Source: Aliiruegeria lutimaris
GTDB taxonomy: Bacteria; Pseudomonadota; Alphaproteobacteria; Rhodobacterales; Rhodobacteraceae
Assembly (NCBI RefSeq): GCF_900099935.1
Contig: NZ_FNEK01000020.1
Span: forward strand, 1 to 64,000
Direction: 5' to 3'
DNA: 64,000 bases
Shown here in pieces: positions 1 through 64,000 of this stretch (its first letter is position 1; every line of letters begins with the position of its first letter). A program made the position numbers and the translations under genes. Under the pieces are notes generated by a model. That model saw only the letters and a program-made list of their open reading frames with translations. It ran no database searches and was not told the DNA's origin.

Positions 1-419
1 ATACTGACAAAACGAGAAGAATACCGGCAGCCAATCGCCTGATGCTGCCAAGAGATGCAAGACGCTTGATGTGATGATGCGAAATGAAGTCAACCAAAAG
101 TAAGGACACTCCGTCGAACGGCATGGCCCTCGAGGTCGTTAAGCCGATTGGAACCTTACTTGCGGAACTCATCAAGGCCAGTGGCAACCGCCACACTAAC
201 AGGCCGGACACACGACTGTACTGACAGACCATCGCGACCACAGAAATCTCTTGCAATGCAGGAGCCATCCACACAGGCCACTCGCAACCGAGACAGAGAA
301 CGGCAGTAGCGCGCCCCAAAGCGGGCACAGCGGCTTCACATAGGGTTAGCAGAGAAACCAGCCGTCTTGACTTAATCCAACGTTCCGTTTTGCATCGGGT
401 TCGAATTGGAGCATACCCT
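1..419. other. Left-edge non-coding stretch
   Basis: No convincing gene is visible here. A 46-codon open frame (84-224, + strand) ends in TGA but has no recognisable ribosome-binding site or family similarity, so it is not called. The stretch directly precedes the NYN-type gene. Confidence 0.4.
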
Positions 420-1025
420 TTGAAAAACAACTACATCCTAATCGACTTTGAGAATGTTCAGCCCAAGAACCTCGAGTTACTTCGAGGGCATCCCTTCACG
501 TTGATGGTATTCGTAGGGGCCAACCAAAAGAGTGTGCCTTTTGACTTTGCCAAGGCACTTCAAGATTTGGGAGAAAACGCTGGTTATCAGAAGATAACAG
601 GGAATGGCTCGAACGCCTTAGACTTTCATATCGCGTTCTATATGGGAGAAATCGCAGCCAAGGATGCCAATGCGTACTTTCACGTGATTTCTCGTGACAA
701 AGGCTTCGACCCACTGATTGTACATTTGCGAGAAAGAAAGATCCACGCGCTCCGTCATGTTGACCTGTCCGAGATCCCATTCGTCAAAATCTCTAACGCC
801 AGCTCTCTGGACCAAAAAATCGAAGCGATTGTTGACAGCTTGAGGTCGAGAGGAACTGCGCGTCCAAGAAAGATCAAAACCCTCAAAGGAACAGTGAATG
901 CGCTTTTCATGAAGACCTTGGACCAAGATAATCTGGAAGCGTTAGTTGATGAGTTAAAAAGACGTGGTCACGTTGTCTTGAATGAACAGTCCGTCAGCTA
1001 TGGCCCTGGCATTGCCCGACATTGA
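420..1025 (+). CDS. NYN/PIN-like domain protein
   Basis: About 201 aa. The N-terminus (NYILIDFENVQP) carries the acidic residues typical of the first strand of NYN/PIN-like nucleases. A later stretch with VISRDKGFDPLI matches the second acidic motif of this fold, in which clustered aspartates bind metal for RNA cleavage. The C-terminal third (about 140-200) is basic and may bind nucleic acid. I chose TTG at 420 because GGAG lies 8 nt upstream and the conserved strand follows at once; a TTG at 390 is in frame but lacks a clear Shine-Dalgarno. The gene stands alone between non-coding stretches. An RNase role, perhaps as an orphan toxin or defence protein, is inferred from fold only. Confidence 0.75.
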   Translation: MKNNYILIDFENVQPKNLELLRGHPFTLMVFVGANQKSVPFDFAKALQDLGENAGYQKITGNGSNALDFHIAFYMGEIAAKDANAYFHVISRDKGFDPLIVHLRERKIHALRHVDLSEIPFVKISNASSLDQKIEAIVDSLRSRGTARPRKIKTLKGTVNALFMKTLDQDNLEALVDELKRRGHVVLNEQSVSYGPGIARH

Positions 1026-1713
1026 CCGGTTGTTGGGCTCAGGGTTGGCTCGTGACGGATGACCGTATTGTCCGTTGACCCGCCTTCTCTATGAACCGCC
1101 GCCAAGGTCCAGTTCTCGTTCAGCCTGCCGGAAAGGATGCGGCGAGACTTCAGTTGCTGCGATCGGTTGAATCGGCACGGCAAAGCTGCCGTTAGAGCAG
1201 CGGTCGGCGAAGTCGTCGGCTGCGCGAGCGGTACAGGTCCGCTCACTGCGCATAGCGGACACTGGGGTTCCGAGTGCATAGTCCGCTGTGAGAAACTTCC
1301 GGACCTTTGTCTCGGATCATTCAACCGTCGTGACTGGCACTGACCTGGTGTTGCACGGGCATCTCCCAGGCCGCGCTGCCGCATTTCGAATCCGGTGCAA
1401 ATAGATGAGCGCAACGCGCGAAGTTCTGATCGTTTACGGCAAATTAAAATAGCAACTTGGGATGCGTATTTCCGTGCTGTTTCTGGTACCAGGGCCAATA
1501 ATCCAAAAAGAATTTGAGGATTGACTCGCCTGCAAAATAAATATCTCCCAAGTGACAATTCCGACAGTCCAAAGGAATAGCTACAAATCGCCCCGAGTGA
1601 GAAAAATCGGTATTTTTCTGGTATTTATCAGTGTGGGTCCGATCCGGGCCTATATACTTGTAGCTATGAAAATGCCCGCAGGCACGCGGACAGGCAAAAA
1701 TGGGGAGAGGCTC
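1026..1713. other. Intergenic region with no supported gene
   Basis: Open frames here on both strands lack family similarity and have weak starts. The stretch contains degenerate GTCCGCT/AGCGGAC inverted repeats of the kind often left in Roseobacter intergenic DNA. Its last 150 bases must hold the promoter of the multiheme cytochrome operon. Confidence 0.4.
1600..1619. promoter_or_regulatory. Inverted repeat upstream of the cytochrome operon
   Basis: AGAAAAAT and ATTTTTCT form perfect 8-bp arms around CGGT, about 95 bp before the start of the octaheme cytochrome. Position and symmetry suggest an operator. No regulator is encoded nearby, so the protein that binds it is unknown. Confidence 0.4.
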
Positions 1714-2952
1714 ATGCAAGCCCAGAAACTACCCCTGATCGCCGGATTTGCAGCTCTCGCAATGACAAACCTGGCGATAGCTCAGGCGGAATTCGATCCG
1801 GACACAGCACTGGAAAACCCGAAAGAATATGTCGGTTCGGATGTGTGCCGAACCTGTCACCTGGAACACTTCGATTCCTGGAAGCGCACGCTTCACAGCA
1901 AGATGCTTCAGGACGCCAAGGCCAACGAGGATGTCTTTGTCACCGAACTTGATGAAGCGACTATCCGCGCCGATTTTGCCAAGCTGGAAGACAAACTGAG
2001 TGTTCCATCGGCGGAAGTCTACGTGCCGACCAAAGACGAGGTACTCTACACGATCGGCAGCCAGTGGAAACAACGCTACTTGGTCAAGAAGGACGGCACT
2101 TACTTTATCGCTCCAACTCAGTTTAATATCGATACCGGCCGTTGGGTGAACTATCACGAGGGCGATTGGGACAAGCGGCCCTGGCTTCTGAAATGCGGTG
2201 GCTGCCACGCCACGGGCGTCAATCTCGAAGAAGAGTCCTTTGTCGAGCCCGGTGTCGGCTGCGAGTCCTGCCACGGTCCCGGCTCCCACCATGCAGCTCT
2301 TCCGTCGAGCGAAACGTTTGAGAAGCGCAGCACCATCGTGAACCCCGGCAAACTGACCGGCGGAATCGCCACGCAGATTTGCGGCTCCTGCCATAACCGC
2401 GGCACGGCGACAAAGCATGAGGGCGCCGGCTGGCCGGTTGGCTATATGCCCGGCAAGGCGCTTGAAAGCTACTACGCTTCGATCCAGCCCGGCGACAAGC
2501 ATCTCTATTCGAACGAGTTCTCGAAGGGACACCACCAGCAATACATCGACTGGACGAAGTCGAAGCATGCCGATTCCGGCATCGACTGCATCTCATGCCA
2601 CGTTGTGCACGAGTTGGGGAACCCGCAATTCGAGGGTAAGACCAAGGTTCAGGGCGATCAGCTCTGCCTGTCCTGTCACGAACAGGTTCAGCAGGTGGGC
2701 GCGCATTCGGTGCATTCCTTCGGGAATTGTGTCAGCTGTCACATGCCGCGCATCGCCAAGAGTGCGGAATCGGGTGACATTCGCAGCCATGTCTTCGACG
2801 TCCTGCTGCCGCAGGCGACAATCGACGAGGAATTGCCGAACTCTTGTCAGGCGTCTTGCCACGAGGATGATGAACCGGCCGAGCTTCAAAAACGCTGGGA
2901 TGATCTGACGGTCCGCGAAGCCGTCATACCGATCAGCAAAGTGTTGGAGTGA
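1714..2952 (+). CDS. Octaheme c-type cytochrome, cytochrome c554-like
   Basis: 412 aa, periplasmic. A Sec signal peptide (MQAQKLPLIAGF... ending near AIAQA) is followed by seven CXXCH haem sites (CRTCH, CGGCH, CESCH, CGSCH, CISCH, CLSCH, CVSCH) and one CX3CH site (CQASCH) near the C-terminus, so up to eight haems. ATG 1714 is chosen because GGGGAGAGG lies just upstream and the signal peptide starts there; the frame stays open further upstream. It leads an operon with a triheme cytochrome 33 bp downstream and a cytochrome b. It probably passes electrons between the quinone pool and a periplasmic or outer partner. The substrate cannot be read from sequence: multiheme relatives reduce or oxidise nitrogen and sulfur compounds. 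Confidence 0.85.
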   Translation: MQAQKLPLIAGFAALAMTNLAIAQAEFDPDTALENPKEYVGSDVCRTCHLEHFDSWKRTLHSKMLQDAKANEDVFVTELDEATIRADFAKLEDKLSVPSAEVYVPTKDEVLYTIGSQWKQRYLVKKDGTYFIAPTQFNIDTGRWVNYHEGDWDKRPWLLKCGGCHATGVNLEEESFVEPGVGCESCHGPGSHHAALPSSETFEKRSTIVNPGKLTGGIATQICGSCHNRGTATKHEGAGWPVGYMPGKALESYYASIQPGDKHLYSNEFSKGHHQQYIDWTKSKHADSGIDCISCHVVHELGNPQFEGKTKVQGDQLCLSCHEQVQQVGAHSVHSFGNCVSCHMPRIAKSAESGDIRSHVFDVLLPQATIDEELPNSCQASCHEDDEPAELQKRWDDLTVREAVIPISKVLE

Positions 2953-2985
2953 CCTCCGGTCGAACCTGAAAAAACGGAGGTCATC

Positions 2986-3639
2986 ATGCTCATTCGCCTG
3001 ATAGTGCGGGCGGCAATACTGGCCCTCTTGTTCGTCCAACCACTGGCGGCGCAGACAGCGCCGCCAACAGAAAGCAACCTGAAAGGTTCGGGCTACTTCC
3101 GCGATCAGGACACTCTGCCGGGGTCCTACCGGTTGTACCTGCAGCAGCCCAGTAAACTGGATTGGTTGTCTTCTGTCGGTCCAGTCCAGGAAAAGGTGAA
3201 GAAGTCATCTTTCACGACAGACGCGCACGAGGGCGTCGCCAACTACTCTCCGCGCCGCCAGTGCACGGAGTGCCACACGAACCATTCGCGGGATCTGCAT
3301 GTCTCGCGCATGGAGGTGCGCTGTACCCAGTGTCACCGCGATACCCCCATCGCCGGGATATACCACTATTACTCGGCAATGAACCCGATCCGGCGCCACG
3401 CCTACGTTTGCGCCAAATGCCACGAGGGCGCGACGCCTTCATTTGCATCCTACGTGGTGCATGAACCGAACCCACTTGCAATGGAAACCCGGGAAAGCTT
3501 CCCGGCCCTGTTCTACGCAACCTGGTTCATGGTGATCCTCGCGGGCGGCGTTCTTGCCTTCTTCGTACCCTTGGCGGTGCTCTGGGGATTGCGGGAGTTC
3601 ATCTCGGTCGTGAGAGGGAGGTTCAGTCATGGCAGCTGA
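2986..3639 (+). CDS. Membrane-anchored triheme cytochrome c
   Basis: 217 aa. An N-terminal signal peptide (ends near PLAAQ) is followed by a periplasmic domain with three CXXCH haem sites (CTECH, CTQCH, CAKCH) between about residues 93 and 146. A single C-terminal membrane helix (about 175-205) is followed by a basic tail. GGAGG lies a few bases before the ATG. The gene sits 33 bp after the octaheme cytochrome and overlaps the cytochrome b gene by 11 bp. It most likely carries electrons between the membrane cytochrome b and the soluble octaheme protein. Confidence 0.82.
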   Translation: MLIRLIVRAAILALLFVQPLAAQTAPPTESNLKGSGYFRDQDTLPGSYRLYLQQPSKLDWLSSVGPVQEKVKKSSFTTDAHEGVANYSPRRQCTECHTNHSRDLHVSRMEVRCTQCHRDTPIAGIYHYYSAMNPIRRHAYVCAKCHEGATPSFASYVVHEPNPLAMETRESFPALFYATWFMVILAGGVLAFFVPLAVLWGLREFISVVRGRFSHGS

Positions 3640-4462
3640 AGCCAAGCGTCTAAAACGCTTTTCTATCGCCCAGAGACTGTGGCATCTCGCTCTCGTCGTG
3701 ATCTTCTTCCTGATGGGGATCACGGGGCTTGCCTGGATGTATATCGAGACAGGCTGGGGCAGGATGCTTGCTGCCCCCTTCGGCGGCTGGCAGGGGGCCC
3801 TCGAGTGGCACCGCATCGCGGGCCTGGTCCTTCTGGCGTTATTCGCCCTGCATATCCTCTACTCGTTGATGCAGATCGAGTGGCGACACCCGTTTCGCTG
3901 GCTGGCGGGGCCTGACTCTCTGATGATGCAGTTCGGAGATGTGAAGGGCTTCTTCCAGCACCTCGGCTGGATCTTCGGGTTGCGTGAGCATCCGCGCTAC
4001 GACCGCTGGAGTTGGTACGAGAAGTTCGATTACTGGGCGGTCTGGTGGGGGTTCATGATCGTCGGAGTGACCGGGCTTGTGCTCTATAACCCGGTGCTTT
4101 CCTCAGATTACATGCCGGGCTGGCTGATCAACGTTGCCCTCTGGATCCACCGGATCGAAGCGTTGATGGCGATGGTGCACATCTTCACCGTGCACTTCTA
4201 TCTTGAGCACTTCCGACCCAAAGCGCTGCCATTCAATGCCGCGATGTTCGACGGAACGATCCCGATGTCAGAGGCGGAGGAGGCACATGGAGCTTGGGTG
4301 GACCGTCTTGAAATGGAAGGAAAGCTCGAAGCCCACCTCGTGCCAGAACCGCCAGTCGCATTGCGGATCGCCTATTTCATCGGTGGTTACGCCCTGATTG
4401 CCTTGGGAATCTTCCTGTTGGTCTTTGCATTTGCAAATGTTGCTGCCGTTTCGCTGTTCTGA
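3629..4462 (+). CDS. Cytochrome b/b6-type membrane subunit (FdhI/HydC-like)
   Basis: 277 aa integral membrane protein of the di-haem cytochrome b family found in formate dehydrogenase and hydrogenase gamma subunits. Predicted helices lie at about 13-35, 55-75, 125-150, 165-195 and a C-terminal helix at 245-275. Helix histidines (QRLWHLAL, EWHRIAG, ALHILY, VHIFTVHFYLEHF) are suitable haem ligands. It overlaps the triheme gene by 11 bp, indicating translational coupling. The inferred role is quinol oxidation or quinone reduction, exchanging electrons with the two multihaem partners. Confidence 0.82.
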   Translation: MAAEAKRLKRFSIAQRLWHLALVVIFFLMGITGLAWMYIETGWGRMLAAPFGGWQGALEWHRIAGLVLLALFALHILYSLMQIEWRHPFRWLAGPDSLMMQFGDVKGFFQHLGWIFGLREHPRYDRWSWYEKFDYWAVWWGFMIVGVTGLVLYNPVLSSDYMPGWLINVALWIHRIEALMAMVHIFTVHFYLEHFRPKALPFNAAMFDGTIPMSEAEEAHGAWVDRLEMEGKLEAHLVPEPPVALRIAYFIGGYALIALGIFLLVFAFANVAAVSLF

Positions 4463-4483
4463 CAGGGAAGATGCGTTCTAATC

Positions 4484-4513
4484 CAGCTGGCCCGGAGATT
4501 GCCGGGCCAGCTG
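4484..4513 (+). terminator. Hairpin after the cytochrome operon
   Basis: Twelve-bp perfect arms (CAGCTGGCCCGG / CCGGGCCAGCTG) with a 6-nt loop lie 22 bp after the cytochrome b stop. The trailing U-run is weak (TTT), so termination may be partial. Confidence 0.6.
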
Positions 4514-4844
4514 TTTGGGGGCCTATAGTGAGAGCGGCCCGTCCGCGACGAGAATATACATCCTTGCACGACGGCTTACAGGCGCCAAGCCGTCATCCGA
4601 GCGTTTTGATCGGATGTCTCCAAGGTCGGCAAACTTGCCCTTCAGGCATCAGCGGTAGTGCCGGTGCGCCTTCGACGAGGCCGACGGCAGCTTCCTGCGC
4701 ATTCCGGACGTTGCGCCTTATGCAGCGTTTCGCAGATGCAGCAACAGATCGCCGCTCGTGAACGGCCCATAGCCGAAAATCGACAACGAAGCAGCAAACG
4801 GCAGTCATGAGCCTGTTGCGGACAATGGCTTCATCCGGGAAGTG
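4514..4844. other. Intergenic region between convergent operons
   Basis: No gene is supported. Short open frames have no family similarity. The stretch separates the rightward cytochrome operon from the leftward sugar dehydrogenase/cytochrome pair. Confidence 0.4.
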
Positions 4845-5435
4845 TCACTCGACTAGATCGATCCCCAATCCGATGTTTGCATACCACTCCGCAAATTTCC
4901 GTATCTCTTCGTCGGTTAGATCTGCCGCAATCCCCGACATGATCTCGTGCGTGCGCTTACCGAGCCGGAACGCTTTCAATTGCGCATCGATATATGGTAC
5001 CGACTCTCCTGCAAGATTTGGGGCGTCCTCGACTAGCGCTATACCATCCTCTCCGTGACAGCCGATACAGTCTCCTGGTGCATCTATCGGATCGGCTTTT
5101 AGCGACGCCGTTGCCGTATGGCCCGAATACCAGGCGCCAAGGTCGGCAATCTGTTCATCGCTCAGCGACTTGGCCACGACGCTCATGATCTCGTGCTCAC
5201 GCGTTCCTTCGCGAAACGCGGTCAGTTGGCGCGCGATGTAGGAGGCCGGCTCCCCGCCGATGTGGGGCGCAATCGGTATTAGAGCGAACCCCTCGAGGCC
5301 GTGGCAAGTACGACACTGGCCAGATAGTTTGCGACCCGCCTCGCGATCTCCAACAAGCTCCTGCGCACAAACAGGCGATAGGGCGGAGTTGGCGAGGAAT
5401 ATCCCGCCAAGCCCCATTGCGAGTAGCCGCTTCAC
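4845..5435 (-). CDS. Diheme cytochrome c, c4-like
   Basis: 196 aa periplasmic protein. A signal peptide (MKRLLAMGLGGIFLANS... cleavage near VCAQE) is followed by two homologous cytochrome c domains, each with a CXXCH site (CRTCHG near 42; CIGCHG near 123) and similar ADLGAWY-type C-terminal segments, as in cytochrome c4. Its ATG overlaps the stop of the PQQ-type dehydrogenase by 4 bp. The likely role is to accept electrons from that dehydrogenase and pass them to the terminal oxidase. Confidence 0.85.
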   Translation of the reverse strand: MKRLLAMGLGGIFLANSALSPVCAQELVGDREAGRKLSGQCRTCHGLEGFALIPIAPHIGGEPASYIARQLTAFREGTREHEIMSVVAKSLSDEQIADLGAWYSGHTATASLKADPIDAPGDCIGCHGEDGIALVEDAPNLAGESVPYIDAQLKAFRLGKRTHEIMSGIAADLTDEEIRKFAEWYANIGLGIDLVE

Positions 5436-6682
5436 TGCGCGGGCGCTGCGTAGCTGATGCGATAGAGCGCCCCAGCGAAGTCATCGGAGACAATGATCGA
5501 TCCGTCGCCAAGCTGCGCGATGTCGACCGGACGGCCCGTATATTCGCCGTTTTCGTCGATCCAGCCTTCGGCGAAGGACGTCATCGTTGCGTTGCCTTCC
5601 TCATCGATCGTGGTGACCATGACCCGCGCGCCAACCGGCGTGGTGCGGTTCCAAGACCCATGCTGGGCAGAGAAGATGGCATTTTGGTATTCTGCCGGGA
5701 ACATCTTCCCAGTGTAAAACATCATGCCAAGGTCAGCTGCGTGAGCCACTGTTTCTACTGCCGGATTGATCACGCCGTCGGGAACTTCCTCATCCATGTA
5801 CTCGTTGGTTCGAACCGTACCACCGCCGTACCATGGGAAGCCGAAGTTCTGGCCCATTGCAGTCTGGTGGTTGAGTTCGCCTGGCGGGATGTCGTCTCCC
5901 ATGCCATCGACTTGGTTATCGGTAAACCACAATTCTCCGGTTTCGGGGTGGAAGTCATGACCAACCGAATTTCGGACGCCCCGAGTGTAGACCTCGCGGT
6001 TGGAACCGTCACGATCCATTCGGATGATGCCGCCGATGCCCCACTCGTTGTATAGATCCATTTTCTCTTTAGGCGGTACGTTATGGGGTTGACCAAGCGA
6101 GATGTAGATCTTGTTATCTGGCCCGATCTTGCAGACGCGTGCGCCATGGTTGAAGCTTTCTTCCTCCGGCGGGATAAGCTCGCCCTGCGGGACGACCACA
6201 TCGACCGCTACATCCGGGTTCTCCCAGAAGAACTCTGCCGCCGGGTAGACAAGGACGCGGTTTGCTTCAACGCTGTAAAGGAAGCCATCCTTGGAGATGC
6301 AGACCCCATTGGGGACATTGTAATCAATTGGCGACGCGTAAGGTTCGACCTCATCAGCCACGCGGTCGCGGTCACGGTCGGTGACAGTGTAGATTTCGGT
6401 CTTCCGCGTGCCTACCCACATCACAGTGCCTTGGGGTGCAACGGCCATGTGACGGGCGTCGGGGACAATTGCATAGAGATCGATCTTGAACCCTTCGGGC
6501 ATTGTGATTGCCTCAAGGTTCCTGCGAAGTTGTTCGGCCTTATCGCCACCTTGTTCAATGAATTGAGGACCAAACGAAGTGCCGGTCGTCTGGACGCCCC
6601 TCATCTTGTCTAGGTTCGATTGTGCGGTGGCCGCTCCTGCAATAAGAGCGAGCACCGCCGCCCCGGCTGGTAATGATTTCAT
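5432..6682 (-). CDS. PQQ-dependent sugar dehydrogenase, sorbosone dehydrogenase-like
   Basis: 416 aa beta-propeller protein with a signal peptide (MKSLPAG... cleavage near ATAQS). Motifs of the soluble glucose/sorbosone dehydrogenase family are visible: MPEGFKIDLYA, YTRGVRNSVGHDFHP, ELWFTDNQVDGMGDDIPP, GMMFYTGKMFP and QHGSWNRTTPVGARV. ATG 6682 is chosen over the longer frame because GGGAGGAAG precedes it and the signal peptide begins there. PQQ synthesis genes are not in the window. It oxidises an aldose, aldehyde or polyol in the periplasm; the true substrate is unknown. It is translationally coupled to the downstream diheme cytochrome c. Confidence 0.87.
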   Translation of the reverse strand: MKSLPAGAAVLALIAGAATAQSNLDKMRGVQTTGTSFGPQFIEQGGDKAEQLRRNLEAITMPEGFKIDLYAIVPDARHMAVAPQGTVMWVGTRKTEIYTVTDRDRDRVADEVEPYASPIDYNVPNGVCISKDGFLYSVEANRVLVYPAAEFFWENPDVAVDVVVPQGELIPPEEESFNHGARVCKIGPDNKIYISLGQPHNVPPKEKMDLYNEWGIGGIIRMDRDGSNREVYTRGVRNSVGHDFHPETGELWFTDNQVDGMGDDIPPGELNHQTAMGQNFGFPWYGGGTVRTNEYMDEEVPDGVINPAVETVAHAADLGMMFYTGKMFPAEYQNAIFSAQHGSWNRTTPVGARVMVTTIDEEGNATMTSFAEGWIDENGEYTGRPVDIAQLGDGSIIVSDDFAGALYRISYAAPAQ

Positions 6683-7181
6683 GTTCTTCCTCCCTTTCAG
6701 CGCTCTTGCTGAAGGAATAAAGATCACCGAGTTCGGGACCTCGGTCAACGGAATTCATCTGTCTGCAGTTTTTGGTGTTAGAAAAATCGAAGGACGCGCG
6801 CGATCCAAGGGCTTTGGCAAGCTGGCCCGCGGTCTCAGACGCGACATAACAGTAAGGGCGTTTCAGACAGGCATTGCACCGTCAAGTCTCTTGCGCGCGA
6901 AGAGCGGGATGTACATTAGGCAGCGGTTCATCCAGCGGCGATTTGCCCGCCCTGCCGCCGTAGAAATGGCGCGCGGTGAATGGCGGGTTTCTGCTCTTCG
7001 CGACCGGCGTCAGTCCTGCGGGTTCTGATTTCTCGCGCTCGCAGCGAATAACCGCTTGGTCGGCAGAGCCGCAGTTCAAACTCAACCACACGTGATTGAT
7101 CGCATCTGTTTCCACTAGCTGGGCATTCCTGCCAATGGTTCTGTTTGAGTTGATGTCAGCTCTTCAGATGGCGTGAACTCT
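6683..7181. other. Intergenic region
   Basis: No gene is supported. The stretch holds the promoter of the leftward dehydrogenase operon and the 3' side of the leftward metallopeptidase gene. Open frames on both strands have no recognisable similarity. Confidence 0.35.
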
Positions 7182-8105
7182 TCACCACGGGTTCAATTCG
7201 GTGGGAATGACACAGTTGTAGTTCTCACCGGTGGGCAACGTGCAGATTCGGTCGAACATTTCTGGGGAAGCCAATCCATACTTCGGGAGTGCATGTGTCG
7301 CGTCTTGGATATCAAGGTAGTCACTACAGGCAGCCAGGTAGTACTCTTCCCGACGCCAGTCGGAGATATACCATTGCGCGAATGCTTGAGCTGTGGCTCG
7401 TGCCACGTTCTCGCTTGCGTCCATCTCCTTCTCGAATGCATCGGCAATGTCGGAATGCGTGGGCCAGGCAGCAAGTGCGTTCCATGTGTCCGGGTTTCCG
7501 GATTGTTTGAGGTCCCACGCGAGTTGAAGGCTTACAGCGCTTGCGTCAGCTTCCATCGCCAAGGTCACCCGAGCGGTTTCATGCATCGACAGCATTGGCC
7601 CCGGGCAAACCCCGATACGAACCTGATGTATGTGACGCAGTTCATGAATGAGAACGGCTTGCATCATGCCTTTGGACAGGGTGCCATCAATTACAATCTT
7701 GCCGTCGTAAACGTCGAAAAACCCTTCGGCGCCAAAAACATAATCGGCCAGACAAATCTCGGGACGAACCGTATCCAGGGCACGCAAAAGGTCCGAGCTT
7801 TGATCAACAGACACTCGCAGCCAAAGCAACAACTCGCGAATTCGACTGTCTCTAACGCTCTCGGCTTGATCGTACGGATAAGAAAGACACTCAACCTCCT
7901 GTCCGTTTGCTCCCTGTGCGGCTAACATCGCGCAAGATGCCATTGCAAGCGCGACAAACCGCAAACCTTGTGCCAGCGCCTTGATCGCGCCGATGACCGC
8001 AAAAGTGGAGTTGGTTCTGCTCAACGCACCCCCCAGGATTTCGTGAAGATCAAAGATCTCCGTCCTCGGAACAGAAGGCATTGCATAAGCCTCGGATGCC
8101 AGCAT
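7182..8105 (-). CDS. DUF6782-like putative metallopeptidase
   Basis: 307 aa. The core has an HEXXH zinc motif (HELRH, about residue 160) and a downstream EADA segment that could supply the third ligand, as in small predicted metallopeptidases. A hydrophobic segment (about 45-65) before QEVECL may be a late signal peptide or membrane anchor; two later methionines are alternative starts. ATG 8105 is chosen because AAGGAGGT directly precedes it. The gene is isolated. A periplasmic protease role is inferred only from the zinc motif. Confidence 0.65.
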   Translation of the reverse strand: MLASEAYAMPSVPRTEIFDLHEILGGALSRTNSTFAVIGAIKALAQGLRFVALAMASCAMLAAQGANGQEVECLSYPYDQAESVRDSRIRELLLWLRVSVDQSSDLLRALDTVRPEICLADYVFGAEGFFDVYDGKIVIDGTLSKGMMQAVLIHELRHIHQVRIGVCPGPMLSMHETARVTLAMEADASAVSLQLAWDLKQSGNPDTWNALAAWPTHSDIADAFEKEMDASENVARATAQAFAQWYISDWRREEYYLAACSDYLDIQDATHALPKYGLASPEMFDRICTLPTGENYNCVIPTELNPW

Positions 8106-8538
8106 CTGACCTCCTTGGTTGCAAAAATAGTTCCACAGACTGCACTGCACCATGACCCAAGTCATAACAGAGCGACGTTGGCCAAGGAGGCGTGCTCTCG
8201 CCAACGAAACTCAGTCGCGAAGTGCTTGCGAGCATTCGAGGCGCGGGATCGGGCATTCGTTCTTTTCGCCCCAACATCGGCAAGGTCGGCAACGCCGAAA
8301 TGGCCGCTCGGTGTCTGTGTGCTCGGGCCTACAGGTCCGTTTTCTGCGCATTGGCGCCGTTCACTGGTTTTCTGCCAATGCGAGCTGCAAGTGAAGCTAA
8401 TGCTTTCTGCGCCGTTGGATTTCATATCTTGCAGGCTAACAAGATTGCGAGCCCAGATATCTGCCAGTAGGCTCGAACTATGACCGGCTCTGATCTGGTT
8501 TATTGCCATAAGATGTTCAGCGAGGAAACGAGACCAAG
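8106..8538. other. Intergenic region between divergent genes
   Basis: Nothing coding is supported. It must contain the divergent promoters for the metallopeptidase (leftward) and the DUF1326 gene (rightward). Confidence 0.35.
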
Positions 8539-9141
8539 ATGGACCGAGCAGCAGAATATCGAATTTCCGGCAGTTATTATGAGGCTTGTAACTGCGAAGC
8601 TATCTGTCCTTGTCGGCGTCAGGGAGACATTCCAGGTGGAAGGTCCACTTACGGTGACTGTGATTTTCTGCTCTCCTGGCGAATTCAGGAGGGCTATTTC
8701 GAAGAGATCAACCTGGCCGGGCTCAACGTGTCTATTGCAGGAACCTACAATGACGATGTTGGCGACGACATCTGGTCGGTCTTCATCTACATCGACAAGA
8801 ACGCAACGAACCTGCAGTTCGAGGCTCTGTCCCGGATCTTCAAAGGTGAGGCCGGGGGTAACCTGGGGGTCACGGCAAATTTCTCGAAAATACTTGGGAT
8901 CAAGCCAGCTGACATTCGTCTCGATCACACCGCCGGGGTAGAAAACATCAGCATCGACTCTCTGGCTGCGGCCGACGTCGTACGCAATTACCGACACAAT
9001 GGCCGCGTGTCATGTGGCATCCCTGGACACGATCATCCCGGTCAGGAATCGGTTTCCAACCTTTCCGTTAATGATGCACCGCTGTCGTTCAGCTATTCCG
9101 AACGCTGCGGTTTCGCGACCGACTTCGCCTACTGGAACTAA
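8539..9141 (+). CDS. DUF1326 domain protein
   Basis: 200 aa. The N-terminal segment with clustered cysteines (EACNCEAICPCRRQG) and the GDCDFLLSWRI region are diagnostic of DUF1326. The cysteine cluster could bind a metal. The partner DUF2182 gene starts 25 bp downstream, and the two families are recurrently paired in bacteria. Biochemical function is unknown; a metal-related role at the membrane is inferred from the cysteines and the predicted metal-binding partner. The ATG has only a weak ribosome-binding site. Confidence 0.82.
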   Translation: MDRAAEYRISGSYYEACNCEAICPCRRQGDIPGGRSTYGDCDFLLSWRIQEGYFEEINLAGLNVSIAGTYNDDVGDDIWSVFIYIDKNATNLQFEALSRIFKGEAGGNLGVTANFSKILGIKPADIRLDHTAGVENISIDSLAAADVVRNYRHNGRVSCGIPGHDHPGQESVSNLSVNDAPLSFSYSERCGFATDFAYWN

Positions 9142-9166
9142 GAGAGAGGTTCGGGTTCTCCTCAAG

Positions 9167-9913
9167 ATGCAAACCTTTATCGCTATAGAGCAACGTAGAG
9201 GGGTCGTTTTCCTTCTTTGCCTTGCAGCGCTCGGGTGGGTTCTCATCTTCTGGTCCTCGGCAAACATGTCATCGCCACTCGTGGCACTGACCATGCCGAT
9301 GGATGCGACGTGGGCTCTCAGCGAGATTGTCGCGGTCTGGTTAATGTGGGCGGTGATGATGGGAGCGATGATGCTGCCATCGGCAATTCCGATGCTAATG
9401 GTGCATCGCCGCGTTGCATCGAAGAAAGACCCGAACACAAAGAACTCCCATCACTGGTTTCTCGCAGGCTATCTGGTGGGCTGGGCCGTCTTCAGTGCTG
9501 CTGCGGCGGCTGCGCAATGGGGCTTTCAGCGCGCGGATATCCTCTCGCATATGCTAAAGCTCCAAGACCCGGCTGTTGCAGGCGTCATTCTAATCGCCGC
9601 AGGGATCTTTCAATTCACACCAATAAAGGCTGCCTGCCTGCACAAGTGCCGAACGCCGATCGGGTTCCTGCTGACGGACTGGCGCATGGGTCGCTCCGGC
9701 GCATTCCTTATGGGGCTCAACCACGGCAAGTTTTGTATTGGCTGCTGTTGGGCGCTCATGATGGTGCTGTTCGTTGGTGGTGTAATGAGCCTGACGACTA
9801 TTGCTGCCCTGTCCAGTATCGTGTTGTTCGAAAAGGTCCTTCCACGGGGCGAAACAGTCGCAAAGCTCGGTGGTATAATGTTGGTCCTTTGGGGCCTTTA
9901 CCTTTTAACCTAG
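9167..9913 (+). CDS. DUF2182 integral membrane protein
   Basis: 248 aa with about six membrane helices. Conserved DUF2182 features include MWAVMMGAMMLPSAIPM, FTPIKAACLHKCRTP and GLNHGKFCIGCCWALMMVLF, rich in Met, Cys and His, which suggests metal binding within the membrane. It follows the DUF1326 gene closely and is probably cotranscribed. The ATG at 9167 lacks a strong Shine-Dalgarno (AGAGAGG is about 17 nt away), consistent with reinitiation after the upstream gene. The predicted role is metal handling; this is not proven. Confidence 0.82.
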   Translation: MQTFIAIEQRRGVVFLLCLAALGWVLIFWSSANMSSPLVALTMPMDATWALSEIVAVWLMWAVMMGAMMLPSAIPMLMVHRRVASKKDPNTKNSHHWFLAGYLVGWAVFSAAAAAAQWGFQRADILSHMLKLQDPAVAGVILIAAGIFQFTPIKAACLHKCRTPIGFLLTDWRMGRSGAFLMGLNHGKFCIGCCWALMMVLFVGGVMSLTTIAALSSIVLFEKVLPRGETVAKLGGIMLVLWGLYLLT

Positions 9914-10433
9914 TTTCCGGTTAACACTCTCCCGATCCTAGGGCTTTCAACTGTGACGTTCGACCGTTCTGGGTTCAAAGTAGTCATCTGATTAAAATGG
10001 TCGGATGACTGTTGGGTCCGCTGAGTCGCCCTTGGAGCGATCCGCCGCGAACGTCCGGTTCTCACCTGCCTTGCCAGACACCAGGTTAGGATGGTGGGGA
10101 ATGCTGCGCTGGCAGAGAAGGTCGGCATCGTCGGCAAACTCGACCTTCGGCCACCGAAAGTAGTGAGGTCCGACGTCGATCGGGTTTCAGAAGACTGCTT
10201 GGCGAACTTCTGATTTCTACCAAGCGGAAATTGGCATATCCGATGCGGTCGCCGCTCTTAGACTCCGATTATTTGACCCGCCCCTGGTGCCCTGCTTCAG
10301 GCGGTGGGCGTCGGCGCATTTTCACTGGTGCGATTGAGAGACTGAAACTTGTCCGTTGGTGGGAAAAATGGTGGGAATGATCGCAGATTCTCTGGAAAAA
10401 TTCTATTAAATTCAAATTATTATATGAACTCAC
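9914..10433. other. Intergenic region flanking the island
   Basis: No gene is supported. A short inverted repeat (AGTCATC ... GATGACT) lies near 9984-10010. It is the last chromosomal DNA before the proposed attachment site of the island. Confidence 0.35.
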
Positions 10434-10447
10434 TGGCTGGGGTGGTA
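10434..10447 (+). repeat. Putative left attachment site, distal copy
   Basis: TGGCTGGGGTGGTA here is identical to the 14 bases covering the CCA end, discriminator and acceptor/T-stem side of the tRNA-Gln at the other end of the island (31945-31958). It lies 165 bp before a P4-type integrase. This is what a tRNA-targeting integrase leaves as its distal att repeat. Confidence 0.65.
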
Positions 10448-10612
10448 CCGGTATAACTCAGGCTCGCATGAGGTAACACCGGATCACGGGAGATATCATA
10501 TATGATATTAAAAACAAGGGTTTGATTGAAATTTCGTCAAATTAGGCGTTGCACTGGGTAACATGGCATTACATACAACATACACGCTTGTTGGTAGGTA
10601 GGAGGGTAAGTA
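10448..10612. promoter_or_regulatory. AT-rich integrase upstream region
   Basis: Between the att repeat and the integrase ATG the DNA is AT-rich and contains ATATCATATATGATAT (10492-10507), a near-perfect palindrome, plus GGAGGG before the ATG. Integrase arm sites or the int promoter are expected here. Confidence 0.4.
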
Positions 10613-11914
10613 ATGCCAAAGATCGCCAAAGAGATGACAGCCCTCGACCTGAAACGCCTCAAATACCCGCTGGAGGAAATGCAGTCGCGTCGCAAGGAGG
10701 GCGACAACCGCCCCTTGCCGCCCGTAGTGCAGTTCGCGGGCGGTGTGGCGGGGCTACAGGTCCAGATCACGGCCAGCGGGTCGAAGAGTTGGCTCCTGCG
10801 CACCACCATTGCGGGTAAACGCCGGTCTGTGGGGCTGGGCAGTTACCCGGAGGTGAGTTTGGCCGAGGCCCGTGACCGGGCGCGGGAAATGAAGAAGCTG
10901 ATCCTTGACGGGGTGGACCCGATTGAGGAACGCAAGAAGAAGGCCAAAGCGGTTCGCCTTGAGCAACGTCGGGGGCTGACATACTCGGAGGCCATCGACG
11001 GGTGGATGAAGATCCACAAGTCCAAGTCAGAAAAGAACCGACAACTGACCCGGAACCGTCTGCGTACCTACAGCGAGGAAGCAGGACTAGGAAAGCTGCG
11101 GGTCGGTGACATCGACAAGCACATGGTCAAGGACGTGCTGGACCCCATATGGGCCACTAAAACAAGCACTGCTACTAGGCTACGTGAAGACATGAAACGC
11201 GTGTTCGCGTGGGCCATCGGGAACGACCATATGGCAGGCCCGAACCCGGCGGAATGGGTCGGCAATCTCGAATTCATGATGGAGGCCCCCGACACGAGGA
11301 AAGAGCATTACCCGGCGGTGCCGGTTAATGAGGCCCCCCGGTGGATGCAGGAACTGCGGAAGCGCGATGGCAACGGTAGTCGCGCCCTCGAATTCCTGGT
11401 GCTGACCGCCGCGCGTTCCGGTGAAGTCCGTGGAGCGCGTTGGAGCGAGATCGACCTTGAGGAAGGTTTGTGGACTATTCCGGCTTCGCGGATGAAGATG
11501 GGTCGGGAACACCGGGTGCCACTGTCTTCAGACGCCGTGGGCCTGCTGAAGAGCATGAACGGTGACGGCTCTGGTTTCGTGTTTTCGGCTGTTCGTGGTG
11601 GAGAACTTAGCAACATGACCCTAAGCGCGGCGATGAAGCGTATTCACGCGGATGACGAAAAGGGCTTTGTTGACGGCACCACTGGCAGGCCCGCTGTCCC
11701 TCACGGCTGGCGGTCGACCTTCCGCCAGTGGACTGCGGAGCGGGGTTTTGCCCGGGACATGGCGGAGATCGCGCTGGCACACGACGTTGGCTCCGAGGTT
11801 GAGCGCAGTTACCAGCGGTCGGACATGCTTGAACGTAGGCGAGCGATGATGGAGGAATGGGCCGCGCACCTTTTAGGGACTGTCGCCGGGGGCGAAGTTG
11901 TTCCACTTCACTGA
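10613..11914 (+). CDS. Tyrosine-type site-specific integrase (P4 type)
   Basis: 433 aa. The N-terminal DUF4102 arm-binding domain (about 25-105: VQITASGSKSWLLRTTIAGKR, VSLAEARDRAREM) is followed by a SAM-like core-binding domain and the catalytic domain. Catalytic residues are visible: Arg in TAARSGEVRGARW (about 265), HGWR (about 363), His in ALAHDVGS and the nucleophile Tyr in VERSYQRSD (about 400). Full length and apparently intact. This subfamily normally integrates at tRNA genes, in keeping with the tRNA-Gln-derived repeat upstream. GGAGGG precedes the ATG. Confidence 0.93.
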   Translation: MPKIAKEMTALDLKRLKYPLEEMQSRRKEGDNRPLPPVVQFAGGVAGLQVQITASGSKSWLLRTTIAGKRRSVGLGSYPEVSLAEARDRAREMKKLILDGVDPIEERKKKAKAVRLEQRRGLTYSEAIDGWMKIHKSKSEKNRQLTRNRLRTYSEEAGLGKLRVGDIDKHMVKDVLDPIWATKTSTATRLREDMKRVFAWAIGNDHMAGPNPAEWVGNLEFMMEAPDTRKEHYPAVPVNEAPRWMQELRKRDGNGSRALEFLVLTAARSGEVRGARWSEIDLEEGLWTIPASRMKMGREHRVPLSSDAVGLLKSMNGDGSGFVFSAVRGGELSNMTLSAAMKRIHADDEKGFVDGTTGRPAVPHGWRSTFRQWTAERGFARDMAEIALAHDVGSEVERSYQRSDMLERRRAMMEEWAAHLLGTVAGGEVVPLH

Positions 11915-11921
11915 GGATCGC

Positions 11922-12383
11922 ATGGCTGAATTGGACCCCGAAACCCTTGAGCGACTGCGCAAGACGAAGCCGTGGAACCCCGACACGGCCACGCCGTTGG
12001 ACTGGGCCAAGCGATTCTGGCACGATCCAACAGGCATAGACCTTGAGTTCGCATGCCAATTGGCCGAGCACGATCCGAAAGTATGGGAACAAGTGTGGGA
12101 ATGGGCAAAGAACGAACCCGACCTGCCGGATGCCGCGAAGGTGCGGTTGTTCGACTTGCTGGTGGTGCAGGGCAAGCCCGGCGCTGGGCCTGGTCGCCAG
12201 CGTGAAGTTCTGCGTAACCTCCTATTACGCCGCATCGCTGATTGGCTTGTAGACAATTGTGGCCTGACCCTTACCTGTAACGCGGCAGGCGGGGTTAGCG
12301 CAGCCTCCATATTGGCCGAACTTGAAGGTACGCCCGGGGAGCGCGCGATCGAGAAGGTACTTCTGGCTAAGGAGCAGCGATAG
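11922..12383 (+). CDS. Hypothetical island protein
   Basis: 153 aa soluble protein, acidic N-terminal half with many tryptophans (KPWNPDTA, WAKRFWHDP, VWEQVWEWAKNEP), no membrane segments and no domain I recognise. ATG 11922 has GAGGA upstream and lies 7 bp after the integrase stop, so the gene is probably cotranscribed with int. A longer in-frame start at 11898 would overlap int and is less likely. Confidence 0.65.
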   Translation: MAELDPETLERLRKTKPWNPDTATPLDWAKRFWHDPTGIDLEFACQLAEHDPKVWEQVWEWAKNEPDLPDAAKVRLFDLLVVQGKPGAGPGRQREVLRNLLLRRIADWLVDNCGLTLTCNAAGGVSAASILAELEGTPGERAIEKVLLAKEQR

Positions 12384-12726
12384 CCCATACTCTCCAAAGG
12401 TGCTTTCAGGTGAGATTGTCTGAACCACTCTCGGTCGCCCTTGGGTCAGGGAAAGCAGACGAAAGGTGCCGCACCGGCTGCCTCTAGGCCATCATATAAA
12501 GGCTTTCCAGTCGCTCCGAAGTTGGACGTTCACACGTCAATATCTACGTCCGGCACGTCTGCTGTGATTGATAATTCCATATGATTTTCTTGGTTTCGAC
12601 GGATCCATCCGGTCAAGGATTTGCCTCGGAGTCGTACCCAATAACTCCCCTATTATTGGGTACGACAACACCCGGTATAGTACCCTAGTTTACCCCCTGT
12701 AACTGCTCACTCCGGAGGGTAAAAAC
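12384..12726. promoter_or_regulatory. Island control region with TACCC repeats and hairpin
   Basis: No gene is present. The right half holds a 14-bp perfect inverted repeat (12631-12644 / 12653-12666, outer bases GTCGTACCC/GGGTACGAC, 8-nt loop). Five TACCC/GGGTA elements occur between 12635 and 12721, two in the hairpin and three more up to the ribosome-binding site of the AlpA-like gene. This looks like a repressor/activator-binding region controlling the replication genes that follow. Confidence 0.55.
12631..12666. repeat. 14-bp perfect inverted repeat
   Basis: Arms 12631-12644 and 12653-12666 are exact reverse complements with loop CTCCCCTA. There is no U-run after it, so an operator or cruciform is more likely than a terminator. 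Confidence 0.7.
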
Positions 12727-12903
12727 GTGCAATATGAAACAATTAAGCAGATTGCGGCTCGCTGCAACGTAACCGTCGTGACCATCTATAGGTGGCGCAA
12801 GACGGAGAAATTCCCGGCCCCGTTCAAACTCGGTCCCAACACCACCCGCTACAGCATCGACGAAGTTGAGGCTTGGCTGAAGTCGCGGAGGGCTGAGGTA
12901 TGA
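12727..12903 (+). CDS. AlpA-family excisionase/transcriptional regulator
   Basis: 58 aa, GTG start with CGGAGGG upstream. The sequence is a single winged helix-turn-helix of the AlpA/MerR-like type: IKQIAARCNVTVVTIYRWRK, then FPAPFKLGPNTTRYSIDEVEAWL. In P4-like satellites AlpA proteins activate int or act as excisionase. Its stop overlaps the next ATG (ATGA). Repeated TACCC elements lie directly upstream and may be bound by it. Confidence 0.8.
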   Translation: MQYETIKQIAARCNVTVVTIYRWRKTEKFPAPFKLGPNTTRYSIDEVEAWLKSRRAEV

Positions 12904-13070
12904 GGCGCCGCCTGACTCTTCACGCATACCGAGGGAACCAACTACCGGCTGGAGTGATGTTGTCGAAGGGGCTGCCTTTAAAAAGGTCCTACGAGGTTAG
13001 TGTTGATAATCAGAACAATCGAGCTGGTCACCGGGCTGCTGAGGCTATCGCGCGAAAGAAAAAGAAATGA
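12900..13070 (+). CDS. Small basic island protein
   Basis: 56 aa with a basic N-terminus (MRRRLTLH) and a basic C-terminus (ARKKKK). No family is recognised. ATGA overlaps join it to AlpA upstream and to the next gene downstream, which supports translation as part of one operon. A DNA- or RNA-binding role is plausible only from charge. Confidence 0.55.
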   Translation: MRRRLTLHAYRGNQLPAGVMLSKGLPLKRSYEVSVDNQNNRAGHRAAEAIARKKKK

Positions 13071-13318
13071 CCGACCATAAGAAACTGATCTACGACGCTG
13101 TGCGCGCCGGGGTGCAACTGGCCGTGTTTGAATACCTTGGGCGGCAACCCATACCGCCCATGGGTGGCGCCACAGCGGCGTTGGAGTCCACCGAGGTAGT
13201 ACCCCCCGCCGGTACCCTGCTCCGAGCCACAGGTGGCGCTAAAACCTGTGCCTCCGCCCGCCCTAAGCCCCCATGGTGGAAGGAAACCCTCGCACACAGG
13301 GCTGTGAGCGGGGGCTGA
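13067..13318 (+). CDS. Small hypothetical island protein
   Basis: 83 aa. The N-terminal half (MTDHKKLIYDAVRAGVQLAVFEYLG) is a likely amphipathic helix; the rest is Pro/Ala/Gly-rich and low in structure. It overlaps the previous gene by ATGA, which argues that it is translated. No function is suggested. Confidence 0.5.
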   Translation: MTDHKKLIYDAVRAGVQLAVFEYLGRQPIPPMGGATAALESTEVVPPAGTLLRATGGAKTCASARPKPPWWKETLAHRAVSGG

Positions 13319-13468
13319 GAGGCGCCACCCAAAGAGAAAATGGCAAGGCAAGAAAGTAAGGTGCCCTTACCATTTCGAAGAGGTAGTGCAAACGCCGATC
13401 TCAGAGGAAATATGCCTTATATCAATAAGATGCGTTTATCCACCTTTCCACCTTAAAGGAGAAGCCAG
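13319..13468. other. Gap before the primase gene
   Basis: A 38-codon frame (13340-13456) is open but has no recognisable similarity. The segment ends in AAAGGAG, the ribosome-binding site of the primase gene. Confidence 0.3.
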
Positions 13469-14374
13469 ATGCTAGAACTTGAGGACCTATGTGATGCGTT
13501 AGGCGGTAAGTGGTTCAACGACTATGGTGTTGCACCGTGTCCTGTTTGTCAGCCATACGGCCCCGGTCACGGCAACATTGGCGCGATGCGGATGTATTAC
13601 GGCGAGCGCAAAGGCACCCCGGTCTTTAGCTGCTTCCGCGACGGCTGTCGGTGGGAGGATATCACCGCCCAGTTGCGCAAGATGAGTCTGTGGCCCCTGC
13701 GTAAATTGGAGCCTTGGGAAGCGGAAGAACTCAGCGCCCGCCGTGAAGGAAAACAGCGCGAGCGCGAAGTTGTAGCCGCCCGGATCTGGAATGAGACAAG
13801 CCCAGTTCCCGGTACGGTGGTCGAGACCTACTTGCGGCGGAGGGGCATTGACTGCGCTATCCCCGAGGCAATCCGATACCACCCGAACTTGTGGCATTCG
13901 CCTTCACAGCAAAAGTTTCCCGGCATGGTGGTTCGCACCCCTAAGGGCATACACCGGACGTACCTGACTCCAATGGGATACAAGGCGGAGGTTGACCCTG
14001 CCAAGATGATGCTTGGCCCCCCCGGACCGGTGAAGTTGGCGCAGAACAGCGATCGGGTTCTGATCGTAGCCGAAGGAATTGAGACCGCTCTGTCTACTCT
14101 GTCCGGTCACCTGTTGTCCCACTTCGGACCGGCCACGGTTTGGGCGGCGCTGAGCACTTCAACAATGGTGGGTATGGCCCCGCCCCAAGCTGAACCGGGT
14201 GACACGCTTGTGATCGCCGCTGACGGCGACCCAGCCGGGTTGGCGGCCGCCGATAGCCTAGCCCAAATCGCAACGGAACGGAAATGGCGCGTGTTCCATA
14301 GCCCGGCGCCGATGGGTCAGGACTGGAACGACGTGCTTAGGATGATGAGTTATGAAAAGCAATTCAGCCTTTGA
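13469..14374 (+). CDS. Toprim-domain primase
   Basis: 301 aa. The N-terminus has a zinc-binding layout (APCPVCQPYGPGHGN ... CFRDGC, about 25-58) typical of phage primases. A DUF7146-like middle (YLRRRGI ... AIRYHPNLWH) follows, then a toprim domain with LIVAEGIETALS (about 195-206) and the metal-binding VIAADGDPAGLAAA (about 251-264). It synthesises RNA primers for island replication together with the DUF3987 ATPase, whose start it overlaps by 23 bp. AAAGGAG lies just upstream of the ATG. Confidence 0.87.
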   Translation: MLELEDLCDALGGKWFNDYGVAPCPVCQPYGPGHGNIGAMRMYYGERKGTPVFSCFRDGCRWEDITAQLRKMSLWPLRKLEPWEAEELSARREGKQREREVVAARIWNETSPVPGTVVETYLRRRGIDCAIPEAIRYHPNLWHSPSQQKFPGMVVRTPKGIHRTYLTPMGYKAEVDPAKMMLGPPGPVKLAQNSDRVLIVAEGIETALSTLSGHLLSHFGPATVWAALSTSTMVGMAPPQAEPGDTLVIAADGDPAGLAAADSLAQIATERKWRVFHSPAPMGQDWNDVLRMMSYEKQFSL

Positions 14375-15875
14375 AGAATTGTCCGCACAAGCCGATCGTG
14401 CTCTGCAACTGAGCGCTATTGGTAAGGCGCTGGACGAGGCCGAAAAGAGTGACCCGCTTGAAGCTATCGAGGTGGCGGATAGTGGCTGTGAGTTTTCCAA
14501 TCTTCCTTGGCCAGGAGGAGCGCTGGGGCGCGTGGCCTATTGGATCTACACGGACGTTATGGTGGACCCACAGAAAGACATGGCGATTCTCGCAGCCTAC
14601 CTGCTTGCTGCCGCTTTTAGCGGCCGCAAAGACAGTCTCAAAAGGAACCCCCCAGTGATCCAGTGTCGGGTGCTGGCGCTTAACGGTACCGGCAAAGACG
14701 CGATTCGGCAGGCACTTGAGATGATCATTGAAGCCATTGCTTATGGTGAGAACGCCATTGCGGGTGCTCTGGTGTTTTCTGGTGTTTCGCAGACTTTCGG
14801 CACAAAGCGGATGATCTTAGATGACTTGGCCACCTTGTCAAACGTGAGGATCATCTCTGAGGCCGGTATCGCGAAACGGTCCAATGCTGGCGACAAGGAG
14901 AACGTTAGGGCGGCTATGATGCAAAACTTCGGGCAGGACGCCTATTCTCGCCGGACCTACCCCGGATTCGCCCAGGCGCTACCACCTACCTTTGGAGTGA
15001 ACACGTCTGTCTACGAGGAAAGCACGAAGGAGACTTTTCTTGCCACCATGCAGGGGCAACTCGCCACCGGCGAGGCTGCGCGTATGATGTCGGTGCGAAT
15101 TGACGCCTCCAATGTTGGGGACGCGAAATTGCAGGATCATAAACCGGTACCAGATTCCATTGTGGGTATCTTTCGGACGCTGGCCAACGAGGCCTTGCGC
15201 GGTGAGTCAAAGGACCCGGAGACAGGTTACTACTCAGGCAAACCGGTTCCGCAGGATCTACGTCGGGTTTTCCAATTATCAGACGACGCGCAAGGGATAC
15301 TGGACCGCCTACTGGCGGAGCGGACAGCGTTCAAGCGTAGCAACGTCAGCAACGTTGCGTCTTTGGAGTGGGCGCAACGAGTACGTTACGAGCAGCTTGT
15401 GCTTCGGGTGGCGTTAGTCATCGCACGCACAGAGAACCTGTTTGATCAGCATGATCCGAAAAGCGTCTGCGTGACAGGTGAGCAGTTGCAGCAGGCCATC
15501 GCCTTCGTTGACGAGTGCCGCCGGACGGAACGTGCGAACGGGGGCGACTACGAGGACCCTCTCACGCGGTTGATCGAGGCGATGTACAAGTTCGCCTGTG
15601 ACCAGTTTAAGAACCCGAACGCTACATACCTGCGAAAACACCCCTCAGAGCAGGACCGCAAGGATCGCAAGATCAATACCGCCGTGTTCACCGGGGGTAA
15701 CTGTGCCCCGCGTTCTTTGGCCAAGGATATCGCGAACAGCGAGGACAACCGGCACGGCGACACCATACCTCGGGTCATGGCCAAGGCGTACGAGACCGGA
15801 GCGGAATTGGGATACTGGCACACATCCCGAAAGGGCAAAACTACCATGCTGAAACTTGCGGCTCGGATGGAGTAA
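14352..15875 (+). CDS. DUF3987-type replication ATPase/helicase partner
   Basis: 507 aa. The region VQ/QCRVLALNGTGKDAIRQAL (about 98-118) contains a P-loop (NGTGKD), and ILDDLATLSNVRII (about 157-170) fits a Walker B/sensor segment. DUF3987 proteins commonly accompany toprim primases in phages and satellites and probably act as the replicative helicase or loader. The C-terminus (DRKINTAVFTGGNCAPRSLAKDIANSEDN) resembles a small winged-helix tail. The 23-bp overlap with the primase gene indicates translational coupling. Confidence 0.75.
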   Translation: MKSNSAFEELSAQADRALQLSAIGKALDEAEKSDPLEAIEVADSGCEFSNLPWPGGALGRVAYWIYTDVMVDPQKDMAILAAYLLAAAFSGRKDSLKRNPPVIQCRVLALNGTGKDAIRQALEMIIEAIAYGENAIAGALVFSGVSQTFGTKRMILDDLATLSNVRIISEAGIAKRSNAGDKENVRAAMMQNFGQDAYSRRTYPGFAQALPPTFGVNTSVYEESTKETFLATMQGQLATGEAARMMSVRIDASNVGDAKLQDHKPVPDSIVGIFRTLANEALRGESKDPETGYYSGKPVPQDLRRVFQLSDDAQGILDRLLAERTAFKRSNVSNVASLEWAQRVRYEQLVLRVALVIARTENLFDQHDPKSVCVTGEQLQQAIAFVDECRRTERANGGDYEDPLTRLIEAMYKFACDQFKNPNATYLRKHPSEQDRKDRKINTAVFTGGNCAPRSLAKDIANSEDNRHGDTIPRVMAKAYETGAELGYWHTSRKGKTTMLKLAARME

Positions 15876-16284
15876 ATACTCCAAATACTGGGCACTTAGT
15901 CGATCGTGGCTGAATTTTTTGCTTATTACCAATGGGTTACGGGAAAAATACGTAAATACAAAATATACCGGTACGGGCGCGCGCATGCATTTCGGGGCGC
16001 CTGTGGGGGTGGGTGTGTAGAAGTAAGTATTTATGTGTTTATTTACATATATATAAACTAAAGAATTGTAATAACACAATAATTACAAATACCCGACGAT
16101 GTATATAAGGGGTGAGTGGTGTAGTTATTCGTGAGCGTTTAGTGAGCCCGACCTGCCGGTTTTGAGCCTTGTCAGATATTGTCCGCAAAAAAAAAGAAGT
16201 GGACACTACTCCATGGACAGGAAGCGAGGCCGGCGGAATTGCCCTCACGATTTCAAAGCAAGCGGTGTCTGAACAGCACGGCAC
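15876..16284. other. AT-rich non-coding region, candidate replication origin
   Basis: Non-coding. The part 15930-16110 is markedly AT-rich next to a GC-rich spike (CGGGCGCGCGCATGCATTTCGGGGCGCC split over 15974-16001). It includes GTTTAT/ATAAAC inverted arms around 16036-16058. Position directly after primase and helicase genes and the AT-richness fit an origin of a satellite element, as in P4. No iterons are evident by eye. Confidence 0.35.
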
Positions 16285-16385
16285 CTTAAGCTTGACGGCT
16301 GGAGGTTCCAGGGCAGTAGGTCGTCGATACGGTTTTTCGGATAACCTGCGGAGATCGCTTCGATTGTAGATTTCAAGTGCGTACC
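16285..16385 (-). pseudogene. IS66-family TnpC C-terminal remnant
   Basis: On the minus strand the frame reads HLKSTIEAISAGYPKNRIDD then LLPWNLQPSS, the conserved end of the IS66 TnpC transposase. Nothing upstream of it in frame is preserved, so it is a decayed insertion-sequence end at the 3' side of the Hsp70-like gene. Confidence 0.65.
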
Positions 16386-16407
16386 ATCAAACCACGGGAT
16401 CAAACAC

Positions 16408-19146
16408 CTAGGCCCTCTTGCGAGATCTCAGTTCGACGCCTTCGACTGGTTCAGGTGCCCAACTTCCTTTAAAGAACAGAGACGTGGCCTCAGCGACCTC
16501 AGCGGTATCCGAATGCTCATGGGGAGATACTGGTTCTCCAATCTTCACCTTCACATACCTAACCTCATTCTCTCGACCAAGATTGACGTCAAGAAAATAG
16601 AGGTCTTCCCCATTCATCTGTCCCGCCAATGATCCAAGGCCCCAAATTAGGAGCGGTGTCAAAGAAAAAGCCCGTCCTGTTTCCAAATTCACAACATAAA
16701 CAAATTCTGGAGAAAAATCACCCTCACCGGAGTAGTCATACAACTCTGAAAATGGTTGGCTGGCGCCCTTGAACTCACGGAAAATTCCGGAGTGGCGACC
16801 AGAAAATCCGATTTTCCGTAGTGACTCAAAATTCCCAACCACGATATTTCTATGACTGTCTTGAACCAAGTTTCCAAGAAAAATCAAAACAGAACTAAAG
16901 TCGATATCTGCTGCCTGTCCGTGTTTGCCGCGGGCGACTCCCGATACGGTTGAATCAATTTGCTGATAAATGGGGTCATCTAGAAAACTCAACAGTCTCT
17001 CTGATAAGAGGCCTTCTTTTCCGGATTTTTTCAAAATTCTTGCCAGTTCTCGGATCTCTCGGAGCAACGGTCCCGCCGACCTTCGGAAGTTTCGATCAAG
17101 TGATACAGATCCCAGATCCATCTCAAGTGACCTAAATTCGCAGTAGCACACGAAACAAATGTAGGTAAGAAATGCCTCAAATGAATGCCTCCCACACTCC
17201 TTCAACTGGTGTTGATCTGTTTGCGCAACATAGTCACGCAGCGGACTGGAAAGGCAGTAGGGAAGGGCTTGTATCAACTCATTCAAATCTAGCCATGATC
17301 TATCAAATGCACGGGAAGATAAGGCTCTGACGTCGGCCTCACTAACCGACGAGACAGAGGATGTCGCGGTTCCAAAGTCTATCCCCAAGTATCCTTCAGC
17401 CAGGTTCGGCTCGGATGCAAAAGTCATGTCAAGAAAAAACGGTGCACCGACTACCCGCTTTTCTGAATCCTTCCCCTTGCCGTAGACAAATGTCGGTGAT
17501 GCCGTTCCATCCTCCCGGACAACAAGCTCGACCTCTATAAATTGGCCGTGTTTTGTTCCACGCGGCGTGTAGACCTTTTGGTCAAGAATGTTTTGAACAC
17601 AGTCTGTGTCAGTCGGATCAAAGCTGGATTTTAGAAAGTGATACTCCAAAAACTGAGTGGGACCGGAGTTCATTCGAGCCTTCCAATGCATAGGAGTATC
17701 GATGAAGGCACGAAGCCCAGACGCCGACGGTAGTAAGGTTCCTTTGTCTCCAGGAGTGGGCAGGCCGTCCGTTTGCGGCTTGAAGCTGCACCACTCAAGT
17801 TTCTTAGAGTCGGGTCGAAGTGACAAATTCAATCGGTTGTACGTCACAGCACCGAAATCGCCATCGTGCTGCTCCGTATAGAACCTTCTGGCACATTCTA
17901 TTGCAAGGCCCTTTGCAACCACTTCTTGATAGTTGTCAGAAATTTCAATAATTACCGCAGCACCCAACAACCGGCGCAAATCCGAGTCCACTAGTTCCTT
18001 AGTCCACCCGATGTTTGTGGATCCTCCAGAAAGGAGAACTACTGCAATTGGTTGCCCCTTCAGCTCATTTTTTGCTCGCTCTAAGCCTTCGGTCACCGCT
18101 TCTTGGAGATGGGCACGCCAAACTTTCTGAACAAAAATCTCCCTCAATCTATTCGCCCTTAATGATACCTCGATCCACGGCGAATCCGTCTCAAATGGTT
18201 GTGTTGGCACATTCACTAAGTATGAAGGTGCCCGCTCTAGGTTTGCAGAGAGATCCCAGCTCAGTATCGAATTGCAGATACTAACTTTTGCAGACTCCAC
18301 CTCGTCGACTAGCCGTCCGAAATTTCTTATGAAATTGACCTCTGCCGCAGTAAACCTTTGTTCATCCGTTTCAGTAAGACTTTGAAAGGAATCTATAGCA
18401 CCCAAAAGCTTTCGTGAGTTCTTTTTTACCCATTTATCTTCGATTGAATTAAACAGAAGATCTTCGGCAATCATTCGATTTATAAAAAAACCGCCAATTG
18501 GGATTGACTTTGCTGACAGTGGTTTTGAGTTCTTTCCGCTGAGGCTTATGTCGCCCTCCACTGTGGTTTCAATTACCGACACATCAAAAGTGCCTCCGCC
18601 GAAATCAAGGACTAGAGCTACGTGCTTTCGACCGGCGGTGAGTAATGGATGGCGGAAGCCGTATCTATAATACTGGAAGACTGCAAACGGCTCCGGCATG
18701 AAACCGACGTTTTCGAACTTATGTCCTAGTATCGTCTGTAGCGCGGAACGGTAATTGCTCAGCCATTGTCCGGATGCCTTTCCTTCCTCCTCTATTGAAA
18801 GAGGTTCAGCGATCAAAACGTGTGACGGCCTAGATCCACCTTGGCGGTCGACGTACGCTTCGACATCTATTAGTAGCCCCTCTATGAAATCCTTCGACAT
18901 TCCCAAGACAGATCTCTTGTGAGATGACGACACCTGCTGTTGGCGCATTGATGCCTGCTGCCTAGTCTGTCTACCAAGTTCGACTTTGAAATTCCTGTAG
19001 ACACGCTGTCCATTGTTGTTTTCCTGAGCATCCCATCCGATCAGTGGTTTCTTGCCGTCGTATGCCACTGCGGTTGGAACTGTGGGCGCGTTTTGTATGG
19101 GCACCGATTTGACTTGATTGATTACGAGGTTCTTTTTGGCCGACAT
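16408..19146 (-). CDS. Hsp70/actin-fold ATPase with displaced phosphate-1 motif
   Basis: About 912 aa. The N-terminus starts where Hsp70 proteins are normally just past the phosphate-1 loop (VPIQNAPTVPTAVAYDGKK, then LIGWDAQ). It carries phosphate-2 (VLDFGGGTFDVSVIETT, about 180-196) and the adenosine motif (VLLSGGSTNIGWTKELV, about 371-387). The missing phosphate-1 signature GIDFGTATSSVS appears at about 588-599, followed by some 300 residues of largely helical and beta sequence I do not recognise. The order suggests a circularly permuted Hsp70-like ATPase, or a second, degenerate actin domain. ATG 19146 is chosen as the nearest plausible start (AAGGA upstream, spacing long); the frame stays open to 19239. 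Composition is more AT-rich than the core genome, suggesting transfer. Function unknown; a role in island defence is inference. Confidence 0.7.
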   Translation of the reverse strand: MSAKKNLVINQVKSVPIQNAPTVPTAVAYDGKKPLIGWDAQENNNGQRVYRNFKVELGRQTRQQASMRQQQVSSSHKRSVLGMSKDFIEGLLIDVEAYVDRQGGSRPSHVLIAEPLSIEEEGKASGQWLSNYRSALQTILGHKFENVGFMPEPFAVFQYYRYGFRHPLLTAGRKHVALVLDFGGGTFDVSVIETTVEGDISLSGKNSKPLSAKSIPIGGFFINRMIAEDLLFNSIEDKWVKKNSRKLLGAIDSFQSLTETDEQRFTAAEVNFIRNFGRLVDEVESAKVSICNSILSWDLSANLERAPSYLVNVPTQPFETDSPWIEVSLRANRLREIFVQKVWRAHLQEAVTEGLERAKNELKGQPIAVVLLSGGSTNIGWTKELVDSDLRRLLGAAVIIEISDNYQEVVAKGLAIECARRFYTEQHDGDFGAVTYNRLNLSLRPDSKKLEWCSFKPQTDGLPTPGDKGTLLPSASGLRAFIDTPMHWKARMNSGPTQFLEYHFLKSSFDPTDTDCVQNILDQKVYTPRGTKHGQFIEVELVVREDGTASPTFVYGKGKDSEKRVVGAPFFLDMTFASEPNLAEGYLGIDFGTATSSVSSVSEADVRALSSRAFDRSWLDLNELIQALPYCLSSPLRDYVAQTDQHQLKECGRHSFEAFLTYICFVCYCEFRSLEMDLGSVSLDRNFRRSAGPLLREIRELARILKKSGKEGLLSERLLSFLDDPIYQQIDSTVSGVARGKHGQAADIDFSSVLIFLGNLVQDSHRNIVVGNFESLRKIGFSGRHSGIFREFKGASQPFSELYDYSGEGDFSPEFVYVVNLETGRAFSLTPLLIWGLGSLAGQMNGEDLYFLDVNLGRENEVRYVKVKIGEPVSPHEHSDTAEVAEATSLFFKGSWAPEPVEGVELRSRKRA

Positions 19147-19333
19147 GTTGTTGTGTTTTTCCTTAGTTCCGAGGAGGATGTTAGAATTGCCTACGGCAGG
19201 CGCAACCATCTTCGGCAGCGCGACGCATCGTTGAGACAAAAAGTGTCACATCAGATGAGCCCAAGGCGTCAGAGACGCGCTGTATGGAAACGGACCTATC
19301 ACGCGACGATCCGCCGGATCTGAAACGCTTTCG

Positions 19334-19545
19334 GCCTGCAACCACATCGTTCGGAGACCTTCAAACTCTCCACCGATCCGATGTTCGACGACAAGGTGCA
19401 CGACGTCGCCGAGCTCTACATGGCACCACCGAGCAGGGCTATCGTCTCGTGCGTGGATGAGAAATCCCAAATTTTGGCTCTGGACCGCGAGCAACCCGTC
19501 CTGCCCATGGCTCGCGGTGTGGCCGAGCGGCGCATCCAGCTTTTC
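19334..19545 (+). pseudogene. IS630-family transposase remnant
   Basis: The plus-strand frame reads LQPHRSETFKLSTDPMF, DKVHDVAELYMAPPSRAIV and CVDEKSQILALDREQP, which is the conserved middle of IS630 transposases including the first part of the catalytic VDEKSQ region. Start and C-terminus are missing, so it is a fossil fragment upstream of the Hsp70-like gene. Confidence 0.75.
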
Positions 19546-19835
19546 CACCAACGCTCAACAACCAATCAATCATCCCGTGAAGTAATAGACGCGGACGCAA
19601 CCACTTCACGTGGGACAGGTCAGCCCCGCCACCCATGGGTTAGAATCCTGTCCGACCAGTCTTCAGCGACCTCCGATCAGCAACACAGCAAGCCCAACCA
19701 TTTTCTAGAGAACAGTTCGTCACCAACCTACCCACCAAAAGCTCAAGTCACTGACGCCGAAATGCCGATCGATGTCGTAGCAAATGAAACTCATGCACAG
19801 ATCATTAAACCGTCAATCCGATCAATCACACCGGT
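19546..19835. other. Non-coding stretch between IS fragments
   Basis: No gene or family match is visible. The last eight bases (ACACCGGT) are the left target-site duplication of the adjoining IS66 derivative. Confidence 0.35.
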
Positions 19836-19920
19836 GTAAGCGGCGGTTCGGCCCCACGTTGTGGTGCCTGCGGCGCGCTGCGAGATCTTCTCCATCTCAT
19901 GATGGGGAGTGCGTTTCGCA

Positions 19921-20331
19921 ATGTGTTCGAAGAATTCGTTTCTCAGATCGGTGGGCGTCGAGATCTATGCGTCCGGGCACCGGCGGTGGCCGGATGACGT
20001 GAAGAGGCGGGTTGTTGCGGAGACACTAGAACCCGGCGCGACGGTGAATGCCGTGGCGGAGCGTTTCGACCTTCAGCCGAACCAAGTCTCGGCGTGGCGG
20101 CGGTTGGCGAAGCAGGGAAAGCTGGTTCTGCCGGCGCCAGAGGTCGAGGAGCCGGTCTTTGCGCCGTTGGTGGTGTGTGAGGTGGAGCCGGAGGAACCGC
20201 CCCGAGAGATGGTCCATAACGATGAAGGCATCCGGATCGTGGTTGGCGAGGTCAGGATCGAACTGGTGTCCGACACGCCCGCCAGACGTATTGCGGAGAT
20301 CGTCCGTGCGCTCGGTTATCGGCCATGCTGA
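19921..20331 (+). CDS. tnpA: IS66-family accessory protein TnpA
   Basis: 136 aa helix-turn-helix protein. RRWPDDVKRRVVAETLEPGA and VNAVAERFDLQPNQVSAWRRL form the transposase-type HTH; the C-terminus (IELVSDTPARRIAEIVRALG) is conserved in IS66 TnpA. ATG 19921 is preferred; a GTG at 19909 is also in frame. The stop overlaps the start of the tnpB remnant (ATGCTGA), as in intact IS66 elements. Confidence 0.75.
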   Translation: MCSKNSFLRSVGVEIYASGHRRWPDDVKRRVVAETLEPGATVNAVAERFDLQPNQVSAWRRLAKQGKLVLPAPEVEEPVFAPLVVCEVEPEEPPREMVHNDEGIRIVVGEVRIELVSDTPARRIAEIVRALGYRPC

Positions 20332-20492
20332 TGCCATCGCAGGGCGTGCGGGTCCTGGTGGCGTCGAAGCCGGTGGATTTCCGGAAAGGGCATGACGGGT
20401 TGGCGGCGCTGGTGCAGTCGGTGCTGCAGGAGGATCCGTTCACTGGCACGGTCGACGAACTGCTTCCATGGAACTTCAAACCGTCAAGTTGA
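20325..20492 (+). pseudogene. TnpB-TnpC fusion remnant of IS66
   Basis: 55 codons. The first 42 (GVRVLVASKPVDFRKGHDGL, then AALVQSVLQEDPF) are the N-terminus of IS66 TnpB. After FTGTV the frame continues straight into DELLPWNFKPSS and a stop, the C-terminus of TnpC. An in-frame internal deletion removed the rest of tnpB and nearly all of tnpC. Confidence 0.8.
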
Positions 20493-20593
20493 AGCCCCCG
20501 TGGCCTGCAGCCGACGCTTACACACCGGTTGTCCGGGCAGCAATTCAATAGCCGGTCCGAAAAAGTATCGGAACCAAGTCCGCGAAGCCCAGA

Positions 20594-20800
20594 ATTGTCT
20601 AGCGCGAAGGCATCGCCCCTTCCTACATGACCCGTGTCATGCGCCTAACTCTGCTCACTCCCGACATCGTCGAGGCGATCCTAGATGGGCAGCAGGGACC
20701 GGAGTTGACGCTGGTGCACGTACTGGAGCCGTTTCCGTCGGAGTGGAGCGAGCAGATCAAGCATCTTGTCGGTCGCGATGCCGATACCGGCCGTTCGTGA
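20594..20800 (+). pseudogene. Recombinase C-terminal remnant
   Basis: After an in-frame TAG (20600-20602) the frame reads REGIAPSYMTRVMRLTLLTP, DIVEAILDGQQGPELTL and PFPSEWSEQ, the conserved HTH-containing C-terminal segment of large serine recombinase-type proteins. The catalytic part is absent. A degraded mobile-element gene. Confidence 0.6.
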
Positions 20801-21137
20801 ACCGAGTGGCCGAGTTGAACACCCGGTTCAAGGAGCGTGGCGACATCGGCTCGACCCGGCTTTGGCCGGGGAATAGCCATCCCTGTGGTCGAGCTTCGCG
20901 CCAGTAGTTTCTCAGCAGTTCCAGCAGGGAGGGAGACAGCATCACGACCCGATCCTTACCGCCCTTGCCGCGCTCGACATGGATCAGCATTCGGTCACTG
21001 TCGATGTCCCGAACCTTGAGATTGGTAACCTCTGAGGCACGCAATTCCGCACCATGGCCAATACCAAGCGCTGCACGGTACTTGAGACCGGGCCCTGGTG
21101 CCGAGGCCAGAACCGCCGGGACCTCATCAAAGCTCAG
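20799..21137 (-). pseudogene. Tyrosine recombinase (IS91-associated type) remnant
   Basis: The minus-strand frame preserves APGPGLKYRAALGIGHGAEL, RASEVTNLKVRDIDSDRMLI, RGKGGKDRVVMLSP and ARPQGWLFPG: the first catalytic Arg region (LRASEV) and the conserved lysine hairpin. The N-terminal core-binding domain and the C-terminal HxxR...Y part are missing, so it cannot recombine DNA. It directly abuts the serine-recombinase remnant. Confidence 0.75.
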
Positions 21138-21154
21138 GCCCACATCAATACTCG

Positions 21155-21856
21155 TTACTCGAGGTGCAAGTTGCACGCAAAATTGCACTTCTTCTTGAGA
21201 CAACAATCCTGGCAAAGCGGATTTCTTGTCCTGCAGCTTAACGCCGCGAAATCCAACGTAGCCCAGTTAACTTGTACTGGCTCGTCACACCTCACTAACC
21301 AATGGGCCGCCTCTTGCAGCCACGGATCATGACGAATGTCCGCGAGTTTTCGAGGCCGTAGGTACCGCTCGATTACCCGAGCCATGTTAATGTCTACCAG
21401 CGGCCTCGGCTGACCGTGCTGGAAAAGAAGTATGGCGTTGGCGACGTATTGCCCGACGGCTGGCACCTGGGCGAGCTCGCTGGGTTCGGACGGGAATTGG
21501 CCGTCGTGCTCGGCGGCATAGGATGCCAACGCGCGAATAGAACGCGCTCTTCTCTTCCACAAGCCAATGGGTTTCAGAACACCCTCGAGCTCCCCTACCG
21601 GCGCTAGCGCAATCGCGTTCCAGCTTGGAAATTGAGCGAAGAAATTTCTATACATGCCCGCCACGGTTTCGGCGCGCGTTCGTTGTAGTAGAACCTCGAC
21701 GCAGATCTTCTCGTAGTCGCTTGCACCAGGGGAACGCCAGGGCAAGTCGCGTCCATTCTCTACAAACCAATTCAATAGCCGACTGCGAAGGTGCGAAATT
21801 CTTAACTTCTCGGACCTAGTTAGTTCGCTCGACTTCGAGAATCTAGCGCGCGGCAT
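21155..21856 (-). CDS. HhH-GPD DNA glycosylase, probable T:G mismatch (5mC deamination) repair
   Basis: 233 aa, MutY/endonuclease III superfamily. The helix-hairpin-helix (LAQVPAVGQYVANAIL) has Tyr137 where endonuclease III has its catalytic Lys and MutY a Ser; Tyr at this place is the feature of the archaeal thymine-DNA glycosylase Mig.Mth. The catalytic Asp is D155 (VDINMARVIERY). A C-x6-C-x2-C-x5-C iron-sulfur motif is intact (C208, C215, C218, C224). It lies 107 bp downstream of a C5-cytosine methyltransferase gene on the same strand. By analogy with Vsr and Mig.Mth it would excise T from T:G mispairs arising by deamination at the methylated site. Its 3' end adjoins IS debris. Confidence 0.8.
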   Translation of the reverse strand: MPRARFSKSSELTRSEKLRISHLRSRLLNWFVENGRDLPWRSPGASDYEKICVEVLLQRTRAETVAGMYRNFFAQFPSWNAIALAPVGELEGVLKPIGLWKRRARSIRALASYAAEHDGQFPSEPSELAQVPAVGQYVANAILLFQHGQPRPLVDINMARVIERYLRPRKLADIRHDPWLQEAAHWLVRCDEPVQVNWATLDFAALSCRTRNPLCQDCCLKKKCNFACNLHLE

Positions 21857-21963
21857 TTCTTGGCTCTTTTCATTTACCGGTTCCTCCGCGCTCTCAAGCG
21901 TCGACGTCTCGAACTTGAACTAGCTTGGCTGATCACCGAATCTTATTCACGCGAAATCGCCAA

Positions 21964-23460
21964 TCAACCGACGGCTTCCTCCAGTATTCGTCGAAAGTGG
22001 GCGCTGACAGCTTCTGCAAGACCGACAGGGACTGCGTTTCCGATCTGGGTGTACTTCGGCACTTCCCGGTCAAACACGCCCTCACGAGGGTTTCCAGCGC
22101 GCCGCAGCCCCCCGGTCGTGCGCTTTCCACGAAACTGGTACCAGTCGGGGAAAAGTTGCAGGCGCGCCCACTCACGAACCGTCGGAACGCGAGGTTGCGA
22201 GAAGTGAACATAGTCATCCGGGAGCGATGTCGCGGTTATGGTCGGCTCACCATTTCCCCAGCTGGCAGGGAGCAGCTTCTGGGCGAATTTCTTGGTCTTG
22301 AACTCCGCAGGTATCTCCCCGTTGTTTGCATGCATGGCGATGAATTTTGCAACGACTCGCCGATTGTGCCTGCTGTACTCCTGCTCCGTGAGCACGAGCT
22401 TCTTCCCACGCATCCAAGACGGCTTGGCCCGGAGACGGCGCTGGATACCCGTAAGCGGTTTCGGCGATGGGTAGGCAAACGTTTCGAGCTTTCCACGTGG
22501 ATACTCGCCGCTTCGTAGGAGCGCATCCACCTCGGGATCCACCAGGTCGCCAAGCAATTCTTCAAGGTGCGGGAACGAGTTTGCGCGTGGCGCCGGCAGA
22601 AACCCCGCTTCCACGGCATCGCCCTTGCGCAAAACATCCGCGCCGTTGAAAGTCGTTGGTTCCAGGAAACTGCAAGCTTCAAACACGTCGTTGCGTATCC
22701 CAACGACGAGAACCCTTGGCCGGTTCTGGGGAACACCGTAATCCTTGGCGTGCACCAGCGACCAGCGAACCTCGTAACCCGGGATTGCGCGGAAGCATTT
22801 CAGCACGTCGGGAAAGATTAGCTCGCCGCCCGACTTCGTCCACTTGGCATGCAAAAGACCTCGGACATTTTCAAAGAGGAAAATGCGCGGTCGCAGTTCC
22901 TCGATGATATGCGCCATTTGCTCGTAGAGCTGGTTTGAAGGAAGCTCTTTTTTGTCAACGTCGTATGACCTGCGTATGCCTATTCCAGAGAAGCCTTGAC
23001 ACGGCGGGCCACCGGCCAGCACGTCGATGTTGCTCCCGCCTCCCTTGGACCAAGTCCTCGCGCGCTCCTTCGAATAGCCGAGCTCGGGAAGCGCCGCCAA
23101 GTCCGCCTCCAGTTTGCACAGGCGGTTGTCCACCAGCTCGTGAGCATCCTTGCAATGCAGGTCTTCGTTTTCGGCGAAACGCATGCCGCCGAGACTGTGG
23201 TGACGGTTCGCCAAGTAGGTTGCCCGGGCATCATCGTTGAGTTCGTTTACGAACACGGGGGTAAAACCCGAGTTCTCGAATCCAAGCGACAGGCCACCGC
23301 AGCCGGCAAAAAGATCCACCATCGAGAGCAGGCGATCTCCACCGCCTTCGCGCGTCGGGTTGTCGGCGTCATCGACCTCGACACCTTGGAAGGAAGTATT
23401 GTCTGGCAAGTTGTTCACATTTCCCCCTGGGTCTCGGCCGATTCCCTGACCTCTGACCAT
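21964..23460 (-). CDS. DNA (cytosine-5-)-methyltransferase
   Basis: 498 aa with the canonical C5 methyltransferase motifs in order: I DLFAGCGGLSLGF (49-61), IV GGPPCQGFS with catalytic Cys154, VI FLFENVRG (Glu197), VIII QNRPRVLVVGIR, IX VPTVREWARLQLFPD and X QIGNAVPVGLA. The target-recognition region lies between VIII and IX. ATG 23460 gives the longest protein; a GTG at 23418 preceded by AGGGGG is an alternative. It would protect the host sites recognised by the adjacent MvaI/BcnI-like protein, a family whose known members read CCWGG or CCSGG. Confidence 0.92.
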   Translation of the reverse strand: MVRGQGIGRDPGGNVNNLPDNTSFQGVEVDDADNPTREGGGDRLLSMVDLFAGCGGLSLGFENSGFTPVFVNELNDDARATYLANRHHSLGGMRFAENEDLHCKDAHELVDNRLCKLEADLAALPELGYSKERARTWSKGGGSNIDVLAGGPPCQGFSGIGIRRSYDVDKKELPSNQLYEQMAHIIEELRPRIFLFENVRGLLHAKWTKSGGELIFPDVLKCFRAIPGYEVRWSLVHAKDYGVPQNRPRVLVVGIRNDVFEACSFLEPTTFNGADVLRKGDAVEAGFLPAPRANSFPHLEELLGDLVDPEVDALLRSGEYPRGKLETFAYPSPKPLTGIQRRLRAKPSWMRGKKLVLTEQEYSRHNRRVVAKFIAMHANNGEIPAEFKTKKFAQKLLPASWGNGEPTITATSLPDDYVHFSQPRVPTVREWARLQLFPDWYQFRGKRTTGGLRRAGNPREGVFDREVPKYTQIGNAVPVGLAEAVSAHFRRILEEAVG

Positions 23461-23621
23461 ATATGCCTTAGCCGCGCAATCAAACTACCAATTGTTGTGC
23501 TGGCGGTCCAGGCCCGAGAACCGCCAACAAGGCAAAATTCTCGAGAGTAAGCCGGTATTTTCGTCAAGACTACACTCCACCTCTTAAAGAAAAATCTCGC
23601 TCACGGACGCTCCGGAAGCCG
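23461..23621. other. Gap between restriction and modification halves
   Basis: A 161-bp spacer without a gene. It may hold a separate promoter for the methyltransferase and glycosylase, so that modification can precede restriction. Confidence 0.35.
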
Positions 23622-24377
23622 CTAGATTCTCAGGAGGTCAAGGCTAGGCGAAGATGGAAAAAGCGCTTCCACGTTACTTGGCTTGATCTTGAACAGCGGG
23701 CCTTTTTCAACGGTCTTTCCACCGCGGTCGGTGATTAGGTGATCGACCGTAACGGTTCCGGTCTCTAGCAAGCGGCCCAATTCACTTGCACGTGGCCGAG
23801 CCGTGAACGTGACATACCGGTAGTGAAAATAGTCCTGGCCATCGTGTTTGCTGGGAACCGCAACGATCCATGCCGATGCTGGTTGCTTTTGGATCAAGCG
23901 TTGCTCGAGATCCGACATGTTCCAAGCAACGAGGTCTCGCACTCCCGTTTCTGGCAAACTTTGCTTTTCGCGCAGCCAACCATTGGCATGGTCCACCTCG
24001 AGAAACAGGCCTTGGCTGTTCGGTATCCTTGCACGTACCGTGCAATTCAAGCGTCGCTCCCCGTCTCGATCGTATCCGCACCGGTCAAGTAGTTCTCGGG
24101 TGCTCTTGCAAGCACTGATGCCCCAATCCGGGACCTTTGCAAATAGGTTGACCCGGTTCAAATCCTTGGCCTTGCTACCCCGCCTAGCGGTTATCACGAT
24201 TCCCTTGTATTGGGCTTTTGAAAGCGATGTCATCGGCACGTCGAGATCGTGGAGCAAGGTCACTCCCACGCTCGTGTCGCCATGGCCCATTGCTGGCACC
24301 GGCCCCTTGCCAGCCAAGGACTTCAGCTTTTGGAGCAACTCCTGTGCCTCGGGCTCAAGCGATCGAATTTCTTGCAT
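23622..24377 (-). CDS. MvaI/BcnI-like restriction protein lacking catalytic residues
   Basis: 251 aa. Long family signatures are clear: NRVNLFAKVPDWGISACKS (74 on), IPNSQGLFLEVDH, FHYRYVTFTARPRASELGRL and EKGPLFKIKPSNVEALFP. In active relatives, as I recall them, the N-terminal part reads GDTGVGRTLEHLL ... PDYKGIELKS, with E, D and E-x-K at the active site. Here these places hold Leu42, Gln56, Val61 and Thr63 (GDTSVGVTLLHDL; KAQYKGIVITARR). The fold and DNA-reading part look intact but hydrolysis is doubtful. It overlaps the helicase gene stop by one base, so it belongs to the same operon and may be the sequence-recognition subunit for the Mrr-helicase. Confidence 0.8.
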   Translation of the reverse strand: MQEIRSLEPEAQELLQKLKSLAGKGPVPAMGHGDTSVGVTLLHDLDVPMTSLSKAQYKGIVITARRGSKAKDLNRVNLFAKVPDWGISACKSTRELLDRCGYDRDGERRLNCTVRARIPNSQGLFLEVDHANGWLREKQSLPETGVRDLVAWNMSDLEQRLIQKQPASAWIVAVPSKHDGQDYFHYRYVTFTARPRASELGRLLETGTVTVDHLITDRGGKTVEKGPLFKIKPSNVEALFPSSPSLDLLRI

Positions 24378-26044
24378 TAAAAGTCCTCTCCACCCGGGAA
24401 GCGCAAACGAGCACCGTCTTCGGCGTCTTCAACGTCCGCGACATCCGCGAGGTACTTGTTGAAGAATTCGGCGGGTTCATCGTTATCGAACTTCACGATT
24501 TCGCCGTCTCGGTACCGCACGATCTCTATGCCCGAACCTTTTTCCTCGGCGTCGCGGTTCATCGACAAGCCAGCGGCAAGTCGCCGAATGTCAGCAACGA
24601 AATCGAGCACTAGAACCCGGTCCTTTTTATCGTTCACCCTCAGCCCGCGGCCGAGTTGCTGTAAGAAAATACGCCGACTGTGGGTTACCCGCATGAAGGC
24701 CACCAAGTTGACATCCGGCACGTCGATGCCTTCGTTGAGCATCTCGATCGAGATCAGCAGGTCGATCTCACCCATGCGGAACGCCGAAAGGTTCTTGAAC
24801 CTTTGTTCACGTGGCAACCTGCTATGCATCAGCGCGGCTCTTATTCCTTGCGCAGAGAATAGTGGCCTAAGGCGCTCTGCGTGCTCAATGGAGCGGCAAA
24901 AAGCCAAGGCGCGCGGGTCCGGCATTTCAGCCATTTTCTCGCAAATGGTCTTGACCATCGCGAGGTCGCGCTCCGGAACAAGCAGTTTTTGGTTGAGGTC
25001 CTTTATAGTGAAACCTTGCCGAGATGCCCGGGAAACTTCCTCCCAGTCGATCCCGTCGGTGAGCATCCGGTAGTCGACTTCCGCCAAGAACCCGCGCTGC
25101 ATGCCATCAACGATGTCCATGGAGAACGCCGGGTCGCCGAACAGCTCGGTGATATCCCTGTTATCTCCGCGCCAAGGGGTCGCTGTCAGCCCGACGAGGA
25201 AGTTTGGTTCCAGCCTTGCAATCAGGCTGCTGAAGCTCTCGGAGGGAGCGTGGTGAGCCTCGTCCACGATCACCAGGCCAAATCTACCGGCTAGGTCATC
25301 ACCTCGAGCGATCGCCGAGCTAACCGATTGCCACGTCGCGAATACGACGCCGCCAGGGTATGCGGGTCGCTCGCCATCCGTCCAAACGTGCGTAGAACAG
25401 TCCTTGGGCAGCTGCGCCCAACTCGAGACTTCCAATTGCTTAACCAGGTCACTCATGTGGGCCATGACCAAGACTTCTTGCCTTGGGTTCCTGGCGAATT
25501 CCTGCGCGACGAGCTGGTTGGCAACCATGGACTTTCCTAGCCCCGTTGCCATCAACACGAGCGCGCGGCTGTCGCCCCGTCCCCTCTTAGCCTCTACCGT
25601 GTTGATCGCCTCGTGCTGGTAGTCCCTCGGTTCGCGCCTCTCCATCGAAACCGATGGCAGTTGATCGTAGAATTGCAGCAGGTGGTTTCCATTCCAGGCA
25701 CGCAGGTCGATGCCGGCGTTTTCCTGCGCTTTAATGAAGTCGTAGGCGCCCGGGTAGAATTCCTGGTTGGTCGCCGCGACCGCCGTGACCGCGTCGTACT
25801 TCCCGAGGGCCCATGCGGCTTCTCTTGCGCCTGCCTCGTCGACACTTCCGTGCGTGCGGTATTTCGCTTGGAATACCCACCTTTGTCCCTCCATGACACC
25901 CACGACGTCTGCGCCATGGTCGCCCGAACCGCCGACGAGGGCCACGTCCTCGAAGCCAGCGTGCTTCGCAAGTCGCGCAATCATGCGCTCGAATGCCTGC
26001 CACGGCCCATACGCCAATCTTTCAACGCTTACGAACCCGGGCAT
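24377..26044 (-). CDS. Mrr-like nuclease fused to SF2 (DEAH) helicase
   Basis: 555 aa. Residues 15-62 form an Mrr-type PD-(D/E)XK nuclease: FERMIARLAKHAGF, GGSGDHGADV with Asp46 and QAK (59-61). From about 140 a superfamily 2 helicase follows: Q-motif RDYQHEAI, Walker A ATGLGKS (166-172), DEAH (261-264), motif III TATPWRGD, and motif VI QQLGRGLR. It abuts the GHKL ATPase gene with no spacer and overlaps the MvaI-like gene by one base. This is the likely DNA-cleaving and translocating subunit of the system, similar in design to the Mrr-helicases seen beside MORC-type ATPases in restriction islands. Confidence 0.88.
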   Translation of the reverse strand: MPGFVSVERLAYGPWQAFERMIARLAKHAGFEDVALVGGSGDHGADVVGVMEGQRWVFQAKYRTHGSVDEAGAREAAWALGKYDAVTAVAATNQEFYPGAYDFIKAQENAGIDLRAWNGNHLLQFYDQLPSVSMERREPRDYQHEAINTVEAKRGRGDSRALVLMATGLGKSMVANQLVAQEFARNPRQEVLVMAHMSDLVKQLEVSSWAQLPKDCSTHVWTDGERPAYPGGVVFATWQSVSSAIARGDDLAGRFGLVIVDEAHHAPSESFSSLIARLEPNFLVGLTATPWRGDNRDITELFGDPAFSMDIVDGMQRGFLAEVDYRMLTDGIDWEEVSRASRQGFTIKDLNQKLLVPERDLAMVKTICEKMAEMPDPRALAFCRSIEHAERLRPLFSAQGIRAALMHSRLPREQRFKNLSAFRMGEIDLLISIEMLNEGIDVPDVNLVAFMRVTHSRRIFLQQLGRGLRVNDKKDRVLVLDFVADIRRLAAGLSMNRDAEEKGSGIEIVRYRDGEIVKFDNDEPAEFFNKYLADVADVEDAEDGARLRFPGGEDF

Positions 26045-28372
26045 CTACGCCTTCCAGGACTCGAGCAGCTTGAGCGAAGCGAGCGCACGCGCGAACCTCA
26101 AGCGCCAATCAAGGTCCTTGTTCAGGGCGGATGCCCCGTCGTCCACCAGCCACGTCGCGTCGTTTAGGCCCTCTATGACTTGCATCACCGAGTCTTCTCT
26201 TTGGTCCGGCGAGAGGTGTTCGTAAGGCCGGTCGAAATACGCGCCATCCATGACGAGCTTCGGCCATCCTCGAACCAGTTCGGCCAAGTAATCCTCGGAA
26301 ACGAAGCGGGCGAACTCGCCCTTGCGGACAAGTTCCTCGACCTCGCCCGGCGAAAGGGAAGCAGACTTGTATGCGGACCGCTTGATGTTTTCTAGCTCAT
26401 GCTGTGACAATTGACCCGGTTCGATGGGCGCGGCGCCGGGGAGCTTCTCGTCGAGGAAGAGCTTCAATCCTTCAAGGAGGTTGGACGCGGCACTAGTGGC
26501 ACGCGACACGTCACCCGCCTCTTCGGGGAAGTATTTTTCTCGCAACATTCGGCTTACCCGCGAAACTGGAAAGTTTCTCGGCGTTTCGGCGGACAAGGTT
26601 AGAAAGTGATGTGCCAAATCGACCAAGAGGTAATCAGCGGGTGTAACCACGCTTTCTTCGAAGTAGGGGGATGACGCGTTGTAATCGAATCGGAAAGTGT
26701 ACCCGTCCGGCTTCACGCGGAAAGGCTGGCCATCGAGGTCAGCCTTGTGGCGAAAGGCCGAAACCTTGACGACGACATCACCGGGCAATTCAGAAAGCTC
26801 GTAACTCTGGGAGAGCGATAGATCCGGTTCAGGTTTCGACGTGCTTGGCTGCTTGCCGTCTACCGGTGCATCCCCACCTCCCTGTGGATCGGGCTTTCCG
26901 CCCGGATCGTCGATGTCGGTGGTTGTCTTTTTCCCAGCAATCGGGAATTTGCCGGCGAACTTGTCGGCACCACTTCCACCGCCTCGCTTGGCCCTTTCCG
27001 CTTGCTCGACGAGTTCGTACCACTTGTCGTCTTCCTGGAACTCGGGATCACCCTCGTAGAACTTGTCCACGTACTCCTTGATGAGGCCTGAGTTGAGCCC
27101 GGTTCCCTCGGCTGTTCCCGGGACAAGAGCCGCGAGGCCTGCAGTGCTTTTTCGATAACCCGTGAACAGGCGCGCCATGGGGCTATCGTTCTTGGCCATG
27201 CCCATGCGAGTCGCGACTTGAGGCTGCATGGGCGATGTCCCGCGGACGAGCTCGACAACTTTTTTCCACTCGGGATCGAGCTTGTCGAACGAATCCTTCT
27301 GGTGCGATACGCGAACGAAATCGATCTCGAGTTCACCAACTATACGACCACCCCAGTGGATAGCGTCGATCGGGTACTCCAAGAAAGAGCCCCCGTCGAC
27401 ACCGCGAAAAGTGAAAAAGGACTTGTCCAGTTCCTCGATTACGCGCCCGTTTCGTATCAGGTCGATCCCGAATTTTTCCTTGTCGAAGTACCTCTGGATC
27501 CCGAGCCATCCTTTCAACCGCCTGGTTCTCTTGACGACGTTCTCATCGTGTCCACAGGCCGAGCACTCGTCCTCGTTCTCGAGTAGCCACACCCAGCAAT
27601 TCGAGCAGAATTTCCGGGAGTCGAGCGTCTTGTCGATCTCGATCCTGGCCGGGACCCTACCAAAGGCTTGTGTTTCAACCGACCTTGTCTCGCTCCAGAC
27701 GCAGTGCTTCATGGGCTTCACGACGTCACCGTCGTAGTTCAGCTTGATATCAAGCCGCTGCATGACGCGCCCGTAGATCTTGCCGAGCCGGTCGCGCGTT
27801 CTTTTCTTTCCGATACCCCAGATTAGCGGGCGGACCCGGTCTGCCTCGAGCCTCGAGATCTTGATCTCGGTACCGTGAACACCGTCCGCAATTTCTTTCT
27901 CAGACTTGGCTCGCGTTTGAACCGGGGCAATAAATGTCTTTTGCTTTTCCAAGAGGTCAAAGTCTATGACGAGGCCAATCCACTCGGGATCTTCCGGCCG
28001 CGTCGTCCAGACCTCTGTTCGCCTGCCCATCCGCGCCGTTGAAATGTTGAAGCCCATCCCGAACAGGCCCATTTTCTCGACCGGGTCGTTTCCCGAGTAC
28101 CCTGCCCTAACGGCGTCCTGCAGTGTTTCAATTGACATGCCGATGCCGTTGTCGAGCACGGAGATTTCCCCATTACCGGCCTTTAGCTCGGGATCGCTGG
28201 GCAGACGGATCCAAATCCGCGGATCAGTGGCGGGCTTGCCATCGCGGGACTGGTCGATAAACGCGTCTATTGAGTTGTCGACGAGTTCTGCCAGGCACTG
28301 CCAAGGAGCAAAGTCAATTTGCCCCAGCATCCTGAGAACCCTCGGTGACGGCGTGATATCGACTGTTGTCAT
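26045..28372 (-). CDS. MORC-type GHKL ATPase with central zinc ribbon
   Basis: 775 aa. GHKL motifs are complete: N-box ELVDNS (29-34), G1 DNGIGM (74-79), G2 GLFGMGF (100-106) and G3 HGTEI (164-168). A zinc ribbon (C254, C257, C268, C271) splits the S5-like region, and the C-terminal 250 residues are helical. ATG 28372 is preferred to the upstream in-frame start because GAGGGAG lies just before it. It is the first gene of the operon and abuts the Mrr-helicase gene. Bacterial MORC-like ATPases linked to restriction genes are thought to clamp or loop DNA in an ATP-dependent manner; that role here is inference. Confidence 0.85.
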   Translation of the reverse strand: MTTVDITPSPRVLRMLGQIDFAPWQCLAELVDNSIDAFIDQSRDGKPATDPRIWIRLPSDPELKAGNGEISVLDNGIGMSIETLQDAVRAGYSGNDPVEKMGLFGMGFNISTARMGRRTEVWTTRPEDPEWIGLVIDFDLLEKQKTFIAPVQTRAKSEKEIADGVHGTEIKISRLEADRVRPLIWGIGKKRTRDRLGKIYGRVMQRLDIKLNYDGDVVKPMKHCVWSETRSVETQAFGRVPARIEIDKTLDSRKFCSNCWVWLLENEDECSACGHDENVVKRTRRLKGWLGIQRYFDKEKFGIDLIRNGRVIEELDKSFFTFRGVDGGSFLEYPIDAIHWGGRIVGELEIDFVRVSHQKDSFDKLDPEWKKVVELVRGTSPMQPQVATRMGMAKNDSPMARLFTGYRKSTAGLAALVPGTAEGTGLNSGLIKEYVDKFYEGDPEFQEDDKWYELVEQAERAKRGGGSGADKFAGKFPIAGKKTTTDIDDPGGKPDPQGGGDAPVDGKQPSTSKPEPDLSLSQSYELSELPGDVVVKVSAFRHKADLDGQPFRVKPDGYTFRFDYNASSPYFEESVVTPADYLLVDLAHHFLTLSAETPRNFPVSRVSRMLREKYFPEEAGDVSRATSAASNLLEGLKLFLDEKLPGAAPIEPGQLSQHELENIKRSAYKSASLSPGEVEELVRKGEFARFVSEDYLAELVRGWPKLVMDGAYFDRPYEHLSPDQREDSVMQVIEGLNDATWLVDDGASALNKDLDWRLRFARALASLKLLESWKA

Positions 28373-28559
28373 TGGCTGCTCCCTCTCGTGGCGTGTTTTC
28401 AATTTCTTATTGTGGCGGCCAATGGAACTCTAGGCCGACCAATCATTTTATGGTTGCACCAAGTTTCCAGCTCGCTGGGCTTCACGGGGTCGGCCTGTCA
28501 ATGCATATAGATTGCCGGGAATGGACCTGTCACGGTTTGATGCCGCCCCAAGTTCTCAT
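28373..28559. other. Upstream region of the defence operon
   Basis: No gene is present. The promoter for the leftward five-gene operon should lie here. Confidence 0.4.
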
Positions 28560-28757
28560 TTACGCGGCCTGAGCTTCGAAGGCCAAGGGGTTTTTCCAGC
28601 CGAGGGCTGAGTGTCGCATGCGCGGATTGTAGAACCCGTTGATGTAATCGAAGATCGCCAGCTCGGCCGATCGGCGGGTGGGCCACGGCCGCTGCCACAG
28701 TGGTTCAGCCTTGATCGTTTTGAAGAAGGTGTATCGACCGTCGCGTTGTCGTAGCAA
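28560..28757 (-). pseudogene. IS3-family transposase OrfB C-terminal remnant
   Basis: The frame reads YTFFKTIKAEPLWQRPWPTR, IFDYINGFYNPRMRHSALGW and NPLAFEAQAA before a stop, the conserved end of IS3-family OrfB including the region after the catalytic Glu. The rest of the transposase is gone. Confidence 0.8.
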
Positions 28758-29299
28758 CCCGAATTCGGCGAAGCGCTCTTCTACGCGCGTCGTCCCGACG
28801 ACGGCCCGGTCCTACCAAATATCTGTGACGCTGACGGCATGGCCGATGCGCCGCCTCTCGCATGAACATAACGAGAACGACACATGCTCTCTCGTCGCGT
28901 TCGTCGCTCATCGAGGGCCTCAAAGCGCCTGAAGGCGACGCCACAGATCCAAACGCGATTCCCCTGGGAACATCGAAGGATGCCGCTGACAAGCTGGTCA
29001 GGGGTATCAAGCGGAAATCACGCAGTGCGACTGAAATCAATGCATCCTGACACCTATTCAGAACTCGTGGCGCCTCTTGTGGAGACGTGTCACCTCCTCA
29101 AGAAGTGCTCGCCAAAAGGCTGCCGCCTTTTCGTCGTCCTCGACCTCGCCCAGACGCTATCTTGTCTTTGCAATAGCACCGTTCCCGAACAACTCGATTG
29201 TCGCCCCCGGCGCCATCGCAACAGTGCGCTGTTCAGGTCCCTCTGATGCTTTTTCCCAACCAGTCATATGATTAGAATATCCGACAGACAGGCCATACA
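28758..29299. other. Non-coding stretch
   Basis: Short open frames show no family similarity and no good starts. Likely debris from insertion and deletion of mobile DNA. Confidence 0.35.
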
Positions 29300-29371
29300 C
29301 GAGTTATACCAGGTTCTAGCGGGGACCCGCTAATTACGAATGACGTGCTCTACCAGTTGAGCTACAACGGC
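29300..29371 (-). pseudogene. Degenerate tRNA-Thr(CGT)-like sequence
   Basis: From 29371 leftward, acceptor GCCGTTG, a D-arm GCTC...GAGC and the anticodon arm CGTCA-TTCGTAA match a bacterial tRNA-Thr with anticodon CGT. The 3' half no longer pairs: the anticodon 3' stem, T-stem and acceptor 3' strand are disrupted and there is no usable CCA end. A relic tRNA, probably left by an earlier integration or excision event. Confidence 0.6.
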
Positions 29372-29600
29372 TTACCGGGCCCTGCTAGGTCTACTCTCCC
29401 TTGGCCCAATCAGGTTGATTTTGAGGCCATTCTCGTGGGCAGCCGCCAACTATGGAAGTTCTGCTCTGCTTGCTACCTATTGATCAAAGAGAGACACATT
29501 TACTTTTTACCTATCAAACTGGAAGTTTTTTAAGCCTTAACTTGTCTACGGGAGCATTATTTGGAAAAATTACTTGCTCGCGGAAAAGGGGTATTCTTCT

Positions 29601-29999
29601 GTGGCATGCCAAAAAAATGAAAACAGATCACGCCCACCATGGCGACCGCGAAAAATCGGCACACCTGAGCAGTTAGCGATTAAATTTGCAGAATACGCTC
29701 AATTCGTCGATAGCAACCCTATCCTATTGACGAAAGCATTTCGTATAGAAGATGGGCGTATAATTTATGCGGATCAACGAAAATGTCGTCCGATGACAGT
29801 TGAGGGCTTTTCTGCATTCCTCGGAATCGCTCCACGAACATGGCGCTACTGGCGAGCTAATCGGGAGGATCTAGCTGAAATGATCGAAATGATAGAGGAC
29901 GCTATATTCGATCATTTGTTCTGTCTAGCTGCGGCAAACATCATTAAAGCCAACCTAGTAAGCCGCAAGCTCGGACTTGGCCAGGGCGAACAGAGCTAA
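29601..29999 (+). CDS. P22 gp3-like small terminase subunit
   Basis: 132 aa from GTG 29601 (AAGGGG upstream; a TTG at 29574 is also in frame). The protein has KFAEYAQFVDSNP, RPMTVEGFSAFLGIAPRTW, and AANIIKANLVSRKLGLG, the hallmark layout of the P22 gp3-type DNA-packaging small subunit. These proteins bind the pac site and direct phage DNA into capsids. No large terminase or structural genes are nearby, so an orphan small terminase would fit a satellite that redirects helper-phage packaging. Confidence 0.75.
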   Translation: MACQKNENRSRPPWRPRKIGTPEQLAIKFAEYAQFVDSNPILLTKAFRIEDGRIIYADQRKCRPMTVEGFSAFLGIAPRTWRYWRANREDLAEMIEMIEDAIFDHLFCLAAANIIKANLVSRKLGLGQGEQS

Positions 30000-30191
30000 C
30001 AACAACCCCGGACACCGCGCCGGGGCTCTTCTTTTGTCGGTCACTTTCGTTCTAGCTCATCTACCGACTTTCCGCTCCACGATGGCGTATACCTTCTCTC
30101 GTGTCGGGTTTTTCACTGGCCCTACACCAGCAGATCGAATTTACTGCCGACGGAAACGCCGCTGACAGGCAAGCGCCAGAAAGAAAGACAG

Positions 30192-30503
30192 ATGGCAGTA
30201 GAGGCCAACGGCGAGAAGAAACCTACGAATCCCAAGCGCCGTAGGGGCCATAAGCTGGAAAAATGGGAAGTTTCTTTGGTCAAGGCCATGATCGCCCGCG
30301 GAGAGAAAAGCGACCAAGACATCTTGGCGTATTTCACGAGGCCAACGCGTTCGGTGAACCAGGGCAGGATCTCCGAGATTCGGAAAGGAACGAAACATAA
30401 AGCTGTAAAGGCGGCCTCCGACCAAGACCTCGAGGATTTCCTTGCTGCATGGCCAGACATCGACCATGAGACCGGCTTGAGCGTTCTTGGCGACGAACTC
30501 TAG
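30192..30503 (+). CDS. N-terminal fragment of a split DUF3644 protein
   Basis: 103 aa, basic start (PTNPKRRRGHKLEKWEVSLV), then YFTRPTRSVNQGRISEIRKGT, a helix-turn-helix-like segment. It ends in TAG (30501-30503) inside what reads as VLGDEL-stop-IKAREAM. The next gene is in the same frame and starts only six codons later. I read both as one DUF3644 protein cut by a nonsense codon. The fragment may still be translated. Confidence 0.65.
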   Translation: MAVEANGEKKPTNPKRRRGHKLEKWEVSLVKAMIARGEKSDQDILAYFTRPTRSVNQGRISEIRKGTKHKAVKAASDQDLEDFLAAWPDIDHETGLSVLGDEL

Positions 30504-30521
30504 ATCAAAGCCCGTGAAGCC

Positions 30522-31409
30522 ATGATCGGCGCCGTCCACATCTTCAACGCCGCTGGGCTGACCTTCCGCGCTGAGCTGTTCGTCATGACGGCAATCGTCG
30601 CCTGGACCTACTTTCTCCACGCATATTTCAAGCGAGAGGGCGTGAACCACCAATACAACGACAAAAAGACAGCCCAAGGAGCCGTCAAATACTGGGATCT
30701 ATCAAAGTGCATCTCGACCGGTCACAGCCCGATCTCATCGGGGGCCAAACTGAACCTGGAGTTCCTTATCGAGCTTAGAAACGAAATCGCCCATCAATCT
30801 ACGAGCAGGATCGACGATGCCGTCGGAATGGAACTTCAAGCTTGCTGTATAAACTTCAACGATGAGTTGAAGAAGCATTTCGGAAACCAGTACGGACTTG
30901 AAAAGCGACTGCCATTGGCCCTCCAGTTCGTGTCGTTTGGCCGGGATCAGCGGAGCATCTTGAAGGAGGCCTTCGCTCTTCCACCCCATGTGTCGTCATT
31001 GATTCAGGCGTTTGAGAGCGGGTTGACCGATGATCAGGTAAGCGATCCTGCGTTCCGTTACAGAGTGGCCTTCGTGCCGATATCCGCCAAGAAGTCGTCA
31101 GGCTCTGATGAATGCGTTGTGGTGATTAAACCTGGCAGCGAGGAGGCCGAGCAGATCTCAGAAGTGATTTTCAAAGAGGTGAACAGGGCCCGCTACATTC
31201 GCCGAGATGTGTTGACGAAGGTTCGCAAGGCCGGGTTCCCCAAATTCGGAGAAGGCGACCATACGAAGATCATGCAGCAACTGAATGCCAAGGATCCGTC
31301 GAAGGGTTATGGCTGCAAGGGGGACTACAAGGGTTCCTGGGTTTGGTTTGACAAGTGGATCGAGCGTGTGATCGAGCACTGCCAGGAGAGCGGGGAGAAA
31401 TACCGGTGA
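30522..31409 (+). CDS. DUF3644 domain protein (HEPN-type), main part of a split gene
   Basis: 295 aa. FRAELFVMTAIVAWTYFLHA, KYWDLSKC and LEFLIELRNEIAHQSTSRID mark the DUF3644 core. RNEIAH fits the Rx4H motif of HEPN ribonucleases, found in toxins and defence proteins. ATG 30522 lies in frame with the preceding fragment and has no good Shine-Dalgarno, so restart after the amber codon would be weak. The next gene overlaps its stop by GTGA. Role in RNA cleavage during phage attack is inferred from family membership only. Confidence 0.7.
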   Translation: MIGAVHIFNAAGLTFRAELFVMTAIVAWTYFLHAYFKREGVNHQYNDKKTAQGAVKYWDLSKCISTGHSPISSGAKLNLEFLIELRNEIAHQSTSRIDDAVGMELQACCINFNDELKKHFGNQYGLEKRLPLALQFVSFGRDQRSILKEAFALPPHVSSLIQAFESGLTDDQVSDPAFRYRVAFVPISAKKSSGSDECVVVIKPGSEEAEQISEVIFKEVNRARYIRRDVLTKVRKAGFPKFGEGDHTKIMQQLNAKDPSKGYGCKGDYKGSWVWFDKWIERVIEHCQESGEKYR

Positions 31410-31675
31410 CTGAAAGGACAGTGACGCCGCCCCGAATACCGATCGACGACAAGACGCCATTCCGCCGTCGGATGTGGACGGAGTGGCTGCTGGCAGTTGA
31501 CGAGGAAGAGCGGGAGGAATGGCTCAACCAGTTCCCACCGAAGGTGAGGGATACTTGGCGCCACCATATGTCCAACTACAAAGGGAAGCGGTCAAGCACC
31601 GTTCCTTCGCCGCCAGAAGAACCGCGAGAGTTCACTTCGAAGGAGTTGAGGAAGATCGACTGGGACTCGACGTAG
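31406..31675 (+). CDS. Hypothetical island protein
   Basis: 89 aa, GTG start overlapping the DUF3644 stop (GTGA), with GGGGAGAAA upstream. The sequence is hydrophilic and charged (FRRRMWTEWLLAVDEEEREE), with no recognised domain. The overlap suggests it works with, or is regulated with, the DUF3644 protein, perhaps as a partner. Confidence 0.6.
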   Translation: MTERTVTPPRIPIDDKTPFRRRMWTEWLLAVDEEEREEWLNQFPPKVRDTWRHHMSNYKGKRSSTVPSPPEEPREFTSKELRKIDWDST

Positions 31676-31944
31676 CTGTCGATTGAGGACCGCCTCGCCG
31701 CCATATCCACGCCAACGCCACCCCAGGACAAATCAACGACACGACTACCGCTGCCAGCGACTGCTAATTCAGCGCACCATAGCTTTCGGCTGTTCCTGCT
31801 GGATGTCGTGCGGCGGTGAAGAAACACAGACAGCCCCCGGTGGCTATGCAGCGGAGGCCTAGTCTTTGGGTTGGTAATTAGGTTGGTGAGTGGCGCACCT
31901 ACTAAACCTTAAGTCACTGCAAAACTTCATGTTTTGTGGTGAAA
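31676..31944. other. Right end of the island, non-coding
   Basis: No gene is visible between the last island frame and the tRNA-Gln 3' end. Confidence 0.4.
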
Positions 31945-31958
31945 TGGCTGGGGTGGTA
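31945..31958 (+). repeat. Putative right attachment site within tRNA-Gln
   Basis: TGGCTGGGGTGGTA, the 3' end of tRNA-Gln, matches 10434-10447 exactly in direct orientation. Together they bound about 21.5 kb that contains the integrase and island genes. Confidence 0.65.
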
Positions 31959-32019
31959 GGATTCGAACCTACGATACACGGTACCAAAAACCGCTGCCTT
32001 ACCACTTGGCTACACCCCA
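31945..32019 (-). tRNA. tRNA-Gln (anticodon TTG)
   Basis: Reading leftward from 32019: acceptor TGGGGTG, D-arm, anticodon loop TTTTGGT (TTG), T-loop GTTCGAATC, acceptor strand CACCCCA, discriminator G and encoded CCA. All stems pair. Its last 14 bases are repeated at 10434, so it is the probable integration target of the island and has been kept intact. Confidence 0.96.
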
Positions 32020-32101
32020 GCAGCGGAGCGCTGTTTACTTGCTGCCGTTGACCCTCGCAAGCCCTTCTTCGAAAAAAAACCTACAAATCGTCCCCGGTGA
32101 C

Positions 32102-32935
32102 TCAAAGGCGGATCGGGCTGGCCTTGGCGATACGGTCGATGGAGGCGAGAATGCCCAGGAGTTCCGGCATCTGGCGCAAGGGGATCATGTTGGGTCCGTC
32201 AGATGGGGCCTCGTCAGGGGCGTCGTGGGTCTCGATAAAGACCGCGGCTATACCGAGCGCTGTGGCGGCGCGGGCCATGACGGGAGCAAATTCGCGCTGG
32301 CCGCCGCTGGAGCCGCCGAGCCCTCCGGGCTGTTGCACGGCATGGGTTGCATCCATCACCACGGGATAGCCGGTGCCCATCATCTGCGGCAGGCTGCGCA
32401 TGTCCGCGACAAGGGTGTTGTAACCAAAGCTGCTGCCGCGCTCGGTCAGCAAGATCCGGCGATTGCCGGTCGAAGCGACCTTGTCCGCCACGTTCTGCAT
32501 GTCCCAAGGGGCGAGGAACTGGCCCTTCTTGATGTTCACGACTGCGCCGGTTTCGCCGGCCGCGAGAAGCAGATCCGTCTGACGGCACAGGAAGGCCGGG
32601 ATTTGCAGGATGTCCACCGCCTCTGCTGCGGGGGCGCATTGCTCCGGGCTGTGGATGTCGGTCAGAACCGGGCAGCCGACCCGGTCCCGGATCTCTGCCA
32701 GCATCTCCAGGCCCGACTTCAGGCCGGGTCCGCGACGACCGGAGAGCGAGGTTCGGTTGGCTTTGTCATAGGAGGCCTTGAAGACGAAACCGAGTTCTGC
32801 CTCGGCGCAGGCGGCGGCCAGGGTGGAGGCGATCATCAGCGAGTGATCGAGCGATTCGAGTTGGCAGGGGCCGGCTATTACGGTGAGAGGGCGATCGTTG
32901 CCGATCACCAGATCACCGACGGTCACGTCGATCAT
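32102..32935 (-). CDS. kdsA: 3-deoxy-8-phosphooctulonate (KDO-8-P) synthase
   Basis: 277 aa. Condenses phosphoenolpyruvate with arabinose 5-phosphate in the cytoplasm to give KDO-8-phosphate for lipopolysaccharide or KDO-containing capsule. Visible signatures: VIAGPCQLES, FKASYDKANRTSLSGRRGPG, VLTDIHSPEQ, LQIPAFLCRQTDLL and FIETHDAPDEAPSDGPNM. Full family length. It follows capsule-export genes on the same strand (20 bp gap), which suggests its product serves a KDO-containing capsule or LPS made by this locus. Confidence 0.95.
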   Translation of the reverse strand: MIDVTVGDLVIGNDRPLTVIAGPCQLESLDHSLMIASTLAAACAEAELGFVFKASYDKANRTSLSGRRGPGLKSGLEMLAEIRDRVGCPVLTDIHSPEQCAPAAEAVDILQIPAFLCRQTDLLLAAGETGAVVNIKKGQFLAPWDMQNVADKVASTGNRRILLTERGSSFGYNTLVADMRSLPQMMGTGYPVVMDATHAVQQPGGLGGSSGGQREFAPVMARAATALGIAAVFIETHDAPDEAPSDGPNMIPLRQMPELLGILASIDRIAKASPIRL

Positions 32936-32954
32936 GGAAACCTCCGTCAGTCCG

Positions 32955-34538
32955 TCAGGACGAAATCTGTTCTCGCAGCACCGAAGCGGTCAGCGATATC
33001 ATCAGATAGATACCCGCAAAGATGAGGAATGCCAGCAGCGTATTTTCGAAGGCACGCGGATAGGTAGGCTCGTCCGGTGCGACGGGCCGCACGCCAATCG
33101 CCATGTAGCGCACCTGTCGGTTGGCCTCGATCCGGGCCAGTTCGAGCTGCTGCGCGGCTTGCTGCAGCAGGAGCTGCCGAGTTGCCAGTTCGGCCTCGGC
33201 GATGCGCAGCTGCCCGGTGATGCGCGCAAGCGAGGCCTCGCCGGTGCCGCTTTCGGTCATGGTGGACCGCAGGTGCGCGATCAACGCGTCCAGTCGCGCA
33301 ATGTCCCCTTGCACACCGCTCATGCGCGCCGCGTTCGGTCGCGAGTTGGCCTTCAGCTGCTCAAGCTGCAGTTGCTTCTCGTAAAGCTGCATCTCGAATT
33401 TCGTGATCTGCTGCATCAGTGCGCCGGTCTCGGTCGCCGGGTCGATCACGCCGAGTTCCTCCTGCAGCGAAAGCACTTTCTGTTGCGCGTCGCGCACATT
33501 CTGTTCCGCAGCCTCGTAGCTGTCCTGAGCGCCGGACATCTGGTCCTCGCGCAGGCGTTGGGACAGGTTGTCGACCTGTTGCTCGGCATAGCCGATCAGC
33601 GCCTCGGCGAAATCCTGGCTGACCGCCGGATCCGCCGCGACAACTTCCATTTTCAGAATGCCCTCGGTCGGGTCATAGCCGACCTTCACATTGCGCTGGT
33701 AGAGGCGATAAGCGGCCTCGTTGGTGGCGTCCGGTTCAAGGCGTTGGATCGGGTCGATCCAATCCTGCGAAAAATGCGCCTTGAAGCCCAGTTCGTCATC
33801 CAGCCGCATCATCGCGTCGCGCGATTGCAGGTAGGATTGCACCGTCGTGCTGTCCTGAATCACCGTAAGGCTGGCGACCTGGGAGAGGCCTCCGAGGCCC
33901 GACGACGCGGCGGAATCGGCCTGTTGGATCACGAATTCGGTTTTTGTCGCGTACATCGGCGTTGCGCGAAACGCGAAATACCATCCCGCCAGAAGTGCCG
34001 GCAGAAGGACGAAAATGCTCAGGCGGACCAGGAGCAAAAGGCTCTTGCGCCGACGGCGAGAGGCAATGTCGCGCTGGATCCGGAAGATTTCCTCGGCCTG
34101 GTCGGCTGGGGGAACAACGGTGTGGCCGGGAAGGGCCGGCGGCGCGGAGCGCAGTACCGTTTGCGGCAGTTGGATCGGGCTTCCCGATGCGGGACCGTTC
34201 TGGTTAGAGACCAGTTCGAGCATGGGCGCGCGGCGGAACGGGTCGATCCCCCCGGCGCGCAGCAGGCGTACCGCGTCGAAATCCGAGGTCGGCGCCAGCC
34301 CGTGTTTCTGCGCCGTGCGGCGGGCCATGCGGAGCTGCCGGCCGGTCAGGCCTTCTTTTCGGATCGCGGCAATGTCTGTCTCGGAGGCGACTTCCTGAGG
34401 CGTTTCAACCTCTCCCGATTGAGCGGGCCGGGAAGCCTGCTCGGCGGTGGCTTCCTGCGCGGCGGCAGCGACCGTTTCACCGGCCTCCGCAAGCGGAGCA
34501 CCCCGTCTGAGGCGATATTTCTTAGCCTTTGTAGTCAT
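32955..34538 (-). CDS. Capsule polysaccharide export inner-membrane protein (KpsE/BexC/CtrB-like)
   Basis: 527 aa polysaccharide co-polymerase. The N-terminal 170 residues are cytoplasmic and Ala/Glu-rich, followed by a membrane helix (SIFVLLPALLAGWYFAF), a long periplasmic coiled-coil region (about 300-480, rich in Gln/Leu/Arg) and a C-terminal helix (FLIFAGIYLMISLTASVL). This is the KpsE topology. ATG 34538 overlaps the end of the ABC ATPase gene by 17 bp, so the two are translationally coupled. It links the ABC exporter to the outer-membrane channel. The long N-terminal extension is unusual compared with E. coli KpsE. Confidence 0.85.
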   Translation of the reverse strand: MTTKAKKYRLRRGAPLAEAGETVAAAAQEATAEQASRPAQSGEVETPQEVASETDIAAIRKEGLTGRQLRMARRTAQKHGLAPTSDFDAVRLLRAGGIDPFRRAPMLELVSNQNGPASGSPIQLPQTVLRSAPPALPGHTVVPPADQAEEIFRIQRDIASRRRRKSLLLLVRLSIFVLLPALLAGWYFAFRATPMYATKTEFVIQQADSAASSGLGGLSQVASLTVIQDSTTVQSYLQSRDAMMRLDDELGFKAHFSQDWIDPIQRLEPDATNEAAYRLYQRNVKVGYDPTEGILKMEVVAADPAVSQDFAEALIGYAEQQVDNLSQRLREDQMSGAQDSYEAAEQNVRDAQQKVLSLQEELGVIDPATETGALMQQITKFEMQLYEKQLQLEQLKANSRPNAARMSGVQGDIARLDALIAHLRSTMTESGTGEASLARITGQLRIAEAELATRQLLLQQAAQQLELARIEANRQVRYMAIGVRPVAPDEPTYPRAFENTLLAFLIFAGIYLMISLTASVLREQISS

Positions 34539-35175
34539 AAAGCTGTGCTGCCTCTTCCAGAGTGTCGAACATGTGAAGCTTGCCACCTCGCAGCACCGCG
34601 GCGCTACGGGCGAATTTTTCAAGGGTCCGGGGCTGATGCGACACGATCACGATCGTTGTCTTGGTCAGCCGCTCGCGCAGGATGGAGCCGGCCTTTCGGT
34701 TGAATTCCGCATCGGTGGAATTGGGCATCCCCTCGTCGATCAGGTAGATGTCGAAATCCAGCGCCAGCAGGAGCGCGAAACAGAAACGCGAGCGCATACC
34801 AGTGGAGTACGTGCCCACGGGCATGTCGAAATACTCTTCCAGACTGCACATCCAGCGCACGAAGGCTTCCACGTAATCCGGGTCCAGCCCGTAGAGCTGC
34901 GCGATGTAGCGGGCATTCTCCGTGCCGCTATGCCGGTTGACCACGCCCCCCATGAAACCGAGCGGGAAAGAGACGCGGCTGGTGCGCCGGATTTCGCCCT
35001 CGTCGGGCTTCTCCAGCCCGGCCATCATGTTGATGATGGTCGTCTTGCCGGTGCCGTTGGGCGCGAGGATTCCAAGTGAGCGGCCAATTTCCACCCGCAG
35101 GTTGGCGCGATCAAGAATCACCTTGCGCTGCGTGCCCGTCCAGAAGGACTTACTCACGTTGTCAAACTCGATCAT
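34522..35175 (-). CDS. Capsule ABC transporter ATP-binding protein (KpsT/CtrD-like)
   Basis: 217 aa, the normal length for KpsT. Walker A APNGTGKTT (39-47), the signature YSTGMRSR and Walker B DIYLIDEGMPN are present, and VSHQP supplies the switch histidine. It powers export of capsular polysaccharide through a KpsM-type permease, which is not encoded in the window. It is first in a leftward operon with the KpsE-like gene and kdsA. Confidence 0.9.
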   Translation of the reverse strand: MIEFDNVSKSFWTGTQRKVILDRANLRVEIGRSLGILAPNGTGKTTIINMMAGLEKPDEGEIRRTSRVSFPLGFMGGVVNRHSGTENARYIAQLYGLDPDYVEAFVRWMCSLEEYFDMPVGTYSTGMRSRFCFALLLALDFDIYLIDEGMPNSTDAEFNRKAGSILRERLTKTTIVIVSHQPRTLEKFARSAAVLRGGKLHMFDTLEEAAQLYDYKG

Positions 35176-35353
35176 TTACCGGTTCCGGCCTGCCTGGCCG
35201 TCACTTTCGACCCGACGGCATTTCATTGCGGTTAACTATGGCCCTGATTTTTGGCGCCATTATGTCTGGCTAATCGGGAATACTGCAAGAATTTAGGCAA
35301 AATACGAGCAATGCGACCCAATGGCCGCATTGCGAGCGGTCGCTCCAGCGGCC

Positions 35354-36394
35354 TCAGGCGATGGCGCCCCAACTCAGTCCGGCCAGCAAGGCGCCGAGCA
35401 TCGCAAAGCCCAGATAACCCGCGAAGACCCGTGGCTTGACCAGGGCCCAGACGGCCACAGCCGCCGGGACACAGCTGATGCCACCGGCCAGCGCGAAGGA
35501 CATCGCGGCCCCGTCGGCCATGCCCTGTTGCAGCAGGGCGTCGATCAGCGGCACCGCGGCGTAGCCGTTCAGATAGGCCGGTGCGCCGACAATGGCGCCA
35601 AGCAGGATAGGGCGGATCCCCTCGCCGCCGAGCAGCTGCGCGATGGCTTCTGCCGGAATGTATTCCAGCATTAGCGCCTCTAGCAGGTAGGCCAGCAGCA
35701 ACCATTTGAACAGGAACGGGCCGTTTTCGCGGATCGAGGTCCAAAAAGCGGCACGCCGCTCGGGGTCCGGCCAGAACTTCCAGACTGGTTTGCCAGAGAA
35801 GGGTTTGCCGCATCCACAGCTGCTGCCACAGCCGGTTTGAGGCTTCGTGCGCAGCGGATCGGCAAAGACAGGTGTGTTGGCAAACAGGCGCACGCCGAAG
35901 CCACCGAGCAGGCCGAGACCGATCGCCGCGACCGTCTTGGCGAGCGCGAATTCCCAGCCCAGCGTGCCGGAGGTGATCAGGAACATGGCCGGGTCCATCA
36001 ACGGAGAGGAGAGCCAGAAGGCCATGACCGCCGAGAGCGGCGCGCCGAGTGCCAGCATGGCGGCGATGAAGGGGATGACCTCGCAGGAGCAGAAGGGCGA
36101 CAGGCCCCCCGCCGCAGCGGCGAGGAAGATCATCCGTACCTCGCGCCCCTCGAAGGCCCGCGCCAGAAGGTTTTCGGCTCCGGTTGCCTTCAGCAGCGCC
36201 ACGGCTAGTACGGCAAAGAAGATGAACGGCGCGGTATGGCCGAGCGCGCCGAGGGCGAATTCGATCGTCGGAAAAGTCTGTGGCGTGTCGAACAGCGCGA
36301 CGGCGAGCGGAAGCGCGAGAATGAACAGCCATACCTTGTCGGTCCGCCGCCAGAGGTCGGGCAGGCGGGGTGGAGTCTGGGTCGTGTCACTCAT
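35354..36394 (-). CDS. DUF318/ArsP-family permease, putative metal efflux
   Basis: 346 aa with about eight membrane helices. The family signature GLSPFCSCEVIPFIAAML and a second half-repeat (LLGAIVGAPAYLNGYAAVPL) are present. A cytoplasmic loop (TGCGSSCGCGKPF) is cysteine-rich and could bind metal. The gene overlaps by 8 bp an ArsR-family regulator, indicating metal- or metalloid-responsive expression. Substrate could be organoarsenicals, Cu or Zn; the sequence does not decide. Confidence 0.83.
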   Translation of the reverse strand: MSDTTQTPPRLPDLWRRTDKVWLFILALPLAVALFDTPQTFPTIEFALGALGHTAPFIFFAVLAVALLKATGAENLLARAFEGREVRMIFLAAAAGGLSPFCSCEVIPFIAAMLALGAPLSAVMAFWLSSPLMDPAMFLITSGTLGWEFALAKTVAAIGLGLLGGFGVRLFANTPVFADPLRTKPQTGCGSSCGCGKPFSGKPVWKFWPDPERRAAFWTSIRENGPFLFKWLLLAYLLEALMLEYIPAEAIAQLLGGEGIRPILLGAIVGAPAYLNGYAAVPLIDALLQQGMADGAAMSFALAGGISCVPAAVAVWALVKPRVFAGYLGFAMLGALLAGLSWGAIA

Positions 36395-36731
36395 GGTTGT
36401 GGCCTACGGCAGGCGCGTCACAATCGGCGCAGCATTCGGAAAGGAGGAATTCGGAGAGCGTCCGGATCTCGTCATAGGCAACGGCGGCACAGATCACGCT
36501 GCGCCCCTTCTTGCTCTGGTGGACAAGCCCGGCCTGGTTCAGGATCTTGACATGGTGGGTTAACGTGGAGCCCGTAACACCGCTGCGTTCACCGAGCTTG
36601 CCGATGGGCAGCCCGTCCGGCCCTGCGCGCACGAGAGTCCGAAGCACCAGGAGGCGCTGTTCGGAGCCAAGCGCAGCAAAGGTGGAGGCGGCAAGTTCAA
36701 GGGGAACGGGACTGGGGGTATGGTTGGTCAT
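36387..36731 (-). CDS. ArsR-family transcriptional regulator
   Basis: 114 aa winged-helix repressor: FAALGSEQRLLVLRTLV, IGKLGERSGVTGSTLTHHVK and AGLVHQSKKGRS. The C-terminal SECCADCD and HNHE cluster could bind thiophilic metals. It is first in the operon with the permease (8-bp overlap). A perfect 16-bp palindrome lies 15 bp upstream and is a likely operator, giving autoregulated, metal-induced expression. Confidence 0.88.
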   Translation of the reverse strand: MTNHTPSPVPLELAASTFAALGSEQRLLVLRTLVRAGPDGLPIGKLGERSGVTGSTLTHHVKILNQAGLVHQSKKGRSVICAAVAYDEIRTLSEFLLSECCADCDAPAVGHNHE

Positions 36732-36745
36732 GGAAAAATAATTCT

Positions 36746-36761
36746 ATATTTCTAGAAATAT
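36746..36761. promoter_or_regulatory. Palindromic operator of the arsR-permease operon
   Basis: ATATTTCTAGAAATAT is a perfect 16-bp palindrome centred about 22 bp before the arsR start, typical for ArsR-type operators. It also lies 55 bp from the divergent glycosylase gene and could affect it. Confidence 0.65.
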
Positions 36762-36815
36762 CGCAATATAAAAAACCCACTGTTATCAGTGGTCCGTTGC
36801 GGAGTGTATGGCGCA

Positions 36816-37409
36816 ATGCCTGTTCAAGAGCTGGTCCCAAGGATCCAATCCTGCCGCCTTTGCGCGCAAAGATTCGCACGGACCGAGACGGCGCATGAGC
36901 CCCGGCCGGTCGTCTGGTTTCGGCCCGGCTCGAGGATCCTGATCGCGGGACAGGCACCCGGGGCGCGGGTGCACGAAGCGGGCATTCCCTTTCACGACCC
37001 GTCCGGCGACCGGCTGCGGGAGTGGCTCGGCCTCGGGCGCGACGCGTTCTACGACCGCGACCGGGTTGCGATCATCCCCATGGCCTTCTGTTTTCCCGGC
37101 TACGCCAAGGGAGCGGACCTGCCGCCACCAGCGATTTGTGCGAAGACCTGGCGCGCCGCGGCGCTGGCCCATGCGGGGCCGTTCGCGCTGACCATCCTCG
37201 TCGGCGGCTACGCGCAGAAATTCCACCTGAAAGCGGCCGCTTCGGGCGGTGTCACGCGCACCGTGGCCGCTTGGCGCGACTTTGCGCCCGAAACCTTCCC
37301 CTTGCCCCATCCGTCCTGGCGCAATACGGCGTGGCTGAAGAAAAACCCCTGGTTCGAGGCGGAGCTCCTGCCAGTGCTGCGCGAACGGGTACGAGAGGTA
37401 ATGGCATGA
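36816..37409 (+). CDS. Uracil-DNA glycosylase family protein
   Basis: 197 aa. GSRILIAGQAPGARVHEAGI, FHDPSGDRLREWLGL and PLPHPSWRN match the conserved motifs of the UDG superfamily proteins similar to family 4/5-like enzymes. An N-terminal CRLC could be part of an iron-sulfur site but a full four-cysteine set is not obvious. ATG 36816 is taken (GGAG upstream). It overlaps the SseB-type gene by 4 bp. Probable DNA base-excision function; substrate unproven. Confidence 0.8.
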   Translation: MPVQELVPRIQSCRLCAQRFARTETAHEPRPVVWFRPGSRILIAGQAPGARVHEAGIPFHDPSGDRLREWLGLGRDAFYDRDRVAIIPMAFCFPGYAKGADLPPPAICAKTWRAAALAHAGPFALTILVGGYAQKFHLKAAASGGVTRTVAAWRDFAPETFPLPHPSWRNTAWLKKNPWFEAELLPVLRERVREVMA

Positions 37410-38200
37410 GCGACGAGACAACACCCCTGGACGCGGCCCATGCGGCGATGATGGCCGCGCCGGAAGATGGCGCTGCGCGGCTGCGGTTCTACGAGCGGCT
37501 GGCCGATTCCGAGCTGTTCCTGCTGCTGGAGAAGGAAGCGGAAGATGACAGCATCGCCCCGCAACTCTTCCCGCTGGAAGGCGGCCAGGTGGTTCTCGTC
37601 TTCGACCGGGAATCGCGGTTGGGGGATTTCCTCGGAGCCCCCGCGCATTTCGCAGCGCTCTCCGGGCGTCAGGCGGTGAAGTTGCTGGCGGGGCAGGGGA
37701 TCGGGCTTGGCGTCAATCTCGGGGTCGAAGGATCGGAGATCGTCCTGCCCGCCGATGCCGTGGACTGGCTCGCCCAGACGCTGGAGCATGCACCTCAGCA
37801 GGCCGAGGAACGCCCTGACGAATTGCTGCCACCGGGCAATGTGCCCGAGGCGCTTCTCGCCGGGCTGGACACCAAGCTCGCCACGGCGGCGGGGCTTGCC
37901 AAGCTCGTCTACCTTGCGGGCGTGCGCTACGAAAGCGGTCGGCAAACGCATATGCTGGCTTTTGTCGATGCGGTTCCCGGCGCGGAAAACGCTCTGGCCA
38001 CGGCAGCCAGCGAAGCGCTGACCTTCTCCGGGCTGGAAGCGGGCGAGATGGACGTGGCCTTTTTCGCCGCCAATGACCCGATCGCAGCGCGGCTGGCACG
38101 CGTCGGCCTGCGTTTCGAACTGCCGGAGCCGCCAAAATCGGAGATGACCGAAATCACGCCTCCCGGCATGGACCCCGACGAACCGCCGATACTCAGGTAG
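37406..38200 (+). CDS. SseB family protein
   Basis: 264 aa. The N-terminal SseB fold is indicated by FYERLADSELFLLLEKE, QLFPLEGGQVVLVFDRE and LAGQGIGLGVNLG; the C-terminal SseB_C-like half follows. No signal peptide. ATGA overlap with the upstream glycosylase gene indicates an operon. The biochemical role is unknown in free-living alphaproteobacteria. Confidence 0.8.
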   Translation: MSDETTPLDAAHAAMMAAPEDGAARLRFYERLADSELFLLLEKEAEDDSIAPQLFPLEGGQVVLVFDRESRLGDFLGAPAHFAALSGRQAVKLLAGQGIGLGVNLGVEGSEIVLPADAVDWLAQTLEHAPQQAEERPDELLPPGNVPEALLAGLDTKLATAAGLAKLVYLAGVRYESGRQTHMLAFVDAVPGAENALATAASEALTFSGLEAGEMDVAFFAANDPIAARLARVGLRFELPEPPKSEMTEITPPGMDPDEPPILR

Positions 38201-38542
38201 CACTACGCCCCGGACCCGCCACAGGCGGGCCACCCGCTCAGCCGTCCCCGACGTGCGCGGACCGCATGCATGGGAGAACCAAGAGGGCGCCCCTCCGGCA
38301 AGGCAATCTTAGCCGCAAAGTAAAGTGTTTTGGCTTTTTGACCGAAACCGGGGGCTACCCTCCCGTTGTCGCGGCATCGAAGATGCGCTCCTCCCGTCGG
38401 GCGTGGCGCGCGCTGCGCGCGCTTGGGAAATCCCGCAAGGAAGTCGCCACATGACGCCGGAATCCGCCAGCCCCGCTTGACATCCCGGCCCACAGGCGGT
38501 GTATCGGCGCGAACCGTCGAATTCCGCCGAAAGGGCCCCGAT
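38201..38542. other. aspS upstream region
   Basis: No gene. A long frame runs into aspS from 38366 but lacks similarity before the conserved MHAYRSMTC start. The promoter of aspS should be here. Confidence 0.4.
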
Positions 38543-40324
38543 ATGCACGCCTATCGCAGCATGACCTGCGCCGAGCTAACCCGCGACAACGTGGGTGACA
38601 CCGTTCGTCTCTCCGGCTGGGTCCACAGGATCCGCGACCATGGCGGAATCCTCTTCATCGACCTGCGTGACCATTACGGCATCACCCAGGTTCTGTGCGA
38701 TCCCGACAGCCCGGTTTTCGCCGAGGTCGAAAAGCTGCGCTCGGAGTTCTGTATCCGCATCGACGGCAACGTGATGGCGCGTGCCGACGAACTGGTCAAT
38801 CCGAAGCTGCCCACCGGCGAGGTCGAGGTCTTCATCCGCGACATGGAGATCCTGGGCGCGTCCGAAGAGCTGCCGCTAATGGTCTTCGGCGATCAGGAAT
38901 ACCCGGAAGAAACCCGTCTGCGCTATCGCTACCTCGACCTGCGCCGCGAGCAGATGCAGACCAGCATGAAACTGCGCTCCGATGTCGTGGCCTCCATGCG
39001 CAAGCGCATGTGGGCGCAGGATTTCCGCGAGTACCAGACGCCGATCATCACCGCCTCCTCGCCCGAGGGCGCACGCGACTTCCTCGTGCCCTCCCGCCTG
39101 CATCCGGGCCGCTTCTACGCGCTGCCCCAAGCGCCGCAGCAGTTCAAGCAGCTGATGATGGTGGCCGGCTTCGACAAGTATTTCCAGATCGCGCCCTGCT
39201 TCCGCGACGAGGACCCGCGCGCTGACCGCTCGCCGACCGATTTCTACCAGCTGGACATGGAGATGTCCTTTGTCGAGCAGCAGGACGTGTTCGACGCGGT
39301 GGCCCCGGTTCTGGCTGGCGTCTTCGAGGAGTTCGGCGGTGACCGCAAGGTCGACGCCGCGGCGGACTGGCCGCAGATCTCCTATCGCGATTCCGCGCTC
39401 TGGTACGGCACCGACAAGCCGGACATGCGCAACCCGATCAAGATGCAGGACGTCTCCGAGCATTTCCGCGGTTCGGGTTTCGCCATCTTCGCCAAGCTGC
39501 TGGAGCAGGAAGGCACACAGATTCGCGCCATTCCGGCCCCCACGGGCGGTTCGCGCAAATTCTGCGACCGGATGAACAAGTTCGCCCAGCAGGAAGGCCT
39601 GCCGGGGATGGGTTATATTTTCTGGCGTGAAGGCGCGGACGGCATGGAAGCGGCTGGCCCCCTGGCCAAGAATATCGGCCCGGAACGCACCGAAGCCATC
39701 CGCCAGCAGCTCGGCCTCTGCGTCGGCGACGCAGCATTCTTCCTTGGCGGCAAGCCGTCCGTTTTCGAGAAAGTCGCAGGCAAGGCGCGCGATGTCATCG
39801 GCAACGAGCTCGGTCTGACCGAGAAAGACCGCTTCGCCTTTGCCTGGATCGTCGATTTCCCGATCTACGAGAAAGACGACGAGACCGGCGAGATCGATTT
39901 CGAACATAACCCCTTCTCCATGCCGCAAGGCGGGCTGGAAGCGCTCGAAGGCGACCCGCTGGAAGTGCTGGGCTATCAGTACGACCTGGCCTGCAACGGC
40001 TACGAGATCCTGTCGGGCGCAATCCGGAACCACAAGCCGGAGATCATGTTCAAGGCCTTTGAAATCGCGGGCTACCCCAAGGAAGAGGTGATCAAGCGCT
40101 TCGGCGGCATGGTCAACGCCTTCCGCTTCGGCGCCCCGCCGCACGGCGGCTGCGCGGCCGGGATCGACCGGATCGTCATGTTGCTGGCAGATCAGGAAAA
40201 CATCCGCGAGGTCATGCTTTTCCCGATGAACCAGCGGGCCGAGGACCTGATGATGGGTGCACCTTCCGAGCCCAGCAACGAACAGCTGCGCGAACTTTCG
40301 CTGCGGATCATCCCGCAGGAATAA
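38543..40324 (+). CDS. aspS: Aspartate--tRNA ligase
   Basis: 593 aa class IIb synthetase. The N-terminal OB-fold anticodon domain ([20 protein letters not shown], about 17-105), class II motif 2 ([22 protein letters not shown]), the bacterial insert domain and motif 3 ([14 protein letters not shown]) are present. Full length. ATG 38543 is chosen because the conserved [12 protein letters not shown] begins there. Alphaproteobacterial AspRS is often non-discriminating (also charging tRNA-Asn); this cannot be read directly. Confidence 0.97.
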
Positions 40325-40336
40325 CGCCTGACGTCA

Positions 40337-40366
40337 GGCACGGTGGGATGCCTGTCCCGCCGTGCC
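40337..40366 (+). terminator. Hairpin after aspS
   Basis: Arms GGCACGGTGGGA / TCCCGCCGTGCC (one G-U pair) with a 6-nt loop lie 12 bp after the aspS stop. It also lies between convergent genes. Confidence 0.55.
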
Positions 40367-40405
40367 TCACCACGTTCAAGACAACCGTTTGCCGAAAGTT
40401 CCTGT

Positions 40406-41125
40406 TCAGCTCGGGCCGGTTCCGGTCAGCCGTGTATCCACGAGATCGCTGATCTCTCCGAGCGCATTGCGCGGCGGAAGGCGGTTATGGACCGCCGATT
40501 GCAGCGCGACGGCCGCTGAGGCAAGGTCGGAATCGCCGGCGCTCTGGGCGACCGAAGACAGGAACTGCGCCACATATTCTATCTGATCGCTGTCCATCGG
40601 ATGCGCGATCACCGAGGCGATATGGGAGAGGTCGTCGCGCAAGGCGATCGGGTCCGGATCGATCCGGTCCGCGCTCACCATGCGGGGGCCGCGCGGGTGC
40701 TCGTCCGGCGGCAGGTGGGCGAGAACGGCCTGCTGGAAGCTGGCCAGGCTGGTGATGGGCTTTTCCAGAAAACCATCGGCCCCGGCGGCAAGCGCGTCTG
40801 TTTCCGCGGCGCTTTCGCCGCTGGTCCCCAGAATGACGGGAACGCGCTGATCGGACTCGGCCAATTCCCGGATCAGGTCCGCACCGGAACCATCCGGCAG
40901 GCCCATATCCACGATCACTGCGCTCGGCCGGTAGACAGCGAGGTGACGATGCGCGGAGGCAATACAGTCTGCCCGGCGAATGCGTGCCCCGCTGCGCAGG
41001 CAGAGCAGGCGAATGGCTTCGCAGGCAAAACGACTATCCTCGACCACGAGCACGGTCAGACCGAGCAGCGGGCGCTCCGGAGTCGGTCTGCGCGCATTCA
41101 GCCGGGAGGTGAGTTCATCCGTCAT
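40406..41125 (-). CDS. Response regulator, receiver domain without classic output
   Basis: 239 aa. A CheY-like receiver spans about 22-140: VLVVEDSRFACEAIRLL, phospho-acceptor Asp in VIVDMGLPDGSG, switch Thr/Ser in ILGTSGES and the conserved Lys in FLEKPI. The C-terminal 100 residues are helical with no DNA-binding motif I recognise; they could dimerise or form a four-helix Hpt-like module. Single gene, convergent with aspS. No partner kinase is near. Confidence 0.8.
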   Translation of the reverse strand: MTDELTSRLNARRPTPERPLLGLTVLVVEDSRFACEAIRLLCLRSGARIRRADCIASAHRHLAVYRPSAVIVDMGLPDGSGADLIRELAESDQRVPVILGTSGESAAETDALAAGADGFLEKPITSLASFQQAVLAHLPPDEHPRGPRMVSADRIDPDPIALRDDLSHIASVIAHPMDSDQIEYVAQFLSSVAQSAGDSDLASAAVALQSAVHNRLPPRNALGEISDLVDTRLTGTGPS

Positions 41126-41282
41126 TGTCCTTCCCTTTCCTCGATTGCTCCCAATTGAGGGTGATTCTGCCTAACAGCGGGTAAACGGACGCTGCGCCGC
41201 AGGCGACAAGCCTTGCGAAACCTGCCCAAGCGGCGCGATAAGGCGCGCGAAACGCTTTTCACCCCCTCTAAGGAGTCGCAAA

Positions 41283-41690
41283 ATGATCGGACGCCTCAAT
41301 CACGTCGCCATCGCCGTGCCGGACCTCGAAGCCGCCGCCGAGCAGTATCGCAATACGCTGGGTGCCAAGGTCGGCGAGCCGCAGGACGAGCCGGATCACG
41401 GTGTGACCGTCGTCTTCATCGAGCTGCCCAATACCAAGGTCGAGCTGCTCTACCCGCTGGGCGAGAAATCTCCGATCCAGGGTTTCCTGGACAAGAATCC
41501 CGCCGGCGGCATCCACCACATGTGCTACGAAGTGACCGACATCATCGCCGCCCGCGATGCGCTGATGGCAAAGGGCGCCCGCGTGCTCGGCAATGGTGAG
41601 CCCAAGATCGGCGCGCACAAGAACCCGGTGCTCTTCCTGCACCCGAAGGACTTCAACGGCTGCCTGATCGAACTCGAACAGGTCGGCTGA
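41283..41690 (+). CDS. mce: Methylmalonyl-CoA epimerase
   Basis: 135 aa glyoxalase/VOC fold. MIGRLNHVAIAVPDLEAAAE contains the metal-binding His; EL, HHMCYEVTDI and GCLIELEQ complete the metal and substrate set. It interconverts (R)- and (S)-methylmalonyl-CoA in propionate and amino-acid breakdown. TAAGGAG lies 8 nt before the ATG. Followed by a DUF1467 gene, an arrangement often seen in Rhodobacteraceae. Confidence 0.93.
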   Translation: MIGRLNHVAIAVPDLEAAAEQYRNTLGAKVGEPQDEPDHGVTVVFIELPNTKVELLYPLGEKSPIQGFLDKNPAGGIHHMCYEVTDIIAARDALMAKGARVLGNGEPKIGAHKNPVLFLHPKDFNGCLIELEQVG

Positions 41691-41692
41691 AA

Positions 41693-41788
41693 CGTTTCCC
41701 GTTCAGATCGTAGCGGCAAAGGCTGCCTTTCGCCTTTGGCTCCCGCGCATTTGCCGCTACATGCTGATCTGGAATAGAACGGGAAACG
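41693..41788. repeat. Nested long inverted repeat between mce and DUF1467 genes
   Basis: Three pairs of arms nest: CGTTTCCCGTTC (41693-41704) with 41777-41788, CAGATC (41704-41709) with 41766-41771, and GTAGCGGCAAA (41710-41720) with 41750-41760. Transcribed RNA would fold into one long stem. There is no U-run, so it may be a processing or attenuation element rather than a simple terminator. Confidence 0.6.
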
Positions 41789-41794
41789 CTCTGA

Positions 41795-42094
41795 ATGGCC
41801 ATTACCTCCGCGATCGTCCTGCTTGCCGTGATCTGGTTCATGGTGTTTTTCATCGTGTTGCCGCTCCGGCTGAAGACGCAGGGCGAGGCGGGGGAAGTCG
41901 TTCCGGGAACGCCAGCCTCGGCGCCGACGAACCCGCAACTCAAGCGCAAGGCGCAAGTCGTCACGATCATTGCCCTGCCGCTCTGGGCGATTGTCTGCGC
42001 GATCATCCTTACGGGCACCATAACCGTTGACGATTTCGACCTCTTCAAGAGGTTTGGCCCCGACAGCGATACCCGGTCGTCTTCGGAGAACTGA
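41795..42094 (+). CDS. DUF1467 family membrane protein
   Basis: 99 aa with two membrane helices (about 3-25 and 55-77) joined by a cytoplasmic loop rich in Pro and Lys. The IVWF/FFIVLPLRLKTQGEAGEVVPGTP region is diagnostic of DUF1467, an alphaproteobacterial family of unknown function often next to mce and the prolyl-tRNA synthetase gene. Confidence 0.87.
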   Translation: MAITSAIVLLAVIWFMVFFIVLPLRLKTQGEAGEVVPGTPASAPTNPQLKRKAQVVTIIALPLWAIVCAIILTGTITVDDFDLFKRFGPDSDTRSSSEN

Positions 42095-42335
42095 GATCAA
42101 AGCCTTTTCTAGCCTCGCCTTCGCGCTTTGCGTCTGTCCGGTACTGGCCCACGCAGCAGGCGACGTTGGACTGGCCAACCCCGCCTCTGTCTTCTGCGTC
42201 GAAAATGGCGGTCAATCCGTGAGCGAGACGGAAGCAGACGGCCAGCGCGGCTATTGTATCCTGCCCGACGGCACCAAGGTGGACGAGTGGGACTATTTCC
42301 GCGAGAACTGGGACAAGGTTCCTAGCGAGAAGTAA
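42027..42335 (+). CDS. DUF333 domain lipoprotein-like/secreted protein
   Basis: About 102 aa. The C-terminal half (LANPASVFCVENGGQSVSE, then GYCILPDGTKVDEWDYFREN) is a clear DUF333 domain, known from small periplasmic proteins called putative hemolysins. A hydrophobic segment (AFSSLAFALCVCPVLAHA) acts as a signal peptide. There is no ATG in reach: TTG 42027 or TTG 42054 could serve, both overlapping the DUF1467 gene in another frame. Start is therefore uncertain. The 3' end overlaps the convergent EI24 gene by 14 bp. Confidence 0.65.
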   Translation: MTISTSSRGLAPTAIPGRLRRTEIKAFSSLAFALCVCPVLAHAAGDVGLANPASVFCVENGGQSVSETEADGQRGYCILPDGTKVDEWDYFRENWDKVPSEK

Positions 42336-43044
42336 CTGCCGCGCCCTGCGTCTCCAGTCGGTGATACAGGTGGGTGAAGGTTGCCGCGCCGAGGATCGGC
42401 ACGAAGAGATTCACGATCGGAATCGATAGCGGTGCGGCCATCAGGGTTCCTGCCAGCCAGATCGTGGGCATGTGACGCCGCCGCGCGGCGCGTGCGCCTT
42501 CGCGCCCGACCCGGCGCATGGCGACGAGCTGGAAGTACTCCCGACCGAGCAGGAAGCCGTTGACCATCCAGAACATGATCGGCGCGAAGGGCCCGACTAT
42601 GAAATAGAGGATCAGCGCGACCAGGTTCACGGCGATGATCACGCCGAGGAAATTGACCGAATCCTTGAAGGCTTCGCCCCAGTGGACCGTGTCCGCAGGC
42701 GGCAGGAAAGGATAGTGGCGCGACTCGACCGCGTCGGCCACTTCGTCGAGGAAGAAGCCGGTAAAGGCCGACGCAACCGGCACCATCAAGAAGATCGAGG
42801 CGACCAGCATGACGCCAATGGTCGCCGCCGAGAGCAACGCATCCGGTCGGCCGAAGCCATAGCCGAAGATGGTGAAGCTCTCCGGCACCAGCCCGCCGAC
42901 CAGCCAGACCATGCCCCAGGTCGCGGCGGCCAGCAGCGCGATGGTCAGCCCGACACCCATCACGAAGACACGAATGAAGCGCCGGTCCGAGAGCTGGTTG
43001 ATGGCCTTGGCGAAGTCGGAGAGCACGTTCACGAGCGAACCCAT
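42322..43044 (-). CDS. EI24/CysZ-like membrane protein
   Basis: 240 aa with four main membrane segments. The EI24 signature is visible (VASAFTGFFLDEVADAVE, FLLGREYFQLVAMRR). E. coli CysZ of this family aids sulfate uptake; whether this protein does so is not known. It overlaps the nitroreductase gene by 16 bp and is probably cotranscribed. Confidence 0.82.
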   Translation of the reverse strand: MGSLVNVLSDFAKAINQLSDRRFIRVFVMGVGLTIALLAAATWGMVWLVGGLVPESFTIFGYGFGRPDALLSAATIGVMLVASIFLMVPVASAFTGFFLDEVADAVESRHYPFLPPADTVHWGEAFKDSVNFLGVIIAVNLVALILYFIVGPFAPIMFWMVNGFLLGREYFQLVAMRRVGREGARAARRRHMPTIWLAGTLMAAPLSIPIVNLFVPILGAATFTHLYHRLETQGAAVTSR

Positions 43045-43607
43045 TCGGTAATGGCCTCGATATTCGGGCGAGGGCGTTCCGGCGGTGCGATGGTCTCGGT
43101 GCCGATATGGAGGAAGGCCGCCACGAATTCATGGGGCTTCAGCTTGAGGCCGGCATCGACAAAGGGACGGTCGAACGCAGCCCATCCGGTGAGCCAGTTC
43201 GCGCCCCAACCGGCGGCCAGTGCAGCCGCCAGGAGGTTCTGGCAGACGGCGCCCACGGAGAGGACCTGTTCCATCTCCGGAACCGCATCGTCGGGCCGCG
43301 GTGCGCCGACCACAGTCACCACCAGGTCGGCATCGGCGAATTGCCGAACCATCTTCTCGGCCTTCTCCGGGGCGATCCCGAGCGCCAGCGCGCGATCCGA
43401 AACCAGCATTGCGAGCCGTTCGAGCGCCGCTTTCTCCAGCACGATGAAGCGCCACGGCTCCAGTTTCTTGTGATCGGGGGCGCGCGCGGCAATGGTCAGC
43501 AACTGGCGCAGCTGGGCCTCGTCGGGCACCGGTGTCGTCAGCGTCTTGGCCGGGCGGGAACGGCGCGTGGCCAGGAAATCGAGAACGGCCTTGTTGGATT
43601 CGGGCAT
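43029..43607 (-). CDS. Nitroreductase family protein (YdjA-like)
   Basis: 192 aa FMN-binding protein. FLATRRSRPAKTL, ARAPDHKKLEPWRFIVLE and GWGANWLTGWAAF match the minimal YdjA/TdsD-type nitroreductases. Predicted to reduce nitro-compounds or quinones with NAD(P)H. Overlaps the EI24 gene downstream. Confidence 0.88.
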   Translation of the reverse strand: MPESNKAVLDFLATRRSRPAKTLTTPVPDEAQLRQLLTIAARAPDHKKLEPWRFIVLEKAALERLAMLVSDRALALGIAPEKAEKMVRQFADADLVVTVVGAPRPDDAVPEMEQVLSVGAVCQNLLAAALAAGWGANWLTGWAAFDRPFVDAGLKLKPHEFVAAFLHIGTETIAPPERPRPNIEAITEWVRS

Positions 43608-43636
43608 GGAAACTCCTTGGGGTCTTTCGTCCCTAG

Positions 43637-44743
43637 TTAGGGATTCCTGAACAGATCCTCCAGATCCGACAGCAGTTCCTCGACCATTCTGTCATGGCGC
43701 GGCCCCGGCTGGCGGGTGGCGACGGTGTCGGCCATGGGATCGGGAGCCGTCACCGGGGAATTTGACAACGCCTCCAACGCGGCGTGGCCGCAGAAAGGTA
43801 CGTAAACCTCGGAATAGCCCCCCTCATGGACAAGCAACAGTCGGCCGTCGCACAGATCTTCGGCGACCTCCTTCACCCGCGCGGTCAACTGGCGGAATGT
43901 GTCGGCGCTGGCCAGCATCTGGGCCAGCGGATCGAAGGCACTCGCATCGTACCCGCAGGCAACGATGATGCAATCGGGGCGGAAATCCTCCAGCGCTGGA
44001 AGCACCAGCCGGTCGAAGGCGGCAAGATAGCCACTATGCCCGGTGCCCGGCGGCAGGGGGATGTTCATGTTCGCCCCTAGCCCCGCTCCGGCGCCACGAT
44101 CCTCGGCATCGCCGGTATCGAGCGGGTAATTCCGTTCCTGGTGCAGCGAGATGGTGAGCACTTCGGAGCGGTCATAGAAAATCGCCTCCGTCCCGTTGCC
44201 GTGATGCACATCCCAGTCGACCACTGCGACACGCTCGGTCAGCCCCTCGGCCAGCGCGGCCTCGATCGCGACGGAGATATTGGCCAGCAGGCAGAACCCG
44301 TTCGGAAACCCGGGCAGGCAATGATGGCCCGGCGGGCGGGAGAGCGCATAGGCGTTGTCGACCGCGCCGGTGAGAACGTCGAAGAGGGCCGTTCGGGCGA
44401 GGCCAGCCGAAAGGGCCGCGATCTCGTAGCCGTCCTGGCCGAAGGGCGCGCGCAGGCCAAGTTCACCGCCGCCTTGCGCGGAAAGGGAGCGGAATTCGGA
44501 CAGGTAAGAGCGCGGGTGAACCCGGGCGAGTTCTGCCTCCGTGGCAGGTTCCCCGCCACGCATGGATAGGTGGCGGTCGATGCCGGTCACACGCATCAGG
44601 TTGAGCAGCCGCCGCTTGGTTTCCGGATTTTCGGGAAGCCCGCCGAAGGTTGGCTGGACCAGCCCCCCCACCGGCAGGGTCAGCGCGTAGTTACCGCCAC
44701 CATGCCAGAAGCAGCGTTCATCCCAGTAAAACCCTGTGGTCAT
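43637..44743 (-). CDS. Histone deacetylase family / acetylpolyamine amidohydrolase-like protein
   Basis: 368 aa class II-like deacetylase. Catalytic and zinc residues are visible in SRPPGHHCLPG, VVDWDVHHGNGTEAIFYD, SLHQERNYPLDTG, IIVACGYDASAFDPLA and HEGGYSEVYVPFCG. Bacterial homologues remove acetyl groups from small molecules such as acetylpolyamines. Intact length. It starts divergently from the DUF167 gene. Confidence 0.9.
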   Translation of the reverse strand: MTTGFYWDERCFWHGGGNYALTLPVGGLVQPTFGGLPENPETKRRLLNLMRVTGIDRHLSMRGGEPATEAELARVHPRSYLSEFRSLSAQGGGELGLRAPFGQDGYEIAALSAGLARTALFDVLTGAVDNAYALSRPPGHHCLPGFPNGFCLLANISVAIEAALAEGLTERVAVVDWDVHHGNGTEAIFYDRSEVLTISLHQERNYPLDTGDAEDRGAGAGLGANMNIPLPPGTGHSGYLAAFDRLVLPALEDFRPDCIIVACGYDASAFDPLAQMLASADTFRQLTARVKEVAEDLCDGRLLLVHEGGYSEVYVPFCGHAALEALSNSPVTAPDPMADTVATRQPGPRHDRMVEELLSDLEDLFRNP

Positions 44744-44805
44744 TGTGGTTCTCCCTTCCGCCGGATGCTACCCTAGGAGCACAAGGGGCCAACGGGAAGA
44801 GGTTG

Positions 44806-45063
44806 ATGAAGAAGGGCGCGCTAAGCGAGTTCGCAGTGCCGGGGGGCGAGATCGCGGTTCGGGTGACGCCGAAGGCCTCGCGCAATGCGATCGAGCAATC
44901 GCCCGAAGGGTTGAGGATCTACGTCACGACCGCGCCCGAGGGCGGCAAGGCCAATGCGGATGTGCGCAAGATGCTGGCCAAGGCGCTTGGCGTGGCGCCC
45001 ACCAGCCTGTCCCTGATCCGCGGGCAGACCGCCCGCGAAAAGGTCTTTCGTCTCGAAGAATGA
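44806..45063 (+). CDS. DUF167 (YggU) family protein
   Basis: 85 aa. IAVRVTPKASRNAIE, EGLRIYVTTAPEGGKANADV and LGVAPTSLSLIRGQTAREKVFRL are the DUF167 core, with full family length. ATG 44806 is preceded by GGGAAGAGG. Function unknown. Confidence 0.88.
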   Translation: MKKGALSEFAVPGGEIAVRVTPKASRNAIEQSPEGLRIYVTTAPEGGKANADVRKMLAKALGVAPTSLSLIRGQTAREKVFRLEE

Positions 45064-45071
45064 CGCGTGCG

Positions 45072-46145
45072 TCAGGCGCTGCGCGGACCGATCCGATTGG
45101 CATGGCCCATCTTGCGGCCCGGACGCGTCTCCGTCTTGCCATAAAGATGCAGCGCAACCGTGTGATCTGCCGCCAGCGCGGGTACCCGCTCCATGTCGTC
45201 GCCGATAAGGTTTTCCATCACCACGTCCGCATGGCGACTTCCATCGCCCAGCGGCCAGCCGGTGACGGCGCGGATATGCTGCTCGAACTGGTCCACGGCG
45301 CAACCGTTCTGCGTCCAGTGACCGGAGTTATGAACACGTGGGGCGATCTCGTTGACCACGAGGCCAGCGCTGGTGACGAACAGCTCGACGCCCAGCACGC
45401 CGAGGTAATCCAGCTCGTTCAGGATCCGGCCAGCCATCAGCACGGCGTCGGTGCGCAGGCGGGCAGGGATTGGTGCCGGCACGGTGGTACGCCGCAAGAT
45501 GCCGCCCTCGTGCAGGTTCTGGCCGGGATCGAAACAGGACACTTCGCCCGAGAGCCCGCGCGCGGCGATGACCGAGATCTCCATCGAGAAATCAACAAAA
45601 CCTTCAAGCACGGCCGGGGCGCCCTTCATCGCGTCAAACGCCTCTTCGGCCTGCTCGGGGGCGGTGATGCTCACCTGACCCTTGCCGTCATAGCCGAGCC
45701 GACGGGTTTTCAGGATCGCGGGGCAACCGATGGTTTTAAGTGCCTCGGTCAGGTCCTCAAGGCTTTCGACATTGGCATAGGGCGCGGTTTGCAGGCCCAG
45801 GCCGGAGAGAAAGTCCTTCTCGGTCAGCCGGTCCTGGCTGACGGAGAGCGCCTTGTGGTTGGGACGCAACGGCTTGATCGCTTCGATCCGGTCGAGCGCC
45901 TCGGCGGGGACGTTTTCGAACTCGAAGGTCACCACGTCCACGCTGCGGGCAAAAGCTTCCAGCGCTTCGGTATCCTCGTAGGCGGCATGGGTGCAGGCAG
46001 CGGCGACATCGGCGGCGGGGGCCGCGCCGGGCTCGAAAATATGGGTCTTGTAGCCAAGCCGCGCGGCGGCAACCGACAGCATGCGGCCGAGCTGACCGCC
46101 GCCGAGAATGCCGATGGTGGAGCCGGTGGGCAGGTGCTCAATCAT
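45072..46145 (-). CDS. purK: 5-(carboxyamino)imidazole ribonucleotide synthase
   Basis: 357 aa ATP-grasp enzyme. [20 protein letters not shown] starts the N-terminal domain; [14 protein letters not shown] and [16 protein letters not shown] mark the ATP-grasp centre. Converts AIR, ATP and bicarbonate to N5-CAIR in purine synthesis. It overlaps purE by 8 bp, so the two consecutive steps are coupled. Confidence 0.96.
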
Positions 46146-46629
46146 CGACCGGTTCCTCCGGGATCGAGGCCGAGAGCGCCGCGCGCCAGGCGTCCAGCCG
46201 CTCGGCCAGTTCCGGATCCTCGTTGGACAGGATCGCTGCAGCCATCAGCCCGCCATTGGCCGCCCCCGCCGCGCCGATGGCCATGGTGGCAACCGGGAAG
46301 CCCTTGGGCATCTGCACGATGGAATAGAGCGAGTCGACGCCGGACAGCGCGCGGGTCTGCACCGGCACGCCGATCACCGGCACGCGCGTCTTGGACGCGA
46401 CCATACCTGGCAGGTGGGCCGCCCCGCCGGCACCCGCGATAATCGCTTTCAGCCCGCGCTCCGCCGCGCTCTTGCCGTAGGCCCAGAGACGGTCGGGTGT
46501 TCGGTGGGCCGAGACGATGCGGGCCTCGTAGGGCACGTTCAATTCATCGAGAATTTTCGCGGCTTCCTTCATGGTCGGCCAGTCGGACTGGCTGCCCATG
46601 ATGATTCCCACCTTCGGCTCCGGCATCAT
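46138..46629 (-). CDS. purE: 5-(carboxyamino)imidazole ribonucleotide mutase
   Basis: 163 aa. [32 protein letters not shown] and [15 protein letters not shown] are the class I PurE signature with the catalytic His. Converts N5-CAIR to CAIR. First gene of the purEK operon. Confidence 0.96.
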
Positions 46630-46695
46630 ACTCTCCTGCTGAACGGAGCGCGCACCATATCAGCCGGCAGGGCCGTTGCAATCGCCTGTGTTGCC

Positions 46696-46914
46696 TCAGG
46701 CGATGATGTCGGGGGTTATCTGGTCTTCCAGCACCGCGATCCGGTCTTTCAGGGACAGTTTCTGCTTCTTGAGCCGACGAATGGTAAGGGGATCGGCGGT
46801 GCCGGTCCCTTCCAGTGCCGTGATCGCATCGTCAAGGTCGCGATGCTCCCGGATCAGAACCCGGAGCTTCACGTGTTTGACCTCAAGTGGATCCATTTCG
46901 GTGGGTGCGTTCAT
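46696..46914 (-). CDS. YdcH/DUF465 family protein
   Basis: 72 aa, all-helical. VKHVKLRVLIREHRDLDDAI and IRRLKKQKLSLKDRIAVLE fit the DUF465 helical hairpin. Small cytosolic protein of unknown function, often near purE in Rhodobacteraceae. Separate transcription from purE is possible (66-bp gap). Confidence 0.83.
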   Translation of the reverse strand: MNAPTEMDPLEVKHVKLRVLIREHRDLDDAITALEGTGTADPLTIRRLKKQKLSLKDRIAVLEDQITPDIIA

Positions 46915-46987
46915 GCCGGCCTTGCGTCAACTTTGCGCGATAACAGAACGAACATAGTGCCTTGGGGGGCGTTCCGCCAAGCGCAAC

Positions 46988-47017
46988 CTTGCGCCCCGAG
47001 GCACCTGATCCCATATT
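46988..47017 (+). promoter_or_regulatory. Candidate RpoH (heat-shock) promoter for the Hsp20 gene
   Basis: CTTG (46988-46991), an 18-bp spacer and CCCATATT (47010-47017) fit the heat-shock sigma-factor pattern. It lies about 65 bp before the Hsp20 start. Confidence 0.5.
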
Positions 47018-47082
47018 CTTCCTCGGGTGCCCGGTTTTGGGGCTCGAAAACCGCATGGTCGCTTCATGAAAGGACGTGCCCC

Positions 47083-47496
47083 ATGACAAAGACCTCTTTG
47101 GGTTCCCATCCCTTCCTTTTGGGATTCGAACAGTTGGAACGGCTCGTCGAACGGACGGCCAAGGCCGGAAATGACGGCTATCCCCCCTATAATATCGAAC
47201 AATCCGGGCAGCGGTCCTATCGGATCACGCTTGCCGTGGCCGGCTTTGCCGAAGAAGACCTGTCCATCACCGTCGAGGACCGTCAGCTCGTGGTCCGCGG
47301 GCGGCAGGCCGAGGAGGCCGGGGAACGCGTTTTTCTCTATCGCGGAATCGCCGCAAGGCAGTTCCAGCGCAGCTTCGTGCTGGCCGACGGCGTGGAAGTG
47401 GCCGGTGCGACGATGGAAAACGGCCTGCTCCACGTGGACCTCAAGCAGGTGCAGCCGGACACGGTCGTGCAGACGATCGAAATCAATCGAACGTAA
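47083..47496 (+). CDS. Hsp20/IbpA-type small heat-shock protein
   Basis: 137 aa. The alpha-crystallin domain spans about 35-130: YNIEQSGQRSYRITLAVAGF, EDLSITVEDRQLVVRG and the C-terminal GLLHVDL. A holdase that binds unfolding proteins. Start ATG 47083 follows a candidate heat-shock promoter. The DUF1150 gene follows 10 bp downstream, a pairing common in Rhodobacteraceae. Confidence 0.92.
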   Translation: MTKTSLGSHPFLLGFEQLERLVERTAKAGNDGYPPYNIEQSGQRSYRITLAVAGFAEEDLSITVEDRQLVVRGRQAEEAGERVFLYRGIAARQFQRSFVLADGVEVAGATMENGLLHVDLKQVQPDTVVQTIEINRT

Positions 47497-47506
47497 GGAG
47501 GGGCAA

Positions 47507-47740
47507 ATGGACTACAAGCTTCCTATCGGCAACGAGGAACGGGGCGGGCGGCCCATTGTCTATGTGCGCCCGGTCGAGGTCGCGGATCTTCCCCAGGAAG
47601 TTCGCGAACAGGTTGGTGACGAAGAGGTTCTTTACTCGGTGCATGATGCGAACGGACAGCGGCTCGCGCTGGTGAAGGGCCGCCGGCTCGCCTTCGAACT
47701 TGCACGCCAGAACGACATGGAGCCGGTCAACGTCCACTGA
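47507..47740 (+). CDS. DUF1150 family protein
   Basis: 77 aa. RPIVYVRPVEVADLPQEVRE and LALVKGRRLAFELARQNDM are the DUF1150 core. AAGGAGGGG lies just before the ATG. It probably shares the heat-inducible transcript of the Hsp20 gene. Function unknown. Confidence 0.86.
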   Translation: MDYKLPIGNEERGGRPIVYVRPVEVADLPQEVREQVGDEEVLYSVHDANGQRLALVKGRRLAFELARQNDMEPVNVH

Positions 47741-47890
47741 GAGCAATCGGGCGATCCGTTCAGCCTTGAGGTGTGTCCTGTAGCGGCCGTGACTGCGGGC
47801 GAGGGGATGTCGTGAACGCTAGGTGGGCCTCGGGCCCAGTGATCAGGAAGACGACCGTATCCTCGACCGGCTCCGGTAGTTCGCTCAAGT

Positions 47891-48229
47891 TCACCCGGCC
47901 GGTCCATCCAGTTTCGGAAGATCCGAGAGGTTGACGACGGGCACTCTGGCCGCGACCGGCAATTGATCCAGCTTCACAACGGAGGCGTTTCCGAGATCGG
48001 GATCGCGGACACGCATCCGCGCCTGGAGCACGACCGAGCGCCCGGTCCTGTCCAGATTTGTTTCATGCAAGGGCTGGACGAACGCGTAGAGCCGGTGGTT
48101 GATCCGTGCCCGTTGCTGCGGCCCGCCGAAGGCATAGACGGCGGTTGCGATCAGGATCGGCAGGGCCAGGTAGCGCAGCAGCACCCAGATGCCGGTCGTC
48201 CAGAAGCTCGAATGATCGCTTTTGGTCAT
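47891..48229 (-). CDS. Hypothetical membrane protein
   Basis: 112 aa with one membrane helix (WVLLRYLALPILIATAVYAF, 15-34) and a C-terminal extracytoplasmic part. No family recognised and no clear ribosome-binding site. Its position between well-supported genes and coding-like composition support it moderately. Confidence 0.5.
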   Translation of the reverse strand: MTKSDHSSFWTTGIWVLLRYLALPILIATAVYAFGGPQQRARINHRLYAFVQPLHETNLDRTGRSVVLQARMRVRDPDLGNASVVKLDQLPVAARVPVVNLSDLPKLDGPAG

Positions 48230-48390
48230 GACTACACACAGTATTGAACTCGTACAGCTTCAACCTGCCGGCAGAAGCGGGCGCGAGTGGAGGCGGAAAT
48301 CGGATATTTTGTAGAGAATCCCATTGAGCTGCGGCGGCGCCCGCGAATATCCATGCTCTGGCCGGTTCCCGCCGGCTTGCGCGGTGCCAA

Positions 48391-48424
48391 AAGCAAACGC
48401 CCGCCACAGGGTGTGACGGGCGTC
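48391..48424 (-). terminator. Terminator of the sulfate-activation gene
   Basis: On the minus strand ACGCCCG ... CGGGCGT form the stem, followed by TTTGCTTTT. It lies 33 bp after the stop of the sulfate adenylyltransferase gene. Confidence 0.75.
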
Positions 48425-48456
48425 GTGTCGTGTCTCGATCGGAGCCGCGCGCTGGA

Positions 48457-50538
48457 TCAGCTGCCGGCGATGAGGCCCATGCTTTCGAGCTTCAGCAGCA
48501 CCTGCTGGGCGCAGTAATCGACGTCGACCGTCTCGGTGTCGAGGCTCAGCTCGGGGTTCGCGGGCACATCATAGGGGTCCGAAATGCCAGTGAATTCCTT
48601 GATCTTGCCCTCACGCGCGAGCTTGTAGAGCCCTTTGCGGTCCCGCTTCTCGCATTCCTCGATGGAGGTCGCGACATGGACCTCCACGAAGGCACCGTAC
48701 TGCTCGATATCCTCACGCACGGCGCGGCGCGTCGTGGCGTAGGGCGCGATCGGCGCACAGATGGCGATGCCGCCGTTCTTGGTGATCTCCGAGGCGACAT
48801 AGCCGATGCGGCGGATGTTGAGGTCGCGGTGCTCCTTGGAGAAGCCCAGTTCGCTCGACAGGTTCTTCCGCACGATATCTCCGTCCAGAAGCGTCGTCGG
48901 GCGGCCGCCCATCTCCATCAGCTTGACCATCAGCGCGTTGGCAATCGTGGATTTGCCGGAGCCGGAGAAACCGGTGAAGAATACGGTGAAGCCCTGCTTG
49001 GAGCGCGGCGGCTTGGTGCGGCGCAGTTCCTTGACCACGTCCTTGAAGGAGAACCAGTCCGGGATCTCCAGTCCTTCAGCCAGGCGGCGACGCAGCTCGG
49101 TGCCGGAGATGTTGAGGATGGTGACCTTGTCCTTGTCGGCGATCTCGTCAATCGGCTCGTACTGGGCACGCTCCTGCACAAATACCATATGCTTGAACGG
49201 CACCATTTCGATGCCCATCTCGGCCTCGTGCTCGCGGAACAGGTCCTGCGCGTCATAGGGGCCGTAGAAATCTTCACCGGCAGAGTTCTTGCCCGGGCCG
49301 GCATGGTCGCGGCCAACGATGAAATGCGTCACGCCGTGGTTCTTTCGGATCAGCCCATGCCAGACGGCCTCCCGGGGGCCGGCCATGCGCATGGCAAGCG
49401 GCAGCAGGCTCATGGTCGTAGTGGCGGCAGGGTACTTGTCCAGAACGGCCTCGTAGCAGCGCACGCGGGTGAAGTGGTCCACGTCGCCCGGCTTGGTCAT
49501 GCCGACGACCGGGTGGATCAGCAGGTTGGCCTGGCATTCCTTGGCGGCGCGGAAAGTCAGCTCCTGGTGGGCGCGGTGCAGCGGGTTGCGCGTCTGGAAG
49601 GCGACGATCTTGCGCCAGCCGAGCTTGCGGAAATAGGCGCGCAGCTCGTTGGGCGTGTCGCGGCGGGCGCGGAAATCGTAATGCACGGGCTGCTGGATGC
49701 CGGTGATCGGGCCACCGAGATAGACGGGGCCGGCGACGTTGTGCAGGTAGTTGACGGCGGGGTGCGCCTCGTCATCGGAACCGAAGACCTTCTCGGCCTC
49801 GCGCGCCTTGTTCGGCAAAAACTTGTCGTCAACCGACAGGATGGCGAGGATCACGCCTTCCTGGTCGCGCAGCGCGATATCCTGACCCGGCTCGATCTTG
49901 TCGGCGAAGCCCTGGGAAACGTCGAGCGTGATCGGCATCGGCCAGAGCGAGCCATCGGCAAGGCGCATGTTCTCAACGACACCATTATAGTCTTCCTCGG
50001 AGAGAAAGCCCTTGAGCGGGCTGAAGCCGCCATTCATCAGCAGTTCGAGATCGCAGATCTGACGCGGGGTCAGATCCCAGGAGACGAGATCCGCCGCCTC
50101 GACCTTGAGCTTCTGGGAGCTCTCGTAGGAGACGTAGAGCTCGGATATGGGAGCCAGGTTGTTCTGCATTGGGTTTGTCCTGTGTTGGAAGGGGTTGAGA
50201 CCGCTGGACGTACCGGTCAGTTCCGCGTGCAGAGCGTCGTACTCTGCGAATTTGCGGGAGAGGAATTTGTCGCGCAGGCGTAATTGCTCGGCTGCCCCGC
50301 GAGAGGTGATGGAATAGGAAAAACGATGTCGTTTGTCGGGGCCGGCGCGTTCGCCGATCGTGACCAACCCGGCCTCCACTGTCGCACGCAGAAGCGCATT
50401 CAGGCGACCGAGGGAAATTCCAAGTGCCGTGGCGGTGCTTCGCTGCGAAGCCTCCGGCGCCAGGTCGAGCTGGCGCAGCATCCGAAAGAGCAGATCCTCT
50501 TCCTCCGGCGTAATGGGTTTTTCCTCAGAGAAATGCAC
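48457..50538 (-). CDS. Sulfate adenylyltransferase/APS kinase with N-terminal MarR-like domain
   Basis: 693 aa if read from GTG 50538. Residues 1-105 match MarR-type EPS-associated regulators (QRSTATALGISLGRLNALL; FLSRKFAEYDALHAEL). The enzyme proper starts at Met124 (ATG 50169): ATP sulfurylase with FQTRNPLHRAHQE and GRDHAGPGKN, then APS kinase with P-loop GFSGSGKST and DGDIVRKNLSSELGF. It makes APS and PAPS from sulfate. There is no stop between the two parts. Either the protein is a true fusion or the enzyme is made from the internal ATG; no strong Shine-Dalgarno precedes either start. A perfect 16-bp palindrome lies upstream of GTG 50538, suggesting autoregulation. Confidence 0.88.
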   Translation of the reverse strand: MHFSEEKPITPEEEDLLFRMLRQLDLAPEASQRSTATALGISLGRLNALLRATVEAGLVTIGERAGPDKRHRFSYSITSRGAAEQLRLRDKFLSRKFAEYDALHAELTGTSSGLNPFQHRTNPMQNNLAPISELYVSYESSQKLKVEAADLVSWDLTPRQICDLELLMNGGFSPLKGFLSEEDYNGVVENMRLADGSLWPMPITLDVSQGFADKIEPGQDIALRDQEGVILAILSVDDKFLPNKAREAEKVFGSDDEAHPAVNYLHNVAGPVYLGGPITGIQQPVHYDFRARRDTPNELRAYFRKLGWRKIVAFQTRNPLHRAHQELTFRAAKECQANLLIHPVVGMTKPGDVDHFTRVRCYEAVLDKYPAATTTMSLLPLAMRMAGPREAVWHGLIRKNHGVTHFIVGRDHAGPGKNSAGEDFYGPYDAQDLFREHEAEMGIEMVPFKHMVFVQERAQYEPIDEIADKDKVTILNISGTELRRRLAEGLEIPDWFSFKDVVKELRRTKPPRSKQGFTVFFTGFSGSGKSTIANALMVKLMEMGGRPTTLLDGDIVRKNLSSELGFSKEHRDLNIRRIGYVASEITKNGGIAICAPIAPYATTRRAVREDIEQYGAFVEVHVATSIEECEKRDRKGLYKLAREGKIKEFTGISDPYDVPANPELSLDTETVDVDYCAQQVLLKLESMGLIAGS

Positions 50539-50553
50539 TTGCGACTCAGTATA

Positions 50554-50569
50554 TGTTCACGCGTGAACA
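50554..50569. promoter_or_regulatory. Palindromic operator upstream of the MarR-sulfurylase gene
   Basis: TGTTCACGCGTGAACA is a perfect 16-bp palindrome 15 bp before the GTG start. It suits binding by a dimeric winged-helix protein, most simply the MarR-like domain encoded immediately downstream. Confidence 0.65.
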
Positions 50570-50654
50570 CATTGCATGTTTCGCTATGTCAGAAAAGGAA
50601 AATCTTCGGGATTTTGTGAAAGTGGTTAATCGCGCTCTGTCAGGTTCGACACAG

Positions 50655-50687
50655 AAAAAACGACCGGCAACGCAAGGCGGCCGGTCG
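50655..50687 (-). terminator. Terminator of trxB
   Basis: On the minus strand CGACCGGC...GCCGGTCG stem (8 bp each) is followed by TTTTTT. It lies 45 bp after the trxB stop. Confidence 0.8.
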
Positions 50688-50731
50688 AAACTGTCAAATG
50701 AGCGCTCTCGTGCGAACATCGTTCGGCGGGA

Positions 50732-51778
<1,047 letters not shown>

Positions 51779-51879
51779 CTATGCGCCCTGAACAAACCGG
51801 ACAAATGTTGCGCGATTGCGAAACATTGTTGCGCTTTTGGGGTGGTCTAGCTACAGTTCGCGAAATTCAGGAGGGCTGC

Positions 51880-52380
51880 ATGCCGGGTTCCAAACTTGAT
51901 CCGATCGACCGCCACATCCTCGCCGAGCTGCAGGCTGACGGTCGAATGACCAATGTCGAGCTGGCCCGGCGAGTGGGAATTTCGGCGCCGCCATGCCTGC
52001 GGCGCGTCCGCACGCTCGAGGAATCCGGCTTCATCCGCGGCTACCATGCCGATGTCGATCCGCGCGAGCTGGGTTTCGAGGTCCAGGTCTTTGCCATGGT
52101 CGGTCTCAGCAGCCAGGCCGAAGCGGACCTTTCGGCTTTCGAACAGAAATGTCGTGAATGGCCGCTCGTGCGCGAATGCCACATGCTCAATGGCGAGATC
52201 GACTTCATCCTTAAATGCGTCTCGCCGGACCTGTCGACATTCCAGAGTTTCCTGACCGAGCAATTGACCGCGGCCGCCAATGTGGCGAGCGTCAAGACAT
52301 CGCTTGTTATTCGCGGTGCCAAGAACGAACCGGCCGTTCCTTTCGAGGTCCTTGAAGAGCGACTTAGCCAGACCCCCTGA
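51880..52380 (+). CDS. Lrp/AsnC-family transcriptional regulator
   Basis: 166 aa. The N-terminal HTH (LDPIDRHILAELQADGRMT, VELARRVGISAPPCLRRVRTL) is followed by a RAM effector domain (VFAMVGLSSQAEADL ... VRECHMLNGEIDFILKC). ATG 51880 has GGAGGG upstream; the frame is open further up without a good start. It is divergent from trxB and may control it or amino-acid genes elsewhere. Confidence 0.9.
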   Translation: MPGSKLDPIDRHILAELQADGRMTNVELARRVGISAPPCLRRVRTLEESGFIRGYHADVDPRELGFEVQVFAMVGLSSQAEADLSAFEQKCREWPLVRECHMLNGEIDFILKCVSPDLSTFQSFLTEQLTAAANVASVKTSLVIRGAKNEPAVPFEVLEERLSQTP

Positions 52381-52461
52381 TCTGCGACAGTGAATGATAC
52401 CTGAAATGCGCGGGCCTTGCGTTCTTGAGCTGCGCCGTTATCCGAGCCGTATGTCGCGCGT

Positions 52462-52535
52462 TGGTCGGGGGCTTTGCCCCGAGCGCTCTGACGAGCGCTC
52501 CCCCCCGGGATACTGGACGTCAGAAGAAATCCTGG
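52462..52535. repeat. GC-rich hairpin repeat (Roseobacter intergenic type)
   Basis: CGGGGgctttgCCCCG is followed by two GAGCGCTC palindromes, then CTCCCCCCGGGATACTGG and CAGAAGAAA. This layout recurs between genes in Roseobacter-group genomes as I remember them. It lies after the Lrp gene. Confidence 0.6.
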
Positions 52536-52774
52536 TCCGCACGCCTTCATCTTTCCAAGGAATTCCTCCGCCGGAGGTACGATCCGCAGGGTCGATTGTA
52601 CAGGCTCTGAAACGTGATCGACGTCCAGGGTCCAAAACCGGGTCTCTCAATTTTCTTTCCGGATTCAGGGGCTGTAGGAAAAGCTCGGAACGACCTAAGT
52701 TTCTTAAGATACGTGGAGAATTCTGTTTCTTTGAAGCCTCGTCGACTTGTTTTCCCAGCGAATGAAATGCGCCG

Positions 52775-53203
52775 ATGATCGCTCCGCCGCTGGCGCAGAG
52801 CTACAGCCGGCACATGATCGCCGGCGCGCGGCTGGAAGTGCTTGAAGGCGGCAACAGCCATGACGTTCGGGCCAAATTTGGCGCCGCGCCGGACCGGCGG
52901 TTCCAGTCCTCGAAACCGATTGATGGCATTATCACGCCTTTAACCACATCGGCCATCGTGTCGGTGGTCTCGCTGGAGCGGGCAGGGCGGCGGCTTGGCG
53001 AGGATATTGACCTCGTCTCCAAGGAACCCTCGCCATTTGTGAAGACGTTCCGCGCTCCGATCATGGCTATCCGGGAAGAGCCGATGATTGCGGGGCGCTT
53101 CCTCGCAGAAGCGGTGATGCGCGCGATCGAGTGTCCTGAGATGCCGCCTTTGCGCGCGATGGAGATGGCCCGCGAACCGGAGTCGCAGGATCCCCATTCC
53201 TGA
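52775..53203 (+). pseudogene. LacI-family regulator, C-terminal remnant
   Basis: 142 codons match the effector-binding half of LacI-type regulators: LEVLEGGNSHDVRAKF, PIDGIITPLTTSAIVSVVSL, RAGRRLGEDIDLVSKE and MAGRFLAEA-like MIAGRFLAEAVMRAIE. The DNA-binding N-terminus and the first half of the ligand domain are missing. The preceding sequence is a repeat and non-coding, so it is a truncated relic. Confidence 0.7.
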
Positions 53204-53307
53204 ACGGGTCTGCCGTCTTAATCTATTTGTCCGTCGTGCCGGTATGCTGCCACAAACGGGCCGCGTTTTCCCGCTACCGTAGAACAGGATAGCTTGGGAG
53301 ACGCCCT

Positions 53308-53865
53308 GTGACTACTGACGCACCGCACGCAACTATCGGCCGCAGAATGGCCGTTCCGATGATCGGCCTTGGGGCTGCCTGTTGCAGTTCGGTCGAGTTT
53401 GTGAAGCTCAACTGGCCGGACCTGGCAGCGTTTCCGGGCGCGGCGGGGTCTATCTGCGCGATGTTGGGCGTGCTGTTGCTCTTTCGCAGTCAGCTTCGCG
53501 CGGCAAAGGCGGCGCGGGCAAACCGCGACGGCTGCATTCGCATTTCGCCCTATGTGCCTGAAATGGCGGATGGTTCCAACGGAGCCGAGACGCTCAAGAT
53601 CATTCTGACACCCTCGCCGCAGGTCGTCGTTTCAACGGCTTTTTCGATCGATGCACCGCATGCCCCCGAGACGCAGGAACAGGGGCCGGCTGAAGAAACC
53701 AAACCCGAACGCCCGTTCGCCCATGCGAAACGGCTCGTCTCCCGCCCGCTGGCCACGGCACAGGAAATTGGCGCCGAGTGGTCGCAGGACGTGCAGCTGT
53801 CGGGCCGCGCTCAGGAGCGCCTTGAAGCGGATCCCTTCGTTCGACGGCTGGCCCGGTTGGGTTAG
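53308..53865 (+). CDS. Hypothetical membrane protein
   Basis: 185 aa from GTG 53308. Two short hydrophobic segments (about 14-28 and 42-60) precede a long hydrophilic C-terminus (PETQEQGPAEETKPERP). No family recognised. Its 3' end overlaps the convergent mipZ gene by 4 bp. Confidence 0.6.
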   Translation: MTTDAPHATIGRRMAVPMIGLGAACCSSVEFVKLNWPDLAAFPGAAGSICAMLGVLLLFRSQLRAAKAARANRDGCIRISPYVPEMADGSNGAETLKIILTPSPQVVVSTAFSIDAPHAPETQEQGPAEETKPERPFAHAKRLVSRPLATAQEIGAEWSQDVQLSGRAQERLEADPFVRRLARLG

Positions 53866-54671
53866 AATTTCACCGTTACACCCGGCAGGTTCAGCGTCTT
53901 GATAAGATCGCGCACCTCCTGGCGGGCGGCGATATTGGAGAGGTTCAACCGGTCCGTGCCGGTGTCCCGCAGATCCAGCAAAGTCAGGCCACGCGGGAAC
54001 AGTTCCCGGAAAATCACCCTTTCGCTGAAGCCCGGCGCCACGCGGAACCCGATCCTTTTCGACAGCTTCCCGAGCGCTTCGCCGACCTTGCGCTTGTTGT
54101 GCATCTGCTGTGAGCCAAGGCGGTTCCGGGTGACGATCCAGTCGATCGGGGGCAGGCCCGCCTGCGCGCGGGTCTGGCGCGCCGACCAAACCATTTCCGA
54201 GTAGACCGAGGGCCCGAGAATGGAGCCGTCTTCCGGTCGAGTTCGTGCGAGCAGGTCGAAATCGACGAAGGAGTCATTGAGTGGCGTGATCAGCGTGTCT
54301 GCCATGGCATGGGCCATCTGGCTGAGGCGCGTGTGGGAGCCGGGACAGTCGATCAGGATGAAATCGGACTCCGGTTCCAGCGATTGCACGGCGAGCGCAA
54401 GCCGGTGGTCGTTGATATTTGTCCCCTGCGGTACGTCTTCGGGCGCGATATCGGGCAGGTTCACATAGGCCGGAATCGCCAGCGCGAGGCCTTTCTTTGC
54501 GCAGAAGGCGTGCCGATTCTCAATATAGCGTCCCAGGCTCTGCTGGCGCAGGTCGAGGTCCATCGTGCCGACGCGATGCCCCATCCGTGCAAGTGCGGTG
54601 GACACATGCATGGAGGTCGTGGATTTGCCCGACCCGCCCTTTTCATTTCCCACGACGATGATGTGCGCCAC
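53862..54671 (-). CDS. mipZ: Division-plane positioning ATPase MipZ
   Basis: 269 aa ParA/MinD-like ATPase of alphaproteobacteria. Deviant Walker A GNEKGGSGKSTTSMHV, GTMDLDLRQQSLGRYIENR, switch II ILIDCPGSHTRLSQMAH and DFDLLARTRPEDG are characteristic of MipZ. It forms a polar gradient with ParB and keeps FtsZ at midcell. GTG start with GGAGG 4 nt upstream. Confidence 0.94.
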   Translation of the reverse strand: MAHIIVVGNEKGGSGKSTTSMHVSTALARMGHRVGTMDLDLRQQSLGRYIENRHAFCAKKGLALAIPAYVNLPDIAPEDVPQGTNINDHRLALAVQSLEPESDFILIDCPGSHTRLSQMAHAMADTLITPLNDSFVDFDLLARTRPEDGSILGPSVYSEMVWSARQTRAQAGLPPIDWIVTRNRLGSQQMHNKRKVGEALGKLSKRIGFRVAPGFSERVIFRELFPRGLTLLDLRDTGTDRLNLSNIAARQEVRDLIKTLNLPGVTVKF

Positions 54672-54814
54672 GTTGCCTCCTGCGGTCTCCGTTCCGCCTT
54701 GCGGACCTGCAATGCCACGTGTGAACCGACATTTCCGTGACAGGCTGGTCAGAAGCCGGAGCCTGTGGCTCTACTGCCGGATCGGGGGAAGGAAAAGAGC
54801 AAAAACCGCGTCGT

Positions 54815-54964
54815 TCAGAATGCCCAGCGGACGAGGTAATCCAGCAGCGAAAGCAGCAGGTAGGCGGGAAGCGACAACACGCAGGCGAGCCACAGGGCGC
54901 TGCGAAAAGTCGGGCGGGGCGGCGGCGCTTCGATGCCGCGAACGGGAGCAGGCTTCTGTCTCAT
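54815..54964 (-). CDS. Small membrane protein upstream of mipZ
   Basis: 49 aa. A Pro/Arg-rich N-terminus (RQKPAPVRGIEAPPPRP) is followed by one membrane helix (ALWLACVLSLPAYLLLSLLD). It is on the same strand as mipZ, 143 bp upstream. Coding character is supported by sensible codon use; no family is named. Confidence 0.5.
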   Translation of the reverse strand: MRQKPAPVRGIEAPPPRPTFRSALWLACVLSLPAYLLLSLLDYLVRWAF

Positions 54965-55001
54965 ACAGGCATTAACCATACGTTAGGTTTGCATATGGTT
55001 G

Positions 55002-56000
55002 ATGCTGGTCATGGAGCCTCGATGGATTGAAATATCCCGCCCGTGTCTGCCCGAGGGCGTGCCCGTTCCGATGCAGCAGCATCCGACATACGGCGCGGCA
55101 TGCGCAACGCTTGGGTCCAGCTTGCGGTATTTCGAAATGCGCAACCATGCCGGCCGGTTGCTTGGAGCCGCGCAGGTTCTCGAACGCCCGGTTCCCCTGC
55201 TTGGGCGTGCGGCGTTGCTCTCGCGCGGGCCGGTCTGGGCCGAGTTGGTACCGCCTTCTGTCCGACGCGATGGTTTGTTGTCCCTGCTGAAGCGACTCAA
55301 GCAGGATCATCGTATCGTCGCGGCCACGCCGGAGCCCTGTGAAGGAGCAGATCCGCTGGCAGGGAGCGGTTGGCTGAAGGCCGTTACCCCCTGCCACCTG
55401 GCGCGGTTGGATCTGAGTGCCGACGTGGCGGCGATGCGTGCCCGGCAGCACGGAAAGTGGCGCAATCGGCTGGTGAGGGCCGAGGGGGCGGGCCTGGAGG
55501 TTTGTCAGACGCCGATGTCGGAGAATCCGGGCCATTGGTTATTGATGAAGGAGGCCGATCAGGCCTGCGCCCGCCGCTATCGCCGACTTCCACCGGCTTT
55601 CACCGCGGCCTGGGTGCAGCAGGGCGGAAAGAAATCCGCTCGGCTTTTCACCGCGCAAAAGGATGGTGAGCCCGTTGCGGCCATGCTGTTCCTTCTGCAT
55701 GGCACCAGCGCGACCTATCATGTCGGCTGGTCCGGGCCCGAAGGACGGCGGGTCGGGGCGCATAACCTGTTGTTGTGGGGCGCACAAAACTGGTTGGCAG
55801 CGCGCGGCATGCGCCAGTTGGACCTCGACCTCATCGACACCCGCAACACGCCCGGCATTGCCCGGTTCAAGCTCGGGAGCGGGGCGGATGTCGTCGCCCT
55901 GGGTGCGACACGGCTATCTGCACCGGGGACCCGCTTCTTTGCGCCGCGTTCCCGGAAGGTCGAAAGCCGCGCTTCCATTGGTCAGGAAGCGCGCCCTTGA
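55002..56000 (+). CDS. GNAT/FemAB-like acetyltransferase
   Basis: 332 aa. MRARQHGKWRNRLVRAEGAG and LFLLHGTSATYHVGWSGPEG with AHNLLLWGAQNWLAARGM match the BioF2-like/FemAB double-GNAT family. ATG 55002 or 55011 could be the start; neither has a strong Shine-Dalgarno. Predicted to transfer an acyl or aminoacyl group to an unknown acceptor. Confidence 0.78.
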   Translation: MLVMEPRWIEISRPCLPEGVPVPMQQHPTYGAACATLGSSLRYFEMRNHAGRLLGAAQVLERPVPLLGRAALLSRGPVWAELVPPSVRRDGLLSLLKRLKQDHRIVAATPEPCEGADPLAGSGWLKAVTPCHLARLDLSADVAAMRARQHGKWRNRLVRAEGAGLEVCQTPMSENPGHWLLMKEADQACARRYRRLPPAFTAAWVQQGGKKSARLFTAQKDGEPVAAMLFLLHGTSATYHVGWSGPEGRRVGAHNLLLWGAQNWLAARGMRQLDLDLIDTRNTPGIARFKLGSGADVVALGATRLSAPGTRFFAPRSRKVESRASIGQEARP

Positions 56001-56035
56001 CTTAGGTGAGTTCCGTGCCTGTCTGCGTTCTCGTC

Positions 56036-57076
56036 TCAACCAGCCTGGCGGAGATAGGCAACCAGAATGTCCCGGGCGGCCTGTAGGTCGCGCCGGTCGA
56101 CCATCTCGGTAACCGTGTGGATATAGCGCGTGCCGACCACGATGCCGACCGCGCGGGCACCTGCCGCCGCTTGCTGGGCCGCCGCGCCATCCTGCCCGCC
56201 GGCCCGCAGCATCGTGCGCTGGAAGGGTATGTTCTGCGCGCGGGCCAGCGCGTCGAACTCCGCCACGAGCGCCTTGTCGGCAATGAAGGACGTGTCGCGG
56301 ACATGCAGGCCGAAGCCCTTGCCCTGCTCGGTCGTGCGGTCCTGTTCGGGCACGCCCGGCGTGTCGCAGGCCAGCGTCGTGTCGATGCCAAGCCCGATAT
56401 CGGGTTGAACGCGGAAAGCGGCCGTGCGGGCCCCGCGCAGGCCTACCTCTTCCTGGCTGGTGAAGGCGACGTGGATCTCGGCTTCGTTGGCTGTCTCGGC
56501 CAGCCCCCGGATCGCTTCGATCCCCAGCCAGCAGGCAACGCGGTTGTCCAGCGCCTTGGAGACGAATTTCTTTCCCATCTCAAGGAAAGGCTCGTCCATG
56601 ACGACCATATCGCCGACCTTGACCTTCTCTATGGCGGCCTCGCCAAGCCCGGTATCGACGATGAACTCGTGGACTTCCGGCACCTTCTTGCGATCTTCCT
56701 GCTTGGTGATGTGCACGCCCGGCCCGGCCGGGTTCATCACACCCTTAAGATCACCGCTATCGGTGCAGACCAGCACGCGGCGGGCAAAGAGCGTGCGCGG
56801 GTCGAACCCACCGACGGGCTGGAGATAGAGAAAACCCTCCTTGGAGATGTGGCTGACGAGAAAGCCGATCTCGTCCATGTGGCAGAGAAGCATGATCCGG
56901 GTCGGCGTCTCCGTGCCGCCGCGCGAATCTCGCCGGCAGAGCAGCGAGCCCATCGGGTCGGTTTCGACGTGATCGAAAAGCCCTTCGGTTTCCTTGAGGA
57001 TTAGGTTGCGGACGCGCTCTTCATGGCCCGGAACGCCGGGAGTTTCGCAAAGGCGCTTGAGTAGATCTGTGTTCAT
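56036..57076 (-). CDS. M42-family metallopeptidase (glutamyl aminopeptidase/endoglucanase-like)
   Basis: 346 aa. Binuclear metal residues are visible in LLCHMDEIGF (His, Asp), ALDNRVACWLG (Asp), FTSQEEVGLRGA (catalytic Glu pair), and GLGIDTTLACDTPG (Asp). VGTRYIHTVTEMVD supplies the last His. Cytosolic aminopeptidase; full length and intact. Confidence 0.92.
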   Translation of the reverse strand: MNTDLLKRLCETPGVPGHEERVRNLILKETEGLFDHVETDPMGSLLCRRDSRGGTETPTRIMLLCHMDEIGFLVSHISKEGFLYLQPVGGFDPRTLFARRVLVCTDSGDLKGVMNPAGPGVHITKQEDRKKVPEVHEFIVDTGLGEAAIEKVKVGDMVVMDEPFLEMGKKFVSKALDNRVACWLGIEAIRGLAETANEAEIHVAFTSQEEVGLRGARTAAFRVQPDIGLGIDTTLACDTPGVPEQDRTTEQGKGFGLHVRDTSFIADKALVAEFDALARAQNIPFQRTMLRAGGQDGAAAQQAAAGARAVGIVVGTRYIHTVTEMVDRRDLQAARDILVAYLRQAG

Positions 57077-57260
57077 GTCATCTCCAGGGGACGGCGTCGT
57101 CTTTCAGAACTGGAATAGGTGGCCGCACGGCGTTCTGCAACACGGGCCGAAAGCGGAGGTCCAAGGCGGAGGCTTGCCGCCGGCCAGAGGCCGAGCGGCG
57201 GTGGCGCCGCTGGCGCGGCGTGCGCCTGCGGCACGCTCAAGGCTGAAAACGCCGGAACGA

Positions 57261-57288
57261 AAAACGCCGCCCCCAAGGGAGCGGCGTC
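57261..57288 (-). terminator. Terminator after rpmE
   Basis: On the minus strand an ACGCCGC...GCGGCGT hairpin is followed by TTTTT, 25 bp after the rpmE stop. It ends the ribosomal transcription unit. Confidence 0.8.
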
Positions 57289-57313
57289 CTGCACTGTCCA
57301 TGGTCTGTGGCTC

Positions 57314-57535
57314 TTAGAAGCCCAGGCCTTCGTATTTCTTCTTGAACTTGGAAACGCGGCCGCCGGTATCCATCAGCTTGGCCGAGCCGCCCGTCCAGGC
57401 GGGGTGAACGGAGGGGTCGATATCCAGCGCCAGCTGGTCGCCTTCCTTGCCCCAGGTCGATTTCATCTGAACCACGGTACCATCGGTCATCTTGACGTCG
57501 ATGAGGTGGTATTCGGGATGAATGTCTTTTTTCAT
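57314..57535 (-). CDS. rpmE: 50S ribosomal protein L31
   Basis: 73 aa. [19 protein letters not shown] and [11 protein letters not shown] with [15 protein letters not shown] are L31 signatures. The four-cysteine zinc set of C+ L31 is absent, so this is the zinc-free kind. A second ATG immediately upstream (57538) is possible. GGAGAC precedes it. It follows rplS by 8 bp. Confidence 0.95.
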
Positions 57536-57546
57536 CATCCGTCTCC

Positions 57547-57918
57547 TTACGACTTGGGCTTGTATGTGTTGTCTTCCGCGATACGGGCCGACTTGCCGCG
57601 GCGCGAACGCAGGTAGTAGAGCTTGGCGCGGCGCACACGGCCACGGCGCACGACGGTGATGCTCTCGATATTCGTCGAATAAAGCGGGAAGACACGCTCC
57701 ACGCCTTCGCCGAAGGAAATCTTGCGAACAGTGAAAGAACCGGCGACGCCGGCGCCATTCTTGCGCGAGATGCAGACGCCTTCGTAGTTCTGCACCCGGC
57801 TCCGCGAGCCTTCGGTCACCTTGTAGCCGACGCGAATGGTATCGCCGGCCTTGAAGTCGGGAATCTCCTTCCCGAGGGAGGCGATCTGTTCCGCCTCCAG
57901 TTGTGCGATCAGATCCAT
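57547..57918 (-). CDS. rplS: 50S ribosomal protein L19
   Basis: 123 aa. [58 protein letters not shown] and [19 protein letters not shown] are diagnostic. Full length; cotranscribed with rpmE. Confidence 0.97.
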
Positions 57919-58186
57919 CTGAAACGCTCCTCTACTGCTTGCGGTTGATCCGCAAAGTGATTTCCGCGCCCGGAGCTCCTGGTCTTCATCGGGTCCGCTG
58001 TTGCGCCCGCCGGAGGTCAGGTCATCATTCCTTGGTCGGTGTTGCCGTTCAGCCGGTGGGATGGGGCCGAAGAAGACCCGCCCGTTCGATCCGGCCGCAA
58101 CGACACAACCATCCGAGTCGGTTTCCCGATCAGATGGCGCTGTTTAGGCAAGGGCGTGCCTTATTGCAAGCCCGTTGCGCTGTTCG
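57919..58186. other. Gap upstream of rplS
   Basis: No gene seen; probably a leader or promoter for rplS-rpmE. Confidence 0.35.
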
Positions 58187-58510
58187 TCATTCCATGAGTT
58201 GCCGCAGCACGGTTTCGCCGATCAGCATTTGCGGAGTCGTATTGGTGAATTTCTGAATGTCGTCCAGCACCGGCCCCGCCTTGGCCATGGCTGCGTCGAG
58301 GTCAGAGGGCTCGTTGAACGTCATGGTGGCGATTGCGTAGAACGGCGGCGGCACGTCCTGACCGCCGGCCAGTCCCCTGCTCACGGAGACAGCAGTCATA
58401 TGTTCGCCGAAGTACTTCTTCACAAGTGGCATATGGGTGCCGAGGTAATAGTCGAAATCGAAATTGGTTTCGTCCGTGATCGGATAGATCACCTGAAGCG
58501 TCAATGGCAT
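58187..58510 (-). CDS. EthD-domain protein
   Basis: 107 aa ferredoxin-like alpha-beta barrel. LQVIYPITDETNFDFDYYLG, HMPLVKKYFGEHMTAVSVSR and PPPFYAIATMTF are typical of EthD-type proteins. ATG 58510 is preceded by AAAAGGGAGG. Function unknown; it interrupts the ribosomal cluster between trmD and rplS. Confidence 0.83.
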   Translation of the reverse strand: MPLTLQVIYPITDETNFDFDYYLGTHMPLVKKYFGEHMTAVSVSRGLAGGQDVPPPFYAIATMTFNEPSDLDAAMAKAGPVLDDIQKFTNTTPQMLIGETVLRQLME

Positions 58511-58564
58511 GATTGCCTCCCTTTTATTCGGGCAGCATAACACGAAAATCGTTTGCCCGTCGCC

Positions 58565-59374
58565 TCAATCCTTCCGGTGCCGGGCCAACCAGGCCTCCCA
58601 GAGATCGGGCCGTCGTTCCTGCGTCAACGCCTTGGCCTGTTCGCGCCGCCATTCCTCGATCCGCGCGTGATGGCCGGAGAGCAAAACCTCCGGCACCGTG
58701 CGCCCTTGCCAGTCATTCGGACGGGTGAATTGCGGGTGCTCCAGCAAGCCGTCCGAAAAGCTCTCCTCCTCGGTCGAGGCTTGGTTGCCCAGAACGCCGG
58801 GAAGCAGCCGCACGGTGGCGTCGATCATCGCCTGTGCGGCAATCTCACCGCCGGTCAGCACGAAATCTCCCAGCGAGACTTCCTCGACTTCGTAGGCATC
58901 CAGAACCCGCTGGTCCACACCCTCGAACCGGCCACAGAGCATGGTTATCCCTTCGGTCGCGGCCCAGCGGCGGGCGGTGGCCTGATCGAAGCGGCGCCCG
59001 CGCGGGCTCAGGTAGACCACCGGCCAGCGGGCCCGGTCGCGGGGCGTGTCGCGGGCAGCCTCATTCAGCGCCTTGGCCACGACATCGGGGCGCAGCACCA
59101 TGCCGGCGCCGCCTCCCGTGGGCGTGTCGTCCACGTTGCGGTGCCGGCCCTCGCCAAAGGGACGAAGGTCGATCGTTTTCAGCGCCCAGAGGCCGTCCTG
59201 CAGCGCCTTGCCGGTCAGGCTCTCGCCGAGCACACCGGGAAAGGCGCCGGGAAAAAGCGTGATGATCTTGGCGCACCACGCACCCTGCAGGCGCGGGTTG
59301 GGGTCCATCAGGTCGCGCGGGACGAGGCTGGCGCGGATCGACAGGCGTCCGTGGGATTTGGGCCCGTCAGTCAT
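58565..59374 (-). CDS. trmD: tRNA (guanine-N1)-methyltransferase
   Basis: 269 aa SPOUT enzyme with the trefoil knot: GGGAGMVLRPDV, VYLSPRGRRFDQ, MLCGRFEGVDQRVLD and SLGDFVLTGGEIAAQAMIDA. Methylates G37 of tRNAs reading CNN codons to prevent frameshifting. The N-terminus is about 30 residues longer than the E. coli enzyme. Starts 5 bp after the upstream gene's stop. Confidence 0.96.
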   Translation of the reverse strand: MTDGPKSHGRLSIRASLVPRDLMDPNPRLQGAWCAKIITLFPGAFPGVLGESLTGKALQDGLWALKTIDLRPFGEGRHRNVDDTPTGGGAGMVLRPDVVAKALNEAARDTPRDRARWPVVYLSPRGRRFDQATARRWAATEGITMLCGRFEGVDQRVLDAYEVEEVSLGDFVLTGGEIAAQAMIDATVRLLPGVLGNQASTEEESFSDGLLEHPQFTRPNDWQGRTVPEVLLSGHHARIEEWRREQAKALTQERRPDLWEAWLARHRKD

Positions 59375-59379
59375 GGCTC

Positions 59380-60300
59380 TCACTCATATCCATTCATCAT
59401 CCGTTCGAGATCTTCGCGCCGCTGCGCCAGCGAGACCAATGCCTCCGACAGATCGGGTTCCGCCGTGGCTATCTGGTCCGAGATCTCCAGCATCCGCGAA
59501 ATTTTGGGCAGGTCCCCGAGCAAATGCGGGGTTTCATTCAGCAGCGCCTCGGCCCGCGCGAGGAAATGCGCCAGCGTCACCACATCGGCCGCTTCGACAA
59601 TCAGGTCGAAGAGCTGCGCCATGAAGTGCTGGGCATAAGCGGCTTCGGCGAAATCCGTGTCGAAGGCCAGCACAAGCGCCGCGTGCCGGTCCCGCCGGGC
59701 ACCGGTCCGCCGTGCGCGTTGAAGCAGATCTGGGAACAGTAGCGAGGGGCTCACGGTTTCCGGCACCGGCAGCACGATCCGGGCCAGATCGTTTTGCGCG
59801 GCACCCTCGGCGGGCAGGGCATCGAGCCGTCCGAACATTTCCGCGATCTCCTCGACCGCCTCGGGCAGCGGAATTTGGTCGCGTTCGTCCAGAAGCACCT
59901 CCGCGTCGTCGGCAAATTCGTTCAGCTTCTTGAGCGCCTGTTCGACAATTGCCTCGGCCTCGGCTTCCGCGCGGGGACGCCAGAGGATGCGGCCAAGTGC
60001 GATACCGCCCAGTCCCAAAACGATCCATCCCATGAGCGGCGCGGTTGCCTCGATGCCGAGCAAGGCGCGAAGAAGGTGGCCAACCCCGAGACAGGCCGAA
60101 GCAAGCGCGAAATGCACCATCAGCGTCGGCAGGACCATCGCCGGGCCATCGCGAAACGGCTCGAACTTCATCACGGCGACCCAGAGGAAGAACAGAGCGG
60201 TAAAGGCCAGCACCGCGATATAGGGCGCGCCGGTCATCCCGGCGCCGATGGGGGCGGCATAGAAGAGCGCGCCGGCGATCCCCAGCCCCCAGTATTTCAT
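59380..60300 (-). CDS. Hypothetical membrane protein in the trmD cluster
   Basis: 306 aa. Four hydrophobic helices in the first 105 residues ([69 protein letters not shown]) precede a long acidic, helical cytoplasmic domain rich in Leu/Glu. No named family. It overlaps rimM by 4 bp and abuts trmD, so it is part of the ribosomal operon. Confidence 0.75.
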
Positions 60301-60803
60301 TCGAAGAGGCCCTCGGGCGGATCGGCAACGATCCGGCCCGACGCGATATCGACCGTCGGAACGGCCTCGCGCGTGAAGGGCAGCAGAACGGTCGTCTTCA
60401 GCCCGGGGCCGTGGATCTCCAGCATGTCGCCGGCGCCGAATTCCTGCACCGCGCGCACCGTTCCCAGAAGGTTGCCGCCGGTGTCACGGACCTCAAGTCC
60501 GATCAGGTCCGCATGGTAGAATTCGTCTTCCGGCAGTTCCGGCATCCGGTGCCGGTCGGCCATCAGGCGGACACCCTTGAGCGCGTCCGCCTGTTCCTTC
60601 GTCGCGATCCCGTTCAGGCGCACGGCAAGGCCGTTCTTCACGGGACGGGAGATCTCCACCGTGAAGGCGCGCGCGCCGTCTTCGGTGAAAAGCTCCCCGT
60701 AGGAAGCGATATCCTCGGGAATGGCGCAGAAGCTCTTGAGCCGCACCTCTCCCTTGACGCCGAATGCGCCCGCGATGGCGCCGACACAAACACGATCAGC
60801 CAT
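60297..60803 (-). CDS. rimM: 16S rRNA processing protein RimM
   Basis: 168 aa. [21 protein letters not shown] is the RimM N-terminal domain; [14 protein letters not shown] and [20 protein letters not shown] form the PRC-barrel. Assists 30S maturation. It overlaps the small upstream frame by 8 bp. Confidence 0.95.
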
Positions 60804-60948
60804 CTCGCATCACTCCCTCGCACAGGCCGCGCGCACCGATCCGGCCACCGGCATCGAGGCAGCGGTCGTCCATGACGATCCGATGCGCCTCGATCCCGCA
60901 CCAGAGGCCAACGCCGAAAAGCGTGCCCCAGATGGCCAGCCGGATCAT
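60796..60948 (-). CDS. Small membrane-associated protein between rpsP and rimM
   Basis: 50 aa. An N-terminal hydrophobic helix ([19 protein letters not shown]) is followed by a short tail with two cysteines ([16 protein letters not shown]). It overlaps rimM by 8 bp and follows rpsP by 24 bp on the same strand, so translation as part of the operon is likely. Confidence 0.6.
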
Positions 60949-60972
60949 GCTCGCAGAGCCTTGACGTGCCGA

Positions 60973-61371
60973 TTACTCGGCAGTGGTTTCCTCGGCAGGA
61001 GCCGCGGTTTCGGCGGCAGCGGCCTCGGCAGCTTCGGCGGCCTTGGCGGCTTTCTCTTCAGCGCGCTCGACGGCTTTCTTGCCAGGCTTCGCCTTGTTGG
61101 GGTTGTTGCGCTCGGACTTCTCGCGAATGCCGGCGGCTTCGAGGAAGCGCACGATGCGGTCGGTCGGCTGCGCGCCCTGGTCGAGCCAGTACTGAACGCG
61201 CTCGATGTCCATCTTCACGCGATCCTCGGAATCCTTCGGCAGGAGCGGGTTGTAGGTGCCCAGCTTCTCGATGAAGCGGCCATCGCGAGCCATGCGCGAG
61301 TCGGCGGCGACGATGGAGTAGTAGGGGCGCTTCTTGGAGCCGCCACGGGCGAGACGGATTTTCATGGCCAT
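60973..61371 (-). CDS. rpsP: 30S ribosomal protein S16
   Basis: 132 aa. [40 protein letters not shown] and [15 protein letters not shown] are the S16 core. The C-terminal 40 residues are an Ala/Glu-rich extension common in alphaproteobacteria. First of rpsP-(small gene)-rimM-...-trmD. Confidence 0.97.
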
Positions 61372-61419
61372 TGTTGTTTTCTCCTTTGAATGGCTTTGAT
61401 TTGGTCGGTTAACCGACTG

Positions 61420-61722
61420 TCATTCCTGGTGTTTCTTGTGATGACGGATGACTTCCTGAATGATGAAGTTCAGGAAAGCCTTGGCGAAATCGGGGTCCAG
61501 GTCGGCCTCTTTCGCCAGATCTTCGAGCCGTTCGATCTGCGCGGCCTCGCGCGAGGGATCGGACGGGGGAAGGTCGTGTTCGGCCTTGAGCTTGCCCACG
61601 GCCTGGGTGTGGGCAAAGCGCTCGGCCAGCGTGTAGACGAGGATCGCATCGAGCCGGTCGATGCTGTTGCGGTGCTCTTTGAGCAACTCCGCAGCCTTTG
61701 CAACGGCATCAGTCAATGGCAT
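61420..61722 (-). CDS. Chorismate mutase (AroQ type)
   Basis: 100 aa all-helical AroQ domain. LLKEHRNSIDRLDAILVYTL, ERFAHTQAVGKLKAEHDLPP and DPSREAAQIERLEDLAKEAD fit the active-site layout (Arg, Lys, Glu). Converts chorismate to prephenate. ATG 61722 overlaps the end of the GNAT gene by 14 bp. Confidence 0.9.
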   Translation of the reverse strand: MPLTDAVAKAAELLKEHRNSIDRLDAILVYTLAERFAHTQAVGKLKAEHDLPPSDPSREAAQIERLEDLAKEADLDPDFAKAFLNFIIQEVIRHHKKHQE

Positions 61723-62314
61723 ATCCTTTCGGCTTGAAAAGCGGGTCGTAATAGGAGCGGATTTCCATCTCGATCCCATCGCGCAACTGGCCATTCTTGA
61801 GGCGTTGCGGCGAGGGGTGGCGATAGACCACGTCATTACCGTCGATCGAGGTCGCTTCCTTGTCCTTCACGGCGCCGAGCCGCTCGGCCAGCCGGATAGA
61901 GTCGAGATCCTTCGGGTCGAGATAGGAAACGGCGGTTTCCCAGCCGGCCTTCTCGTAAAAATACTTCCGCGCCAGGTGCGTCGCCTCCAGGGCGTAGCCA
62001 TTCCCAGTCGCTTCCGGCCAGATGAACCAGGCGATCTCGCGCTCTGGCCATTTCGGCGGGAACCAGCCGCCGGCCATGCCGAGCGTCTCGTCTGTCTCGC
62101 GCAGGTGGATCATCCACATGCCGAAACCCCGAATCTCCCAATGGCCGATTTCGGCGGCATAGAGCATCCAGATCTCGTAGGTGTTGAGCGGGCCGCCCAT
62201 GAAGCGCGAGCGATAGGAGGAAAAGGTCGAACGAAAGTTCGGGTAGTCCCCGGGCTCGGGGCCACGCAGGACGAGGCGTTCGGATTCAAGTACAGGAATG
62301 TCGCGATGACCCAT
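61709..62314 (-). CDS. GNAT family N-acetyltransferase
   Basis: 201 aa RimJ/RimL-like. VLESERLVLRGPEPGDYPNF starts the fold; GIGW-type EIAWFIWPEATGNGYALEA forms the acetyl-CoA-binding motif and VSYLDPKDLDSIRLAERLGA the C-terminal part. ATG 62314 is chosen since the GNAT N-terminus begins there. Last of a run of related genes; target unknown. Confidence 0.87.
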   Translation of the reverse strand: MGHRDIPVLESERLVLRGPEPGDYPNFRSTFSSYRSRFMGGPLNTYEIWMLYAAEIGHWEIRGFGMWMIHLRETDETLGMAGGWFPPKWPEREIAWFIWPEATGNGYALEATHLARKYFYEKAGWETAVSYLDPKDLDSIRLAERLGAVKDKEATSIDGNDVVYRHPSPQRLKNGQLRDGIEMEIRSYYDPLFKPKGYAID

Positions 62315-62390
62315 CAGGCGCCTCCCCCGGCATGACGGTAAACGTGGACTTTGCTCGGGTACCTTTCGAGCGGCGAGATAGAGAAAGAGG

Positions 62391-63488
62391 TCATGCATAG
62401 GCCTCCGGGCTGCCATCGGAATCCGGGGCGGGGTGGCGGAAGGCGACGGAGTTGTCTCCCATGGCCGGCGGCTGCGCCTGCGGGTCGCGCACCGCGCCAA
62501 GGCGAATGGAGACGGCAATGGAGCGGGCATTCTCCGGCGCGCTGTAGCTGACGAGTGTTTCCAGCCCGGCGCTTTCATAGGCGAAGTTGCGCAGGGCAAA
62601 CCCGGCCTCGGTTGCAAATCCCTTGCCTTCATTTCCGTCGAAAAGGAACCAGCCAAGCACGGGCTCGGGGAAGCGGTACCCGGAGGTGATCGCCACCTGC
62701 CCGATCAGCCGCCGCTTGTGCTCGATCATCAGGCCGCCATAGCCGAAAAGCGACCAATGGGCGATGTCATTGGTGAACCACTGCCATGCGGTCTCGATGG
62801 AATGCGGGCCGTGGATGTGCCGGGCACGGTCCGACGCGAGAAAGGCCGCATAGGGTTCGAAATCTTCAATCCGGTAAGGACGAAGGGTCAGCCGCCGTGT
62901 TTTCAGCGTCGGCGCGGCCGGCTTGCGGGGTTTGGCGATCTTGCGGCGTGCGGGCGAAGGTACGAAGGTGCCCGAAAGCTCCTCGGGGGAGGGGTGGCGC
63001 CAGGCGTCATGCCCGTCCAGGGACGCGGGCGCGTGGACGGTCGGGTCGATCCGGGCGCCGAGCTTGCGGGCCATGCGCACGGCATGAGTGTTCTCGGCAT
63101 GGATATAGGTCACCGCCGAAGTCCAGCCGAGCGCGGAATAGGCATGCGCGCGGGCTGCGGCCACGGATTCCAGCCCGTAACCGTTGCCTACCGCGTCGCG
63201 GGTCCAGAGCTGGCCTGTCAGTTCCGGCTCGGGATAGGAATCCGGCCAATGCGGGCCGACAAGCCCGATCGCGCCGGGCTGTTCCTTCAGTTCCACGACG
63301 AAACGGCCATAGCCGTTCTTTTCCCAATGCCCAAGAATGCGCTGGTACCGCCGCCGCGCGCCATCGGCCTGCATGACAGGGCCGTGCGTAGCGCGCCAGT
63401 TGGACGCGTAATAGGCGATATAGGCCGCCGCGTCCTCCGGCGTGGGGCGGCGCAGGATGAGCCGGTCCGTCTCGAGGCGTTCGATCAT
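62391..63488 (-). CDS. Tandem double-GNAT acetyltransferase
   Basis: 365 aa containing two GNAT domains. Domain 1 (1-175) begins MIERLETDRLILRRPTPED and contains TRDAVGNGYGLESVAAARAH. Domain 2 (from about 195) begins TLKTRRLTLRPYRIEDFEPY and contains GNEGKGFATEAGFALRN. The linker is basic (RRKIAKPRKPA). It looks like an in-frame fusion of two duplicated genes. Overlaps the next upstream gene by 4 bp. Confidence 0.87.
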   Translation of the reverse strand: MIERLETDRLILRRPTPEDAAAYIAYYASNWRATHGPVMQADGARRRYQRILGHWEKNGYGRFVVELKEQPGAIGLVGPHWPDSYPEPELTGQLWTRDAVGNGYGLESVAAARAHAYSALGWTSAVTYIHAENTHAVRMARKLGARIDPTVHAPASLDGHDAWRHPSPEELSGTFVPSPARRKIAKPRKPAAPTLKTRRLTLRPYRIEDFEPYAAFLASDRARHIHGPHSIETAWQWFTNDIAHWSLFGYGGLMIEHKRRLIGQVAITSGYRFPEPVLGWFLFDGNEGKGFATEAGFALRNFAYESAGLETLVSYSAPENARSIAVSIRLGAVRDPQAQPPAMGDNSVAFRHPAPDSDGSPEAYA

Positions 63489-64000
63489 GCCGCCCGCCTC
63501 CAGTTGCCCCGGCGAACGGGGTGGCGGAAGGTTAGCGCCTCGGCCGGGCCGTCTGCGAACGGATCTGCGATCGCGCCAGTGGTCCGGACCAGCGCGGCCG
63601 CGCGGCGATCCTCCGGCATGATATGACTGACGATCTCGGTCCAGCCGATGACCCGCTCGGCAAAGTGATGCGCCCGGCGCAGCGCCTCGGGCGCAAGGCT
63701 GTCGGCATCGGCGGTGTCGAGGAACAAAAAGCCCAGCTCCGGCTGCTGCCAGCCGGTGGCCTTCCACGGCCCCACAAGCCCGATGGGCTCGTCGCATCCC
63801 TTGGGCACCGCCGCGAAGAGGCCAAGCCCACACAGGTCCCAGTGGCAGACGATGGCCACGACCTGCTCCAGCGCGCGGCTGCCCGCCAGCGGCGCGGTTG
63901 CCACGTGTTTCTGCCCGGCCTTCAGGCGCGCAAAGACCGTGCCGATATCCGAACGGGTCGGACGGCGAAGGAACAGGCGCTTTGTTTCGAGGACGGGCGT
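63485..64000 (-). CDS. GNAT family N-acetyltransferase (5' end beyond window)
   Basis: At least 172 aa; the start lies past the right edge. The visible part begins TPVLETKRLFLRRPTRSDIG, the usual GNAT N-terminus, and contains LGFLFLDTADADSLAPEALR. Its stop overlaps the ATG of the double-GNAT gene. The acetyl-CoA loop glycine pattern is weaker than in its neighbours. Confidence 0.82.
   Translation of the reverse strand, partial: TPVLETKRLFLRRPTRSDIGTVFARLKAGQKHVATAPLAGSRALEQVVAIVCHWDLCGLGLFAAVPKGCDEPIGLVGPWKATGWQQPELGFLFLDTADADSLAPEALRRAHHFAERVIGWTEIVSHIMPEDRRAAALVRTTGAIADPFADGPAEALTFRHPVRRGNWRRAA

Follow-up and report, generated by a model that had tools for sequence, protein, structure and literature searches.

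The window, the 64,000-nucleotide stretch of Aliiruegeria lutimaris DNA analyzed here, contained an open reading frame at 16408-19239 on the minus strand that encoded 943 amino acids when read from a TTG codon. The ATG at 19146, giving a protein of 912 amino acids, was preferred because it matched the start region of the homologues. The following features were assigned to this gene.

16411..19146, minus strand, permuted Hsp70-like ATPase, whole coding sequence (912 aa, ATG start picked by homology)
17881..19146, minus strand, Hsp70 nucleotide-binding domain (NBD) without the first hairpin, residues 1-422 (profile alignments: 18-66 with DnaK 31-79, 11-422 with YegD-like 24-415)
18985..18987, minus strand, Lys54, counterpart of the catalytic Lys in subdomain IB of Hsp70 (K in 26/26 family members, aligned to the DnaK Lys; role presumed from Hsp70)
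18691..18693, minus strand, Glu152 in PEPFAVFQYYRYG, counterpart of the NEPTAAA Glu (E in 26/26, by alignment; role presumed from Hsp70)
18583..18606, minus strand, phosphate-2 motif DFGGGTFD, residues 181-188 (Pfam match, family alignment)
18013..18030, minus strand, adenosine motif SGGSTN, residues 373-378 (family alignment)
17395..17880, minus strand, beta-rich domain between the NBD end and phosphate-1, residues 423-584, at the SBD-beta position of Hsp70 (DSSP of the model, Foldseek rank)
17332..17394, minus strand, transposed phosphate-1 beta-hairpin, residues 585-605, with GIDFGT at 17368-17385 (family alignment, profile alignments, model)
16411..17331, minus strand, C-terminal domain without known relative, residues 606-912, helices followed by a beta sheet (model of residues 605-912)

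The original prediction had placed the phosphate-2 (P2) and adenosine motifs in the first half of the protein and a perfect phosphate-1 (P1) motif about 200 residues later, with about 300 residues after it. These positions were confirmed: DFGGGTFDVSV occupied residues 181-191, GGSTNIGW residues 374-381, and the P1 motif, GIDFGTATSSVS, residues 588-599, approximately 210 residues past the adenosine motif, with 313 more residues after it. The proposal that the N-terminus starts where Hsp70 is already past P1 was likewise borne out, as profile alignment put the N-terminus of the 912-aa protein at about DnaK residue 28-31. The Pfam match of the window protein to HSP70 (PF00012) covered just 21 residues, around P2.

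The gene was located among the genes of an island, which also encoded a GHKL ATPase and had the following features.

10613..11911, plus strand, tyrosine integrase of the island (Pfam Arm-DNA-bind_3, Phage_int_M, Phage_integrase)
13469..14371, plus strand, Toprim / DUF7146 primase-like island gene (domain scan)
21158..21856, minus strand, HhH-GPD protein, adjoining the cytosine methylase gene (domain scan)
21967..23460, minus strand, C5 cytosine DNA methyltransferase (domain scan, PADLOC)
23625..24377, minus strand, MvaI/BcnI-family restriction endonuclease (domain scan)
24380..26044, minus strand, Mrr_cat + ResIII helicase, type IV restriction-like (domain scan, PADLOC)
31945..32019, minus strand, tRNA-Gln(ttg), beyond the island genes

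The 64-kb window yielded no second copy of the tRNA-Gln end. The same kind of tRNA-Gln flanked the Loktanella copy (L012, L016), which had three flanking genes in common with the window. The Tropicimonas copy was beside an HhH-GPD protein gene and a cytosine methylase gene, the latter identified by eye.

A tblastn search of plasmids matched three records. A 910-aa protein, 41% identical and with the same start residue, was encoded by plasmids of one Bradyrhizobium barranii strain, in two records (H1, H2), and a broken copy was present in B. japonicum USDA 123; the plasmid copies were annotated merely as hypothetical protein. Among genomes of the order, 8 of 390 were matched: the window's own, G369, whose protein showed 46% identity along almost its entire length, and six weak matches. 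The six weak matches were open frames of 424-440 aa with a DFGTSN-type P1 near the start, which we take to be YegD-like proteins. The class sample gave matches in two of 385 genomes (the window's own and G765, whose protein showed 49% identity to the Bradyrhizobium protein), and the phylum sample in one of 398 (the window's own). In the species-genome collection (84,980 species), a scan with the window protein alone detected no relative, whereas an alignment-based scan retrieved 28 loci: 23 intact full-length copies, four with internal stops or shifts (L026, L028, L040, and L041), and one without its 5' part (L031). The 23 intact loci, the window, L002, and G765 gave 26 full-length proteins, with L016 and the G369 match representing one locus. 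In the phylogenetic tree, these proteins were distributed over five phyla: Pseudomonadota, Verrucomicrobiota, Thermodesulfobacteriota, Nitrospinota, and Acidobacteriota. No match came from phage records, and viral contigs gave none in one search and two distant Hsp70-like matches in another. The family is rare.

The start codons of the members, some of them GTG or TTG, were set near the homologous position, and from the chosen starts all 26 proteins began 21-30 residues before an invariant Pro24. All three motifs were present in 26/26, and their order was P2, adenosine, P1 in every protein, not the usual Hsp70 order of P1, P2, adenosine. Because G588, D590, F591, and G592 were invariant in 26/26 full-length members, with T (24) or S (2) at residue 593 to give the pattern GxDFG[T/S], the C-terminal P1 was not a chance motif. 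The patterns used for retrieval, [DG]F[ML]PEPFA and VFQYYRYG, both lie N-terminal of P2 and are independent of the P1 site; therefore, a normally ordered relative with both motifs could be found. P1 was C-terminal in all 24 judgeable loci of the 28 (23 intact and the 5'-incomplete L031, with the four broken ones left out), and none of the 24 had the normal order.

To the family profile, the best match of hmmsearch among PDB sequences was DnaK 2v7y (E 2.6e-5). Four stretches aligned in permuted order: 589-612 to 4-27, 18-66 to 31-79, 173-194 to 158-179, and 307-395 to 245-330; singly they were weak (three of the four with i-Evalue of at least 66, best 0.36), and they were significant only when summed. 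The hhalign comparison used seven YegD-like proteins, of which one came from the window's genome and six from its family. These Hsp70s of approximately 424-464 aa have the ordinary order with an N-terminal P1 (DFGTSN), and are without the beta domain insert and the C-terminal domain of the permuted protein. In native order, residues 11-422 aligned to YegD-like 24-415 (score 138.4, E 8.7e-17), and residues 589-609 aligned to 6-26 in a second, separate alignment (E 2.6e-6). When the P1 block (580-615) was placed first, a single colinear alignment covered the whole NBD, YegD-like 4-415 of 416, with a score of 180.8 and an E value of 2.4e-22, whereas 53 control blocks moved likewise gave 138.3-138.4. 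These 53 non-overlapping blocks replaced an earlier set of 43, two of which overlapped P1, one of those being the top scorer (184.9, YegD-like). Against DnaK of the window's genome, the scores were 52.6 in native order, 77.6 with P1 first, and 52.6 for the controls. HMMER with a column-reordered profile showed no gain (scores down by 0 to 1.8 bits) and was uninformative, as expected of a program that adds up hits irrespective of order. The permutation cut lies after about DnaK residue 27. The circular permutation that had been predicted was thus supported by the order common to the homologues and by the profile alignments.

The catalytic residues were also retained. D590, K54, E152, D181, and D188, which presumably correspond to Hsc70 D10, K71, E175, D199, and D206, were conserved in 26/26, and T186 was T in 25 and S in one of the 26. 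The set drawn from both ends of the chain was kept and was therefore consistent with one ATPase site; a single chain would carry the full set only if its C-terminal P1 packs with the N-terminal core.

The full-length structural model, built with 25 aligned sequences, was of middling confidence (pLDDT 78.7, pTM 0.63), and residues 585-590 and 595-602 formed strands in it by DSSP. In a Foldseek search with this model, Hsp70/DnaK chains comprising NBD and SBD-beta ranked first among the best 50 matches (5obv, E 3.7e-17). Together with the colinear YegD-like alignment after the P1 move, these matches indicated a complete NBD fold. By hhalign, the beta domain (423-584) did not match the DnaK SBD in sequence, and its placement as SBD-beta was by fold rank only. 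The last 308 residues (605-912) modelled alone gave a confident structure (pLDDT 89.4, pTM 0.91) without a PDB or BFVD match at E<=0.001, the Hsp70 lid included. This supported the new C-terminal domain of the original prediction. With Pfam, the C-terminal domain of the window protein had no match at E<=0.1, and two isolated weak families each appeared in single members of 25. The nanobody matches of the C-terminal-domain profile (best E 0.0057) were weak and were taken as chance. In the family alignment, RSAGPL, KH, and FG.FE were conserved in this domain.

Two other accounts of the C-terminal P1 bear on this conclusion. Truncation was a fair concern because transposase-like remnants (IS630 and IS66 type, named by eye) sit at 19381-20907, directly upstream of the window gene. 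The gene could be an ordinary Hsp70 cut at its 5' end by these remnants, with the C-terminal GIDFGT as a second, unrelated motif, and in L013 and L015, too, transposase-like genes named by eye occur a short way upstream of the copy. There was no P1-like motif in the three frames upstream of the window gene start. When the 600 nt upstream of the gene at 26 loci were scanned for P1 in three frames, a single match appeared, SIDVGS in L019, which was taken as chance because it lies past an in-frame stop (the frame is open for only 15 codons upstream at this locus). In the intact copies, the open frame extended only 0 to 52 codons above the chosen start and was P1-free, and a coding P1 was not seen upstream of the L002 copy. 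Against truncation, moreover, the other 25 full-length members have their starts in the same region, and all 26 share an invariant P1 at 588; a cut at the identical codon across five phyla is implausible. The homologues thus ruled out a 5'-truncated Hsp70, which we regard as extremely improbable; all 26 full-length members share the order and lack an N-terminal P1, which the original prediction had proposed to check, and a normal P1 encoded upstream was absent from all. The other account, also foreseen there, is that the C-terminal P1 opens a separate, complete second actin-fold domain, as duplicated actin-fold domains occur in other families. However, there was neither a conserved P2 nor a conserved adenosine motif after P1 in the alignment, and the region following P1 is the confidently modelled one with zero PDB matches at E<=0.001. 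Since the C-terminal domain matches neither PDB nor BFVD at this threshold, we rejected the view that P1 opens a second actin fold and consider it very improbable.

To examine the genomic setting of the family, we selected thirty neighbours by eye, including six in the window, and scanned each on its own with PADLOC; together they covered 16 of 31 loci. With a strong match defined as E<=1e-25 and TnsB of L021 left out, a defence-type gene was near the copy at nine of the 16 loci, the window being one of the nine. The neighbours at the others were ZacA, B, and C (L002); a methylase (L017); a GmrSD-like protein matched by the HEC-05 model and a cytosine methylase (L020); SspF (L032); DUF4297 and HerA (L036); a protein matched by the Ppl model (L037); BrxA and BrxC of BREX, the gene lying 261 bp before brxA (G765); and Hma proteins (L035). 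In L035, the gene began 23 bp after HmaA and overlapped HmaB by 4 bp, and HmaC was encoded downstream of it at 822-3290 of the same 159,317-bp contig. The other seven loci (L018, L019, L021, L025, L029, L039, and L042) had none or weaker matches (DndB 5e-23 in L039, PDC-S02 1.2e-14 in L042). The broken copy in L041 had an HmaA-like neighbour by clustering, with spacing as in L035, and genes near the broken copy in L003 were annotated as DrmD and N-6 DNA methylase. In a pooled scan of 112 of the 115 nearest neighbours (within 5.5 kb, at most four ORFs of at least 200 aa per locus; three left out for size), 86 PADLOC families were matched at E<=1e-25, where one neighbour can match many families. 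A control of 100 proteins from 20 arbitrary places in five genomes, unmatched for taxon or mobility, gave 14 families, each once (methylases, RtcR, WYL). By eye, several copies had no defence gene noticed nearby (e.g., L023, L024, L027, and L030), and neighbour clustering revealed no gene accompanying the family at most loci. The predicted status as island cargo was supported in the window by the integrase at 10613-11911, the restriction-modification genes, and the tRNA-Gln, and in several relatives by plasmids, a TnsB-type element, and other defence genes.

When the window protein itself was scanned with PADLOC at E<=1, the only match was PDC-M61B (E 0.0017), around P2; HmaA, HmaB, and HmaC were unmatched, and HmaC was rejected as the identity of the family. 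A search for PDC-M61B found none in 200 genomes or in 14 controls and was uninformative.

The family thus combines a permuted, conserved order of ATPase motifs with a new C-terminal domain, and is rare and scattered. The protein is very probably a naturally circularly permuted Hsp70-type ATPase whose P1 hairpin would sit in its own N-terminal core and which, judging from its neighbourhood, may be an ATP switch of defence islands. Its chain starts just past the point that corresponds to the end of the P1 hairpin in DnaK or YegD; the remainder of the NBD and the beta-rich domain follow, and only then come the P1 hairpin and the C-terminal domain. The hairpin would supply the first strands of subdomain IA by inserting into the N-terminal core of its own chain, allowing ATP binding and hydrolysis as in Hsp70, and the beta domain would bridge the old C-terminus and the old N-terminus of the core. 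Closure of the lobes on ATP may then pull the strand that bears the C-terminal domain and so relay the nucleotide state to it. More weakly, the neighbourhood suggests that the protein works in anti-phage defence islands as a sensor or remodelling switch driven by ATP, alone or with a helicase and a DNA methylase (Hma-type). We tentatively put forward, at somewhat less than an even chance, a bolder form of this idea, in which the P1 hairpin is a covalent bridge from the SBD-like beta domain to a new output domain, so that the ATP state is wired to a defence effector and an Hsp70 has been rebuilt as an immune switch.

The permuted order could be real and P1 could still complete the core of a neighbouring molecule, forming an obligate domain-swapped dimer or filament. 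The long beta domain (423-584) that parts the core from P1 could permit swapping, and actin-fold relatives often assemble; however, nothing positive pointed to a swap, and since the NBD end and the P1 start are close together in Hsp70, an intramolecular join needs none. We consider this arrangement unlikely. A function as a housekeeping chaperone of mobile elements, in the replication, transfer, or folding of element proteins, has appreciable weight, although we doubt it; the nearness to defence genes would then reflect shared islands only. Copies were found on the conjugative plasmid pair, beside the integrase in the window, and beside a TnsB-type gene in L021, a conserved neighbour was absent at most loci, and four of the 28 copies were broken. 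On the other hand, the gene is embedded in an operon-like way between HmaA and HmaB in L035 and stands before brxA in G765, which argues against such a role.

By its sequence, the protein is a relative of Hsp70, and we call it a permuted variant because the defining Hsp70 motif order fails. It has in common with DnaK/Hsp70 (PF00012) the catalytic Asp, Lys, Glu, Asp, and Asp, the three motifs, and a beta domain after the NBD, but differs in the changed order and in being without a recognisable SBD sequence or lid. Within the Hma system (HmaA, HmaB, and HmaC in PADLOC), the permuted Hsp70 of L035 sits between HmaA and HmaB, yet is an extra gene. Hsp70-like ATPases tied to prokaryotic restriction and defence are described for CoCoNuT, with CnuD and other Hsp70-like NBD/SBD proteins, in the accessible text of PMC11090510, and these were the nearest published defence parallel that we found. 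The CoCoNuT proteins comprise NBD/SBD with HEAT-like repeats, are either fused to McrB/McrC parts or found next to them, and are expected by the authors to have very weak ATP hydrolysis, whereas the permuted Hsp70 keeps the catalytic set; the main text of that paper does not mention permutation ('permut' occurs 0 times; PMC11090510). McrB/McrC homologues were named neither among the singly scanned neighbours nor among the 25 listed of the 86 pooled PADLOC families. In the openly accessible literature consulted, including the accessible text of PMC11090510, PMC12458937, PMC8624234, PMC1079889, and PMC5561102, no description of a natural permuted Hsp70 was found. Such proteins are easily missed because they are annotated as hypothetical (plasmid copies) or have a Pfam match of only 21 residues (window).

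The chains of Hsp70, actin, and related proteins begin with P1. The occurrence in nature of a family with P1 close to the C-terminus suggests that a conserved catalytic site does not require this order, and the permuted family offers a natural test of how lobe motion is coupled to appended domains. If the defence link is real, the family would add an ATP-driven, chaperone-type switch with a new domain to prokaryotic immunity.

At the L035 locus (6468–15759), the gene of the defence protein HmaA was followed after 23 bp by the permuted Hsp70 gene, which in turn overlapped the HmaB gene by 4 bp, and HmaC was located farther along the same contig. Judged by similarity, this layout was repeated at L041 (7227–13202), where the permuted Hsp70 copy was broken. 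The arrangement at these two loci looks like an extended Hma system. A BREX operon was the neighbor in genome G765, with brxA beginning 261 bp past the permuted Hsp70 gene on the same strand (L054:9284–18883); BrxA and BrxC were the genes of this operon that were tested. On two Bradyrhizobium plasmids, the stop of the permuted Hsp70 gene was overlapped by 4 bp by a small ORF (L002:14727–15038 and L003:12974–13351), which by eye resembles the N-terminal part of a DrmD-type helicase.

The islands in the window and in Loktanella (L012) were bordered by the same kind of tRNA gene:

Window 31945–32019, tRNA-Gln(ttg), island border
L012 5501–5575, tRNA-Gln(ttg), island border

The flanking genes, kdsA-like and ABC transporter by eye, were also common to both islands. 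This tRNA-Gln(ttg) with its flanks is an integration hotspot common to two genera of one family. A second copy of the tRNA-Gln end was searched for in the window and was not found. The Dechloromonas copy (L021:5996–9487) was adjoined by a TnsB-type gene, which was tested, and by TnsA- and TnsC-like genes named by eye; this permuted Hsp70 is probably the cargo of a Tn7-like element.

An HhH-GPD protein gene adjoined a cytosine methylase gene in both the window (21158–23460) and the Tropicimonas locus L015 (11264–13674), possibly forming a restriction module common to the two islands. The window HhH-GPD protein was a type II nicking endonuclease by PADLOC naming, and the L015 methylase was named by eye. 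Another gene pair in the window may constitute a two-gene restriction system:

Window 26045–28402, GHKL (HATPase_c_3) ATPase gene, 785 aa, encoded on the same strand as the Mrr-ResIII helicase gene that it abuts

Internal stops or shifts were present in four of the 28 genome copies returned by the alignment-based scan (L026, L028, L040, and L041), which suggests that the permuted Hsp70 family undergoes rapid gain and loss.
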